From assembly GCA_030950585.1 (NCBI GenBank), contig JAUZRG010000157.1, positions 1-51,891 on the forward strand: DNA of 51,891 nucleotides. The letters run 5' to 3'. The position numbers were made by a program, and so were the translations under genes. Positions within the stretch are counted from its first letter, which is position 1. The number at the start of each line of letters is the position of its first letter. The DNA is from Mariprofundaceae bacterium. Its GTDB lineage: Bacteria; Pseudomonadota; Zetaproteobacteria; Mariprofundales; Mariprofundaceae. Below the pieces are notes generated by a model that was given only the letters and a program-made list of their open reading frames with translations, was not told where the DNA came from and did no database searches. Below, piece after piece: positions 1 to 51,891 of the stretch.

Positions 1-399
1 CTCACCTTTGGCTTTGCTTGCACCATAGGTGTTTAATGGGTTGGTGTTGTCTGTTTCAACGTAAGGTGTGCGCTGCGTACCATCGAAAACATAATCAGTA
101 GAAATATGCAGGAGTGGGATATTGGCACTTTTACAAGCTTGGGCAAGATACAGGCAGGCCTCTGCATTCACTTGGTATGCCTTGTCATGATCTGTTTCTG
201 CTTGATCTACGGCGGTGTAGGCGGCTGCGTTAATCAACATATCAGGTTGATGTTCTTGGATAGATTTTTCTATGCTTTTTAAGCACGTAATGTCTAAACT
301 GTGCTGGTCTGTGGCAATGGCTTGATGTTGAAAGTCATGGGCATGTATGATGAGTTCTCTGCCAACTTGGCCATTGGCACCTGTGATGAGTAATTTCAT
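1..399 (-). CDS. rmlD: dTDP-4-dehydrorhamnose reductase RmlD (3' part outside window)
   Basis: This is the N-terminal part of the reductase that converts dTDP-4-keto-rhamnose to dTDP-L-rhamnose using NAD(P)H, in the cytoplasm, for O-antigen or exopolysaccharide synthesis. The translation begins MKLLITGANGQVGREL, a Rossmann GxxGxxG nucleotide-binding motif. It continues with INAAAYTAVDQAE and HISTDYVFDG, which hold residues typical of this short-chain dehydrogenase subfamily. About 133 codons are visible and the frame runs off the left edge. The ATG at 399 overlaps the rmlC stop by four bases (ATGA), so it is translationally coupled as the last visible gene of rmlA-rmlC-rmlD. No rmlB is visible. 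Confidence 0.93.
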   Translation of the reverse strand, partial: MKLLITGANGQVGRELIIHAHDFQHQAIATDQHSLDITCLKSIEKSIQEHQPDMLINAAAYTAVDQAETDHDKAYQVNAEACLYLAQACKSANIPLLHISTDYVFDGTQRTPYVETDNTNPLNTYGASKAKGE

Positions 400-956
400 G
401 TTTTTATCTTTGGAAGTTGTTCGGTTTTCATGCCTTTAAGCTGTGCGTAATGGCAATCTTTTTGTGACAAAAAAGGTTCTTTAATCGGCCAGTCAATATT
501 GATATTAGGGTCTGACCACAAAATGCCACCTTCGTCTTCGGGGTGATAATAATCAGTGCATTTGTATAAAAAGTCTGCACTTTCGGATAAAACACAAAAG
601 CCATGCGCAAACCCAGGGGGGATATAGAGTTGCCATGCATTTTCCTCAGAAAGCTCATAACCAACCCACTGTCCAAAGGTGGGTGACTGTGGGCGTATGT
701 CCACAGCAACATCAAAAACAGAGCCTTGGGTGACACGCACCAATTTGCCTTGGGGGTGTTGGCGTTGAAAGTGCAGACCCCGCAAGATATTTTGGCCAGA
801 CCGCGAATGATTATCTTGCACAAAATCAATATCGGGAAAGCCCGCTTCCATGTATGTTTTTTTATTCCATGTCTCTAAAAAGAAGCCGCGCGTATCGCCA
901 AATATGGTGGGTTTTATCAATAAAACATCTTTTAGTTTGGTTGTTATGATTTGCAT
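396..956 (-). CDS. rmlC: dTDP-4-dehydrorhamnose 3,5-epimerase RmlC
   Basis: This enzyme epimerises C3 and C5 of dTDP-4-keto-6-deoxyglucose in dTDP-L-rhamnose synthesis. The 186-residue product has the family's usual length and cupin fold. Visible motifs are FGDTRGFFLETW near the start, DNHSRSGQNILRGLHFQ with the catalytic-region histidine, the VFDVAVDIR strand, and YIPPGFAHGFCVLSE. The stop codon lies next to the rmlD start and the ATG is directly adjacent to the rmlA stop, so the three genes form one tight operon. A 5-methylcytosine or other sugar epimerase is unlikely given the full set of RmlC motifs. Confidence 0.96.
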   Translation of the reverse strand: MQIITTKLKDVLLIKPTIFGDTRGFFLETWNKKTYMEAGFPDIDFVQDNHSRSGQNILRGLHFQRQHPQGKLVRVTQGSVFDVAVDIRPQSPTFGQWVGYELSEENAWQLYIPPGFAHGFCVLSESADFLYKCTDYYHPEDEGGILWSDPNINIDWPIKEPFLSQKDCHYAQLKGMKTEQLPKIKT

Positions 957-1829
957 TTATTTGCCTTGTTCCAAAATGTTTAAAAGGTATTGGCCATAGC
1001 CATTTTTAGCCAAGGGTTGTGCGAGTTTGAGAAGTTGATCACAGTTTATATAATTTTTATGATAAGCGATTTCTTCAGGGCATGAGATTTTTAGGCCTTG
1101 CCGTTTTTCAATGATTTCAATGAAATTAGCGGCCTCCAACAAAGAGTCATGTGTGCCTGTGTCAAGCCAAGCTGTGCCTCTGTTTAAGCGTTCAACGTGC
1201 AGTGAGCCTTGTTCAAGATACAGTTTATTGATGTCAGTGATCTCTAATTCACCTCTAGGCGAGGGCTGTAAGTCTTTTGCCATATCAACCACTTGGTTAT
1301 CATAAAAATAAAGCCCTGTGACGGCATGATTGCTTTTTGGATGCGTTGGTTTTTCTTCAATATGGGTGGCAATATTATTTTCATCAAAACTAACCACACC
1401 ATAACGTTCAGGGTCTTTAACCCAGTATGAAAAAACGCTGGCACCGTGTTGATGTTGCATGTGTTTTTCTAACGTTTGACCTAAACTTTGACCAAAGAAA
1501 ATATTATCACCAAGAATAAGAGCAACGGAGTTGTTACCAATAAAGTTGGCTCCAATAATAAAAGCTTGTGCCAAGCCTTCGGGTTTGGGTTGTGGTGCAT
1601 AGGAAAGAGATAGTCCCCATTGGCTACCATTACCAAGTAAGCTTTGAAACAGCGGTAAGTCGTGCGGTGTTGAGATAATAAGAATATCTCGAATGCCTGC
1701 TAGCATGAGTGTCGATAATGGGTAGTAAATCATCGGTTTGTCATAAACAGGTAGCAATTGCTTGCTAATGGTTTTAGTGAGTGGGTGAAGACGGGTGCCG
1801 CTTCCGCCTGCTAAAATGATGCCTTTCAC
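957..1829 (-). CDS. rmlA: glucose-1-phosphate thymidylyltransferase RmlA
   Basis: This enzyme makes dTDP-glucose from glucose-1-phosphate and dTTP, the first step of dTDP-rhamnose synthesis. The 290-residue length is normal. The nucleotide-binding signature [16 protein letters not shown] is at the N-terminus, followed by [27 protein letters not shown] with the metal-binding aspartate, and [13 protein letters not shown] near residue 220. The start is a GTG at 1829, preceded by a GAGGAG ribosome-binding site. It is the promoter-proximal gene of the rml operon and diverges from priA across about 220 bases. Confidence 0.96.
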
Positions 1830-1978
1830 GTCTTATCTCCTCGTCCATTGAGTCAAATCAACGAATATGAAGGTCTTTTTCTGATTTGCAATTAAATTGT
1901 TGTGATCAAGTCACGGGTGAATGGTTTTATTTACAGTTACTTCACAGTCTAGCTAGCATATAGGCCACCCTACATGCT

Positions 1979-1992
1979 GGAAGTTTGTTATT
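1979..1992 (+). promoter_or_regulatory. candidate ribosome-binding site and ATT start for an extended PriA
   Basis: The priA frame stays open upstream of its first ATG back to an in-frame TAG at 1954-1956. The upstream codons encode a PriA-like strand (YFVNVAVFSAP) that belongs to the conserved N-terminal 3'-DNA-end-binding domain. The only plausible initiator in this stretch is ATT at 1990-1992, preceded by GGAAG at 1979-1983 with about six bases of spacing. No in-frame ATG, GTG or TTG occurs between 1957 and 2049. A sequence error or a real non-AUG start are both possible. Confidence 0.45.
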
Positions 1993-2049
1993 CATTTATC
2001 TAAATTCGATTCTCATTATTTTGTTAACGTCGCTGTTTTTTCGGCACCG

Positions 2050-4122
2050 ATGTATCAGTTGTTTACTTATCAATGGCCATTTTCAGATGTGCGTGCTGCG
2101 AAAGGGATGCGGGTGCTTGTTCCTTTTGGTAAAACACGGCGTATGGCGGTGGTGATGGCTGTTCGTACGCAGTGTGACCTGAAGGTGACTGTTAAATCAG
2201 TTTTGGATGTATTGGATGAAACACCGCTGTATTCAGAGCTGTGGTGGTCTTTTTTTTCACGCATGCAAGCATATTATTTGGTGACACCCGCACTTATGTT
2301 TGCAGGGGTTTATGCATGGGCTGGCTCGGATGAACAACAGCAGTTTTATTGTGCGGATCTGGATGCTTTAGCTGAGCTGGATATTGAACTGGCGGCTTTA
2401 TTTAAACATCGTAAAACAAAACGAATGAATGCTATTGCTAAAAAAGTGGATGATGCATGGTTGCGCGTGCGCCGTGCTTGCCTTGAAGGGGTGCTGCAAG
2501 CTGTGCTGCCAAGCCTTGAGCAACGTCAAACAGTAGAGCCGCACTTGGTGTTGAAACCTGATCAGGTTGTGGTTTTGGGTGCTATCTTAGCAGGCAGTGG
2601 TTTTGCACCTTCTTTGTTGTTTGGTGCCACGGGGTCAGGCAAAACCGAAGTTTACTTGCGTGCAATTTGTCACTATGTGGCACAGGGAAACCAAGTCTTG
2701 GTGTTGGTGCCTGAAATTGGTTTGGTGCCGCAATGGTTGGCTTACCTCGATCGTTATTGTGCTTGCGTGGGACAGTGGCATTCGAGTATGAACATTTCAG
2801 ATCGCTTGGCAGTGCGTTTGAATTTAGATAAAGTGAATGTGGTCGTTGGCACGCGCTCAGCTCTTTTTTTGCCACTTCCTCGTTTAGCGATGATTATTGT
2901 TGATGAAGAGCATGATGGGTCGTTCAAACAGCAGGAGGGCATGCGCTATTCTGCACGAGATATGGCTATTTTGTTGGCTCAAACACTGCAACTACCCATT
3001 GTGCTGGGTTCAGCAACCCCATCTTTGGAGTCATGGTATCAAGCCAAGCAGGGTAAATACCAATTGTTACGTTTGGCTGAACGCATTCAAAAACATGTGT
3101 TGGTCAAGCCTGAGATTGTTGATTTGCGCCATAAGCGTGAGCCTATTAACGTGAGGTTGATCCAAGCATTAGAAAAGACGAAGTCGAAAGGGCAGCAAAG
3201 TCTTCTATATTTAAATAGGCGTGGTTACGCGCCAAGCTTATATTGCTGTGACTGCACGCATATTGTGCAGTGCCCTTGGTGTAGCCGAAGTTTGACGCTG
3301 CACTTGAAACAAAATAAATTGCGTTGCCATAGCTGCGGCTTTAAGACAAAAACAATCACACAATGTGCGGAGTGTCAGTCAGAGTCGTTGGTTCCGCTTG
3401 GTGTGGGCACGGAGCGGGTGCTGGAGCAATTAAAAGAAGCCTTGCCTGAGTTACGCGTAGAAGTCCTTGATCGAGACCGCGTGTCTTCCGAAAAAGTATT
3501 GCATCAACTCTTAGATGATTTTAAAGCGGGTGACATTGATTGTTTGGTGGGTACGCAGATGTTGGTCAAAGGTCATCATTTTCCCAATGTTACCTTAGTC
3601 GGTGTGGTGCATGCTGACCTAGGTTTAAATATGCCTGACTTCAGGGCTGAAGAGCGTTGGTGGCAGCAGTTAACCCAAGTCTTGGGGCGAGCGGGGCGGG
3701 GTGAGCATGCGGGACGGGTGATGATTCAAACCTTGCAGCCCGATGCGCAGTGGCTGTTTCAACTCGGTGATCCGCAAGCAGAGTCGGTGTTAGACAAAGG
3801 CTTGTTGCAACGTCAGCAGTTTTCTTATCCACCCTTTGCACGTTGGGTTCGTATTGTTTTTTCGGCTATTTTTTTAAAAGATGCGCTTCAAGCAGCGCAA
3901 TCTTGTGTAGAGCACCTGGGCAAGCAGTCATGGAAGGTTGAGGTGATTGGGCCGATGCCTTGTGTCTTTGAACGTCAAGCAGGGCGTTTTCGTTATGAGG
4001 TTTTGCTTAAAGATGCTTCCCGACGTTATTTGCCATGGTGTTTACAGGGTTTGGAGTCGGCTTTGCCTACTTCGGCTAAAGTTAGACGTATCATTGATGT
4101 TGATCCATATGACATGATGTAG
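2050..4122 (+). CDS. priA: primosomal protein N' (replication restart helicase PriA)
   Basis: PriA is the superfamily-2 3'-to-5' helicase that recognises stalled forks and reloads the replisome. From the first ATG the product is 690 residues. Walker A GATGSGKTEVY lies near residue 191 and the DEEH box near 285. A paired zinc-binding region with CxxC motifs (CCDC, CPWC, CHSC, CAEC) spans roughly residues 397-445, and conserved helicase motifs such as LGSATPS and VLGRAGRG are present. The ATG removes the first strand of the N-terminal DNA-binding domain, so translation may start at ATT 1990, giving 710 residues. The gene stands alone, divergent from rmlA and convergent with 4149-4463. Confidence 0.95.
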   Translation: MYQLFTYQWPFSDVRAAKGMRVLVPFGKTRRMAVVMAVRTQCDLKVTVKSVLDVLDETPLYSELWWSFFSRMQAYYLVTPALMFAGVYAWAGSDEQQQFYCADLDALAELDIELAALFKHRKTKRMNAIAKKVDDAWLRVRRACLEGVLQAVLPSLEQRQTVEPHLVLKPDQVVVLGAILAGSGFAPSLLFGATGSGKTEVYLRAICHYVAQGNQVLVLVPEIGLVPQWLAYLDRYCACVGQWHSSMNISDRLAVRLNLDKVNVVVGTRSALFLPLPRLAMIIVDEEHDGSFKQQEGMRYSARDMAILLAQTLQLPIVLGSATPSLESWYQAKQGKYQLLRLAERIQKHVLVKPEIVDLRHKREPINVRLIQALEKTKSKGQQSLLYLNRRGYAPSLYCCDCTHIVQCPWCSRSLTLHLKQNKLRCHSCGFKTKTITQCAECQSESLVPLGVGTERVLEQLKEALPELRVEVLDRDRVSSEKVLHQLLDDFKAGDIDCLVGTQMLVKGHHFPNVTLVGVVHADLGLNMPDFRAEERWWQQLTQVLGRAGRGEHAGRVMIQTLQPDAQWLFQLGDPQAESVLDKGLLQRQQFSYPPFARWVRIVFSAIFLKDALQAAQSCVEHLGKQSWKVEVIGPMPCVFERQAGRFRYEVLLKDASRRYLPWCLQGLESALPTSAKVRRIIDVDPYDMM

Positions 4123-4148
4123 TCAAAGCCGAGCTTTTTTGCTATAGC

Positions 4149-4463
4149 TTATAAGACTTTAGAGGCAGAGCCAAGCAAGCTATTCAAAGCCAAGTCAATG
4201 GCTTTTTTGATGACAACCTTGTTAGCAATGGCTTGGGCTAGTAACTTGTTTTCGATGACCACAAAGGTGTCTTCAAGCTCCGACTTTAATTCCTCTAAGT
4301 CTAAGTCTTGGTCGGCATGGAGTTGCAGTAGATCATTGATACTGCCTTTTTCAGACGTAATAGCCTCTTCAATGCTTGCGCTACCGACAGCCCAGTTGTC
4401 TCCAAATTCAGTCTTCATGTTGCTGGCGATTTCAGCTGTGATTTGATTGATATTAAAACCCAT
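4149..4463 (-). CDS. hypothetical small protein, helical
   Basis: I do not recognise this 104-residue protein. It begins MGFNINQITAEIASNMKTEF and is predicted by eye to be mostly helical, with an acidic middle (DQDLDLEELKSELEDTF) and an alanine- and valine-rich C-terminal half (LLAQAIANKVVIKKAIDLAL). It has no signal peptide, cysteine or catalytic motif. A good AGGAG ribosome-binding site sits nine bases before the ATG, supporting a real gene. It follows the lipoprotein gene at 4479-4901 by 15 bases on the same strand, so the two are probably co-transcribed. Confidence 0.7.
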   Translation of the reverse strand: MGFNINQITAEIASNMKTEFGDNWAVGSASIEEAITSEKGSINDLLQLHADQDLDLEELKSELEDTFVVIENKLLAQAIANKVVIKKAIDLALNSLLGSASKVL

Positions 4464-4478
4464 GATGTGTGGCTCCTT

Positions 4479-4901
4479 TTACTTTTTACTTATTTCTGCT
4501 TTTAACATGACACCGAACATTTCATTTAAGCGTTTTCTATGTAAACGAAGTGTGACATTGGAGTAACGATTCTTGTTTTTGAATTTTTCTTTGTATTTTG
4601 ACCAGAGTTTAGATGTGTTGCCGATCATCTTTAAGGTTTCTTGGTTGCTGCTTTGCATGCTCGCATGCATGTGTAAGGCATGAAAAGAAACATCAACACG
4701 TAGCATCGTTTTGGCAAAATTCTTGTAAGTTCTCTTGTCTTTGTTGTTTAAGCTCAGGCTGCCATAAAAGAAGTCCACACGTTTGGCTGTGTCGCTAATA
4801 GCCTGTGCTGTGGCTGGGTCGTAGTCACTCATCAGCTTTGCACAGCCTGTACAGAGAAAGCAAAGGCATATGATAAAAATAGATGTGCTTTTTAAAAGCA
4901 T
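4479..4901 (-). CDS. putative lipoprotein of unknown function
   Basis: The 140-residue product has a clear lipoprotein signal: a short basic N-terminus, a hydrophobic run IFIICLCFLCTGC, and a lipobox ending at the cysteine near residue 20. The mature part is basic and helical (KRVDFFYGSLSLNNKDKR, NKNRYSNVTLRLHRKRLNEM). I do not recognise a domain. An AGGAG ribosome-binding site is eight bases upstream of the ATG. It is the first gene of a two-gene unit with the helical protein at 4149-4463 and diverges from the tRNA-Val/thrS region. Confidence 0.75.
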   Translation of the reverse strand: MLLKSTSIFIICLCFLCTGCAKLMSDYDPATAQAISDTAKRVDFFYGSLSLNNKDKRTYKNFAKTMLRVDVSFHALHMHASMQSSNQETLKMIGNTSKLWSKYKEKFKNKNRYSNVTLRLHRKRLNEMFGVMLKAEISKK

Positions 4902-5015
4902 TGGACATCTCCTTTTGTGAATATATATAAATAAGAAAGGTTACGCATGCTTATCGCTGGAAACAAGTAATGGTTCTTTTTGTCTGAAAATCATAACGCA
5001 TGCTAAAATATTTAC

Positions 5016-5043
5016 TTGACCTAATTAAGATGCTTGTTAAAGT
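5016..5043 (+). promoter_or_regulatory. putative sigma70 promoter for tRNA-Val / thrS
   Basis: TTGACC at 5016-5021 and TAAAGT at 5038-5043 are separated by 16 bases, giving a reasonable housekeeping promoter about 25 bases upstream of the mature tRNA. It could drive both the tRNA and thrS. The surrounding 4902-5068 gap also holds two copies of ACGCATGCT, one near 4943 and one near 4997, of unknown meaning. Confidence 0.45.
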
Positions 5044-5068
5044 TCGCGACCCTGAATTTCAGGCGCGA

Positions 5069-5143
5069 TGGCGCGTAGCTCAGTGGTAGAGCACCACCCT
5101 GACACGGTGGGGGTCGGCAGTTCAATCCTGCCCGCGCCAACCA
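5069..5143 (+). tRNA. tRNA-Val (anticodon GAC), CCA encoded
   Basis: A 75-base cloverleaf can be folded by hand. The acceptor stem TGGCGCG pairs with CGCGCCA, the D-arm is GCTC...GAGC, and the anticodon stem CCACC/GGTGG encloses loop CTGACAC with anticodon GAC. The variable loop is GGGTC and the T-arm is GGCAG-TTCAATC-CTGCC. The discriminator A is followed by an encoded CCA at 5141-5143. It reads GUC/GUU valine codons. It lies 33 bases before the thrS start and may share its transcript. Confidence 0.95.
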
Positions 5144-5176
5144 TTTTTTGTTCACATACATGCAGGAGCATTTTCG

Positions 5177-7084
5177 TTGATTAATATTCTTTTACCCGAT
5201 GGCTCTGCACGTAGCTTACCCAATGATGCTTGTGCATTAGATTTAGCCAATGATATTAGTGAAGGTCTTGCTCGTATTTCAATTGCTGCTTATATCAATG
5301 GTCAGCTTTTAGATTTGTCTACGTCATTGAAAGATGGTGACCAAGTCTCTTTGGTGACCGATCGCATGCAAGAAAGTCTTGAAGTTATTCGTCACTCTTC
5401 AGCTCATTTATTGGCACAAGCTGTCAAAGAGCTTTACCCATCCGCACAAGTGACCGTTGGCCCTGTGACTGAGAATGGCTTTTTCTATGATTTTGCTTAT
5501 GAGCGTCCATTTACACCTGAAGATCTAAACGAAATCGAAAAACACATGCTTCAAATTAGTAAAAACAATGTGGCTATTGAGCGTTTAAACTGGAGTCGAG
5601 AAGAAGCGATTCGTTTTTTCACCGCGCAAGGTGAGCTTTATAAAGTTAAGTTGATTGAACGCATTGCCGAAGGTGAAAACATTAGTTTGTATCGCCAAGG
5701 TGATTTTGTTGATTTATGTCGTGGTCCGCATGTTGTCCACACAGGGCAGTTAAAAGCCTTTAAACTATTGAAAGTCGCGGGTGCATATTGGGAAGGGGAC
5801 GCTTCCTCTGAACAGCTGCAACGCATTTCAGGTACCGCGTGGGCCAACAAAAAAGAATTAAAAGCCTATTTCAGACGTTTGGAAGAAGCGCAAAAGCGCG
5901 ATCATCGACGTTTGGGTGTGCAGCATGATTTGTTTCATCTTCAAGATGAAGCTCCAGGTATGGTTTTTTGGCATCCAAAGGGCTGGGCGCTATGGCAAAG
6001 TATTGCTAAGGAAATTCGTCAGCGCATGGTGACATGGGGTTATCAAGAAATTAATACACCTCAGCTTGTGGATCGCTCCTTGTGGGAGAAGTCTGGTCAT
6101 TGGGATAAGTTTCGTGATGAGATGTTTACCACGCAAACAGATAGCCGTGATTATGCCATCAAGCCCATGAACTGTCCTTGCCATGTGCAAGTTTTTAAAC
6201 AAAAATTACATTCATACCGTGACTTACCATTGCGCTTAGCTGAATTTGGTTCTTGTCATCGCAATGAACCCTCAGGTGCTTTGCATGGTTTAATGCGTTT
6301 GCGTAACTTCGTGCAAGATGATGCTCATATTTTTTGTACAGAAGACCAAATTGGTTCTGAAGTTTCTGATTTCATTGATTGTGTTTATGAAGTGTATCGT
6401 TGTTTTGGCTTTGATGATATTTTATTAAAGCTATCTGACCGTCCTGAACAGCGTGTTGGTGATGATGCTCAGTGGGACAAAGCAGAGCAAGCATTGCATC
6501 AAGCATTGCAAGCCAAAGACTTATCTTATGAGCTAAATCCAGGCGAAGGGGCGTTTTATGGCCCTAAGATTGAGTTTTCATTGCGTGATTGCCTTGGTCG
6601 TGTTTGGCAATGTGGTACGATTCAAGTGGATTTCTCTATGCCAAGTCGTCTTGGTGCAGAGTATGTTGGTCAAGATAACACAAAACAAACACCTGTAATG
6701 TTGCATCGTGCTATTTGTGGTTCATTAGAACGCTTTATTGGTATTTTGATCGAACAATACGAAGCGAAGTTTCCTTTTTGGCTTTCTCCAGTGCAATTAA
6801 TGATCTGTAATATCTCTGAACCTCAGTCAGAATATGCCAATAAAATCCAACAACAGATGCGAAAATCTGGCTTTAGAGTTGATGTAGACTTGCGTAATGA
6901 GAAAGTCGGCTATAAAGTGCGCGCCCATACGCTGGATAGAGTACCTTTTATTGCAGTGGTTGGTGAACGTGAAATGCAAGATGGTACTTTAAATATCAGA
7001 AGTCGTGCTGGTGAACAGTTAGGCACGATGAGTTTAGAAGCATGGATCGAGCAGATGCAAGCTTTTCAGCGTGATTATAAATAA
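5177..7084 (+). CDS. thrS: threonyl-tRNA synthetase
   Basis: ThrRS charges tRNA-Thr with threonine. The 635-residue product has the standard order: TGS domain (about 1-62), the editing domain with HSSAH near 73-77 and the CRGPH motif near 184, the class II catalytic core with MNCPCH carrying the zinc-ligand cysteine near 332, and the C-terminal anticodon-binding domain. The start is TTG at 5177, with AGGAG eight bases upstream; no better ATG is available. It heads the conserved thrS-infC-rpmI-rplT cluster and ends one base into the infC ribosome-binding site, suggesting coupling. Confidence 0.97.
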
Positions 7085-7096
7085 GGAGAACATTCC

Positions 7097-7606
7097 ATCA
7101 AAAAAGAGTTGCAGACAAACTATGAAATAACAGCGGACACCGTCCGTGTTGTGGATCCAGAAGGCGAGCAGTTAGGAATTTTGGCACTCAATGAGGCAAT
7201 TTCTCGCGCAAAAGTACGAGGGCTAGATTTGGTTATGATGTCGGCTAAGGCCAAGCCTCCTGTCTGTAAGATCATGGATTATGGAAAGTTTAAGTACCAA
7301 GAAAGTAAAAAATCTAACCTTGCTAAGAAAAAACAGCATCAAGTTCAGATTAAAGAAGTGAAGGTTCGAGCCAGTACAGATACGCATGACTTAGAAATTA
7401 AGGCAAAACGTGTTGTGAAATTCCTTGAAGAAGGGAATAAGGTTAAATTAAGTGTTCGTTTTCGTGGTCGTGAAGTGGCTTATGCCTCTCAAGGGCGTGA
7501 AATGTTATTGAAAATGGCTTCGGAAGTAGAACATCTTGGAAAAATTGAGCGGATGCCTCAAATGGAAGGTCGACAAATGATGTTGATCGTCGCTCCAAAA
7601 AAATAG
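7097..7606 (+). CDS. infC: translation initiation factor IF-3 (AUC start)
   Basis: IF-3 binds the 30S subunit, prevents 70S formation and proofreads the initiator tRNA and start codon. The product is 169 residues from ATC at 7097, with the N-domain ([11 protein letters not shown]...[10 protein letters not shown]-like) and the C-domain ([29 protein letters not shown]). I chose ATC because AAGGAG at 7083-7088 sits eight bases before it, whereas the TTG at 7109 is 20 bases away. Rare AUU/AUC/AUA starts are the known hallmark of infC, letting IF-3 repress its own translation. The product starts [12 protein letters not shown], so initiation at ATC adds four residues to the TTG version. Confidence 0.93.
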
Positions 7607-7619
7607 TGGGTGGAGAATA

Positions 7620-7817
7620 ATGCCAAAAATTAAATCAAATAGTGGTGCTGCTAAACGTTTTAGTCGTACTGCCTCAGGTAAAATCAAACGCAACAAAGCG
7701 TTTGCAAACCATATTTTGACAAAAAAATCTCCCAAGAGCAAGCGCGGCTATCGTGGTACTACATTAGTAGCACCTAGTGATGTCAAAAACATCAAGCGTT
7801 TGATTCCGTATTCATAA
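7620..7817 (+). CDS. rpmI: 50S ribosomal protein L35
   Basis: The 65-residue very basic protein begins [20 protein letters not shown] and contains the L35 signature [17 protein letters not shown]. It is a small late-assembling protein of the large subunit. It lies 13 bases after infC with a GGAG ribosome-binding site and 20 bases before rplT, the invariant gene order for this cluster. Confidence 0.97.
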
Positions 7818-7837
7818 ATAAGGCTCAGGAGTATTAA

Positions 7838-8191
7838 ATGCCTCGTGTAAATTCTGGTGTTAGTGCACACGCACGTCATCGTAAAGTTATTAAAGCTGCC
7901 AAGGGTTACCGTGGCCGTCGTAAAAGTTGTTTTCGCATTGCTACACAAGCAGTGGATAAAGCACGTCAATATGCATATCGTGATCGCAAGGTACGTAAAC
8001 GTGAGTTTCGTAGCCTTTGGATTAGCCGTATCAATGCTGCTGCACGCGTGAATGGCTTAAGCTATTCTCGTTTCATGCATGGCTTGATCAAAGCTGGTGT
8101 TGAGCTTGATCGTAAAGTATTGGCGGACATTGCTGTCAATGATTCAGCTGCTTTTACATTGCTTTCAGAAAAAGCAAGTGCAAACCAATAA
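7838..8191 (+). CDS. rplT: 50S ribosomal protein L20
   Basis: L20 binds 23S rRNA early in 50S assembly and in many bacteria also represses rpmI-rplT translation. The 117-residue length is standard. Signature stretches are [19 protein letters not shown] at residues 14-32, [19 protein letters not shown] and the C-terminal [10 protein letters not shown]. The ribosome-binding site is CAGGAG. It is the last gene before the hairpin at 8219-8244. Confidence 0.97.
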
Positions 8192-8218
8192 TTAATAAAT
8201 CATTATTATTGTGATCTA

Positions 8219-8244
8219 GGGTGGGCATGTGCCCACCCTTTTTT
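8219..8244 (+). terminator. strong intrinsic terminator between rplT and pheS, possible attenuator
   Basis: GGGTGGGC (8219-8226) pairs perfectly with GCCCACCC (8231-8238) across a four-base loop, followed by a run of T. The 3' arm can alternatively pair with GGGTGGG at 8254-8260, which overlaps the pheS ribosome-binding site, so two mutually exclusive structures are possible. No Phe-rich leader peptide was found. Confidence 0.85.
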
Positions 8245-8266
8245 ATTTTAAAGGGGTGGGTTTCTC

Positions 8267-9316
8267 ATGTCTTCATTTGACATTGACTTAGAAAGTAAGC
8301 TTCATGAATTGCAACAAGCAGCCTTAGAAGCTTTCTCAACAGCGGCAAATCTTGCCGCACTGGATACATTGCGCGTACAGTTTTTAGGTAAAAGAGGTCA
8401 ACTGACTGCATTACTGAAAGGTGTGGGGCAATTATCGGCAGAGCAACGACCATTATTTGGTAAGAAAGTGAATACCGTGAAAGCGGTATTAGCAACTTGT
8501 TTGGAACAAACACAAGTATTGCTGCATCAAAAAGAAGAAGAAGCTGCGATTCAAGCTCAACGTGTGGATGTGACTTTAGAAGGTCGTAGCCAATACGTAG
8601 GGCAAATGCACCCATTGCAAATAGGCTTGGATGAAATTAGTGGTATTTTTGCGTCAATGGGTTTTGAAATAGCTCATGGCCCTGAAATTGAAGATGAGTT
8701 TCATAATTTTGATGCTTTAAACATTCCACCTGAGCACCCTGCAAGGGCGATGCATGATACTTTTTTTGTCAAAAGTGATGAAAAAAGGGTTTTGCGTACA
8801 CACACCTCGCCAGTGCAAATTCGCAGTATGTTGGCGGGCGAACCACCTTTAGCCATTGTGGCTCCGGGTCGTGTTTACCGTTGTGATTATGATGTCACCC
8901 ATTCCCCGATGTTTCATCAAGTTGAAGTCTTTTTGGTCGATAAAGATGTGAATATGGCACAACTCAAAGGTGTGTTAAGTCAATTTTTATCGATTTTCTT
9001 TGGCAAAAAAGTGCCATTACGCATGCGTCCTAGTTACTTTCCTTTCACTGAACCTTCTGCGGAAGTTGATATTGGTTGTGTTTTTTGTGATGGCAAAGGT
9101 TGTCGTGTCTGCAAAGATACAGGTTGGTTGGAAGTTTTGGGTTCAGGCATGATCCATCCCAATGTTTTACGTTCTGCTGATATTGACCCTGAGGTTTATA
9201 GTGGTTTTGCCTTTGGTTTGGGTGTTGAGCGCATGGTGATGCTAAAATATGGCATTCCAGACCTACGCTTGTTTTTTGAAAATGATGTTCGCTTTTTGCA
9301 GGAGGTGGGTCGATGA
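8267..9316 (+). CDS. pheS: phenylalanyl-tRNA synthetase alpha subunit
   Basis: PheS is the catalytic subunit of the (alpha-beta)2 enzyme that charges tRNA-Phe. The 349-residue protein has an N-terminal coiled coil, then the class II core: motif 1 region near HPLQIGLDEISGIFASMGF, the THTSPVQIRSM stretch, motif 2 in RVYRCDYDVTHSPMFHQVE, and motif 3 GFAFGLGVERMVMLKYGIPD at the end. The G-rich sequence GGGGTGG at 8253-8259 acts as ribosome-binding site and can be masked by the upstream terminator arm. The stop overlaps the pheT start by four bases. Confidence 0.97.
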   Translation: MSSFDIDLESKLHELQQAALEAFSTAANLAALDTLRVQFLGKRGQLTALLKGVGQLSAEQRPLFGKKVNTVKAVLATCLEQTQVLLHQKEEEAAIQAQRVDVTLEGRSQYVGQMHPLQIGLDEISGIFASMGFEIAHGPEIEDEFHNFDALNIPPEHPARAMHDTFFVKSDEKRVLRTHTSPVQIRSMLAGEPPLAIVAPGRVYRCDYDVTHSPMFHQVEVFLVDKDVNMAQLKGVLSQFLSIFFGKKVPLRMRPSYFPFTEPSAEVDIGCVFCDGKGCRVCKDTGWLEVLGSGMIHPNVLRSADIDPEVYSGFAFGLGVERMVMLKYGIPDLRLFFENDVRFLQEVGR

Positions 9317-11661
9317 AACTCCCTTTATCATGGTTATTAGAACACGTGGCTTTGACATGCTCTATTGATGCCATTGCTAAAGCTTTGACGGATTTAGGTA
9401 TTGAAGTTGAAGGTATTGATTACCCTGCTGCTTCGATTGAAGGTGTGCTTGTTGGCCAAATTCAATCCATGCAACCGCATCCCAATGCGGATCGATTGCG
9501 TTTATTGCAAGTTGATGTGGCTGGTGATCAGCCTTTAGCCATCGTTTGTGGTGCTTCCAATATGGTGGAAGGTGATAAAATTGCCTTGGCCACGGTAGGT
9601 ACTTATCTTCCTGGTGATTTTAAGATTAAACGTGGCAAAATCCGTGGTGAAGTTAGCCTTGGTATGTGTTGCTCAGAAGTCGAACTCGGCTTAGCTGATG
9701 AGGCAGAAGGGATTCTTATTCTTGATTCCAGTACTGAGGTGGGAAGCGATGTTTCAGCCTATTTGGGTTTGGAAACAGCTATTTTAGATTTATCTATTAC
9801 GCCAAACCGTGGCGATTGCATGAGTGTGTATGGTTTAGCGCGTGAATTGGGTGCTTATTTTGACGTTCCTCTCACCTTAAAATCACTTGAAAAAACGGTA
9901 TTTGATGCAGATGTTGCCACGCCTGTGGTTCATATTGAAGATCAAGATGATTGTCCTTTGTATATGGCACAGCAAATTGAAGGTGTTGTGCTGACTGATT
10001 CACCGCAATGGCTAGCGCAGCGTTTACAAGCTTGTGGTATGCGTACTGTGAACGGTGTTGTGGACGTGATGAACTATGTGATGTTGGAAATCGGCCAACC
10101 GATGCATGCCTTTGATCGTGCTATGGTGAAAGGTGATCTTTACGTCCGTCGTGCCAATGCCGAAAGTATGAAAGGTTTGGATGAGCGTGAACTTAGCCTA
10201 AATGCTGAACACTTAGTGGTGGCTGATGATCAAGAAGTGATTGCAGTGGCTGGTGTGATGGGCTCGCTTAGTTCGGGTGTGACGGCTCAAACCACGTCTT
10301 TAATTTTAGAGTCAGCTGTTTTTCAAGCTGCCCGCGTCAGTACGGTAGCACGTCAATATGGCTCTGTGACAGAAGCTTCGATGCGTTTTGAGCGTGGTGT
10401 GGATAGGGCGCAAACTGCGGTGGCATTGCAACGGGCAACATCTTTAATCACGACATTGTTTGGTGGTCGTGTGAGTGCCGTTGAGCAGTGTGGTGATGGT
10501 GAGTGGACTAAGCATAAAATTCAATTTCCGATTTCTGCTATTGCCAAACGTCTAGGCATTGATGTGCCTGAATCGACAGATCTTGTGTTGCAAGGCATGG
10601 GTTTTTCTATTGAGCGTGACGAAAGCACGATTCGTGTTTCTGTGCCTGCACATCGTCATGATGTTCGTCTTGTGGAAGATGTGATTGAAGAGTATGCACG
10701 TATTTATGGTTATGATCATATTCCAACGGTTTTACCTGCCATCGCCATGAATGTGGCAGCGCCTGCACCCAAACGTTTATTGGATCATGTGGTGGCACAA
10801 GGTTTTACCCAAGTCATTAACTATGCTTTTATTTCTGAAAAGCAGCAGCGTTTGTTTAGTAGCTCACCTGAAAAAGATGTGAGATTGCTTAATCCGATTA
10901 GTGCTGAAATGTCTGTGATGCGTCATAGTTTATTTCCAAGTTTATTGGCCAATGCACAGTACAATTTGAACCGCCAACAAAGCCGTGTGTGTTTGGTTGA
11001 AGAGGGTCGGAGTTACTTCTCTGAAGAGAAGGGTTTTCAAGAAGTAAATCAGCTGTCTTTATTATGGGCTGGTGAAGCTGGATCTGACCGCTGGTATCAA
11101 GATGCGAAATCAGTGGATTTTTTTGATGTTAAAGGCGTGGTCGAGACCGTTTTAAAACAAATGGGACAGTTACCACGTTGGCAAGCATGTGATGATATTC
11201 AAGGTTTACAAGCAGGGCAAACAGCCGTTTGGCAACAAGGCAAACGTCGTGTTGCCGTGCTGGCAAAGGTGAGCCGAGGTATTGCCAAGTCGTATGATTT
11301 AGATGGTGATGTGTTTGTGGCTGAAATTAATTTAGATATGTTATCTCAATCTAAAAAACCTGCCTTTAAAGCATTGGCACAACACCCAAGCGTGACCAGA
11401 GATCTGGTATTTTTATTTTCAAATGCATGCGTTGTGGATGATATTTTAGCAGTTGCACGTAAAGCTTCAGGCAAAGCATTGCAAGATGTGCGAATTTTTG
11501 ACCGTTATGATGGCCAAGGTGTGGCTGAAGGCTTTGTGAGTTTGGGTATTCGTCTGACTTTGCAGGCAAATGATCGCACACTACAGCAAGCAGAAGTCGA
11601 TGATATTGCCAAAAAAGTGGTGACAATGATGGCTAAGAAATTCTCTGCTCAGCAACGTTAA
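9313..11661 (+). CDS. pheT: phenylalanyl-tRNA synthetase beta subunit
   Basis: PheT provides editing and tRNA-binding functions. The 782-residue length matches bacterial PheT. Domains in order: the EMAP-like tRNA-binding domain (about 40-150, with PHPNADRLRLLQVDV), the B3/B4 editing domain (about 210-380, with VNGVVDVMNYVMLE), the B5 domain (about 400-475), the catalytic-like core, and the C-terminal ferredoxin-fold anticodon-binding domain (about 690-780, HPSVTRDLVFLF). The ATGA overlap with pheS shows coupling. The ihfA gene that often follows is absent; rnhB comes next. Confidence 0.97.
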   Translation: MKLPLSWLLEHVALTCSIDAIAKALTDLGIEVEGIDYPAASIEGVLVGQIQSMQPHPNADRLRLLQVDVAGDQPLAIVCGASNMVEGDKIALATVGTYLPGDFKIKRGKIRGEVSLGMCCSEVELGLADEAEGILILDSSTEVGSDVSAYLGLETAILDLSITPNRGDCMSVYGLARELGAYFDVPLTLKSLEKTVFDADVATPVVHIEDQDDCPLYMAQQIEGVVLTDSPQWLAQRLQACGMRTVNGVVDVMNYVMLEIGQPMHAFDRAMVKGDLYVRRANAESMKGLDERELSLNAEHLVVADDQEVIAVAGVMGSLSSGVTAQTTSLILESAVFQAARVSTVARQYGSVTEASMRFERGVDRAQTAVALQRATSLITTLFGGRVSAVEQCGDGEWTKHKIQFPISAIAKRLGIDVPESTDLVLQGMGFSIERDESTIRVSVPAHRHDVRLVEDVIEEYARIYGYDHIPTVLPAIAMNVAAPAPKRLLDHVVAQGFTQVINYAFISEKQQRLFSSSPEKDVRLLNPISAEMSVMRHSLFPSLLANAQYNLNRQQSRVCLVEEGRSYFSEEKGFQEVNQLSLLWAGEAGSDRWYQDAKSVDFFDVKGVVETVLKQMGQLPRWQACDDIQGLQAGQTAVWQQGKRRVAVLAKVSRGIAKSYDLDGDVFVAEINLDMLSQSKKPAFKALAQHPSVTRDLVFLFSNACVVDDILAVARKASGKALQDVRIFDRYDGQGVAEGFVSLGIRLTLQANDRTLQQAEVDDIAKKVVTMMAKKFSAQQR

Positions 11662-11685
11662 GTATATTTAGGAAGGTCTAAAAGC

Positions 11686-12252
11686 ATGTTGGTCTGTGGT
11701 GTAGATGAAGTCGGTCGTGGGCCTTTAGCTGGCCCCGTGGTATGTGCTGCGGTGGTTCTAGCAGAGGATGACCCGATGTTGGGGCAATATCGAGATTCTA
11801 AGAAAGTCTCTGAAAAGAAACGATTGCGCATGTATCATCACCTACGCCAGCACGCCAAAGCGTACAAAATTGCATCTGCAAGCGTGCAAGAAATTGATCA
11901 ACTTAATATTTTAGAAGCCACAATGTTGGCGATGCGTCGTGCTGTGTTGGCCTTAAACTTACCACTGGATGAGGTGTTGATTGATGGCAATCGTTGTCCA
12001 TCGCTACCTTATGCGAGCCGTAGTATCATTGGTGGTGATGACTTGGAGCAATCCATTGCAGCGGCATCCATTATCGCAAAAGTTGTGCGTGATCGTTATA
12101 TGCACTACTTGGATTCGCTTTACCCTCAGTATGCTTTTGCACGCCATAAAGGCTATGGTACTGTGCAACATTTGGCCGCGCTTAAACAATGGGGTTCATG
12201 TCCCGTTCACCGTCAATCCTTTAAACCTGTGCGTCGTTATACTTTAAAATGA
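11686..12252 (+). CDS. rnhB: ribonuclease HII
   Basis: RNase HII removes misincorporated ribonucleotides and RNA-DNA junctions from DNA. The 188-residue protein carries the family's catalytic acidic residues in GVDEVGRGPLAGPVV at residues 5-19, the EVLIDGNRCP strand with the third acidic residue, and ASIIAKVVRDRYM. It is 24 bases downstream of pheT with GGAAGG as ribosome-binding site, so it is likely co-transcribed. No terminator is obvious before the kinase gene at 12349. Confidence 0.95.
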   Translation: MLVCGVDEVGRGPLAGPVVCAAVVLAEDDPMLGQYRDSKKVSEKKRLRMYHHLRQHAKAYKIASASVQEIDQLNILEATMLAMRRAVLALNLPLDEVLIDGNRCPSLPYASRSIIGGDDLEQSIAAASIIAKVVRDRYMHYLDSLYPQYAFARHKGYGTVQHLAALKQWGSCPVHRQSFKPVRRYTLK

Positions 12253-12348
12253 TCTTTTAAAATGTTGAGACTTCATTCTTTATCTTTGATGTATGGATAT
12301 GTTTTTTAAACATAGTAATTTACAGACTCGAATGAGTTGGTTTAGCTT

Positions 12349-14850
12349 ATGGATTATGGAGCATGCATGCGTTCAGAAACAAACATGACCGATCATCAGC
12401 ATACAAAGCTGGGCTTGAAGGCATTGATTATCGTTTCTCTTATTGGATTAACGTTATCGATTGTTGCCTTTTGGGGAACATGGCAATGGGAAGATAAGCA
12501 GCATCGTAAAGATTTTGATTATCGAGCCAAAGCTTATTCTATCGCGATTACTGCGTCTTTTGATAATGTGTGGAGGCATATCGAGCGATTAAATCACTTT
12601 GTTTATAATGAACTTGTTCTTAAAGATAATAATGGTTTGTCGATACGTGAGTGGAAAGAAATGGCTGATTTTCACATTCAAGAAAACAGTGCCATTCATG
12701 ACATTGCCTTTATTCAGTGGACGGATCACAAGCTTGAAGTTGCGCTTGCCAATGATTCCGATCAGGCCTTATTATATGTGGGGATGGATGTGCTATCTTT
12801 TTCAACGCTAGTCAAAAGTATCCTTCATGCAGATAATGAATCTTCTTTTTTATTTAAAAATCAAGGTGAAATTGATCTAGTTTTTATGGTTTCAGTGGTT
12901 AAGAATAGAGAAGGTGCGTTCCTTGGTGCTGTTGTGGTGAGTTGGGATGTTAGCACGCATATCGAAGCTGTGTTGGCACACTTTAGTCCCAGTGGCCAAG
13001 ATATTGATTTGTTTGATCATGCAGAGAATCCACCATTATTATTGTATCATCACAGGTCACGGATGCAGCAACAAAATATGTCTTTAGACATAAAACGCTA
13101 TGCTTCTTTGAGTAAGCCTATTCTTTTCATGGGCAGACACTGGTCATTGGTACTGACAGCTTCCCCTATGTTTTTTCAAGAACACGAGATTCTGTTTGCT
13201 TGGATCGTCTTGGTTTTAGGTTTGTTGTTGACCTTTGTCTTAAGTTTGTTTTTTTGGAGCATGAAACGTCGTCATTTTTTAGTCGAGCAAGAAGTGGTAC
13301 AGCGCACCCAAGAACTGCATCGTGCTCAAAAGCGTTATCGCCGTTTATCGGCTACCATTCCTGATGCTGTGGCTGTGCATCGTTACGGTAAATGGATTTA
13401 TGTGAATCCAGCAGCGGTGACGTTATTGGGTGTTAATTGCAAAGAAGATTTACTCGATCGCTCTGTCTTGGATGTGGTGCAAGAGGATGACCATGAACGT
13501 GCTATTAGTCGTATTTTGGCTGAAAATCAGGATGGTATGAACTTTCCCTTACATGAAGAGCACTGGTTACGTGTTGATGGTTTAGATATTTTTGTGGAGT
13601 TGCAAGCTATTTCTGTGGATTGGGATGATGAAATTGCGATGCTGATTGTGGCCAGAGATATTAGCGCACGCAAAGAAAGTGAAGCAGAAAGAAAGCAAAT
13701 GAAAGCGCAAGTAGAACATGTGCAGCGTTTGGAATCGCTGGGTGTATTGGCGGGTGGTATCGCACATGATTTTAATAATATCTTAGGCGCAATCATGGGC
13801 AATATTTCTATTGCTCAAATGGAAATAGAAGACAATGAATTGGTATTAGAATTACTGGATCATACCGAAGTTGCAGCCCAACGTGCCGCAGATTTATGCA
13901 ATCAAATGTTGGCGTATTCAGGGAAAGGTAAGTTTGTGATAAAAACACTCCATTTATCAGAACTGATTCGTGATATGTTGGAACTCATTAAGGTTTCAAC
14001 AGGTAAGCATGTGCATATTAATTTAGACCTTGCCGAAACATTACCCAGTATTGATGTGGATGTCGCACAAATGCAGCAAGTTATTATGAATTTAATGATT
14101 AATGCATCGGAAGCCATAGACGAGCGTGGTGGCTCGATTTATGTGCAGACATCCAGCTGTTATGCAAGTCGAGATATGCTGGCAAAAAGTTATTTAGATG
14201 AAGATTTAAAAGAAGGGTATTATGTCATACTGGTCATAAAAGATACGGGATCTGGCATGAGTGAAGAGACAAAAAAGAAAATATTTGATCCTTTTTTTAC
14301 CACAAAATTTACTGGTCGCGGCTTAGGAATGAGTGCGATATTAGGTATTATTCGTGGTCATCATGCAGCGATTTATATTGACTCAGAACAAGGTGTAGGA
14401 ACCCAGTTTAAGCTTTTTTTTCCCAGTGTGGCTGGCGAAGAGTGTAGCAATGATAGTGAATCCGACATGGCCACCGAAGCATGGGTGGGACAAGGTTTGG
14501 TCATGCTTGTTGATGATGAGTCTATACTGCGTCAAGTCGGAAAACAATTACTAGAACGCATGGGCTTTAAGGTCTTGCTAGCCGAAGATGGTGGGCATGC
14601 ACTAAAGGTTTTTGAAGAGTACCAAGATGAGATCTCACTCATTATTATGGATGTGATGATGCCTGGCATGAAAGGTACGGACTGTATCAAAAAAATTCGT
14701 CATATGAATGGTCATGTTCAAGTTATTATGTCATCTGGTTATAGTGAGCAAGGAGTTGTAAATGAGCTTGATCCGAGGATGTTATTTTTGCAAAAACCTT
14801 ATAATTACAATGATTTACAACAAGCTGTTCGGAAGAGTATTCAGTTATAA
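12349..14850 (+). CDS. hybrid sensor histidine kinase (CHASE-PAS-HisKA-HATPase-receiver)
   Basis: The 833-residue membrane kinase has a transmembrane helix at about 24-45, an extracytoplasmic CHASE-like sensor (about 60-270), a second helix at about 280-304, a coiled linker, a PAS domain (about 330-445), a HisKA box ESLGVLAGGIAHDFNN with the phospho-accepting His near 471, the ATPase lid region DPFFTTKFTGRGLGM near 645, and a C-terminal receiver (VDDES, phospho-accepting Asp in IMDVMMPG near 767). Signal unknown. ATG 12349 has close alternatives at 12367 and 12385. The kinase core and receiver closely resemble those of the gene at 15777. It overlaps the cupredoxin gene by 89 bases. Confidence 0.9.
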   Translation: MDYGACMRSETNMTDHQHTKLGLKALIIVSLIGLTLSIVAFWGTWQWEDKQHRKDFDYRAKAYSIAITASFDNVWRHIERLNHFVYNELVLKDNNGLSIREWKEMADFHIQENSAIHDIAFIQWTDHKLEVALANDSDQALLYVGMDVLSFSTLVKSILHADNESSFLFKNQGEIDLVFMVSVVKNREGAFLGAVVVSWDVSTHIEAVLAHFSPSGQDIDLFDHAENPPLLLYHHRSRMQQQNMSLDIKRYASLSKPILFMGRHWSLVLTASPMFFQEHEILFAWIVLVLGLLLTFVLSLFFWSMKRRHFLVEQEVVQRTQELHRAQKRYRRLSATIPDAVAVHRYGKWIYVNPAAVTLLGVNCKEDLLDRSVLDVVQEDDHERAISRILAENQDGMNFPLHEEHWLRVDGLDIFVELQAISVDWDDEIAMLIVARDISARKESEAERKQMKAQVEHVQRLESLGVLAGGIAHDFNNILGAIMGNISIAQMEIEDNELVLELLDHTEVAAQRAADLCNQMLAYSGKGKFVIKTLHLSELIRDMLELIKVSTGKHVHINLDLAETLPSIDVDVAQMQQVIMNLMINASEAIDERGGSIYVQTSSCYASRDMLAKSYLDEDLKEGYYVILVIKDTGSGMSEETKKKIFDPFFTTKFTGRGLGMSAILGIIRGHHAAIYIDSEQGVGTQFKLFFPSVAGEECSNDSESDMATEAWVGQGLVMLVDDESILRQVGKQLLERMGFKVLLAEDGGHALKVFEEYQDEISLIIMDVMMPGMKGTDCIKKIRHMNGHVQVIMSSGYSEQGVVNELDPRMLFLQKPYNYNDLQQAVRKSIQL

Positions 14851-15403
14851 TATCGCCCTCATATGTTTTGTTTTTTCTTGCTCAACACTGCAAGCCGCAG
14901 ATATTCAGCTTTCCATACAACACACGATGCCAAATACGATTTTTGTTTTGCAGGCACGACAAAAAATAGTTGTGGATGATTTTAAATCTAAAACTTCCAC
15001 CTTGCATCAAAAAGGAAAGGTCTTTTTACCTAAGTTACTTGTGATATATCAAGGGGATACGTTGGATTTAACCAATGATGATGTGGTTTATCATAATGTT
15101 TTTTCGATGTCTGAAGCTAAACGATTTGACCTAGGTTTATACCCGCACGGAGATCACCGTGAAGTACGTTTTGATAAGCTCGGGCTGGTGCGAATTTTTT
15201 GCGCGATCCACCCCGATATGTTTGCCCAAGTGCTGGTTGTGCATACGCCTTGGCATGCTGTCTTAAAAGAAGGTGAGCAAGTGGTGTGGAAGGATGTTCC
15301 AAAAGGTGATTATGATCTTTCTATGTGGGATACGAAAGAAAAAACATTTAAGGTGTTAAAAGGTCTGTCTATCTTAGAAAAAAACATGAGAGTGTCTTTG
15401 TGA
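14762..15403 (+). CDS. periplasmic cupredoxin (plastocyanin/azurin-like)
   Basis: The product is up to 213 residues, with a hydrophobic export signal ending near LQAADIQL. The C-terminal half has the type-1 copper pattern: VVYHN supplies the first His, FCAIHPDM supplies Cys, His and Met in the usual CxxHxxM-type loop. It is probably a small periplasmic electron carrier of the methylamine-utilisation-protein-like family. AAGGAG at 14750-14755 supports the ATG at 14762, inside the kinase gene; ATG 14810 would give a more ordinary signal peptide. It is coupled to a truncated di-haem peroxidase gene, the sort of enzyme such cupredoxins feed. Confidence 0.75.
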
Positions 15404-15738
15404 TGAGGTGCTTTATTCTTTTTCTTTGTTTGTGGAGCACACCAGTTCATGCCAATGATATGTCTGGGGTTGATCCCTTGGCTCTCATGGCTGAGTTAAC
15501 ATCCTCAACTCAAGACCGTCCTGCCTTGATTGAATTGGGAAAGAAGCTGTTCTTTGATCCAATCCTTAGTGCCAATAATGAAATCAGTTGTGCGACTTGC
15601 CATGATCCATTGCAGGGCTGGGCGGATGGCATGGCTTTGGGTATTGGCGTGACAGGACAACGCTTGAAGAGGCATACGCCCTCTTTCTTTAATATCGCAT
15701 ATCAGACGCGCTGGTTCTGGGATGGTCTTTTTGTTTAA
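15403..15738 (+). pseudogene. truncated di-haem cytochrome c peroxidase / MauG-like, N-terminal part
   Basis: The 111-residue frame has a signal peptide (ending PVHAND) and the N-terminal haem domain of the CcpA/MauG family: [10 protein letters not shown], haem site CATCH, and [19 protein letters not shown]. Family members are about 300-400 residues with a second haem domain. Here the frame stops three codons after the WDG motif, and no other frame downstream continues it. The start ATG overlaps the cupredoxin stop (TGATG). It could still yield a monohaem protein, but loss of the C-terminal domain suggests decay. The next kinase gene starts 38 bases later. Confidence 0.8.
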
Positions 15739-15776
15739 GATCATTACTTCCATTTCTTTAGCACACGTTTGTTAAT

Positions 15777-18674
15777 ATGAGCTTACGGTCGCGCCTTTTA
15801 TACTTTTTGTTTCCTAGTTTGTTAGTGATGTTAATTTCTTTTTATTTGGCCATTGGTTATATGGTTGAGCGTGAAATAAGGCTGGATGAGGAAGTCTTCG
15901 CCAATAAGCATTTAGAAGCAGTGCGTATGTTGCATGAAGAGCATTTAAAGGTTTTGATGAGTCGCATGGCGTATATTACTTCTGTGCCCATGCTAAAAGC
16001 CTTAGTTGCTGAACATGCGAAACCAAGGTTAAGTGCTTTTTTGGAGCGCACTCTAAAATTACCAAATGATGTGATGTATGCGGTCTATGATGATCATAAC
16101 AAACTATTGCATGCATCATCTCCCGTCTTTGCACAGTTAAAAAACCAATGTTATTCATCGTACTTAAAGCCATGCAAAAAATTGATGTTGATCGATGATG
16201 ATTTGTATCAAGTGCTTGAAGTGGTCATTCACTCTAACGACCAGGTGTGGGGGCATTTAACTGTTGCTTTTAAGATGTCGGAAGCTGTGCTAAACCAATT
16301 GAAACGCATGACAGAGTTTTGTGAAATCAGCTTGCTTAGGGAAGGGGGAAAGAACCTTTTTTCTTCCACACTGAGTTTTGCAGCACGTCAGGATTTATTG
16401 AAACTAACTTCAAAAATGAATTTTTCGCAAGTTGATGAAGGGTCTTTTTCCTTTGTGCCGAGCGTGACTTTGGATGATACGAATTATGTGTTGCGGGGTG
16501 TTTCTTTGGGTGAGTTTGGTACAGAGAAGGTGGGTTATCTTTTGATTCACCAGTCATTAGAAAGCATGGATAACATTTTAATGCGCGTAGGCCGTTTCTT
16601 TGCTCTTTTTGGTTGTGTGTTGTTATTGGTTATTTTTATAATTGATATTATTCTTGTGAAGCATGTGTTGCGACCTTTGGATGACTTGGTGGAGGCGATT
16701 TCAAATAAAGGTGAAGATGACCGTGTTTTAAATTTAAAATCATCCAAAACCATAGAAGTGTCTTATTTGCTCCAAGCAATTCATCGGATGCTTCAGAAAG
16801 TTGGTGATAAATCAGAGCAATTTCGTCGTTCAGAAACGCAGTATAGAAATTTGGTTTCTGATGCCAATGATGCCATTATTAGTATGGATGAAGATCAACG
16901 TATTTGTGTGTGGAATCATCAAGCAGAATATCTTTTTGGTTATTCTGATCAAGAAGCAAAAGACATTGATTTAGCGCGTATTTTTTCTGATGCTTCACGC
17001 TTTATGGGCAAAGGTGAATTTTCAGATCACGGACAGCATAAAGATGGGTCTTTTGTGCCTGTAGAAGTGACTGTTTCAACGTCCTTATCTGTAGAGGATA
17101 AAATACTGCATACCGCCGTTATTCGTGATATGAGAGCACAAGTGAAAGCCCGTGAGCGTGATCAGTTATTGTTGCAAGCAATACACCACTCTTCGGATAT
17201 GATTTTGATTTCAGATTGTGATGCCAATATTGAATATGTGAACCCTGCTTTAGAGAAGGTCACGGGTTACAGTTTAGAGGAGTTAAAGGGTCAAAAGGCT
17301 TCTGTATTTAACTCAGGCCTTGAGTCAAAGGCTTTTTATCACAAAATGTGGGACACGATTCGTCGTGGTGATGTTTGGAAGGGCAAACTCACGAATAAAT
17401 GCAAAGATCAAAGTTGTTACTTTGAAGAAATGAGTATTTCACCTGTCTTTGCGAGCAATTCAAGCACAATTTTACATTATGTGGCCATTAAGCGCGATAT
17501 TAGTGAACAAGAACACCTCAAAGAACAAATAGAACACACTCAGCGTTTGGAGTCCTTAGGGGTGCTTGCAGGTGGTATTGCCCATGATTTCAATAATTTA
17601 TTAACAGCAATTATGGGCACAGCATCATTGCTGCGCTTTCAAGTGAAAGAAGATCTTGAGTCTCAAGAAATGTTGGATCGCATAGAACAAGCCTCACAGC
17701 ACGCAGCCGATTTATGTAAACAGATGTTGGCTTATTCAGGTAAAGGCAAGTTTGAAATTTTACCTGTTAATTTAAGTGATTTGGTCTCTTCTTTGGTTGA
17801 GTTGCTGGAGGTTTCAGTAGAGAAAACCATTCATATGCAATTGGATTTAGATGATGATTTACCCATGGTGAATGCGGATGTGTCGCAAATTCAACAAATT
17901 GTGATGAATTTAGTGATTAATGCGTCCGAAGCTGCGAATAAAAATCATGGCTTTATTCGGGTGGAAACAGGCGTGGTTTATGCGACCTCAACGATGTTAA
18001 ATGATATGTGGTTGGATGAACATTTAGCCGAAGGTCGTTATGTCTTTTTGGATGTGGTTGATAATGGTTGTGGTATGAGTGAAGCGGTACAGCAAAAAGT
18101 GTTTGATCCTTTTTTTACCACGAAGTTTACAGGCCGTGGTTTGGGTATGAGTGCGATTTTAGGCATTGTTCGTGGTCATTCTGGAGCCATTCGCATGCAG
18201 TCTGAAGAAGGTGAGGGTACAAGCTTCACTGTTTTCTTACCTATTCATGAAGAAAAAGTAGCAATCAAAGCTGTAGAGGTCGTTAAAAAAGAATCTGAAC
18301 CTTGTTTAGGCTCTGGAACTGTTTTATTGGTAGATGATGAAGAGGTCATTCGTAAAGTGGTGAAAGCCATGCTTGAAACGATGGGCTTTGATGTCATTTT
18401 AGCATGCAATGGTCAGCAAGCTTTGGAGCAGTATACATTGCATGGTTCTGAGGTTGTCTTGGTGTTGTTGGATCTAACCATGCCTGTGATGGATGGGGCA
18501 TCTTGTTTAAAAGAGCTACGTTTGTTTGATAAAGAGGTGAAAGTGTTGATCTCTTCGGGCTACTCTTCTCAAGAGGTTGGGGATTTACTACACGATGATG
18601 CGCATGTTGGCTTTATGCAAAAACCATATATTATGAGTGCATTACGCGATAAGTTACAAAGCTTTATACATTAA
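15777..18674 (+). CDS. hybrid sensor histidine kinase (HAMP-PAS-PAS-HisKA-HATPase-receiver)
   Basis: The 965-residue protein has helices at about 5-27 and 274-298 enclosing a periplasmic sensor of unrecognised type, a HAMP-like segment (about 298-350), two PAS domains (about 352-460 and 470-585), a HisKA box ESLGVLAGGIAHDFNN with the His near 602, an ATPase domain with DPFFTTKFTGRGLGM, and a receiver starting at LLVDDEEV with the Asp in LLDLTMPVMDG near 897. It matches the kinase at 12349 across the catalytic part but has a different sensor region, so the pair arose by duplication and sensor exchange. No output regulator is adjacent. The signal is unknown. Confidence 0.9.
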   Translation: MSLRSRLLYFLFPSLLVMLISFYLAIGYMVEREIRLDEEVFANKHLEAVRMLHEEHLKVLMSRMAYITSVPMLKALVAEHAKPRLSAFLERTLKLPNDVMYAVYDDHNKLLHASSPVFAQLKNQCYSSYLKPCKKLMLIDDDLYQVLEVVIHSNDQVWGHLTVAFKMSEAVLNQLKRMTEFCEISLLREGGKNLFSSTLSFAARQDLLKLTSKMNFSQVDEGSFSFVPSVTLDDTNYVLRGVSLGEFGTEKVGYLLIHQSLESMDNILMRVGRFFALFGCVLLLVIFIIDIILVKHVLRPLDDLVEAISNKGEDDRVLNLKSSKTIEVSYLLQAIHRMLQKVGDKSEQFRRSETQYRNLVSDANDAIISMDEDQRICVWNHQAEYLFGYSDQEAKDIDLARIFSDASRFMGKGEFSDHGQHKDGSFVPVEVTVSTSLSVEDKILHTAVIRDMRAQVKARERDQLLLQAIHHSSDMILISDCDANIEYVNPALEKVTGYSLEELKGQKASVFNSGLESKAFYHKMWDTIRRGDVWKGKLTNKCKDQSCYFEEMSISPVFASNSSTILHYVAIKRDISEQEHLKEQIEHTQRLESLGVLAGGIAHDFNNLLTAIMGTASLLRFQVKEDLESQEMLDRIEQASQHAADLCKQMLAYSGKGKFEILPVNLSDLVSSLVELLEVSVEKTIHMQLDLDDDLPMVNADVSQIQQIVMNLVINASEAANKNHGFIRVETGVVYATSTMLNDMWLDEHLAEGRYVFLDVVDNGCGMSEAVQQKVFDPFFTTKFTGRGLGMSAILGIVRGHSGAIRMQSEEGEGTSFTVFLPIHEEKVAIKAVEVVKKESEPCLGSGTVLLVDDEEVIRKVVKAMLETMGFDVILACNGQQALEQYTLHGSEVVLVLLDLTMPVMDGASCLKELRLFDKEVKVLISSGYSSQEVGDLLHDDAHVGFMQKPYIMSALRDKLQSFIH

Positions 18675-18736
18675 TTTGTTTTTTTCCAGTTGGCTGTGCT
18701 TTGCATAATTGGTAGCTAAGTTTAAGATGCTCCACT

Positions 18737-21325
18737 ATGGCAACCAATCAACATACCCCTATGATGCAACAGTTTTTAGCGATCAAAGCACAATATCAAG
18801 ATTGTATTCTTTTTTATCGCATGGGCGATTTTTATGAAATGTTTTTTGATGATGCCGTGATTGCATCTGATATTCTTGATATTACATTGACCAAACGAGG
18901 CAAAGCGCAAGGCCAAGATATTCCGATGGCTGGTGTGCCTTGGCATCAAGGTGATGCCTACTTGGCACGCTTGGTTCAGGCGGGTAAGCGTGTTGCTATT
19001 TGTGAACAAATGGAAGCACCCAATAAAAATGGTCCAGTGCGGCGTGAAGTCGTGCGTGTGGTCACTGCGGGAACATTAACAGAAAACACCTTATTGAGCC
19101 GTGAACACTCCCATCCATTGGCCGCTATTTTTGGTTCAAAACAGCAATGGGCAGTGGCATCTGTTGACCTTTCAAGTGGACAGTGGCGATTATGGCAAGG
19201 CCAGTCAGACATGCACTTAGAAGAATACCTTGAAGTGTTGCAGGCCAGTGAAACATTGTTGCATGAAGATTGTGTTTTACCAAAAAATTGCCACTTGGCC
19301 CAAATCTATCGTTTAAATGCATGGAGTTTCTCTGCCGATGTTGCCAAAGAGCAGTTGCGTAAACATTTTGGTATATCTAATTGGCAAGTGCTTAACCTAC
19401 AAGGGCAGTCTCATTTGTGTGCTGTGATTGCAGCCTTGTTGGTTTACCTTGAACAAACCCAAAAATGCCAATTAAGTCATTTATCAATGCCTGTTTGGCA
19501 TCAAGAAACCGTTGGCTTACATATTGATGCCAGATCTCGACGTAATCTAGAGCTACATCATAATCTTGCAGGTGATCCTAAGGGTGGTTTGATCAAAGTT
19601 TTGGATCATAGCCAAACCCCGATGGGTGCGCGTTTATTGCGAGCGTGGTTGGATCAACCGCTCTCTTCCTTAAGCATGATCGCACAACGCCAAGATGCGG
19701 TGACGTATTTTATCGAAGAAGAATTAACACGAGATGCATTGCGCATGGCTTTAAAACAGATACCTGATATGGAGCGTTTGTTAACCCGTATTGTTTTGGG
19801 GCGTGCAAATCCGCGTGATTATACGGGGATGCGGGTGGCACTGTTGGCATTGCCTAAACTCTATCAACTTTTGAGCACAGAAAACCCCTTTTTACAAAGT
19901 ATGGTCTCTGAGATGCAAGGCATGGAAGCATTAGCTACAACGTTAGAGCAAGCCATTGTTGAGCAGGCACCAACGCACCTGCGTGAAGGTGGTTTAATCC
20001 GTGATGGTTATCATGCAGAGTTAGATCGTTTGCGTGTGCTCGCAGCCTCAGCAGAGCAATGGTTGAGTGACTTTGAAGCAACTCAGCGGGAACAAACAGG
20101 TATTGCGAATCTTCGCGTCAAATACAATAAAATTTTTGGCTATTTTATCGAAGTTTCTAAAGCGCATGCAGCGCGTGTTCCCAAGCATTATGTGCGCAAG
20201 CAAACGTTGGTAAATGCAGAGCGTTATACCGTTGATGAGTTGCATCGCTTTGAGCATGAAATTTTAGGGGCAAAAGAAGCTGCGATGCTTGCTGAACAAG
20301 AAGTCATTCAATCCATTCAAGCATTACTACAAGAACATATCACCGCATTACAAAAAGCAGCGCAAGCCGTTGCACGTTTGGATGTTTTAAGTGGTTTTGC
20401 CCACCTCGCTGTGTTGCATCATTATGTTCGGCCTGATATGCATGAAGGTGATGCGTTATTGATTAAGGAAGGTCGTCACCCCTTGGTGGAACAATGTTTG
20501 GAAGGTGCTTCCTTTATTGCCAATGACACGAGCATGAATGATGAGAAGCAACGCTTTATGATGTTAACAGGGCCTAATATGGGGGGTAAGTCCACTTATA
20601 TGCGTCAAGTGGCATGGATTGTTTGGCTAGCGCATACGGGGTGTTGTGTTCCCGCTTCTAAGGCTAAAGTTCCTTTGACAACAAGAATTTTCACGCGCGT
20701 GGGTTCAAGCGATGAACTGGCAGCAGGCCATTCAACCTTTATGGTTGAGATGATGGAAACAGCAGCCATTTTACATCAGGTAGAAGAACGATCCTTGGTG
20801 ATCATTGATGAAATTGGTCGAGGAACCAGCACATGGGATGGCATGGCGATTGCTTGGGCTGTGGCAGAAAAACTATTGCAACAACGTCGGGTTTTAACGT
20901 TATTTGCCACACATTATCATGAGCTAACCGCGTTATCAGAGACGTTCCAACAAGTGTTTAATGCATCGGTGAGTGTGCAAGAGTGGAAAGATGAGGTGGT
21001 ATTTTTACATCGTATTGTTGAGCGTGCTGCTGATAGATCTTATGGTATTGCGGTGGCAAAATTAGCGGGCCTACCCGAGGATGTCTTGGCTTGTGCGCGT
21101 GCTCGATTAGAATTTTTTGAAAAAAAAGCCAAAGAAGCATTACTCTCACAGCAGGGTTCTTTATTTGAAAATCCACAGCCTAAAGTGGAAGTATTGAATA
21201 CCGAGTGCGAGATGATTTTGACGCAATTAAAGAGCTTAGATCTTAACCAGATATCACCATTACAAGCCTTAAACACACTAAACGAATTACAACAAAAAGT
21301 GCTTCAAGTGGAGCTTCTATCATGA
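18737..21325 (+). CDS. mutS: DNA mismatch repair protein MutS
   Basis: MutS binds mismatches and signals to MutL through its ABC-type ATPase. The 862-residue length is normal. The mismatch-reading Phe-x-Glu is F32-E34 in [10 protein letters not shown], the Walker [15 protein letters not shown] is near residue 612, and the Walker [17 protein letters not shown] is near 686, followed by THYHELTAL. Connector, lever and clamp regions are intact. Its stop overlaps the glnD start by four bases (ATGA). Confidence 0.97.
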
Positions 21326-23898
21326 GCAATATTGATATTAACATTGTTAAAAAGACCATTGCAACTTTACAGCAAAGTCGGGCGAACTTGCAAGAAAGAT
21401 TTAAAAAGAAAGCGACAGGCCAAAGTTTGGTGCAAAATTTAAGTGCGGATATTGATGTTTTATTAAAAGAGTTATTTGCTGAATTTCCTGTTTTAGATCA
21501 GGTTGATGTGATCGCTGTAGGGGGGTATGGTCGTGCTGAATTAAGTCCACACTCTGATTGGGATTTATGGTTTTTAGTGCCGAAGTTAGGGCAGAAAGCC
21601 ATGAATGAAAGTATTGAAAAAGTTTTATATGTTTTATGGGATTTAAATATCAAACTGGGTTATGCGGTTCGCACCGTGGATGAAAGTATGACGCACATTC
21701 AAGAAGATTGGCAGTCGGCGACAGCAGCTTTGGATATGCGTTTATTGCATGGCTCTGCTCAACAGTTTGATGTATTGAATCATAAGCTCGACCGTTTTTT
21801 TCAAAAGAAGAAGAAACTTTTTGTGCAAGCCAAATTAGATGAATGCTTGGAACGTCGGCAACGTATGGGTGCAACAGCTTATATGATGGAACCCAATATC
21901 AAAGAAGGTGAGGGCGGTTTGCGTGATATTCATACTATCTTTTGGATGATGAAAGTTTGGTATGGAAAATCTTGCATAGAAGATTTAATTCATGCGGGTA
22001 TATTGACTGAAAGTGAGTGGCTGTTTTTAGAAAGAGCGCAGCAATTTTTATGGCGTTGTCGCTGTGGTTTGCATCTACAAATTCGCCGTGCTTCGGATCA
22101 ATTGTATTTTGATATGCAGTATCTCTTGTCAGAAGAATTTTCTTATCAGGATAATGACACACATCGCGCTGTTGAGCAGTTTATGCGTGATTATTTTTCT
22201 TATGTGGGACGTGTGGCACATTTAACAGATATGTTTATTGCCCATTTTAAAGAGTTGTTGTATCCACAGCGTTTTGTATTGAAACGCAATGTAGGTGATG
22301 CTTATGTTCAACGCGGCAACTTGATTGATGTCACCCACGATAAGGTCTTTTCAGAAAAACCATTGCGCTTATTGGAGGTTTTTCATATTGCGCAAGAGGG
22401 TAAACGTCATTTATCCAGTAATGTGTTGCGTTTGGTGTATGATGATCGACTTTTATTAAAGACCTATGCTCAAACTTCCGAAGCTTCTCAGTTATTATTA
22501 AAAATTCTGAAGCATTCCCGCAATGTGGCATGGACATTGAGAAAAATGCATCAATGCGGTGTTTTAGGAATCATGATACCTGACTTTGGTCGTGTTGAAG
22601 GTTTAGGCCAGTTTAGTTGTTATCATGTCTATAGTGTTGATGAGCATACGATTCGTGCTGTTGCACAGGCACGTAATATTCGCCGTGCTGGGCCAGATAC
22701 GGAAAAATTAACCCTTTCTTGCAAACTGATGCCTATGATAAAAAGACCATCATTATTGTATTTGGCTCTTTTGTTCCATGATCTTGGCAAAGGTCTTGGC
22801 GGCAAACACGAAGAGAAGGGTGCAGTCATGGCCACCAACTTTTGCCGTCAACTGGGCTTGAATGAAGATGATATCCAACTTGTGTCTTGGTTGGTACTGC
22901 ATCACTTGGATATGGCTACTATTTCCCAACGCTGTGATTTGACTGATCCTGAAGTGATTGAGAACTTTGCTCAGGTGGTGGGGCATGTGGAGCGTTTACA
23001 ATATCTACTGTTGTTAACCGTTACTGATATTCATGCTGTGGGTCCTAATGTTTGGAATGACTGGAAAGGTGCGTTATTGCGAGACTTATATCATGCAACC
23101 GAACGTCATCTACTGGGTCAAGTGGATGATAGTGATACCATTAAGGAACGCGCCCAAGTGCGCATTGAGAGCACCCTTGCCATTGTCGATGTGCAAGAGC
23201 GAGCATCCATTACCCCTGTCTTGAGCTTATTATCATGGCGCGCTATTTTACATTATCCACCTAAGCAGTTATTAAAAATAGCCGAGTTGGTTGCGAAGTC
23301 CGATGGCAAAACCATCATTGATTTTCAAGAAGATGTATTGAGAGGCGATACACGGGTTATGATTATATCTCAGGATAGGCAAGGTTTATTTGCTGACCTC
23401 ACAGCTGTCATTGCCACAAGCCATATTAATGTCCTTGCGGCTCAGATTTATCATTTGGGTGATGGTCGATGTTTGGATATTTTTCATATTCAGCAAGCTT
23501 CAGGAGAATTACTGAGTGATCTATCAACACAAACACGTTTGCATCGCCGTATTGAAGCTATTTTAGCGGGTAAAAAACGAAAGAAAATCCACCTCAGGTA
23601 TAAAAAAACAGTCTTGATGCAAAAAGTTTATGTGACGGTTGAACATTTATCTATGGGTTCGAGTCAGCAAAGTGTGTTGCAAGTTGAAGCTGCGGATAGG
23701 ATTGGGTTATTGGCAGCTTTATCGGCGGTCATTGACGATGCAGGTTATGATTTATGCGGCGCTGCCATTCTTAGTTTTGGTGAGAAAAGTATTGATGTCT
23801 TTTTCTTAAGGCAGATGAACGGTGAGTCATTAACAGAGGTTCAAATAAAGGCTTTAAGTCAGCAATTGTATGATGTTGCTCAATTATCAAAAGATTGA
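21322..23898 (+). CDS. glnD: bifunctional uridylyltransferase/uridylyl-removing enzyme GlnD
   Basis: GlnD senses glutamine and modifies PII proteins. The 858-residue protein has the nucleotidyltransferase domain with [16 protein letters not shown] near residues 67-82 (metal-binding DxD), a PII-uridylyltransferase region, an HD domain with [13 protein letters not shown] near 485, and two C-terminal ACT domains (starting at about 675 and 780, [13 protein letters not shown] and [13 protein letters not shown]). The pairing directly behind mutS is unusual and suggests co-transcription only by layout. Its stop overlaps the next start (TTGA). Confidence 0.96.
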
Positions 23899-24800
23899 GT
23901 TTTTGGCCGCATTTATTTACACGTTCTAAATCGGGTTTTATCCTTGTTTTGGGTGGTGGTGGTGGGCGAGGCTTGGCGCATATTGGTGTGTTGGATGCTT
24001 TGGAAGAGTATGGCTTGCGTCCTGATATTTTGGTGGGTTCAAGCGTTGGTTCTTTGGTGGCCACCATGTATGCCCAACAACCAGAACCTAAGTTATTAAA
24101 AGAACGCACGTTAAATTTTTTAAATTCAAAATCATTCCATCGTTTAACCTTGCCTGTTTTTAATCACCTTCGAGAAATGCCAATAGAAAGTTGGTTAGAG
24201 CGCTTATCAGCGGTTGCTCGACAATCTGTGTTATATGGACGGGCAGTGACTTCCAATGCAATTGCGGATAAAGATGTTTTATTTCAGTTGCTTCAAGAGT
24301 TAGGTGTATCTGGTTCTTTTTCAAAGCTACATATACCGGTACAAATGGTATCTACAATTTTTCCCCAAGGTGGTATGGCAGTTTTTTCGAGTGGTGATCT
24401 CAATACCTCTTTAGCCGCAAGCATGGCGATTCCAACGATTTTCCCTCCCGTTAATATTGCGGGTCAACGCTATGTCGATGGTGGGGTTTATGCTGATATT
24501 CCAGTGCTTCATGCCCAAAACATCGCTTCAAAGCGGCAATGTGTGGTGGCCGTGAATGCAGGCTCACGACGTTTGGGCATGCATGACCCTGTCAATGTGT
24601 TGGGTATGTTGGATTGGGTTGTGGATGCGCAGTCTCAGCAACTACGCGAAAGGGATTTCTTACATGCTGATGTGCTGATCGAACCCGATATTCACAGTCG
24701 TTTATGGTATGATTTTAGTCACCCTGAAAAGGTCATTCATACGGGTTACCAAGCAATGATGCTAAAAATGCCAGCCTTATTAAAATTATTGGGTGCGTGA
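23895..24800 (+). CDS. patatin-like phospholipase (RssA/NTE family)
   Basis: The 301-residue protein has the patatin layout: glycine-rich oxyanion loop GGGGGRGLAHIGVLDAL near residue 18, nucleophile motif GSSVG near 50, and the DGG motif of the catalytic dyad near 196 (VDGGVYADIP). It is probably a soluble or peripheral serine lipase acting on phospholipids; substrate unknown. The start is TTG at 23895, overlapping the glnD stop, so it is coupled to glnD. No signal peptide is seen. Confidence 0.85.
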   Translation: MSFWPHLFTRSKSGFILVLGGGGGRGLAHIGVLDALEEYGLRPDILVGSSVGSLVATMYAQQPEPKLLKERTLNFLNSKSFHRLTLPVFNHLREMPIESWLERLSAVARQSVLYGRAVTSNAIADKDVLFQLLQELGVSGSFSKLHIPVQMVSTIFPQGGMAVFSSGDLNTSLAASMAIPTIFPPVNIAGQRYVDGGVYADIPVLHAQNIASKRQCVVAVNAGSRRLGMHDPVNVLGMLDWVVDAQSQQLRERDFLHADVLIEPDIHSRLWYDFSHPEKVIHTGYQAMMLKMPALLKLLGA

Positions 24801-24893
24801 AAATCGTCTGCAAAATGACCGCATTCTGTTGATCCTTTTTTTGTAAGAATAGCGGTATTTCCGAGACCAATTTTGCATTGGTGGAGGGTTATG

Positions 24894-26411
24894 ATGGCTA
24901 AAGATATGATTGAAGTGATGTACCATGCGTTATCAACTTTTTTATTGGTTATATTATTACTTTTTTTATGCATAGCTATGCTTCTTTTTATCATTGATAT
25001 TGTCCAAACAAAACATGCGATACGTCGTAACTATCCTCTTATTGGCCGTTTTCGTGCTGCTTTTGAACATTTAGGTGTTTTTTTTAGGCAATACTTTTTT
25101 GCGATGGATCGAGAGGAGATGCCATTTAACCGCGCTTTGCGTGAGTGGGTCTATCGCGCTTCTAAGAACGAAGAGAATACGATTCCTTTTGGCTCAACCC
25201 GTGATTTAAATGCTGTGGGTAGCATTAGTTTTGTGAACTGCCCTTACCCTATGCTTGGTATGGATGCTGCGCCTACTCAGAGCATGGTGATTGGTCAAGC
25301 TTGTGCGAAACCCTTTGTGGCGAAGAGTTTGTTTAATGTTTCAGGCATGAGTTATGGGGCTTTGTCCAAAGTGGCTGTGCAAGCTTTGAGTCGAGGCGCA
25401 TTCCAAGCGGGTTGCTGGCTCAATACAGGTGAAGGTGGCATGTCATCTTATCATCTTGAAGGTGGCTGTGACCTCGTCATTCAAGTGGGCACGGCAAAAT
25501 ATGGTGTGCGTGATGAAAATGGCTTGTTGTCCGATGATCGTTTGCGAGAATTGGCAGCGATTCCGCAAGTGAAGATGTTTGAAATCAAGTTAAGCCAAGG
25601 TGCGAAACCCGGTAAAGGTGGTATTTTACCTGCGAATAAAGTGACGGCTGAAATTTCAAAAATCCGTGGCATTCCTCAAGGTGAAGATTCAATTAGCCCA
25701 AACCGACACATTGATATTAATAATCCCAGTGAACTACTGGATATGATTCATCATATTCGTGAAGTGACGGGTAAACCTGTGGGCTTTAAGTTGGTGATAG
25801 GTGGTTGCAATGTTTTGGATCATCTCTTTGATGAAATCAAGAGGAGGGGTGAACAATCTGCCCCTGATTTTATTACGCTGGATAGTTCGGATGGTGGTAC
25901 GGGTGCAGCACCGCAGCCATTGATGGATTTTATGGGCTTACCTTTAAAAGAAAGTTTGCCGATGTTGATTGATCACCTTGTTGCTTATGGTTTACGTGAA
26001 CGTGTTCGTGTGATTTGTTCAGGCAAGTTAATTACACCCTCAGGTGTCGCGTGGGCTTTATGCATGGGAGCTGATTTTATAGTCTCTGCGCGTGGCTTTA
26101 TGTTTGCAATGGGATGCATTCAAGCCATGCAATGCCATAAAAACACATGCCCAACAGGGATCACAACGCATAACCCACGTTTACAGCGGGGCTTGGTGCC
26201 TGAAGAGAAAGCAAAACGAGTGCAATATTATGTGGATCATATGTTGCATGACGTTGGCATCATTGCGCATGCGTGTGGTGTTGCCAATCCGCGTGGTTTA
26301 AAACGAAAACATGCGCGGGTGGTGGGTGCGGATGGCAGTAGCTTGGGATTGCATATGCGTTATCCTGAAGCAGCTGTCGGAGATCCTCATCATCAAAAAA
26401 GGAGCACATAA
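24894..26411 (+). CDS. FMN-binding glutamate synthase family protein, membrane-anchored
   Basis: About 505 residues from ATG 24894, which has GGAGGG five bases upstream; ATG 24891 and 24903 are alternatives. A transmembrane segment (FLLVILLLFLCIAMLLF) lies at residues 14-30. The rest is the (beta/alpha)8 GltS domain 2 fold: SYGALSKVAVQALS, NTGEGGMSSYH, SQGAKPGKGG, LDSSDGGTGAAP and the cysteine-rich ACGMGC-like MGCIQAMQCHKNTCPTG, which corresponds to the 3Fe-4S cysteine region. It lacks the glutaminase half of true glutamate synthase, so the substrate is unknown. It starts a three-gene overlapped operon with an aldehyde dehydrogenase and a TPP enzyme. Confidence 0.88.
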   Translation: MAKDMIEVMYHALSTFLLVILLLFLCIAMLLFIIDIVQTKHAIRRNYPLIGRFRAAFEHLGVFFRQYFFAMDREEMPFNRALREWVYRASKNEENTIPFGSTRDLNAVGSISFVNCPYPMLGMDAAPTQSMVIGQACAKPFVAKSLFNVSGMSYGALSKVAVQALSRGAFQAGCWLNTGEGGMSSYHLEGGCDLVIQVGTAKYGVRDENGLLSDDRLRELAAIPQVKMFEIKLSQGAKPGKGGILPANKVTAEISKIRGIPQGEDSISPNRHIDINNPSELLDMIHHIREVTGKPVGFKLVIGGCNVLDHLFDEIKRRGEQSAPDFITLDSSDGGTGAAPQPLMDFMGLPLKESLPMLIDHLVAYGLRERVRVICSGKLITPSGVAWALCMGADFIVSARGFMFAMGCIQAMQCHKNTCPTGITTHNPRLQRGLVPEEKAKRVQYYVDHMLHDVGIIAHACGVANPRGLKRKHARVVGADGSSLGLHMRYPEAAVGDPHHQKRST

Positions 26412-27862
26412 TGTCTGGTATTGATTATTACCCACAGATGATTTCCCATGTGATAACAACGAAAAAAGACACATTGCAGGTATACTCACCTTATGATGCC
26501 AAGTGTATTGCCAAGGTGGAAACAGCCAATGCAGCGGTGGTTGAGCAAGCGCTACAGAATGCGCACAAGTTATTTTCAGATCGAACATCATGGTTAAGCG
26601 TGGTGCAGCGGATTGAAGTTTTTAAGCGTGTGCTTGTGTTGATGAAAAATCAATTTGAATGTTTGGCAAAGCAGGCTTCGGCGGAAGGTGGAAAGCCATT
26701 ATTAGATTCTAGAATTGAGATGAGTCGTTGTATCGACAGTATGCGTCTTTGCATGGAGTCGTTGCGCACTCAGCATGCAGAACCACCCACAATGGGCATC
26801 AATACGGCATCACAACATCGTGCTGTCATCATGAAAAAAGAACCCATCGGTGTTGTGGTATCCGTGAGTGCTTTTAACCATCCTTTAAATTTAATCGCCC
26901 ACCAAGTGGGACCTGCCATTGCTGCGGGCTGCCCTGTGATTGTGAAACCATCAGGTGATACGCCATTGTCTTGTTTGTCTTTGGTGCGGTTGTTTCATGA
27001 AGCTGGCTTAGCTAAAGAATGGTGTCAGTGGATTATGCCTGAAACAAAAGAGCTTTCTGAGTCCTTGGTGACCGATGAAAGAGTTGGTTTCTTTAGCTTT
27101 ATCGGTAGTGCTCGTGTGGGTTGGAGCTTACGTTCCAAATTAGCGAAGGGGACACGTTGCAGTTTAGAGCATGGCGGTGTTGCACCTGTGATCATGGCAG
27201 AAGATGCTGACCTTGATTTAGCCATACCTCAGTTGTTGAAGGGTGCTTTTTATCATGCAGGTCAGGTCTGTGTATCTGTGCAGCGTCTTTTTGTGCATGA
27301 ATCCATTGTGGATGATGTGGTAAGTCAACTGACTGATGGTGCAAAAAAGCTTGTTGTGGGTGATCCCTTATCGGAGCAAACAGAGGTTGGCCCTTTGATT
27401 CGAGCCTCTGAATTGCAGCGTGTTGAAAGCTGGGTGCAAGAAGCTGTTGATGCAGGAGCGATCTTAAAGTGTGGGGGGCATCGTATCTCACATCAGTGTT
27501 ATGCACCCACAGTGCTCTATCACCCACCGATAGATGCAAAGGTATCAAAGTCTGAAATTTTTGGTCCTGTCGTGTGTATTTACCCTTTTAAGCATGTGGA
27601 CGATGCCATTGCACAGGCCAATGCACTTGATGTTGCTTTTCAAGCTTCGGTATATAGTCAAAATCTTGATCGCGGATTTTATATTTCAGAAAGATTGAAT
27701 GCATCGGCAGTGATGCTCAATGATCACACTGCTTTTCGTGTGGATTGGATGCCTTTTGCTGGCTTGGGGCAGGCTGGTTTAGGTGTTGGTGGTATTCCAC
27801 ATACGATGCATGATATGCAAATAGACAAAATGACAGTTATTTTTTCACGGGAGTTATCATGA
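26411..27862 (+). CDS. aldehyde dehydrogenase family protein
   Basis: NAD(P)-dependent aldehyde dehydrogenase of 483 residues. It shows the cofactor-binding VSAFNHPLN and VIVKPSGDTPLS stretches, GSARVGW, the Glu in LEHGGVAPVI near 260 and the catalytic Cys in HAGQVCVSVQR near 290. Family members usually have LELGG; here it is LEHGG. The ATG overlaps the previous stop (TAATG) and the stop overlaps the next start (ATGA), indicating tight coupling. The physiological aldehyde is unknown; a product of the neighbouring TPP enzyme is a natural guess. Confidence 0.92.
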   Translation: MSGIDYYPQMISHVITTKKDTLQVYSPYDAKCIAKVETANAAVVEQALQNAHKLFSDRTSWLSVVQRIEVFKRVLVLMKNQFECLAKQASAEGGKPLLDSRIEMSRCIDSMRLCMESLRTQHAEPPTMGINTASQHRAVIMKKEPIGVVVSVSAFNHPLNLIAHQVGPAIAAGCPVIVKPSGDTPLSCLSLVRLFHEAGLAKEWCQWIMPETKELSESLVTDERVGFFSFIGSARVGWSLRSKLAKGTRCSLEHGGVAPVIMAEDADLDLAIPQLLKGAFYHAGQVCVSVQRLFVHESIVDDVVSQLTDGAKKLVVGDPLSEQTEVGPLIRASELQRVESWVQEAVDAGAILKCGGHRISHQCYAPTVLYHPPIDAKVSKSEIFGPVVCIYPFKHVDDAIAQANALDVAFQASVYSQNLDRGFYISERLNASAVMLNDHTAFRVDWMPFAGLGQAGLGVGGIPHTMHDMQIDKMTVIFSRELS

Positions 27863-29511
27863 ATACAGCTGAATTATTGGTGCGTTGTTTAGAAAATGAA
27901 GGGATTGAATATATTTTTGGTGTTCCTGGTGAAGAAAATGCTGATTTTATGATCGCTCTTGAGCAGTCATCAACAATTCAGTTTATTTTAACAAGGCATG
28001 AGCAAGGCGCGGCATTTATGGCCGAAGTTTATGGTCGCCTAACAGGACGGCCAGCCATTTGTTTAGGAACCTTAGGACCAGGTGCAACGAATCTCATGAC
28101 AGGGGTGGCCAATGCCAATATGGATCGGGTGCCCATGTTAGTATTAACAGGGCAAGGGGCATCCACGCGCTTGCATAAAGAATCACATCAAATCATGGAT
28201 GTGGTTTCAATGTTTACGCCTGTGACCAAATGGTCACGCAGTATTCTTCACCCTGATTCTGTACCAGAAATTGTGCGTAAGGCCGTGCGTGTTGCCACAA
28301 GTGAAAAGTTTGGTGCTTGTCACCTTGAGTTGCCTGAAGATATTGCAAAAGAAGAAGCAACACTTGCACCCATTCAGCCGCGTAAGCATCAACGTCCTGT
28401 CGCAAGTGAATCACAAATAGAGCTTAGTTTTCATGCTTTGCGTGCGGCGAAACGTCCTATTATTTTGGTGGGTAATGGTTGTATTCGTCATCACGCTAGC
28501 GATGCACTCAGGCATTTTTGTCAAATGACGGGTATTGGTGTGATTAATACTTTCATGGCGAAAGGTTGTGTGGATATGGATGATGACTTTTGTTTGCATA
28601 CCATTGGTTTGCAAGCAAAGGATGTGGTGTCGTGCGCCTTAGATGCAGCTGATCTGATTATAACACTTGGTTATGATATGGTGGAATACCATCCTGTTTT
28701 ATGGAATAGCAATGGTGATAAGAAGATTATTCATATTGATGATCATCCAGCCGAAATAGATGCGCATTATCAGCCTGAAGTAGAGCTTATTGGTGATTTA
28801 AAACATACCTTAGAGATGATGAATGCGCGAATTGATCAATTGGGTGCGATTTCAAGAAACTTAGAGCAGCAAGCAGAGACACGTCGGCAAATACAGCATG
28901 TTTTGATGGAACATGCTGATGATAAAACAGAAGGCCTGATTCGACCCCAAAAAGTATTGGCAGATGTGCGTAAAGTGATCAATCCGCATGGTATTTTATT
29001 ATCAGATGTGGGTGCGCATAAAATGTGGATTGCGCGTCATTACCCTTGCCATGAACCCAATACATGTTTGATTCCAAATGGTTTTTGTTCGATGGGCTTT
29101 GCATTACCGGGAGCCATTGCAGCATCCTTGGTTTATCCTGAGCAACAGATCATGGCCATTTGCGGTGATGCTGGATTCATGATGAATGTGCAGGAGATGG
29201 AAACAGCCTATAGGTTGAAAAGTAATATTGTGGTCATGGTTTGGGAAGATCATGCTTACGGTTTGATTGCATGGAAACAACAAAATCAATTTGGGCATCA
29301 TACCGACTTGAATTTCAATAATCCCGACTGGCTGTTGTTGGCACGTTCTTTTTCATGGCATGGTCATTATGTTCAAAATGCCATTGATTTAGAATCAACA
29401 TTAATCCAATCCTTTGCAGAGCCTGGCCCTAGCTTGGTTGTTGTGCCGATTGATTACCGTGAAAACATGAAGTTAAGTGAAAAATTAGGTCATTTAGTGT
29501 GTGCGATTTGA
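27859..29511 (+). CDS. acetolactate synthase-like thiamine diphosphate enzyme
   Basis: The 550-residue protein has the three-domain TPP fold. Residues GVPGEENADFM and RHEQGAAFMAEVYGRLTG carry the catalytic Glu near 51, the middle domain contains LVGNGCIR, and the C-terminal TPP site is CGDAGFMMNVQEMETA near 434. The usual NN of the GDG...NN motif is replaced here by WED (VVMVWEDHAYG), which I recall from an AlsS-like subfamily adjacent to the same two partners; the reaction is not proven. No regulatory subunit gene is adjacent, arguing against IlvB in branched-chain synthesis. A decayed copy of its last ~27 codons lies at 34849-34938. Confidence 0.88.
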   Translation: MNTAELLVRCLENEGIEYIFGVPGEENADFMIALEQSSTIQFILTRHEQGAAFMAEVYGRLTGRPAICLGTLGPGATNLMTGVANANMDRVPMLVLTGQGASTRLHKESHQIMDVVSMFTPVTKWSRSILHPDSVPEIVRKAVRVATSEKFGACHLELPEDIAKEEATLAPIQPRKHQRPVASESQIELSFHALRAAKRPIILVGNGCIRHHASDALRHFCQMTGIGVINTFMAKGCVDMDDDFCLHTIGLQAKDVVSCALDAADLIITLGYDMVEYHPVLWNSNGDKKIIHIDDHPAEIDAHYQPEVELIGDLKHTLEMMNARIDQLGAISRNLEQQAETRRQIQHVLMEHADDKTEGLIRPQKVLADVRKVINPHGILLSDVGAHKMWIARHYPCHEPNTCLIPNGFCSMGFALPGAIAASLVYPEQQIMAICGDAGFMMNVQEMETAYRLKSNIVVMVWEDHAYGLIAWKQQNQFGHHTDLNFNNPDWLLLARSFSWHGHYVQNAIDLESTLIQSFAEPGPSLVVVPIDYRENMKLSEKLGHLVCAI

Positions 29512-29784
29512 AGCCTTGAGTCAGTGTGTAGCGAAGGGGGTGAGTAGTAGAATGAGATAAAAATTCCCTCTAGTTTCTACATAATATCAATTTTAAATTA
29601 AGTAGATTGATGCTGTAACGCCAATTTATTTTAGTTCCTTGAAGGTAGAGTTCACGCAATATATCATGATGATCTTAAAGGATTCTCGAGTTGTATTTTC
29701 TTTTTTTATAGCTTGGTAGACATAAACTTATTAGTTGTAGAGTGTTTGCAGTAATGAAAGAAACAATTCTTTATAGAGGTTAGA
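29512..29784 (+). other. AT-rich intergenic start of the defence island
   Basis: No gene, tRNA or clear inverted repeat is visible in these 273 bases. The sequence is visibly more AT-rich than the genes to the left. It must hold the methyltransferase promoter, and the AGAGG ribosome-binding site lies just before 29785. I see no controller-protein box pair. Confidence 0.5.
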
Positions 29785-30891
29785 ATGTCGAAAGTTACAA
29801 CAGTTGATTTATTCTGTGGAGCAGGAGGATTTACCGAAGGTTTTTCAAAAACGAATGCTTATGAGGCTATACTTGCCGTTGATTTTGATAGGCAAGCGGT
29901 CGATACTTTTAACCACAATCACCCAAATATTAATGCCATTTGCTCTGATATATGTAATCTTAAAAATAAAGATTTACTGTCATTAACCAAGAATAAAAAA
30001 GTTCAAGTGATCATTGGTGGACCTCCATGCCAAGGTTTTAGCTTAGCAGGGCAGCGATTGCCAGATGACCCTAAAAATCAGCTTTTTAGGGAATATATTC
30101 GGACTGTTAATATTCTTCGTCCTAATGTGTTTGTTTTTGAAAATGTTGTTGGGATACTTTCTATGCAAGGAGGGCTTGTTGTTGAGGCTATTTGCGAAGA
30201 GTTTTCTCAGATAGGATATGAAGTGTCATATGGCATCCTAAATGCTGCCGACTATGGGGTTCCTCAGGCACGCCCAAGGTTCATTTTAATCGGCTCAAGT
30301 GATGGTAAAAAAATTGGAATGCCACCACCAACACATGATGTACCATCAAATTGCAAAGCCAACCTATTTAATGATGGTCTCACGCCTCATGTTTCAGTTA
30401 AAGATGCCCTATCCAGTCTCCCTACTATTGAACAGGGACAAGGTGCGGAAGAAATAGATAATTCATTTCCAGTGACTGATTTTCAAAGAAATATTATTGG
30501 GTCGCGTAAGCCAGGACGTTTATTTAATCACCGAGCAACTCGGCATGGTGAGAAAATAGTTAAGCGGTATTCAGCTATGCCTCAAGGTGGCGACGTTCGG
30601 TCGGTACCAGAAGAGTTGAGAACAAAGAAAAATAATGTATTCAGACTTCTTGATTCCACGCCATCTAGGACTATTACATGTAATTTTAGAACTGATATCA
30701 TTCACCCATGGGTGCCTAGAGGATTAACTACGCGCGAAGCTGCAAGACTACAGAGCTTTGATGACGACTATCAATTCTTTGGAAATCTCACACGAAAAGC
30801 GAAATATGTCACACAGGACGATCAAGTCGGTAATGCTGTACCTCCTCTACTTGCGAAGGCTATAGCTGAACACATTAAGGATTTCTTATGA
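29785..30891 (+). CDS. DNA (cytosine-5-)methyltransferase
   Basis: The 368-residue enzyme transfers a methyl group to C5 of cytosine in its recognition site, protecting host DNA from the adjacent nuclease. Motifs in order: I DLFCGAGGFTEGF (residues 9-21), IV GGPPCQGFSLAGQR with the catalytic Cys near 81, VI VFENVVGI, VIII QARPRF, and X GNAVPPLLAKAI at the end. The target-recognition region lies between VIII and IX, near residues 200-310; its specificity cannot be read by eye. The stop overlaps the endonuclease start (ATGA). Confidence 0.95.
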   Translation: MSKVTTVDLFCGAGGFTEGFSKTNAYEAILAVDFDRQAVDTFNHNHPNINAICSDICNLKNKDLLSLTKNKKVQVIIGGPPCQGFSLAGQRLPDDPKNQLFREYIRTVNILRPNVFVFENVVGILSMQGGLVVEAICEEFSQIGYEVSYGILNAADYGVPQARPRFILIGSSDGKKIGMPPPTHDVPSNCKANLFNDGLTPHVSVKDALSSLPTIEQGQGAEEIDNSFPVTDFQRNIIGSRKPGRLFNHRATRHGEKIVKRYSAMPQGGDVRSVPEELRTKKNNVFRLLDSTPSRTITCNFRTDIIHPWVPRGLTTREAARLQSFDDDYQFFGNLTRKAKYVTQDDQVGNAVPPLLAKAIAEHIKDFL

Positions 30892-31817
30892 GTAAATCAA
30901 CACGTTCATCGAGCGGGCACAAGTTAGGGCAGATAGTTGGAGATTGGTTTGAAGAGGAAGTTGCAGTTGATTTGCTCTCGCAAGTAGCAAGTAAGCTAGG
31001 TTTGTATTTAGATCATCGATTTAGATCACGTATTTGCCGAGGAAGTAAAGTCCTTTGGGAAGATTTAGATGGAAATAATGTTGATTATGATTTTGTTTTA
31101 GAGCTAGGGGGAACTGATAATAAAAAGGGTATCCCGCTTGCGTATTTTGAAACATTTTGGCGGCGAGGAGCAAGGCACTCAAAAGATAAAGCTCGTGATG
31201 ATTCTGGAAAACTTATGCCTATGAAAATAACATACCCCACGACTAGAGTTCTTGGGATAATCTCAGCTGGTGATTTTACTAAGCCTGCCCAAGAACTCGT
31301 CCAAAGCAGGGGAATTGATCTCTTTTATATTCCAAAATCTCACATCTGCAAGGCATGGGAAAATGTTGGGATCCAAGTTGATTATGAAGATTCAGCAACA
31401 GAGGAAGAGAAAAGAAGGGTGGCTGATAATGCGGTCTCTAAGCTTGATAAGGAAACTAAAACAGAAATTTTCAGTCATTTAGTTTCAATTGTTGGTAAGG
31501 CTGTGTTTGACTCATATATTCAGAGAATTATTGCGGGGGTGGCAGCTATTCCTCTCGAATTTAGAATTACTAAATTTTTGGTCGGTTCGCCAGTTATATT
31601 TTCTAATCATGAAGATGCCAAATCTTACCTGAAATCAAGTCTAGAAGTGGGCGAAATAGAGGTGAAGTTAAGCCTTTTTCGGTATCAGGCAATATTTAGC
31701 GATGGAAATATTTTCCAGCGTGCTGATTTGTCTAAGGAAGAGGCATTAGAGCTTCATGAAACGGTTGGTGACGTGGCAAAATACTTTAGTAAACACCATG
31801 CGGATAGGCATTCTTAA
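30888..31817 (+). CDS. putative type II restriction endonuclease
   Basis: The 309-residue protein follows the methyltransferase with a four-base overlap, the usual arrangement for a type II pair. A nuclease-like core is visible: an acidic NVDYDFVLELGG strand, then PLAYFETFWRRGARHSKDKARDD in two adjoining pieces, with Asp, Glu and Arg/Lys spaced as in PD-(D/E)xK folds. This assignment is by pattern and context; no named enzyme is recognised. No Vsr-type repair nuclease is adjacent. Base composition matches the methyltransferase, not the upstream operon. Confidence 0.75.
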   Translation: MSKSTRSSSGHKLGQIVGDWFEEEVAVDLLSQVASKLGLYLDHRFRSRICRGSKVLWEDLDGNNVDYDFVLELGGTDNKKGIPLAYFETFWRRGARHSKDKARDDSGKLMPMKITYPTTRVLGIISAGDFTKPAQELVQSRGIDLFYIPKSHICKAWENVGIQVDYEDSATEEEKRRVADNAVSKLDKETKTEIFSHLVSIVGKAVFDSYIQRIIAGVAAIPLEFRITKFLVGSPVIFSNHEDAKSYLKSSLEVGEIEVKLSLFRYQAIFSDGNIFQRADLSKEEALELHETVGDVAKYFSKHHADRHS

Positions 31818-32073
31818 AAGATTTTTTTGGCAGGCTAACACTCGGATGAATCACACTTCTTATTGGTAAACGATGATTTGGATTTGGTAGAGATACGACG
31901 ATCGTAATAATTTATAACGGCGGAGGATGATCTCCTTTGATCTTAAAGATATCTATCGGGCATACACGCCAAAACTTTAGCTGTAACTTGTGCCTAAGTT
32001 TTGAGTCAACATGTTTTCTTCGGGCGTGTTTCGCCGAGTCAGTCTCGATTGGTTCCATCATTTCTATGCCAAG

Positions 32074-32487
32074 TTATTCAGTGATGTTTTTTCGTAATGA
32101 CTTTAATTTCCCACGGTTGTTTTTGCCTTCTAAACGTCGTTTGTTGGAGCCTATCGTTTTCCGTGTTGGCCTTCTCTTTTTGGGAATAACAATCGCGGCT
32201 TGGATGAGATCTTGTAAACGGTTGAGTGCATCGGCTTTGTTTTGTAGTTGGGTTCGATGTTGTTGAGCTTTGATAATGAGAATGCCTTCATGACTGATGC
32301 GTTTATCACGCAAGGCAAGCAGCCTTGCTTTGTAGGCTTCAGGCAGTGATGAGGCATTGATATCAAAACGTAAATGCACCGCACTTGAAACTTTGTTGAC
32401 ATTCTGCCCACCCGCACCTTGGGCGCGTATGGCGTTTAGCTCTATTTCATTGTCGGGAATTGAAATGTTCGTTGTGATTTCTAACAT
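32074..32487 (-). CDS. arfB: peptidyl-tRNA hydrolase ArfB (ribosome rescue)
   Basis: ArfB binds ribosomes stalled without a stop codon and hydrolyses the peptidyl-tRNA. The 137-residue protein has the release-factor-like domain with the catalytic GGQ in RAQGAGGQNVNKVSSAVHLR near residues 25-27 and a basic C-terminal tail (PKKRRPTRKTIGSNKRRLEG) that enters the mRNA channel. It is too short to be RF1/RF2 and lacks their codon-recognition domain. It is 13 bases downstream of the DUF4435 gene on the same strand, so it looks like the third gene of that operon. Only a weak ribosome-binding site is visible, implying coupling. The 256 bases between it and the endonuclease (31818-32073) hold no convincing gene. 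Confidence 0.93.
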   Translation of the reverse strand: MLEITTNISIPDNEIELNAIRAQGAGGQNVNKVSSAVHLRFDINASSLPEAYKARLLALRDKRISHEGILIIKAQQHRTQLQNKADALNRLQDLIQAAIVIPKKRRPTRKTIGSNKRRLEGKNNRGKLKSLRKNITE

Positions 32488-32500
32488 GTTTTTTTAACCA

Positions 32501-33355
32501 TTATTTAGATCTCTGTGAATCAATCATGAGTTGATAGCCAGATCTGTTTTGCCAATTATTCAAGTCAGCAGATAGTTTTGTCATGACAAAATCATCTTTT
32601 CTATAAGCCACGCGTAAAGATCGTTCTAACTCTTCACTTTTGACTCCTTTGCCACCTTTTTCCGTTATATATAGAGCCAATGCTTTCACAGCATCATGCC
32701 CATTGCATAGGTTGAAATAGTCATGTGCACCATCAATTTTATGGTTGATTTCTTGTTCTTGAATAGAGCGTTTTTTATTCGGTGAACGTGCTTCGATGTT
32801 TTGGATACATTGTATTTTATCTAGATCCATATTGGCCGCATCATAAAAATCGCCCAAGCCAATGCCTTTAAATTTCAAACACAAATCCTCAAGGTTATTT
32901 AGCCAGCGAACGCCACCAACAAATGCCAAAGAGCTAAGTAACTTTTCGCGTAGGATATTAAACTGGCTGGACTCACTGGGAATATGTTCGCACAGCAAGT
33001 GTTGAAAAACCGTGTCGCAGGCGAGCATAAGCATCTCGGAATCATGGGTGTCAGTGACAAATAATCTATCAATGATTTCCTGTTGCTGATCCATATGAAG
33101 AAAATCAGCATCACGAATACCAATGACTTTATCGTTTTCTTGGACGAGAATTAGCATGACTTCGCGCAATACTAGAAGACCACCACCATGCACGATTTCA
33201 ACTTTGGTGTTTTCACAGTCCAATAGCTTGGAATATAGTTTTTGATCAGTCATACCCTCAACCAAAACCCATACATAGTTTTTTCCAATGGGATGCCGAC
33301 TGGATTGCCGAATTTCGCCAATAGTATCTTCTTTATTTAGATGCTTCTGCATCAC
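32501..33355 (-). CDS. DUF4435 TOPRIM-like protein, PARIS AriB-like
   Basis: The 284-residue protein has TOPRIM features: the conserved Glu in WVLVEGMTDQKLY near residues 28-40 and a DxD-type motif in VIGIRDADFLH near 80. This matches DUF4435, the AriB toxin component of PARIS, a two-gene phage defence system; the E. coli AriB is known to cleave tRNA when released. It overlaps the upstream ATPase gene by 23 bases and precedes arfB. The assignment to PARIS rests on domain pair and order; other AAA-DUF4435 pairs exist. Catalytic residues appear intact. Confidence 0.72.
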   Translation of the reverse strand: MMQKHLNKEDTIGEIRQSSRHPIGKNYVWVLVEGMTDQKLYSKLLDCENTKVEIVHGGGLLVLREVMLILVQENDKVIGIRDADFLHMDQQQEIIDRLFVTDTHDSEMLMLACDTVFQHLLCEHIPSESSQFNILREKLLSSLAFVGGVRWLNNLEDLCLKFKGIGLGDFYDAANMDLDKIQCIQNIEARSPNKKRSIQEQEINHKIDGAHDYFNLCNGHDAVKALALYITEKGGKGVKSEELERSLRVAYRKDDFVMTKLSADLNNWQNRSGYQLMIDSQRSK

Positions 33356-34625
33356 GCAATTCCTCTAAGTCCACTGTCAAATCCCAATGGTTATTAATGA
33401 CTTGAGGAGAGTGCGTGGCAATCACGATATTAATTTTTTGCAACGCAATAATGTCAAAAATATCATCCAAAAATTGTTTCTGCCAAACGACATGTAGAGA
33501 AAGTTCTGGCTCGTCAATCAGAACCAGCGTTCCTGGCTCTACTTTAAACAACAATTCGTAAAGCAGCACAACTTCTTGTTGCTCTCCAGACGATAAATCA
33601 TTTAACGCTAGTGGCTTGCCTTGGTTGGTAGCAAACTTAAAACCTTCCTCTTTGGAAACAGCAATCTTCTTAAACGTAAATCGCCGTTTATTTAGAATAT
33701 TGGTAAATGCTTTTAGCTTGCGAAGTAGCTCTGCAAATACAGCTAATTTTTGTTCAGCATCATTGATATACACATGCAATGCTTTGGCATTCTCCGTCTT
33801 ATAGGTTGGATGCGTATCCTCTTTAATATCAGAGATAGTATATTCACTTAATGCTTTTTGTGTTTTTTTAACGCTATTAAAACGTCGTGTGAATTCGTCT
33901 TCGGATATATCGTTTGTTTGATCAAAAAGCCGACGCGGAAAACTACTGTCTAACTTTTGGGTTATTTGTGAAGATTCGGCTAAGGTTTCTTTTATTTTTT
34001 CGTGCAGCTCTTTAGCGTATTCCTCAATCGTATTTTTAAACCCGCCAATTGATTCATCAGCTTCAAATCTATGTCGCCCATACATCGCTCTTCTTTCATC
34101 ATGAATAACAGGACGCAGTAAACGCTGCTCCCGAATAAAATATACCCTTGGAATTTTAAGTGGCTTTGGCCACTCATTCATTTTCAATTGCTTATAAAAA
34201 TCTGGGAATTCTATTCTCAATATTTGCAGTAAGGGATCCTGACTAACAACTTCTTTGGTACGTCGATCTAACCATTTATTTCCTTCAATGTGACGAAATA
34301 AGGGTAAGTTTTCTTCTATCATTTCTTTAAGTGATTCCGCAGCCCAATGAAAGGGTGTGTCTTTATTGATGATAACTTCAACTTGATTTTTTTCATCTTT
34401 CTTCAATACAATCGTATTGCTATCGGATAAATCAAAAATAATCTTCTTAAAAAGCAAGCCTATAAAAAAGAAACTGTCTTGTGATGCCAAAGCATCTATT
34501 ATTTTTAAAACGGTTGTCTTGCCGTAGCCATTTGGCCCCGTTAAAATAGTTACACCTTCAGCTTTAAGCTCAATGTCATAATCGAAAATATCAAATAACT
34601 TTTCAATTCTTATTTTCGTCAACAT
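33333..34625 (-). CDS. ABC/SMC-like AAA ATPase, PARIS AriA-like
   Basis: The 430-residue protein has Walker A TGPNGYGKTTVLKI near residue 30, a long helical insertion, the signature LSSGEQQEVVLLYELL near 345, Walker B GTLVLIDEPELSLH near 371, and a switch His in IATHSPQV near 403. This is the AAA_15/21 class found in AriA, which holds AriB inactive and senses phage anti-restriction proteins in PARIS. AGGAG lies five bases before the ATG. It is the first gene of ariA-ariB-arfB. An OLD-family nuclease is excluded because the TOPRIM domain is in a separate gene. Confidence 0.78.
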   Translation of the reverse strand: MLTKIRIEKLFDIFDYDIELKAEGVTILTGPNGYGKTTVLKIIDALASQDSFFFIGLLFKKIIFDLSDSNTIVLKKDEKNQVEVIINKDTPFHWAAESLKEMIEENLPLFRHIEGNKWLDRRTKEVVSQDPLLQILRIEFPDFYKQLKMNEWPKPLKIPRVYFIREQRLLRPVIHDERRAMYGRHRFEADESIGGFKNTIEEYAKELHEKIKETLAESSQITQKLDSSFPRRLFDQTNDISEDEFTRRFNSVKKTQKALSEYTISDIKEDTHPTYKTENAKALHVYINDAEQKLAVFAELLRKLKAFTNILNKRRFTFKKIAVSKEEGFKFATNQGKPLALNDLSSGEQQEVVLLYELLFKVEPGTLVLIDEPELSLHVVWQKQFLDDIFDIIALQKINIVIATHSPQVINNHWDLTVDLEELRDAEASK

Positions 34626-35031
34626 ATTGACTCCTACTTTCTACCTAATAGTACAAAGAAAACATTTGTTTCTATTTGCTTCATTGTGAATAAGTTTAAT
34701 TTAAAGGACATCGTATTTCACTTGTTTCATGTTGCCATTTTCAGTAATTTATGAAAACAATGTAGTTAAGAAGGTCGGGCTTAGCAAGTTTAAGGATGCA
34801 AAATATAAGTGAAGAATGAAAGGTGATTGAAGTCTTTCTATCTACTTTTTCTGGTCTTGATTGTTGTGCCGATTAATGACCACAAAAACATAAAGTTAAG
34901 TAAAAAATGAGGCCGTTTGGTGTGTGACGTTTTAAATGACTGTCATTTCAGTATGATCATATCTGTAATAAAAAAAGCTTTTTCGTTACTATTATGATTG
35001 TTGATGATCAACGATATGATGGAGGTTTTAG
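34626..35031. other. intergenic region, right flank of the defence island
   Basis: About 400 bases without an intact gene. The left part holds the promoter of the ariA-like gene on the minus strand. The 34849-34938 part is a decayed gene end described separately. The right part is the leader of the cytochrome gene, whose GGAGG ribosome-binding site lies at about 35021-35025. No integrase, tRNA or transposase is visible. Confidence 0.6.
34849..34938 (+). pseudogene. decayed copy of the 3' end of the TPP-enzyme gene
   Basis: The sequence from 34855 to 34936 aligns with the last ~80 bases of the acetolactate-synthase-like gene at 29430-29511. I count 49 of 64 identical positions from GATT onward, with no gap. 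The translation gives LIVVPINDHKNIKLSKK, then a stop, then GRLVCDV, against LVVVPIDYRENMKLSEK and GHLVCAI. Most changes are transitions and the in-frame TGA shows it is not functional. It brackets the defence island together with the intact gene. Confidence 0.8.
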
Positions 35032-35667
35032 ATGAACAAAATAATCTTAAAAGCATCGTTTTTGGCTTTGTTTAGTTTTGGTTTTATGGGTCTTGTGGCA
35101 GCCAATCCCTGTGCAGGGCCAAACCCTTGTGCAGCACCGAACCCTTGTGCAGCACCGAACCCTTGTGCAGCTCCGAATCCTTGTGCAGCTCCGAATCCTT
35201 GTGCAGCACCGAACCCTTGTGCAGCACCGAATCCTTGTGCAGCGCCTAATCCTTGTGCAGCGCCTAATCCTTGTGCAGCGCCTAATCCTTGTGCAGCTAA
35301 CCCTTGTGCAGCTAACCCTTGCGCAGCAAATGAGAAAAAAGCGATTCGTTCACATGCCTTTGATAACTTTGAACAAGCTGCGGCTTTGGGTGAAAAAATG
35401 TGGCGCAATGAAAGCTTAGGAACATCGGGTTTGGCTTGTTTATCTTGTCACTCAGATAATGCGATGTTGAATTTTGATGTTGCAGGTGCTTTTCCACATT
35501 ATGTGGACATGGTTGGTGATGTGGTCAGTTTGGATCAAATGATTAACTATTGCATGTTAAACCCCATGAAAGGCAAGCAATTTGGTAAAAACTCAAAAGA
35601 ATTAACCGCAATGGCTGCTTTCTATCGTCAGTTACGCATGAACTATGATGCAAAGCACAACAAATAA
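35032..35667 (+). CDS. periplasmic c-type cytochrome with NPCAA repeat region
   Basis: The 211-residue product has a signal peptide ending LVAAN, then 13 units of NPCAA or NPCAG, ten of them spaced by proline, at residues 25-99, and a C-terminal monohaem domain with CLSCH near residues 139-143 and Met candidates such as MLNPMKG as the sixth ligand. The Cys-Pro-rich region adds 13 cysteines and might bind metal or crosslink. GGAGG before ATG 35032 gives a strong ribosome-binding site. It is a single-gene unit ended by the hairpin at 35690. Confidence 0.85.
   Translation: MNKIILKASFLALFSFGFMGLVAANPCAGPNPCAAPNPCAAPNPCAAPNPCAAPNPCAAPNPCAAPNPCAAPNPCAAPNPCAAPNPCAANPCAANPCAANEKKAIRSHAFDNFEQAAALGEKMWRNESLGTSGLACLSCHSDNAMLNFDVAGAFPHYVDMVGDVVSLDQMINYCMLNPMKGKQFGKNSKELTAMAAFYRQLRMNYDAKHNK
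35104..35328 (+). repeat. tandem 18-bp coding repeat (PNPCAA units)
   Basis: One 15-base unit (NPCAG), ten 18-base units (PNPCAA) and two 15-base units (NPCAA) lie head to tail in frame. Codon choice is nearly the same in each unit (cct tgt gca), so the array has expanded recently or is homogenised. Such arrays change copy number by slippage, so its length may vary between strains. Confidence 0.97.
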
Positions 35668-35689
35668 TTCATCTGGTGAATAATGTGTG

Positions 35690-35720
35690 AAGGCTTAGCT
35701 TGATAGCTAAGCCTTTTTTT
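35690..35720 (+). terminator. intrinsic terminator after cytochrome gene
   Basis: AAGGCTTAGCT (35690-35700) pairs perfectly with AGCTAAGCCTT (35705-35715) over a four-base TGAT loop, followed by a T run. It ends the single-gene cytochrome transcript. Confidence 0.9.
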
Positions 35721-35817
35721 ATGTTTAAGGGTTGATCTTTTTAATGCAGTGCTGCTAACTTCGGCCAAGCATTCAAGTTAGCATCTTATGCGTGATAATC
35801 TATAAAAGGGATGGTGA

Positions 35818-36132
35818 ATGAAAAACTTAACGATGATTGCGCACACGGATGCGCAGCAATATCTAGCACAACATTTGAAGAAAATGAAACAAATTCAAGG
35901 CTTTAGCTTTAGTCATGTCGAAGGGCATGGTTTGGGATATGAGAAAGATGATTTCTTATCAGCGCGTGATGAAGTTTTAGCATCTAGCCCTCGCTTGCGT
36001 GTTGATATTATTTTATCGGATAAGGATGTGGAAATGGTGCTGGATCGTTTGCAGCACGAAGATAATCATGCAAAATTACAAGGGGTCTTCTATTGGCTCA
36101 CTGCCGTGGAAAGAAGGGGGCATTTTTCATGA
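35818..36132 (+). CDS. PII-like small protein (DUF3240-type)
   Basis: The 104-residue protein resembles the divergent PII-like family DUF3240: an N-terminal strand NLTMIAH, a long T-loop-like region with SHVEGHGLGY, then ASSPRLRVDIILSDKDVEMVL and the closing GVFYWLTAVERRGHF. Relatives sit next to membrane transporters or metal-related genes and are thought to bind a small ligand and act on the partner; ligand unknown. It overlaps the HupE-like gene by four bases. The UTase GlnD at 21322 acts on canonical PII, but the uridylylated Tyr loop is not seen here. Confidence 0.65.
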   Translation: MKNLTMIAHTDAQQYLAQHLKKMKQIQGFSFSHVEGHGLGYEKDDFLSARDEVLASSPRLRVDIILSDKDVEMVLDRLQHEDNHAKLQGVFYWLTAVERRGHFS

Positions 36133-37301
36133 GTCTTGCTGCAAAGAAAAACTTGTTTCATTTTAAATCTGTTTTAGCTTTTTTGATACTTACATCATTA
36201 CTTTTATTGATTTCTCAAATGGCGTATGCACATGGGATGTCGGAGGCAGATAAACAAGCCATTGTGGATGGCGGTAATTTGCACTATTTCTGGATTGGTG
36301 CCACGCATATGCTCACAGGTTATGATCACCTTGCTTTTGTGTTTGGTATTATCTTTTTTCTCAGTCACTTTCGCGATATTGTGAAGTATGTGACAGCATT
36401 TACGGTAGGTCATAGTATTACATTGATTGGTGCGACTTTTTATGCGATTCAGGTGAATTACTTTTTGATTGATGCCGTGATTGCATTAAGTGTGTGTTAT
36501 ATCGCTTTTTCCAATCTTGATGGTTTTCGTCAGTATTTAAAAGTAAATCCCCCTAATATGATGATCATGATTTTGGGTTTGGGTTTGATTCATGGTCTTG
36601 GTTTATCGACAAGGCTGCAAGAACTGCCTTTAAGTGGTGATAGTTTATTACTCAATATTATTTCTTTTAACCTTGGGATTGAGTTGGGACAGGTTTCTGC
36701 TTTGGCCATCATGTTGCTCCTCATTGCAGCATGGCGAAAGAGAGATTCGTTTAATAGCTTTAGTCTGATCGCGAACTACGGTCTTATTTTCTTTGGTTTG
36801 TTTTTGTTTCTCATGCAAATGCATGATTATTCACATGATCAAGAAAAGGCTCCTGAAATGGTAATGGCATCAGCTCCTAGTTCTACAGCCGGGAGTACAA
36901 CAAGCGCACAACGCGAAGATCGTTTGGTCATTAACTTGCCGCCACGCGGTGAAATTGAATATAAATTCAATATGAATGAAGGTGATGTGGTTGATTACAC
37001 ATGGTCAACAAAAGACACGGCTCTTTTCTTTGATTTTCACGGTGAACCTAAAGGCGATACCACAGGTTATTTTAAGAGCTATCAAAAGAGTACTTTAAGC
37101 CGATCCACAGGCTCTTTCACGCCTCCATTTACGGGCATTCATGGTTGGTATTGGAAAAACAATAGCGTTGAGAATGTTGAAATTGTTCTGGAATTAAAGG
37201 GCCATTATCAATTGAGTGAAAGCTATGAGAAAAAACGTAAAGCAGTTGCAGTTTCCGTAGAACCTGAAGGTGAATTTATGGATATTGAGCCTGCTAAATA
37301 A
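36129..37301 (+). CDS. HupE/UreJ-like membrane protein with C-terminal soluble domain
   Basis: About 390 residues from ATG 36129, which overlaps the previous stop. An N-terminal export segment is followed by a HupE/UreJ_2 core: IGATHMLTGYDHLAFVFG and FTVGHSITLIGATFY with His residues typical of nickel/cobalt-binding family members, and about six membrane helices up to residue ~235. The last ~150 residues form a periplasmic-looking domain (GEIEYKFNMNEGDVVDYTW, GIHGWYWKNN) of the transmembrane-anchor type. The role is probably metal handling with the PII-like and DUF6488-like neighbours; metal not known. No hydrogenase or urease gene is nearby. Confidence 0.75.
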   Translation: MSLAAKKNLFHFKSVLAFLILTSLLLLISQMAYAHGMSEADKQAIVDGGNLHYFWIGATHMLTGYDHLAFVFGIIFFLSHFRDIVKYVTAFTVGHSITLIGATFYAIQVNYFLIDAVIALSVCYIAFSNLDGFRQYLKVNPPNMMIMILGLGLIHGLGLSTRLQELPLSGDSLLLNIISFNLGIELGQVSALAIMLLLIAAWRKRDSFNSFSLIANYGLIFFGLFLFLMQMHDYSHDQEKAPEMVMASAPSSTAGSTTSAQREDRLVINLPPRGEIEYKFNMNEGDVVDYTWSTKDTALFFDFHGEPKGDTTGYFKSYQKSTLSRSTGSFTPPFTGIHGWYWKNNSVENVEIVLELKGHYQLSESYEKKRKAVAVSVEPEGEFMDIEPAK

Positions 37302-37330
37302 TCATTTTAAAGATCAATAAGGAGAGTTCT

Positions 37331-37684
37331 ATGCTAAAGAAAATGTTGTTTATATTGGTTTTATGTTCCCCGATGTTGCTAACTCAAGCTTTTGCTCATG
37401 GTGGTGGCCATGCCCCCGCCATGACAAGTGAAGAGGTTGTGAGCTTGGCCTCAAAATATGTCGTGAGCTTGGTCAAAAAGAAAAGTGAAATTGATGGCAA
37501 GGCTTTGGATGCGAGTTGGGTAAATATTCCTGAAAAAGACAAGAAAATAGAAAGAGAATTATCTTGGTATTATGTGGTTAGTTTTAAGCATGAAGAAGAG
37601 AAGAAAAAACTTTATTTGATGATTTCAAAAAAAGGAAAATTGTATCGTGCTGATTATGAAGGTGTGTTTAAAGAGTTTGAATAG
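37331..37684 (+). CDS. periplasmic DUF6488-like small protein
   Basis: The 117-residue protein has a signal peptide ending AFAHGGG and a mature part rich in Lys and Glu with strands WYYVVSFKHEE and LYLMISKKGKLYRADYEG. This pattern resembles the DUF6488 family seen beside HupE-like and metal-efflux genes; I am not certain. The N-terminal AHGGGHA stretch could bind metal. It is the third gene of the PII-like operon, with AGGAG ahead of its ATG, and is closed by the terminator at 37703. Confidence 0.6.
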   Translation: MLKKMLFILVLCSPMLLTQAFAHGGGHAPAMTSEEVVSLASKYVVSLVKKKSEIDGKALDASWVNIPEKDKKIERELSWYYVVSFKHEEEKKKLYLMISKKGKLYRADYEGVFKEFE

Positions 37685-37702
37685 CTGTTAGGCAAAACCT
37701 GC

Positions 37703-37737
37703 AAAGAGCTTGTTGATTTTCAACAAGCTCTTTTTTT
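37703..37737 (+). terminator. intrinsic terminator after PII-like/HupE operon
   Basis: A 14-base perfect stem, AAAGAGCTTGTTGA (37703-37716) with TCAACAAGCTCTTT (37720-37733), a three-base loop and a T run. It works on the plus strand, ending the 35818-37684 operon. Confidence 0.92.
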
Positions 37738-37774
37738 GTGTTTAATGTGCGTTTGGTGTTTGAAGTCATTTAAT

Positions 37775-37987
37775 TTAGTTTAATCCAGACTTTGATAGTT
37801 TTGAACCGCAAAAGGGGCAATAACTTATTGATATGACTGAGCTTCCACCATCGTGAATGATAATTCCATACTTATGAAACTGCTCAGTATACGCAATTAG
37901 CACATCTGGGCATTCGTACGTATCATTGTGTTTCTCACAATTGAATGAGCTAAAGAGATCCATTTGTTCACAACAATGCTTTGTCAT
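37775..37987 (-). CDS. small Cys-rich protein, possible zinc ribbon
   Basis: The 70-residue protein starts MTKHCCEQMD and contains paired cysteines at the N-terminus (CC, CEKH), CPD, and a closing CPFCG, suggesting two zinc-binding halves. The middle GIIIHDGGSSVISISYCPFCG is a recurring pattern of short proteins (I recall DUF6980) of unknown function. It is convergent with the operon ending at 37684 and lies alone. Confidence 0.65.
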   Translation of the reverse strand: MTKHCCEQMDLFSSFNCEKHNDTYECPDVLIAYTEQFHKYGIIIHDGGSSVISISYCPFCGSKLSKSGLN

Positions 37988-38072
37988 TATTTACCTCTAA
38001 CACCAAAATAGGCAAATTATCTTTTTTATTGTTGCATGATACGAGAACCTCAATAACCCTAAAGGGCTAAAA

Positions 38073-40238
38073 TCACCCACGCTTCCAAGCTAAGTACTTT
38101 TCAACCCAGCTGATTAGTTTCTTGGGTGCATGATTCTTTTTCCAAGCTCCTGCCACGTATTTATTGGCTTCTGCCAAGGTCGGGTAGGTGTGAATGGTCG
38201 CCATGATTTTATTGAGGCCTAGGCCGTGTTGCATGGCCAGGACAAATTCAGCGATTAAGTCACCTGCGTGTTCGCCCACAATGCATACGCCTAAGATTTT
38301 ATCTTTGTTGGGTACGGTTAGGATTTTCACAAAACCTTGGGTGGTGCCATCAGCAATGGCGCGGTCTAGGTCATCCATAGGATAGGTGGTGAGTTCGTAG
38401 GCGATACCTTTTTCTTTGGCTTCTTGTTCATTGAGGCCAACACGGGCGACTTCAGGATCAATGAAGGTTGTCCAAGGCACCACAGAGTAATCAACTTTAA
38501 ACTTCTTTAAATGGCCAAATAAGGCGTTAACGGTGGCATACCAAGCTTGATGTGCGGCCACATGGGTGAATTGATAAGGGCCAGAGACATCGCCAGCCGC
38601 TAAAATGTTGGGGTAGATGGTTTGTAAGTAATCGTTGGTGACCACGGTTCTGTTGGTTTCAATGCCCAAGTCTTCAAGGCCATAACCACTCAAGCGAGGC
38701 GCACGACCAATCGCGCATAACAATTGATCAAATTGAATGCGTCTTTCATTTTTTTCTTGATCTTGAATGATGATAAACTTTTGATCACCATCACGTTCAC
38801 AACGGATCACATCGTGTTGCAATAAAACCTCAATGCCATCTTTTTGCATGGCTGTCATCGCCAGTTCGGACACATCACTGTCTTCTCGTGCCATAATGCG
38901 ATTACCACGCACGATTTGAACCACCTGAGAGCCTAGGCAGGCCAAACTTTGGGCGAGTTCGCAGCCAATCGGGCCACCCCCTAAAACCACAAGATGTTGG
39001 GGAACATCATCAAGTTTTGCAAAGGTATCCCATAAGGTGTCACTGGTGACATAACCAACATCATCCAGACCTTCTATATTGGGAATGATGGGGCTAGCTC
39101 CAGCTGCAACAATGATATTTTGTGTGCTTAACTTGGTCTTATGGCCTTCTTTATGGCTAATTTCGACAGTCCAAGGGTCAATGATGCGGGCATAACCTTG
39201 TTGTACATCCACACCAAGTTCGCTGTAACGCTCAACGCTATCGTGGGGCGCAATGGCGGCGATGATGGCATGTACACGCGCCATGACTTTTTTGAATGAT
39301 AAACGTGGTTGACTCGCTTCTAAACCATAATGATCAGCATGGCGTATTTGGCGGGCTAAGCGTGCCGATTTAATCAAGGACTTGCTGGGAACACAGCCGT
39401 AGTTCAAACAGTCGCCACCCATTTTATGAGCTTCCACCAGTGTGACTTTGGCTTTCACGGTGGCTGCAATATAAGAACTGACCAAACCCGCTGCACCTGC
39501 ACCGATGACGATCAGGTTGCGATCAAATGTTTTGGGTTTTTTCCACTTAGAATATAAACGACGTTTTGAAAACATGTGTAGCCCCTTACTAGCAATCAAT
39601 GGAAATAAGCCTAAAAGGATAAAAGAGAAAAGAAGGCTTGGCGATAGAATATCTGAAAGTGTGTTGAGTTGAGCCAGCTGTGTGCCTGCATTCACATAAA
39701 CCAAGGTGGCTGCCAGCATGCCGACTTGGCTTACCCAATAATAGGTCCAAGGACGAATCGTTGTTAAACCCATTAAGACGTTAACGATAAAAAAAGGAAA
39801 GAGAGGAATCAGGCGTAAACCAAAGAGGTAGAAAGCCCCATCTTTTTGTATCCCCGCATTGATGGCTTGCAGTTGTTGCTGAAAGCGTGTTTGCACCCAA
39901 TCGTGAAAAAGATAACGCGAAATGAAAAAAGCACACAATGCGCCAAGGCTAGAAGCAAAGGAAGCGATGATCGTTCCACCGATGACACCAAAAACAGCAC
40001 CAGCGGCCAAGGTTAAAATCACAGCACCAGGTAAAGAGAAAGCAGCGAAAAGAACATACAGAATAAAAAAGAGAGCAATCGTCTGGACGGGGTTTTCTTG
40101 ATAAGCTTGCTGGAGTGAATGAAGCTGCTCTTTGAGCACATGCAGGTGAAAATAGCTATCAAGATTAAAGGCAAAAAAGCAGATGAAAATCAAAGCGGCG
40201 AAGCTTATGATCAGACCTTTTTTGATGTTCTTGTTCAT
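38073..40238 (-). CDS. VTT-domain membrane protein fused to mercuric-reductase-like flavoprotein
   Basis: The 721-residue protein joins two domains. Residues ~1-225 form a VTT/DedA-like (TVP38/TMEM64) membrane domain with about six helices. From about 235 on it is a class I pyridine-nucleotide disulfide oxidoreductase: FAD motif VIGAGAAGLVSSYI, redox pair in GGDCLNYGCVPSKS near 275-280, second NAD(P) motif VVLGGGPIGCELAQ, and the His-Glu dyad region HTYPTLAEA. Mercuric-binding N-terminal and C-terminal cysteine pairs are absent, so it is not MerA; substrate unknown. Start 40238 has AGGGGAA upstream; an in-frame ATG at 40253 is less likely. Confidence 0.9.
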   Translation of the reverse strand: MNKNIKKGLIISFAALIFICFFAFNLDSYFHLHVLKEQLHSLQQAYQENPVQTIALFFILYVLFAAFSLPGAVILTLAAGAVFGVIGGTIIASFASSLGALCAFFISRYLFHDWVQTRFQQQLQAINAGIQKDGAFYLFGLRLIPLFPFFIVNVLMGLTTIRPWTYYWVSQVGMLAATLVYVNAGTQLAQLNTLSDILSPSLLFSFILLGLFPLIASKGLHMFSKRRLYSKWKKPKTFDRNLIVIGAGAAGLVSSYIAATVKAKVTLVEAHKMGGDCLNYGCVPSKSLIKSARLARQIRHADHYGLEASQPRLSFKKVMARVHAIIAAIAPHDSVERYSELGVDVQQGYARIIDPWTVEISHKEGHKTKLSTQNIIVAAGASPIIPNIEGLDDVGYVTSDTLWDTFAKLDDVPQHLVVLGGGPIGCELAQSLACLGSQVVQIVRGNRIMAREDSDVSELAMTAMQKDGIEVLLQHDVIRCERDGDQKFIIIQDQEKNERRIQFDQLLCAIGRAPRLSGYGLEDLGIETNRTVVTNDYLQTIYPNILAAGDVSGPYQFTHVAAHQAWYATVNALFGHLKKFKVDYSVVPWTTFIDPEVARVGLNEQEAKEKGIAYELTTYPMDDLDRAIADGTTQGFVKILTVPNKDKILGVCIVGEHAGDLIAEFVLAMQHGLGLNKIMATIHTYPTLAEANKYVAGAWKKNHAPKKLISWVEKYLAWKRG

Positions 40239-40321
40239 TGCGTTTCCCCTCAATGCAGCGAAGTGCTGCTAAGCGTAAGTAGTCGCAATAAACAAGAAGC
40301 TCTTACAATCGTTTGATTTTT

Positions 40322-41515
40322 TTAACGACGCAGGGTTGTGCCTGCGATGCTGCCCGTACACGTTGCTCCTACCGCAGAGGTAAAAGTCCAGCTGGCATTG
40401 AATTGACCGCGATTATAACCCGTTAAGCTGATGAGTGCATTTTCGGTGAATGTACCACCAAAACGTGGGTAAGTGCGTGTCCAAGAGGTCGTCCTCGGAA
40501 TATTTGTTGCAATATTGGTGCTAAAGATATTGCCGTTACTGTCACTGATGTTAATGACCTGACCTGTTTGACGCATGATAAAATTGTTGTTGTAGGGCGT
40601 AGCAGGACCGCCAAGGTTGCAGGTTGGTGAAAGGTTTTCGGTGCCTGTGGTGACCCATGTACCATTCATGAGTCCCACATTCATTTGGCCTGTGGGTGTG
40701 GCGGAAACAGGGGGTGCAAAGATGGTTGTGGTGGCAGGAATATAACCTTTGGCAAGTGCAATTAAAATATTGATGTCGGTGGGAGTCATCAAACCAAAAG
40801 TGCCACCAGCGGGAAACAAACTCGCAGCATAATTAGAGGTGGTGGTATAAAGGTCGGCATTGGCTGAGCTTAGAGACATAGCTGCCAATAAACTGGCATA
40901 TTTAGAGCTATAAGGGTCACCTGTGGGGGCAAACATAATATTATCAGGAATCGTGCGTAAGGGATTGGCTCCTGATAAAAAGCTATCGCCAACTTGTGCA
41001 ACGGCGATTTCGATGGCGGTGGCACTGCTGACACCTTCGAGCATGTGTGCTTTGGCCGCATACACAACAATTTCACTGATTGGTGTGATTACGATAATGG
41101 GAATTTGGGGTAAGGCAGCAACAGAGGGTAATAAGCTGCGAAATATTTTGGTCGCGGGTAGAGCAAGAGGTAGTGGGGTGATTTGGCCATCCAATTCATT
41201 GAGGTAATTGGCGGTTGGCGTACTGACAAGGGAAAACAACACAGGTCCATTGTATAAAGGGGTGAGGCTAAGGTTGATGGTGGTATTGCCATAAAAATCT
41301 GTGATCCCAGAACCCGCAAGAATCACGATATTGGCATATGAGTCAACGGTGTAGGCATTAATGGTTCCATTGCTGACGGCTCCGAGGTTGGCATGCACCA
41401 GCACAGGGATAGTTTTGACAGGAACAACAGGGACAGGAACAGGTGAGGAGCCACCACCGCAGCTGGTGAGGCATAAAAGCAAACTAAAGAAAAAGAGACG
41501 AAAGAGGAGTTTCAT
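40322..41515 (-). CDS. putative lipoprotein, Thr/Ser/Ala/Pro-rich
   Basis: About 397 residues with a lipoprotein signal (LLLCLTSCGGG, lipobox Cys near residue 18) and a Pro-Val-rich linker VPVPVVPVKTIPVLV. The mature part is rich in small polar residues and resembles Ig-like or carboxypeptidase-regulatory-like surface folds; I do not recognise a family. The C-terminal part has paired Cys (SPTCNLGG, ATCTGSIAGT). Start is uncertain: ATG 41515 gives the better signal, ATG 41533 adds six residues. It diverges from purT. Confidence 0.7.
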   Translation of the reverse strand: MKLLFRLFFFSLLLCLTSCGGGSSPVPVPVVPVKTIPVLVHANLGAVSNGTINAYTVDSYANIVILAGSGITDFYGNTTINLSLTPLYNGPVLFSLVSTPTANYLNELDGQITPLPLALPATKIFRSLLPSVAALPQIPIIVITPISEIVVYAAKAHMLEGVSSATAIEIAVAQVGDSFLSGANPLRTIPDNIMFAPTGDPYSSKYASLLAAMSLSSANADLYTTTSNYAASLFPAGGTFGLMTPTDINILIALAKGYIPATTTIFAPPVSATPTGQMNVGLMNGTWVTTGTENLSPTCNLGGPATPYNNNFIMRQTGQVINISDSNGNIFSTNIATNIPRTTSWTRTYPRFGGTFTENALISLTGYNRGQFNASWTFTSAVGATCTGSIAGTTLRR

Positions 41516-41628
41516 GGGTGTGAAGCGTAGCATGGCTTTTGAAAACTCTGAAGTTTGCTGTTATTTTTTCTTCACAGCTTTCTAAAAATATGGATGCTTG
41601 CACGCCAAGTGTATGGATGGAGATGGCG

Positions 41629-42813
41629 ATGACGCAGACAATAGGAACCCCTTATAGTCCTTTAGCAACCCGTGTTTTGCTGCTTGGCTCAGGTGAGCTT
41701 GGTAAAGAATTAAGCATTGAATTACAACGTTTTGGCGTGGAAGTCATTGCTGTGGATGCATATGAACATGCACCTGCGATGCAAGTGGCGCATCGCTCTT
41801 ATGTGATTGACATGCTGGATGGGGATGCTTTGAGAGCTGTGGTCGAGAAAGAAAAGCCACATTTAATCGTTCCTGAGGTGGAGGCCATCGCCACCGATAC
41901 TTTATTGGCCTTAGAGCAAGAGGGTTGCCGTGTCATTCCAACCGCACGCGCGACCAGCTTGACCATGAATCGAGAGGGTATTCGTCAATTAGCCGCTGAA
42001 GCACTGGGTTTAGCCACATCACCGTATTTCTTTGCAGCAACAGAAAAAGAATTTGAAGAGGCGGTCGAAAAACTGGGCTTTCCTTGCGTGGTGAAACCTG
42101 TGATGAGTTCTTCTGGCAAGGGTCAGAGTGTGTTGCGTCAAGCAGAAGACATGGCACCTGCTTGGCAATATGCACAAGAAGGCGGGCGCGCTGGTCAGGG
42201 TAAAGTAATTGTCGAAGGCTTTATTCGTTTTGATTATGAAATCACCTTATTAACCATTCGCCATCAAGGTGGCACGTCTTTTTGTGACCCTATTGGCCAT
42301 GTGCAACAAGATGGTGATTACCGTGAATCTTGGCAGCCACATCCGATGTCAGATAAAGCATTGGCAGCATCCAAGCAAATCGCTGAAGCGGTGACCACAG
42401 CACTGGGTGGTCATGGCTTATTTGGTGTGGAACTCTTTATTCAAGGTAATTCAGTGTATTTTAGCGAGGTATCACCACGACCCCATGACACAGGGATGGT
42501 GACCATGATTTCACAAGACTTATCAGAATTTGCTTTGCACGCACGAGCGATATTGGGTCTACCCATCCCCAATATTGTGCAGCATGGCCCATCTGCTTCG
42601 GTGCCTATTGTGGTGGAAGGTCATTCTAACAATGTGCGCTTTAGTCATTTTGACGCGGTTTTGGCACAGCCAGATACACAGTTGCGCCTTTTTGGAAAAC
42701 CTGAGGTTTCAGGCAAAAGAAGAATGGCCGTGACTTTGGCACGCGCAGAGAGTTTAAAAGAAGCGCGTGAAAAAGCACAGGCAGCTGCAAAAACTTTGGG
42801 TGTATCATTATGA
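41629..42813 (+). CDS. purT: formate-dependent phosphoribosylglycinamide formyltransferase PurT
   Basis: PurT makes formyl-GAR from GAR, ATP and formate, the third step of purine synthesis. The 394-residue product matches E. coli PurT in length. It has the ATP-grasp core: [49 protein letters not shown], and VELFIQG...[17 protein letters not shown]-type metal site. I chose ATG 41629 because GGAG lies six bases upstream and it gives the family's N-terminus; the longer frame from 41539 is not supported. The stop overlaps apaG by four bases. Confidence 0.95.
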
Positions 42814-43190
42814 AACCAGATGATTATGCGGTAGCTGTACATATGCGTGCAGTGTATGCACGAGAACACTCTGACCCAGACCAAGAAAAATATGTTTTTA
42901 AATATGATGTGTGTATTCGCAACATTGGAGCGCTGACCATTCAGTTAATCAGTCGGCACTGGATTATCACGGATGGCGATGCCAAAGTGGAAGAGGTTCG
43001 TGGTGAAGGCGTGATTGGTGAGCAACCTGTACTTAGTTGCGGGCAGACACATCGTTATCAAAGTTTTTGTGTGTTAAAAACGAGTGTGGGCTGCATGCAA
43101 GGTAGCTTTCAAATGAAAGGTGCGGATGGTTTATATTTTGATGCACCCATTGATATTTTGAGTTTGGCTATTCCGGGTGTTCTGAATTAA
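42810..43190 (+). CDS. apaG: ApaG protein
   Basis: The 126-residue protein has the ApaG Ig-like fold: [34 protein letters not shown]-like region and [20 protein letters not shown]. ApaG is linked to Co2+ resistance and Ap4A hydrolysis control in enterobacteria, but its biochemical role is unsettled. It follows purT with an ATGA overlap; in many genomes it pairs with ksgA-apaH instead, so its place here is unusual. Confidence 0.93.
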
Positions 43191-43298
43191 TAGCTGATGT
43201 TACGCACAGTCGCGTTAGCCTTGAAGTTTTATTAAAAAACTTTGTTTGACTGGCTGTGTTCGTGTATTATGCCATAGCTTGTGCGTCACAAAAACACA

Positions 43299-44201
43299 TC
43301 AAGCTGTGGGGTGATTCGCTAAGCATTTTTTGATGGCTTTACTTAACTTCTGAACATTAAATGGTTTGTTTAATATGCTATAATTTTTAATGTTTTGTGT
43401 GATGTGGCCAAGCACCTGCGAACTATCGTAACCTGTAACAAAAAGAATAGGCACAGAGGCGTTTATCTCTAAAATTCGTTTACTCGCTGTAATGCCTCCC
43501 ATTTTGGGCATTACCACATCCATAATAATCAATTGAATTTTATCTTGTTGTTGCTTATATATCTGAATGGCTTCTAACCCATCGGAAGCATCGACCACGG
43601 TATAGCCTATCGACTCTAATACCGCGTGATTGGTTTCACGAAGTGATTTTTCATCATCCACCAAGAGGATATGTTGACCTTTTGGATCGACTTCATCATG
43701 GGTATCATCGATATTAATAGGCTCTGGTTCTTGCATGGTATCGTTATCAAGTAGGGGCAGGTAAATATTAAAGCTAGCTCCCTCATCAACCACGCTATCG
43801 ACTTCGATAAAGCCACCATGTGAGGCAACGGTGCCATGAATCATGAAGAGTCCTAAACCTGTACCCACTTTCTTTTTGGTGAAAAAAGGCTCAAATATAT
43901 ACTGAAGGTCTTCAGATGAGATGCCTTTGCCATTATCCGAAACACTGAGGTGTGCGTAATATTTCTCTGTTGTTAATCTATGTTTTTTCAAAAAGGCTTC
44001 ATTGGGTATGTAGTGCCTTAGCATGATAGAGATAACGGGTGTTTCATGGTTATCAAGTGAGTCTCGTGCGTTGTTGATCAAATTCATGAGCACTTGTTGT
44101 AGCTGCACTTTATCGCCATCTATCAATAGCGTTTGGCTGCAAAAATCAGTGTTTAAGCGAATTTTATGAGAAGTTACAAATTTAGGATATAATTTTTCGG
44201 G
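43299..44201 (-). pseudogene. 5'-truncated hybrid histidine kinase (HATPase-receiver remnant)
   Basis: The frame carries the second half of a hybrid kinase: ATPase domain with GDKVQLQQVLMNLINNARDSL, DNGKGISSEDL and PFFTKKKVGTGLGLFM, then a receiver with LLVDDEKS, Asp in IIMDVVMPKMGG and the final Lys in LNKPFNVQKL. The HisKA and sensor domains are missing. Upstream codons (EKLYPKFVTSHKIRLNTD) continue the ATPase fold up to a stop at 44202-44204, so the break is near 44200. A start inside (GTG/TTG/ATG 44126) could make a stub, but it has no His and is probably inactive as a kinase. It is 130 bases from the sulfide operon promoter. Confidence 0.82.
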
Positions 44202-44301
44202 TTAAAATGGAGATGTTTATGGCACGGAAATAGTACAGTAAACAAGAGAAATCTTGTATTGCTGTAGAGTCTATCACTAGTTCGTTGATTCCTCAACAGT
44301 C

Positions 44302-44340
44302 TTCATATTAATATATTGACATATTATAATATAGTAATAT
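44302..44340 (+). promoter_or_regulatory. sulfide-operon promoter with overlapping 28-bp palindromic operator
   Basis: TTCATA at 44302-44307 and a perfect TATAAT at 44325-44330 are 17 bases apart. The stretch 44313-44340 is an imperfect palindrome, ATATTgac / ATATTATAATAT / agtAATAT, with a perfect 12-base centre that contains the -10 box. This is the size and AT-rich shape of BigR/SqrR-type ArsR operators, so the repressor would block RNA polymerase and its own gene. The predicted start site, near 44337, is only about two bases before the first ATG. Confidence 0.75.
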
Positions 44341-44674
44341 GATTCGCCCCATGAATGTTAATGAAGAGCAAATCAAACAATCCAGCGAAGGTCTCAAAGC
44401 TTTGGCTCACCCACTACGCTTAACGATTATTTGCTATTTAATGGATGATGAGCTTTGTGTCAGTGATTTAGAAAAGAAAACGGGTGCGTTACAATCCAAT
44501 CTATCACAACACCTGTCTAAAATGCGCAGCTTGGGTGTCATCGCCAGCAAAAAGCGCGGACAGCATGTTTATTATCGTTTGGCCAATTCTCAATGGAGCC
44601 AAGTAGTTTATGCCTTACAAACCATGTATTGCCCCAAAGTCATCTTACAAGAGGAAAATAAACATGCAAGTTAG
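44339..44674 (+). CDS. ArsR-family persulfide-sensing repressor (BigR/SqrR-like)
   Basis: The 111-residue winged-helix protein has the ArsR core KALAHPLRLTIICYL, helix-turn-helix LQSNLSQHLSKMRSLG and wing RGQHVYYRL. C32 (in IICYL) and C98 (in TMYCPK) are 66 residues apart, the same spacing as the two persulfide-crosslinking Cys of SqrR/BigR; metal-site cysteines are absent. It likely represses the operon until reactive sulfur species link the two cysteines. The first ATG is at 44339 with no ribosome-binding site; ATG 44351 is an alternative. It ends 11 bases inside the next gene. Confidence 0.9.
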   Translation: MIRPMNVNEEQIKQSSEGLKALAHPLRLTIICYLMDDELCVSDLEKKTGALQSNLSQHLSKMRSLGVIASKKRGQHVYYRLANSQWSQVVYALQTMYCPKVILQEENKHAS

Positions 44675-45182
44675 CATTCAGGCGTTTCACAAAAAGCTAA
44701 TGAAAGGCGAAATCAATCACTGGATTGATGTACGATCTGTGGCTGAGTTTAAATCTGAACGTGCCGACTGTGCCATAACCGTGAATCACCCTCTTGATCA
44801 AATTAACACCCTTAATTTACCAAAATCAGCCACTATTTATCTATCTTGCCGTTCTGGCGTACGCTCTAGCAAAGCGCAGAAAGCATTGCGTAACCGTGGT
44901 TTTAACGATGTCATTAATATTGATGGTGGCTATTTAGCTTGGCAGCAAGCCAACTACCCTGTGACCAAAACACAAGGCCAATTTCCGATCATGCGCCAAG
45001 TGCAAATCATTGCTGGCCTTTTGATTCTTATCGGTTCTCTTGGCTCTATTTTTCTCATTCCTGAACTCATATGGCTAGCCGTTTTTGTGGGTGCAGGCTT
45101 AAGTTTTGCTGGCCTATCAGGCTGGTGCGGTATGACCACCGTTCTTAGCATCATGCCTTGGAACAAAAAAGCAAGTTCATAA
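44664..45182 (+). CDS. rhodanese domain with C-terminal membrane helices (YgaP-like)
   Basis: The 172-residue protein has a rhodanese domain (about 1-105) with the sulfur-carrying Cys in YLSCRSGVRSSKAQ near 56, and a DUF2892-type pair of membrane helices (about 112-160). YgaP-like proteins carry sulfur at the cytoplasmic face of the inner membrane. Start ATG 44664 has AGAGG upstream and overlaps the repressor gene; the longer frame from 44610 is not supported. It is the second gene of the sulfide operon. Confidence 0.9.
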   Translation: MQVSIQAFHKKLMKGEINHWIDVRSVAEFKSERADCAITVNHPLDQINTLNLPKSATIYLSCRSGVRSSKAQKALRNRGFNDVINIDGGYLAWQQANYPVTKTQGQFPIMRQVQIIAGLLILIGSLGSIFLIPELIWLAVFVGAGLSFAGLSGWCGMTTVLSIMPWNKKASS

Positions 45183-45201
45183 CATATAAAGGAAGATAAC
45201 C

Positions 45202-45888
45202 ATGATTTTAAGACAATTATTCGATGAAGATACTTGGACATACACCTACTTACTCGCTGATGAAGAAAGCAAAGAAGCTGTCTTGATTGATTCCGTGCTT
45301 GAACAACTCGAACGTGACCTGACTTTAATCAAAGAATTGGGTCTTAAACTAAAATACACCTTAGATACCCATGTACATGCCGACCATATCACCGCTTCAG
45401 GTCCTTTGCGTGAACGCACGGGTTGCCAAACAGGTATTTCTGAGAAAGGCAATGTGGCGTGTATCGACCTTCATTTAAAAGGTGGTGATATTTTGTCCTT
45501 GGGAAGTAAAAACCTTAAAGTGCTTGCAACGCCCGGCCATACGCCTGGTTGTATTTCTTTTGTTTGTGAAAACATGGTCTTTACAGGTGACTCGCTCTTC
45601 ATTCGTGGTTGTGGCCGCACAGACTTTCAAAATGGTGACTCTGGCCAACTTTATGATGGTATCGTCAATGAGTTATACACCCTTCCTGATGAAACCTTGG
45701 TTTATCCTGGCCATGATTACCGCGGCCAAATGGTCTCTACCATTGGTGAAGAAAAAGCATTTAATCCTCGCCTAAACTTAGGCCGTGAAGGCTTTATCAC
45801 GTTCATGAACGAACTTGATATTCCCAACCCTAAAAAACTCAATGAATCTGTTCCTGCTAACTTGGCATGTGGACACGTCGCCTCATAA
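45202..45888 (+). CDS. pdo: persulfide dioxygenase (ETHE1-like MBL-fold enzyme)
   Basis: The 228-residue protein oxidises glutathione persulfide to sulfite with O2 and a mononuclear iron. It shows THVHADHITASG with the metal-binding His/Asp cluster near 55-65, GHTPGCISFV, GDSLFIRGCGRTDFQ (the ETHE1-specific stretch) and the closing VYPGHDYRG. Length matches bacterial persulfide dioxygenases, not larger glyoxalase II proteins. AAGGAAG precedes its ATG. It acts after the SQR at 46382. Confidence 0.93.
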   Translation: MILRQLFDEDTWTYTYLLADEESKEAVLIDSVLEQLERDLTLIKELGLKLKYTLDTHVHADHITASGPLRERTGCQTGISEKGNVACIDLHLKGGDILSLGSKNLKVLATPGHTPGCISFVCENMVFTGDSLFIRGCGRTDFQNGDSGQLYDGIVNELYTLPDETLVYPGHDYRGQMVSTIGEEKAFNPRLNLGREGFITFMNELDIPNPKKLNESVPANLACGHVAS

Positions 45889-45915
45889 AAGTACAAACAA
45901 AGAAGGAGATCAACC

Positions 45916-46347
45916 ATGCCCCAAATCATCAAAAAACATTTATCCTTTCTGTCGATTTTAATCCTACTGGCATTGCCGCTTAGCGTCTCAGCCTGTGGCA
46001 TCAGCGAAAAAACACATGCTGGTTATGAAAATGCTTCGCTTGAGCATGCCTATCAGCACTGGAAACAAGGTGAGAAATCATCTATTCCCTTTGCCTTTTT
46101 AGATGTACGAAGTATCGAAGAATACAATCAAGGCCATATTGCAGGTGCGATTCATATTCCCATTCAACAATTAGCCCAACGCCTCAATGAATTACCCAAA
46201 GACAAACGTTTATATGTGCATTGTGAAGCAGGTGTTCGTTCTGCCAAAGCAGCCGCATTATTGATTGATTCAGGCATCAGAAATATTGAAAACATGCCCG
46301 CTGGCATGGCGGGCTGGCGAGATGCCGCTTATCCCATTGAAAAATAA
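45916..46347 (+). CDS. exported lipoprotein rhodanese
   Basis: The 143-residue protein has an N-terminal hydrophobic segment with a lipobox-like LSVSAC, so the Cys near residue 27 may be lipidated and the protein anchored facing the periplasm. A rhodanese domain follows: FLDVRSIEEYNQGHIAGAIHIP, active-site loop HCEAGVRSAKA with the catalytic Cys near 101, and GMAGWRDAAYP. It may move sulfane sulfur outside the membrane to make thiosulfate. A good AAGGAG precedes the ATG. Confidence 0.88.
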   Translation: MPQIIKKHLSFLSILILLALPLSVSACGISEKTHAGYENASLEHAYQHWKQGEKSSIPFAFLDVRSIEEYNQGHIAGAIHIPIQQLAQRLNELPKDKRLYVHCEAGVRSAKAAALLIDSGIRNIENMPAGMAGWRDAAYPIEK

Positions 46348-46381
46348 AACACCTATTAAATTATTGCCCTAGGAGTTCATT

Positions 46382-47581
46382 ATGAGTGCAATCAAACATC
46401 AAATTGTCATCGTTGGTGGTGGTACTGCGGGTATTGCGACCGCAGCACATTTAAAGAAAAATAATGCCTGCCTTGACGTAGCCATTATTGAACCATCTGA
46501 TGTTCATTATTATCAACCGGGTTTTACCTTTGTGGGTGCTGGTATCTACAAACCTGAGAAAACCAAACGCCCGATGGCATCCGTCATCCCTGAAGGTGTG
46601 ACTTGGCTGAAAGATAGCGTGCTGTCTTTTGACCCTGAAAACAACACCATTACCACCGAAAAATCTGGTGAAATTGCCTATAAAGGCCTTGTGGTTGCTG
46701 CTGGCATCAAGATTGATTGGGATGCTGTTGATGGACTTGCAGAAGCCATCAAAACAGAAGGTGTGTGCAGCAATTACACCTATGAAACTGCTGACAAAAC
46801 ATGGAAAACCATCAAAAGATTTAAGGGTGGCACAGCCATCTTCACCCAACCCAAACCACCTTTTAAATGCCCAGGTGCTGCGCAAAAAATCATGTATTTA
46901 GCCGATGAAGCCTTTCGCAAACAAGGTGTACGCAACAAAACAGATATTAAATTCTTTGCTGCTGCACCCAGTATCTTTCCTATCAAACACTATGCAGATC
47001 CTCTCAATGCTGTGATTGCACGCAAAGAACTCAACACCAATTTCAAGCACCACTTGGTGGCTATTGATGGCAAGAAAAAAGAAGCCACCTTTGAACACAC
47101 TGAAACAGGTAAAAGAACCACCTCTAAATACGATATGATTCATGTGACACCACCTCAATGCGCACCAGACTTTTTAAAAGGTAGCCCCCTTGCCAATGCA
47201 GGTGGTTGGGTCGATGTGGATAAGTTCACCTTGCAATCGACTAAGTTTTCAAACGTCTTTGCCTTAGGTGATTGCTGTAGCGCGCCATGCTCCAAAACAG
47301 CGGCAGCGATCAAAGCACAAGGCCCTGTGGTTGTTTCTAATTTATTAACTGTCTTGGCAGGTGGAGAAGCAGGCACAGCTTATGATGGTTATGCCTCCTG
47401 CCCACTGGTCACAGGCTATGGTAAATTGGTATTGGCTGAATTTGATTACAATATGCAGCCCAAAGAAACCTTCCCTTTTGACCAAGGCCAAGAACGTAAA
47501 AGTATGTATTACCTTAAGAAATACGTCTTACCTAAATTCTATTGGGATGTGATGCTAAAAGGCGGCAACTTAGGCGAATAA
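46382..47581 (+). CDS. sqr: sulfide:quinone oxidoreductase, SQOR type
   Basis: This 399-residue FAD enzyme oxidises sulfide to a sulfane sulfur and passes electrons to quinone at the membrane. It starts with IVIVGGGTAGIATAAHL, the FAD site. Redox cysteines are in KCPGAAQKIMYL near 162 and YASCPLVTGYGKLVLAEF near 340, the arrangement of mitochondrial-type SQOR. ALGDCCSAPCSKTAA near 296 closes the FAD site. The type II features match human SQOR motifs, so the product is probably a small thiol persulfide, which suits the neighbouring dioxygenase. Confidence 0.93.
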   Translation: MSAIKHQIVIVGGGTAGIATAAHLKKNNACLDVAIIEPSDVHYYQPGFTFVGAGIYKPEKTKRPMASVIPEGVTWLKDSVLSFDPENNTITTEKSGEIAYKGLVVAAGIKIDWDAVDGLAEAIKTEGVCSNYTYETADKTWKTIKRFKGGTAIFTQPKPPFKCPGAAQKIMYLADEAFRKQGVRNKTDIKFFAAAPSIFPIKHYADPLNAVIARKELNTNFKHHLVAIDGKKKEATFEHTETGKRTTSKYDMIHVTPPQCAPDFLKGSPLANAGGWVDVDKFTLQSTKFSNVFALGDCCSAPCSKTAAAIKAQGPVVVSNLLTVLAGGEAGTAYDGYASCPLVTGYGKLVLAEFDYNMQPKETFPFDQGQERKSMYYLKKYVLPKFYWDVMLKGGNLGE

Positions 47582-47609
47582 AAGCCCCTTCACGGCTTAG
47601 AAAACTTTC

Positions 47610-47642
47610 AAGGGTTGTTACCACACGTAACAACCCTTTTTT
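47610..47642 (+). terminator. intrinsic terminator between sqr and tauE-like gene
   Basis: A perfect 12-base stem AAGGGTTGTTAC (47610-47621) with GTAACAACCCTT (47627-47638), five-base loop and T run. It would reduce expression of the exporter and methyltransferase relative to sqr. Confidence 0.92.
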
Positions 47643-47671
47643 CATCGACTCAACACAGGAGCACAAGCAAC

Positions 47672-48472
47672 ATGGAAACCATGATGATTATCGGTCTTAT
47701 TTTCGCTGTTATAATGGGCATAACCTTAGGGGTCTTTGGTGCAGGTGGCTCCATATTGACCGTACCTATCCTTGTTTACTTGATGGGTATATCAGCATTT
47801 CAGGCCACAGCCTATTCCTTGTTTATTGTCGGCATCACTTCACTTTTTGGAGCCTATGCCTATTACAAAAAGGATTTTATTCAATTTAAAATCGGCTTTA
47901 TATTTGCAATACCTGCATTCATCGGTGTGTATAGCGTGCGCTTATGGCTTATGCCTGCCTTGCCTGAGCATATTGCCAGTTTTGGCAACTGGGAACTTAG
48001 CAAAGAAGCTCTCATTCTCATGGTCTTTTCCATCATCATGATTATGGCAGCCTATGCCATGATTAAACCATCTAAAAAAGAAGATAATAGCCAACACAAA
48101 GCACTCAACTACCCCCTTATTGGCTTTGAAGGTCTTATCGTTGGTGCAGTCACAGGTTTTGTGGGGGCTGGTGGTGGCTTTTTAATTATTCCTGCCTTGG
48201 TGATGTTGGCAGGTTTATCCATGAAGCAAGCCGTGGGAACATCCTTGATGATTATTGCCATCAAATCCATTTTTGGCTTTATGGGTGATATTCAATCAGG
48301 CATGATGATCAACTGGATATTATTATTTGAAATCACCATCTTATCTATCCTTGGTGCATTCATTGGTGAACGCATGAGTCGCAAGATAGATGGCAATAAG
48401 CTCAAACCTATTTTTGGTTATTTTGTGTTGATCATGGGAATTGTTATGCTCTTGCGTGAAATAACCGTCTAA
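47672..48472 (+). CDS. TauE/SafE (TSUP) family sulfur-anion exporter
   Basis: The 266-residue integral membrane protein has about eight helices and the two TSUP repeats, with glycine-rich GVFGAGGSILTVPILV near residues 20-35 and GFVGAGGGFLIIPALVML near 165-182. Family members export sulfite, sulfoacetate or thiosulfate; sulfite from persulfide oxidation is the likely substrate here. Start ATG 47672 has AGGAG ten bases upstream; the frame begins earlier at 47615 but without support. Confidence 0.9.
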   Translation: METMMIIGLIFAVIMGITLGVFGAGGSILTVPILVYLMGISAFQATAYSLFIVGITSLFGAYAYYKKDFIQFKIGFIFAIPAFIGVYSVRLWLMPALPEHIASFGNWELSKEALILMVFSIIMIMAAYAMIKPSKKEDNSQHKALNYPLIGFEGLIVGAVTGFVGAGGGFLIIPALVMLAGLSMKQAVGTSLMIIAIKSIFGFMGDIQSGMMINWILLFEITILSILGAFIGERMSRKIDGNKLKPIFGYFVLIMGIVMLLREITV

Positions 48473-48490
48473 AAACAAAGGAGTTAAATC

Positions 48491-49066
48491 ATGGATTGGG
48501 AACAATTATACCAAGAAAACGATATAGGCTGGGATCGCGGAGCGATTAGCCCTGCCCTCAAGCATTGGCTACCCACACTCAAAGAAAACAAGCATCAACG
48601 CATTCTAATTCCAGGTTGTGGTTATGGGCATGAAGTTATTGAATTAGCCAGTCAAGGCTATGATGTCACAGGCTTAGACATTGCACCCTCGGCTATTAAG
48701 CAACTTGATGAAAATCTAAAGAAGAAAAACTTAAGCGCGACCACCGTTTGTGAAGATTTATTCAACTATCATCCCACCCAAATATTTGATGCGATGTATG
48801 AGCAAACTTGCTTATGCACCATACCATCTGCCAAACGAAAATATTATGAGCACGCTGTTTTTAATTGGCTCAAACAAGGTGGCAGTTTAATGATCTTACT
48901 CATGCAAACAGGAACCTTAAGCGGCCCACCTTTTCATGTTGGTCTTTTATCAGCACGCCAAATGTTTGATGAATCACGCTGGCTATGGCCAGACACCCCC
49001 CCTGTGCTTATTCCTCGCCCTAAAGGGGGACGTTTTGAATTGTCCTTTATCTTAGAAAAAAAGTGA
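48491..49066 (+). CDS. thiopurine S-methyltransferase family (thiol methyltransferase)
   Basis: The 191-residue class I SAM methyltransferase has the SAM motif RILIPGCGYGHEVIELA near residues 39-55, motif II VTGLDIAPSAIKQL, and the TPMT-type start WEQLYQENDIGWDRG and MYEQTCLCTIP. The family methylates thiols, sulfide or halide ions. Its place as the last gene of a sulfide operon suggests it methylates sulfide or a small thiol, perhaps to volatile methylated sulfur. Stop almost touches the convergent DUF1456 gene. The exact substrate is unproved. Confidence 0.87.
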   Translation: MDWEQLYQENDIGWDRGAISPALKHWLPTLKENKHQRILIPGCGYGHEVIELASQGYDVTGLDIAPSAIKQLDENLKKKNLSATTVCEDLFNYHPTQIFDAMYEQTCLCTIPSAKRKYYEHAVFNWLKQGGSLMILLMQTGTLSGPPFHVGLLSARQMFDESRWLWPDTPPVLIPRPKGGRFELSFILEKK

Positions 49067-49067
49067 T

Positions 49068-49463
49068 TTAAATGGCTTCTTTTTCTTCGCCATCTTTTTC
49101 TGTTGCTTCTTCTTCATCGTCTTCATCATCACTATCGCAGACATCGCCAAGCAAACTATGAATTTCATCGATGGCTTCTTCATTGGAGGATTCAACCAAA
49201 CCAATGATATAATTTTCGACCATGCGTGGTAATTGAGCTTTATTTTCAAGTTTACCACGCATATACACAATCACGCCTTCCAAAAACTGTTCCAGCTGCT
49301 CATCAGTGGCTTTTTCATAGTTTTTGTTTTGTGAGCCAGCCATAAGAGCTTTCACTTGGCTGCTACTTAACTTGCAACCACCCAATTCAAACATTTCTTT
49401 AATTTCAAAATGCTGAAATCGATTGGCAATCACTATTTTTTTAAAGATCATATTATTATTCAT
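49068..49463 (-). CDS. DUF1456 family protein
   Basis: The 131-residue protein has two halves typical of DUF1456 (YehS-like): IKEMFELGGCKLSSSQVKAL and ATDEQLEQFLEGVIVYMRGK, and then a strongly acidic tail (DVCDSDDEDDEEEATEKDGEE). Function unknown. It is convergent with the methyltransferase gene, ending one base away. An inverted repeat covers its upstream leader (49464-49495). Confidence 0.85.
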   Translation of the reverse strand: MNNNMIFKKIVIANRFQHFEIKEMFELGGCKLSSSQVKALMAGSQNKNYEKATDEQLEQFLEGVIVYMRGKLENKAQLPRMVENYIIGLVESSNEEAIDEIHSLLGDVCDSDDEDDEEEATEKDGEEKEAI

Positions 49464-49495
49464 GCACCCAAACTAGCTAGGATCAAGCTGGGTGC
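49464..49495 (-). promoter_or_regulatory. inverted repeat in the leader of the DUF1456 gene
   Basis: GCACCC at 49464-49469 pairs with GGGTGC at 49490-49495, with a further AGCT/AGCT pairing inside. On the minus strand the sequence GGGTGC sits right before the ATG, so the hairpin would bury the likely ribosome-binding region. It may be a protein or RNA control site, or chance. Confidence 0.35.
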
Positions 49496-49579
49496 AATCA
49501 ATGAACGCTTTTAAAAAGGTATGCGTTGCGGCCTTTGCTGCTAATATGGCTCGATGTCTATTCTAAAAGCAGATGCTCA

Positions 49580-50134
49580 ATGATCATTTACATCCTTAGT
49601 TTTACCTTATTGGCTTGCCTTATTTTGCTTGCTATTGGCCTTGTTTTTTTGATAAAAACCATGCGTAAGAATGAAAAATCCAAAGAAACGATGATGCAGG
49701 TCTATGAAGAAAAAATAAGGTCATTGATCGGCAACCAGCACCAAGAGATCCAGAGTGCGCGTAAAGAAAGCGTGACAAAAAGCCGCAGCGTCTTGCGCGG
49801 CAAAGTCGCTGAACAAATGGCTCCCCTACTACCGGGATTTCATTATGCCGCTGCCGATGCGCGGTTTATGGGCGACCCCATTGATTACCTCGTTTGCGAT
49901 GGCTACAGCGCATTGCGTGACAACACAGAACAAAGTAACGAGGTGCATGTGGTTCTTTTAGACATTAAATCAGGTAAAGCATCGCTTTCATCTTCGCAAC
50001 GTGCCATCGCCCAAGCCGTTGAAGCAGGCCGTGTGCGTTTTGAAGTTGTTCGGGTTGATGATGATGGTTGCATTAATATTAAACAATGGAAGTCACGCCA
50101 AAAAAAAGGAGCAAGCTGCCATGCTCAAATATAG
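49580..50134 (+). CDS. Holliday-junction-resolvase-like endonuclease (PF10107-type), membrane-anchored
   Basis: The 184-residue protein begins with a membrane helix IIYILSFTLLACLILLAIGL, then a coiled stretch, and a nuclease-like domain with RGKVAEQMAPLLPGF, DARFMGDPIDYLVCDGY, VVLLDIKSGKASLSSSQ and AVEAGRVRFEVV. The D...ExK-type acidic residues (Asp in PIDYLV, then Asp/Lys in LDIKSGK) suit a resolvase-like fold. Its role is unknown. ATG 49580 is chosen; a longer frame from 49526 is unsupported. The stop overlaps the lemA-like start. Confidence 0.85.
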   Translation: MIIYILSFTLLACLILLAIGLVFLIKTMRKNEKSKETMMQVYEEKIRSLIGNQHQEIQSARKESVTKSRSVLRGKVAEQMAPLLPGFHYAAADARFMGDPIDYLVCDGYSALRDNTEQSNEVHVVLLDIKSGKASLSSSQRAIAQAVEAGRVRFEVVRVDDDGCINIKQWKSRQKKGASCHAQI

Positions 50135-50767
50135 CGTTTTATTTCTGTTGTTCTTTAGCATCGTCGTCGCTATCAAAAGAGCTGTTCACCTGCATCACTT
50201 AGAACTAAAAAACCAACATGATTTTCAACAACTAAAAATCCAATTGCAACGTCGTCAGCACTTGATTCCACGCTTATTAAACGCCAGCTCACAGATGGCG
50301 GAACATTTATCCAAAGACCCTAAACTAGCGCCTCTTTTTTGCGCAAAAAATTACTCAAAACACATCAGAAAGCAGATGGTTTGATCAACAAACATGAAGC
50401 AAAGAAAAGTGCACAAGTTCACCGTATTCAACTTGCCGAACACCACATGATGGATGCCTTGGTGCAACTTGTGGATTACATCACACCACCCGCAGATGAA
50501 CATCATATCTCAACGGTATTACAACATGAGTTACGCATCACCGAAGCAATCATTTCAACCGAAAATCGCGTTTTCTTTGCCCAACAAGCCTACAACGACA
50601 CCATCTTGGCTTATAATCAATACCTCAACAGCATCCCATCACGCTTACTGGGCACAAAAAGACAACATCCCATGCTACAAAGCATTGAAAGTTATGATAT
50701 AAAATCCTACGAAAAGCTAAAAAGTCATCAGAGTTTATGGAAAAATCTAAATCAGAAAACGACATGA
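50121..50767 (+). CDS. LemA family protein, split by a -1 frame change
   Basis: Two overlapping frames make one LemA-like protein. The first (50121-50384) has the membrane anchor LKYSVLFLLFFSIVVAI and the LemA signature LQRRQHLIPRLLNASS. The second (50339-50767) continues with helices and the LemA end ISTENRVFFAQQAYNDTILAYN, NSIPSRLLG. The joint falls in a T6/A6 stretch near 50335-50350, and A AAA AAT at 50346-50352 is a slippery-type heptamer whose -1 slip joins the two halves. A real frameshift mutation, a sequencing error and programmed slippage cannot be separated here. AAGGAG supports the 50121 start. The function of LemA is uncertain. Confidence 0.82.
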
Positions 50768-50827
50768 TTTGTATAGGAAGGCACATCAAACTGGCCGAAA
50801 CATGCCCTTTTTGCCAGCATTGGCACA

Positions 50828-51454
50828 ATGCAAACTTTAGATCACTCATCCAAACAAAGAATCATGGCACTGACCGTGCTCGCACGCATCATTGAAATGG
50901 TCCAAGACATTGCTCGCACAGGTAAAGTTGATGAAAAAAGAACGTCTTTTTTATTGCACAGCCTTTTTGTTACTCCTGATGATCCTTCTTCCATTTATGC
51001 TGACACCGATAATATGAAACAAGCCATGCGGCACTTATTAACATTTTTGCGCGGTGAGAATGTTGAAGACATTAAACGCAGCATGCCCCATATCATGTCC
51101 TTGATTGGCTTAGAAAAAAAGCTATCTCAGCAAGGCGAGATGCTTGAACTGATTTCCAACGGCATGACCAGCGTCAGCAAACAAAAAAACTATTTTGGCT
51201 CACTCACCCATGAAAGTGTGATTGGTTCCATCGCCGATCTTTATGGCTCCACCATCAGCAGCATGTCACCGCGTATCATGATTAAAGGTAAACCTGAGTT
51301 TTTAAAAGTCAGCTACAATACCAATAGCATTCGGGCGCTCTTACTTGTGGGTATTCGTGCTGCCTATATGTGGCGCACCAACGGTGGCACAAAATGGCGC
51401 ATGATTTTCTTTCGCAATCGCATGGCACGTGATATTGAGCGTTTGTTGGCTTAA
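50828..51454 (+). CDS. hflD: HflD homologue (high-frequency lysogenisation regulator)
   Basis: The 208-residue peripheral membrane protein matches E. coli HflD, which controls lambda CII stability and sits next to mnmA/purB there. Shared stretches include SLIGLEKKLSQQGEMLELI, SIADLYGSTISSMSPRIMI and ALLLVGIRAAYMWRTNGG, and the closing FFRNRMARDIERLLA. Start ATG 50828 is weakly supported; ATG 50864 is also in frame. It stands behind the lemA-like gene. In species outside enterics its role may be general and not phage related. Confidence 0.87.
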   Translation: MQTLDHSSKQRIMALTVLARIIEMVQDIARTGKVDEKRTSFLLHSLFVTPDDPSSIYADTDNMKQAMRHLLTFLRGENVEDIKRSMPHIMSLIGLEKKLSQQGEMLELISNGMTSVSKQKNYFGSLTHESVIGSIADLYGSTISSMSPRIMIKGKPEFLKVSYNTNSIRALLLVGIRAAYMWRTNGGTKWRMIFFRNRMARDIERLLA

Positions 51455-51468
51455 AGATCCTTTTTTTG

Positions 51469-51504
51469 TCCCTTCGCCCTCAGGGAGAAGGTTAGGATGA
51501 GGGG
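51469..51504 (+). repeat. REP-like intergenic palindromic repeat
   Basis: CCTTCGCCCT (51471-51480) and AGGGAGAAGG (51482-51491) form a near-perfect palindrome with one mismatch, followed by TTAGGATGAGGGG. This matches the widespread REP-type intergenic sequence family built on CCCTCTCCC...GAGGG units. It lies just after hflD. Confidence 0.7.
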
Positions 51505-51597
51505 ATGAAAATCAATCTGGTTTCATTTAAAAAATCGGTACTGGGCTTCAGCGATTCCCAGTATTCTCGACAGGGTCATTTTTGTTAGAGTGTGGCC

Positions 51598-51891
51598 ATG
51601 TCATCTTCCCAACAAGTAAGTTGCCCATACTGCTTAGGCTCCAAGCTTAAAACACACAAAGTTTATCGTACTACACACAATGGGTATTCGCCATCTTTAT
51701 AAGTGCGTAAGCTGCAAAAGCATCTTCTCCGAAACAAGGGATACTCCGATAGCGCAGCTGAACAGCCCATTGAGCAAGGTTGCAGGTGTTATTCGTGTAC
51801 GGAAGTGAGGGTTTGGGTTTGCGAGCCACAGGGCGTATTTTTGGTATCCATAAAGGAACAGTGTCAATATGGGAAACGAAGTTTTCTAAAC
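51598..51891 (+). pseudogene. decayed IS transposase N-terminus (zinc ribbon plus HTH), at window edge
   Basis: Conceptual translation across three frames gives SCPYCLGSKLKTHKVYR, then GIRHLYKCVSCKSIFSETRDTP, then GLGLRATGRIFGIHKGTVSIW. This is the InsA-like pattern of two CxxC pairs followed by an RATAR(I/V)FG helix-turn-helix as in IS1-type elements. Frame breaks lie near the GGG at 51682 and near 51798-51805. It is therefore inactive unless the missing part restores it. The element's left end is not resolved; a TACTGGG...CCCAGTA inverted repeat lies at 51539-51563. Confidence 0.75.

Follow-up and report, generated by a model that had tools for sequence, protein, structure and literature searches.

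The window, meaning the whole stretch of 51,891 nt analysed here, comes from a Mariprofundaceae bacterium (GCA_030950585.1, contig JAUZRG010000157.1, forward strand). At 35032–35667 (+), its open reading frame and translation give a 211-residue secreted monohaem cytochrome c. The protein opens with a Sec signal peptide (residues 1–24, MNKIILKASFLALFSFGFMGLVAA; 35032..35103, +), read from the sequence by its positive start, hydrophobic core and the AA preceding the array, with a presumptive cleavage point. An array of 13 Asn-Pro-Cys (NPC) units follows (residues 25–99; 35104..35328, +; sequence and Tandem Repeats Finder), and the remainder is a monohaem cytochrome c domain of SoxA/TsdA type (residues 100–211; 35329..35664, +; PF21342, AlphaFold and fold search). 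A sequence-only reading had described a secreted cytochrome whose signal peptide and monohaem domain flank the repeat; the frame agrees, with one CxxCH, and the array coordinates and unit count given there are exact.

The array is made up of a single NPCAGP unit, nine of NPCAAP and three of NPCAA, and so holds 13 cysteines. Tandem Repeats Finder reports it at 35110–35312 (period 18, 91% matches, score 259), in keeping with the near-identical repeat DNA claimed earlier, and it dominates the tandem repeats of the 52 kb window, where the sole other array scores 50. Pairwise codon comparison of the ten 18-base units yields 86 synonymous and 9 nonsynonymous differences, and all 9 of the latter trace to a single GGG codon of unit 1; the amino-acid motif has therefore been held while the DNA drifted. 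The spacers are Ala/Pro only and CxxC spacing is absent. The array has no CxxCH, which rules it out as a set of haem c sites.

The gene stands alone beside a likely defence island, and an intrinsic-terminator-like hairpin with a T tail lies just 3′ of it (35689..35716, +). The terminator scan returned 1 site against 1.5 expected in shuffles; the evidence lies in where the site is, not in the scan by itself. With the hairpin directly after the cytochrome gene, the transcript in the window therefore probably carries one gene. Upstream lie a Type II restriction-modification pair (29785–31817, +; cytosine methyltransferase and REase_II, PADLOC E 1e-82) and an AAA ATPase gene whose best PADLOC match is AriA (E 9e-25); this gene overlaps one of 284 residues that matches DUF3226 weakly (32501–34625, −), and the two make up a candidate two-gene defence pair. 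Past the hairpin, genes for a P-II-like DUF3240 protein, a HupE/UreJ-type membrane protein and DUF6488 (35818–37684) make up a likely metal-related set, whose standing as partners is weakened by the intervening hairpin and by their lack of recurrence in related loci. A 726-residue protein that fuses a VTT (DedA) membrane domain to a mercuric-reductase/lipoamide-dehydrogenase-like flavoprotein follows (38073–40253, −); its homologues occur near NPC cytochromes at L067, L090, L093 and L104, and a flavoprotein of this type sits beside an NPC-only gene at L107. Farther along, a sulfide/persulfide cluster (44610–48472) includes a rhodanese with a YgaP-type membrane segment, a second rhodanese, a persulfide-dioxygenase-like protein of metallo-beta-lactamase fold, a type III sulfide:quinone reductase-like protein and a TauE exporter.

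Distribution and conservation of the NPC array

We examined 100 relatives (61 family genomes and 39 more distant ones), and a scan of 84,980 species gave 72 related loci. Sequences from the family genomes are identical to named contigs, such as those of Mariprofundus micogutta and Mariprofundus sp. EBB-1, by which the family is presumably Mariprofundaceae. The haem domain finds a match in 36/100 relatives, and all full-length strong matches bear NPC arrays. The 72 loci come from Mariprofundaceae (Mariprofundus, Ghiorsea), Gallionellaceae, Nitrospirota, Nitrospinota, Tectomicrobia and "Deltaproteobacteria", and all their full-length cytochromes except one (L091) carry NPC arrays, of 2 to 35 units. 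These loci supply similar repeats, of the kind that the sequence-only reading had mentioned for marine proteobacterial cytochromes; array loss in close relatives, which it had set against its own proposal, is the opposite of what we see, since the arrays are kept. Its expectation that copy number varies holds between species, with 3 to 15 units across the Zetaproteobacteria. In the Zetaproteobacterial clade the arrays are confined to the N-terminal side; elsewhere they mostly flank the domain on both sides. A domain tree built from few columns contains two supported clades, one of Zetaproteobacteria with most other groups and one of Gallionellaceae with one Mariprofundaceae genus.

Across the family, Asn occupies position −2 for 684/712 array cysteines and Pro position −1 for 697/712, and all 316/316 Zetaproteobacterial array cysteines lie within NPC. 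Cys-Cys spacing, by comparison, varies from 3 to 13 residues, with spacers such as SMKKH, AAK and AAP. Because NPC stays constant while spacing and spacers change, selection acts on the tripeptide; the earlier suggestion that the cysteines matter was thus right in spirit, with NPC conserved and the spacers not. NPC tails are a conserved working part, found in at least six bacterial groups. At the DNA level, a pattern of three successive NPC codon triplets is present in 36/61 family genomes and, read backwards, in 0/61, which makes three such triplets in a row a simple search handle for the motif.

Some arrays are very regular. A Deltaproteobacterial homologue (L082, 5410–6324) has about 30 near-perfect NPCAA units ahead of its haem domain. 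Mariprofundaceae genus g14 (L124, L130, L132, L134) encodes Gallionella-type NPC cytochromes as well as NPC-only arrays of great regularity, NPCNA and NPCEAK; its OmpA-type proteins L133 and L139 bear NPC tails.

The haem domain and its pentahaem partner

Residues 120–198 match the Pfam family SoxA-TsdA_cyt-c (PF21342, E 3.3e-12, 46.7 bits against a cut-off of 27), and the protein falls short of the NCBI SoxA equivalog cut-off (47.9 against 110 bits). Structure prediction, one of the checks put forward in the sequence-only reading, gave a SoxA/TsdA fold with a pLDDT of 94.4 for the haem domain in the AlphaFold model. Foldseek against the PDB placed SoxA or TsdA at all of ranks 1–13 (TM 0.62–0.68, at E of only 3e-3 to 8e-2), and a profile of 36 relatives matched SoxA at E 1e-14 and TsdA at E 5e-5. 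By its Pfam match and predicted fold, the domain belongs to the SoxA/TsdA cytochrome c superfamily.

Residues were compared in alignment A2, 36 diverse members built from locus references (the nine-row query alignment A1 was used only for finding loci). Invariant in 36/36 members, in window numbering, are among others CxxCH, Met160, Asp168, Met170, Cys174 and Pro178; in the window the haem-binding motif is CLSCH (residues 136–140; 35437..35451, +), with its C, C and H the invariant positions. Cys174 (35551..35553, +) aligns with TsdA Cys123 of the precursor (Cys96 of the mature protein), the catalytic-haem ligand on which an S-thiosulfonate intermediate forms (PMC4423706). Met160 (35509..35511, +) and Met170 (35539..35541, +) fall on TsdA Arg109 (mature 82) and Arg119 (mature 92), both of which bind thiosulfate (PMC4423706). 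Arg119 is invariant in the catalytic sites of TsdA and SoxA, and the family has Met there in 36/36. With Cys174 on the ligand position and methionines on the two arginines, the ligand cysteine has been kept and the thiosulfate site lost. His and Cys are the most likely haem ligands. The best PDB match is domain 1 of SoxA, which also has Met at the Arg119 position and which we take to be the domain without an active site.

The single CxxCH in 211 residues leaves no second haem domain, and no SoxX-type or TsdB partner appears among the recurrent neighbours of family loci. SoxY was found in 0/61 family genomes, and the same search was positive in 18/39 more distant genomes. Because methionines replace the thiosulfate arginines and SoxY was not found in the 61 genomes, a Sox or Tsd enzyme proper is ruled out.

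Neighbour clustering places a pentahaem cytochrome gene at 57/72 loci, almost always directly downstream; its product has five CxxCH (a truncated frame encodes fewer) and a C-terminal beta domain. Among the 61 family genomes, the gene is present in 28/28 with an NPC cytochrome and in 7/33 without (Fisher 4e-11), and NPC DNA arrays are present in 33/35 genomes with the gene and in 3/26 without (2e-11), with both tests ignoring shared ancestry. Some genomes keep the pentahaem gene without an NPC cytochrome. The predicted structure of the partner (pLDDT 81) matches the fold of Thermochromatium tepidum c552 (5ze8, E 1.7e-15), its alignment profile matches the selenoprotein MccSep (9wt9, E 4e-17), and its ExtKL scores of 53.8 and 66.1 bits do not reach the equivalog cut-off of 250. 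The five CxxCH and the 5ze8-like modelled fold assign it to the PHC/ExtKL pentahaem family. Members of this family include Geobacter ExtKL, linked to selenite reduction and rhodanese (PMC5877670), and pentahaem proteins of cable bacteria (PMC11976967).

A small secreted NPC-only gene lies beside the cytochrome at at least 20 loci, often upstream, and rhodanese genes adjoin the module in three Deltaproteobacterial loci. At L035, L047 and others, genes for an ArsS radical SAM protein, a peroxiredoxin-like protein, ArsM, the NPC-only protein, the NPC cytochrome and the pentahaem protein run in one direction. ArsM is near the cytochrome in Nitrospirae and Deltaproteobacteria as well (L068, L072, L084, L093), and a link to arsenic or thiol chemistry is possible. 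In another family of the order, an NPC-only gene (L110, 1489–1671, −) adjoins a CcsA-type cytochrome c assembly-like gene.

The window's genome has two NPC arrays only, that of the window gene and that of an 84-residue NPC-only protein on contig C154 (L004, 8628–8882, −). The NPC-only gene is flanked there by an ArsS-type radical SAM gene (9103–10098, −) and the pentahaem gene (7395–8483, −), so that here the cassette is divided between two contigs.

Candidate roles of the array

We tentatively favour, short of calling it probable, an explanation in which the tethered NPC thiols serve a haem ligated by Cys, and electrons pass between that haem and the pentahaem protein. The SoxA/TsdA-type monohaem domain would be tied to a flexible array of NPC thiols, and the array and the small NPC-only protein would offer many equivalent thiols to an open, cysteine-ligated side of the haem. 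By analogy with SoxAX loading SoxYZ, the haem domain could oxidise or load these thiols, giving S-S or S-sulfane bonds, and electrons would go on to the pentahaem partner. The array, its conservation, the fold, the ligand cysteine, the loss of arginine and the tie to the pentahaem gene are computed results; haem ligation, the role of NPC thiols as substrate and the direction of electron flow are what the proposal would add to them. The fold, the ligand Cys, selection on the array, co-occurrence with the pentahaem gene, the NPC-only companions and the rhodanese neighbours support a thiol array serving the haem. Against it stand the absence of SoxY from the family genomes, the location of the partner genes on another contig in the window's genome and the genomes that have the pentahaem gene and no cytochrome. 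Since Met replaces Arg119 and SoxA domain 1 is the nearest match, electron carriage may be all that the haem domain does.

Two rivals, metal binding and thiol tethering, have to be taken seriously. In the former, which we regard as possible if somewhat unlikely, the NPC cysteines would ligate a periplasmic metal or metalloid of soft or borderline character (Cu(I), Fe(II), Ni, Zn or As(III)), with Met, His and Lys of the spacers assisting in many relatives, and the array would buffer it, store it or form a metal-thiolate relay linking cytochromes. Many Zetaproteobacterial spacers (SMKKH or AMKHKM) are rich in Cu(I)-type ligands, but Met and His are not conserved: spacers are Ala/Pro in the window and AAK in other phyla, and N, P and C alone are constant. 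A C-N-P-C run gives CxxC, a spacing that the window array lacks. ArsM (14 loci) and ArsS (8 loci) genes lie close to the module, both in Zetaproteobacteria and in Nitrospirae and Deltaproteobacteria, yet 53/61 family genomes have ArsS, with or without NPC proteins. The DUF3240, HupE and DUF6488 genes do follow in the window, though on the far side of the terminator-like hairpin.

Thiol tethering, or an assembly tag, is a less likely alternative, in which NPC arrays would cross-link or associate through disulfides or mixed clusters and so gather the cytochrome, the NPC-only protein and envelope anchors into one periplasmic assembly that extends an electron-transfer head. It would account for one tag being shared by unrelated envelope proteins: OmpA-type proteins (PF00691, E 1e-15; L133, L139) carry NPC tails at their C-terminus, and NPC arrays also stand before a different CxxCH domain with no Pfam match (L137), on small lipoprotein-type proteins (L121, L136) and alone. 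The OmpA fusions, however, are confined to one genus, and anchoring alone leaves the conservation of Asn and Pro ahead of nearly every Cys unexplained. A c-type cytochrome precursor with free Cys arrays would presumably also be at risk during haem attachment.

We consider it very unlikely that an enzyme recognises NPC and modifies each Cys there, or cuts at Asn-Pro, after the manner of repeat-type modified peptides. The strict tripeptide and free spacers would suit such a motif, and the radical SAM gene ArsS adjoins the NPC-only gene in the window's genome and lies near the module in eight other loci; its frequency in genomes lacking NPC proteins weakens it as a dedicated maturase, and no other maturation gene recurs among the neighbours. 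Least credible of all is a functionless linker made by neutral slippage, which the homogeneous window DNA, the tendency of such repeats to expand and shrink and the differing unit numbers between species might suggest, since nearly all inter-unit differences are synonymous, Zetaproteobacterial array cysteines sit in NPC without exception despite changing spacers, and arrays flank the domain on both sides in distant phyla.

Relation to known systems

Zetaproteobacteria have many periplasmic cytochromes without an assigned role. The haem domain and the pentahaem partner belong to known families, and the window gene is apparently a secreted member of an undescribed NPC-array cytochrome family: in the literature searched, open-access with few subscription journals, we found no description of the NPC array and its cassette. 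A section of one study (PMC5566968) describes other multihaem proteins without assignment and not the NPC cassette. The sequence-only reading, for its part, held neither the SoxA/TsdA-type haem domain with its conserved ligand Cys, nor the pentahaem cassette, nor the OmpA-type tails.

The conserved cassette of NPC-only protein, NPC cytochrome and pentahaem protein is recognisable from iron oxidisers to subsurface lineages in several phyla, and it joins a catalytic-type haem ligand position with a repeated thiol motif under strong selection. If the thiols are indeed substrate or ligand of the haem, the redox chemistry would be one undescribed in the open-access literature searched. More broadly, and rather doubtfully, NPC arrays may be a general envelope thiol module, borne by Cys-ligated cytochromes, another CxxCH domain, OmpA-type proteins and stand-alone peptides, that with the pentahaem protein would form an undescribed thiol-based redox or electron-relay system common to iron-oxidising Zetaproteobacteria, Gallionellaceae and several subsurface lineages.

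Compared with the SoxA/TsdA Cys-ligated cytochromes c (PF21342; 1h31, 4wq7), the window family has the same fold, the CxxCH and the Cys at the catalytic-haem ligand position; it differs in its single haem domain, its NPC arrays, the Met in place of the thiosulfate-binding Arg, its position below the SoxA equivalog cut-off and the lack of any observed SoxX, SoxYZ or TsdB partner. SoxAX-SoxYZ offers a functional analogy only, that of a Cys-ligated haem acting on the Cys of a flexible peptide arm. SoxY carries one GGCGG-type arm, whereas the NPC proteins have many units and the 61 family genomes have no SoxY. Within the PHC family (Geobacter ExtKL, T. tepidum c552, MccSep and the sPHC of cable bacteria), the partner shares the five CxxCH and the C-terminal beta domain; it lies under the ExtKL cut-off and is linked to NPC cytochromes, not to a porin. 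No MNIO-type gene was recognised among the recurrent neighbour clusters of NPC loci. Bufferins and other metal-binding peptides with repeated cysteines are secreted and carry a repeated short Cys motif, EGKCG; the NPC cytochrome is likewise secreted with a repeated Cys motif, but that motif is NPC.
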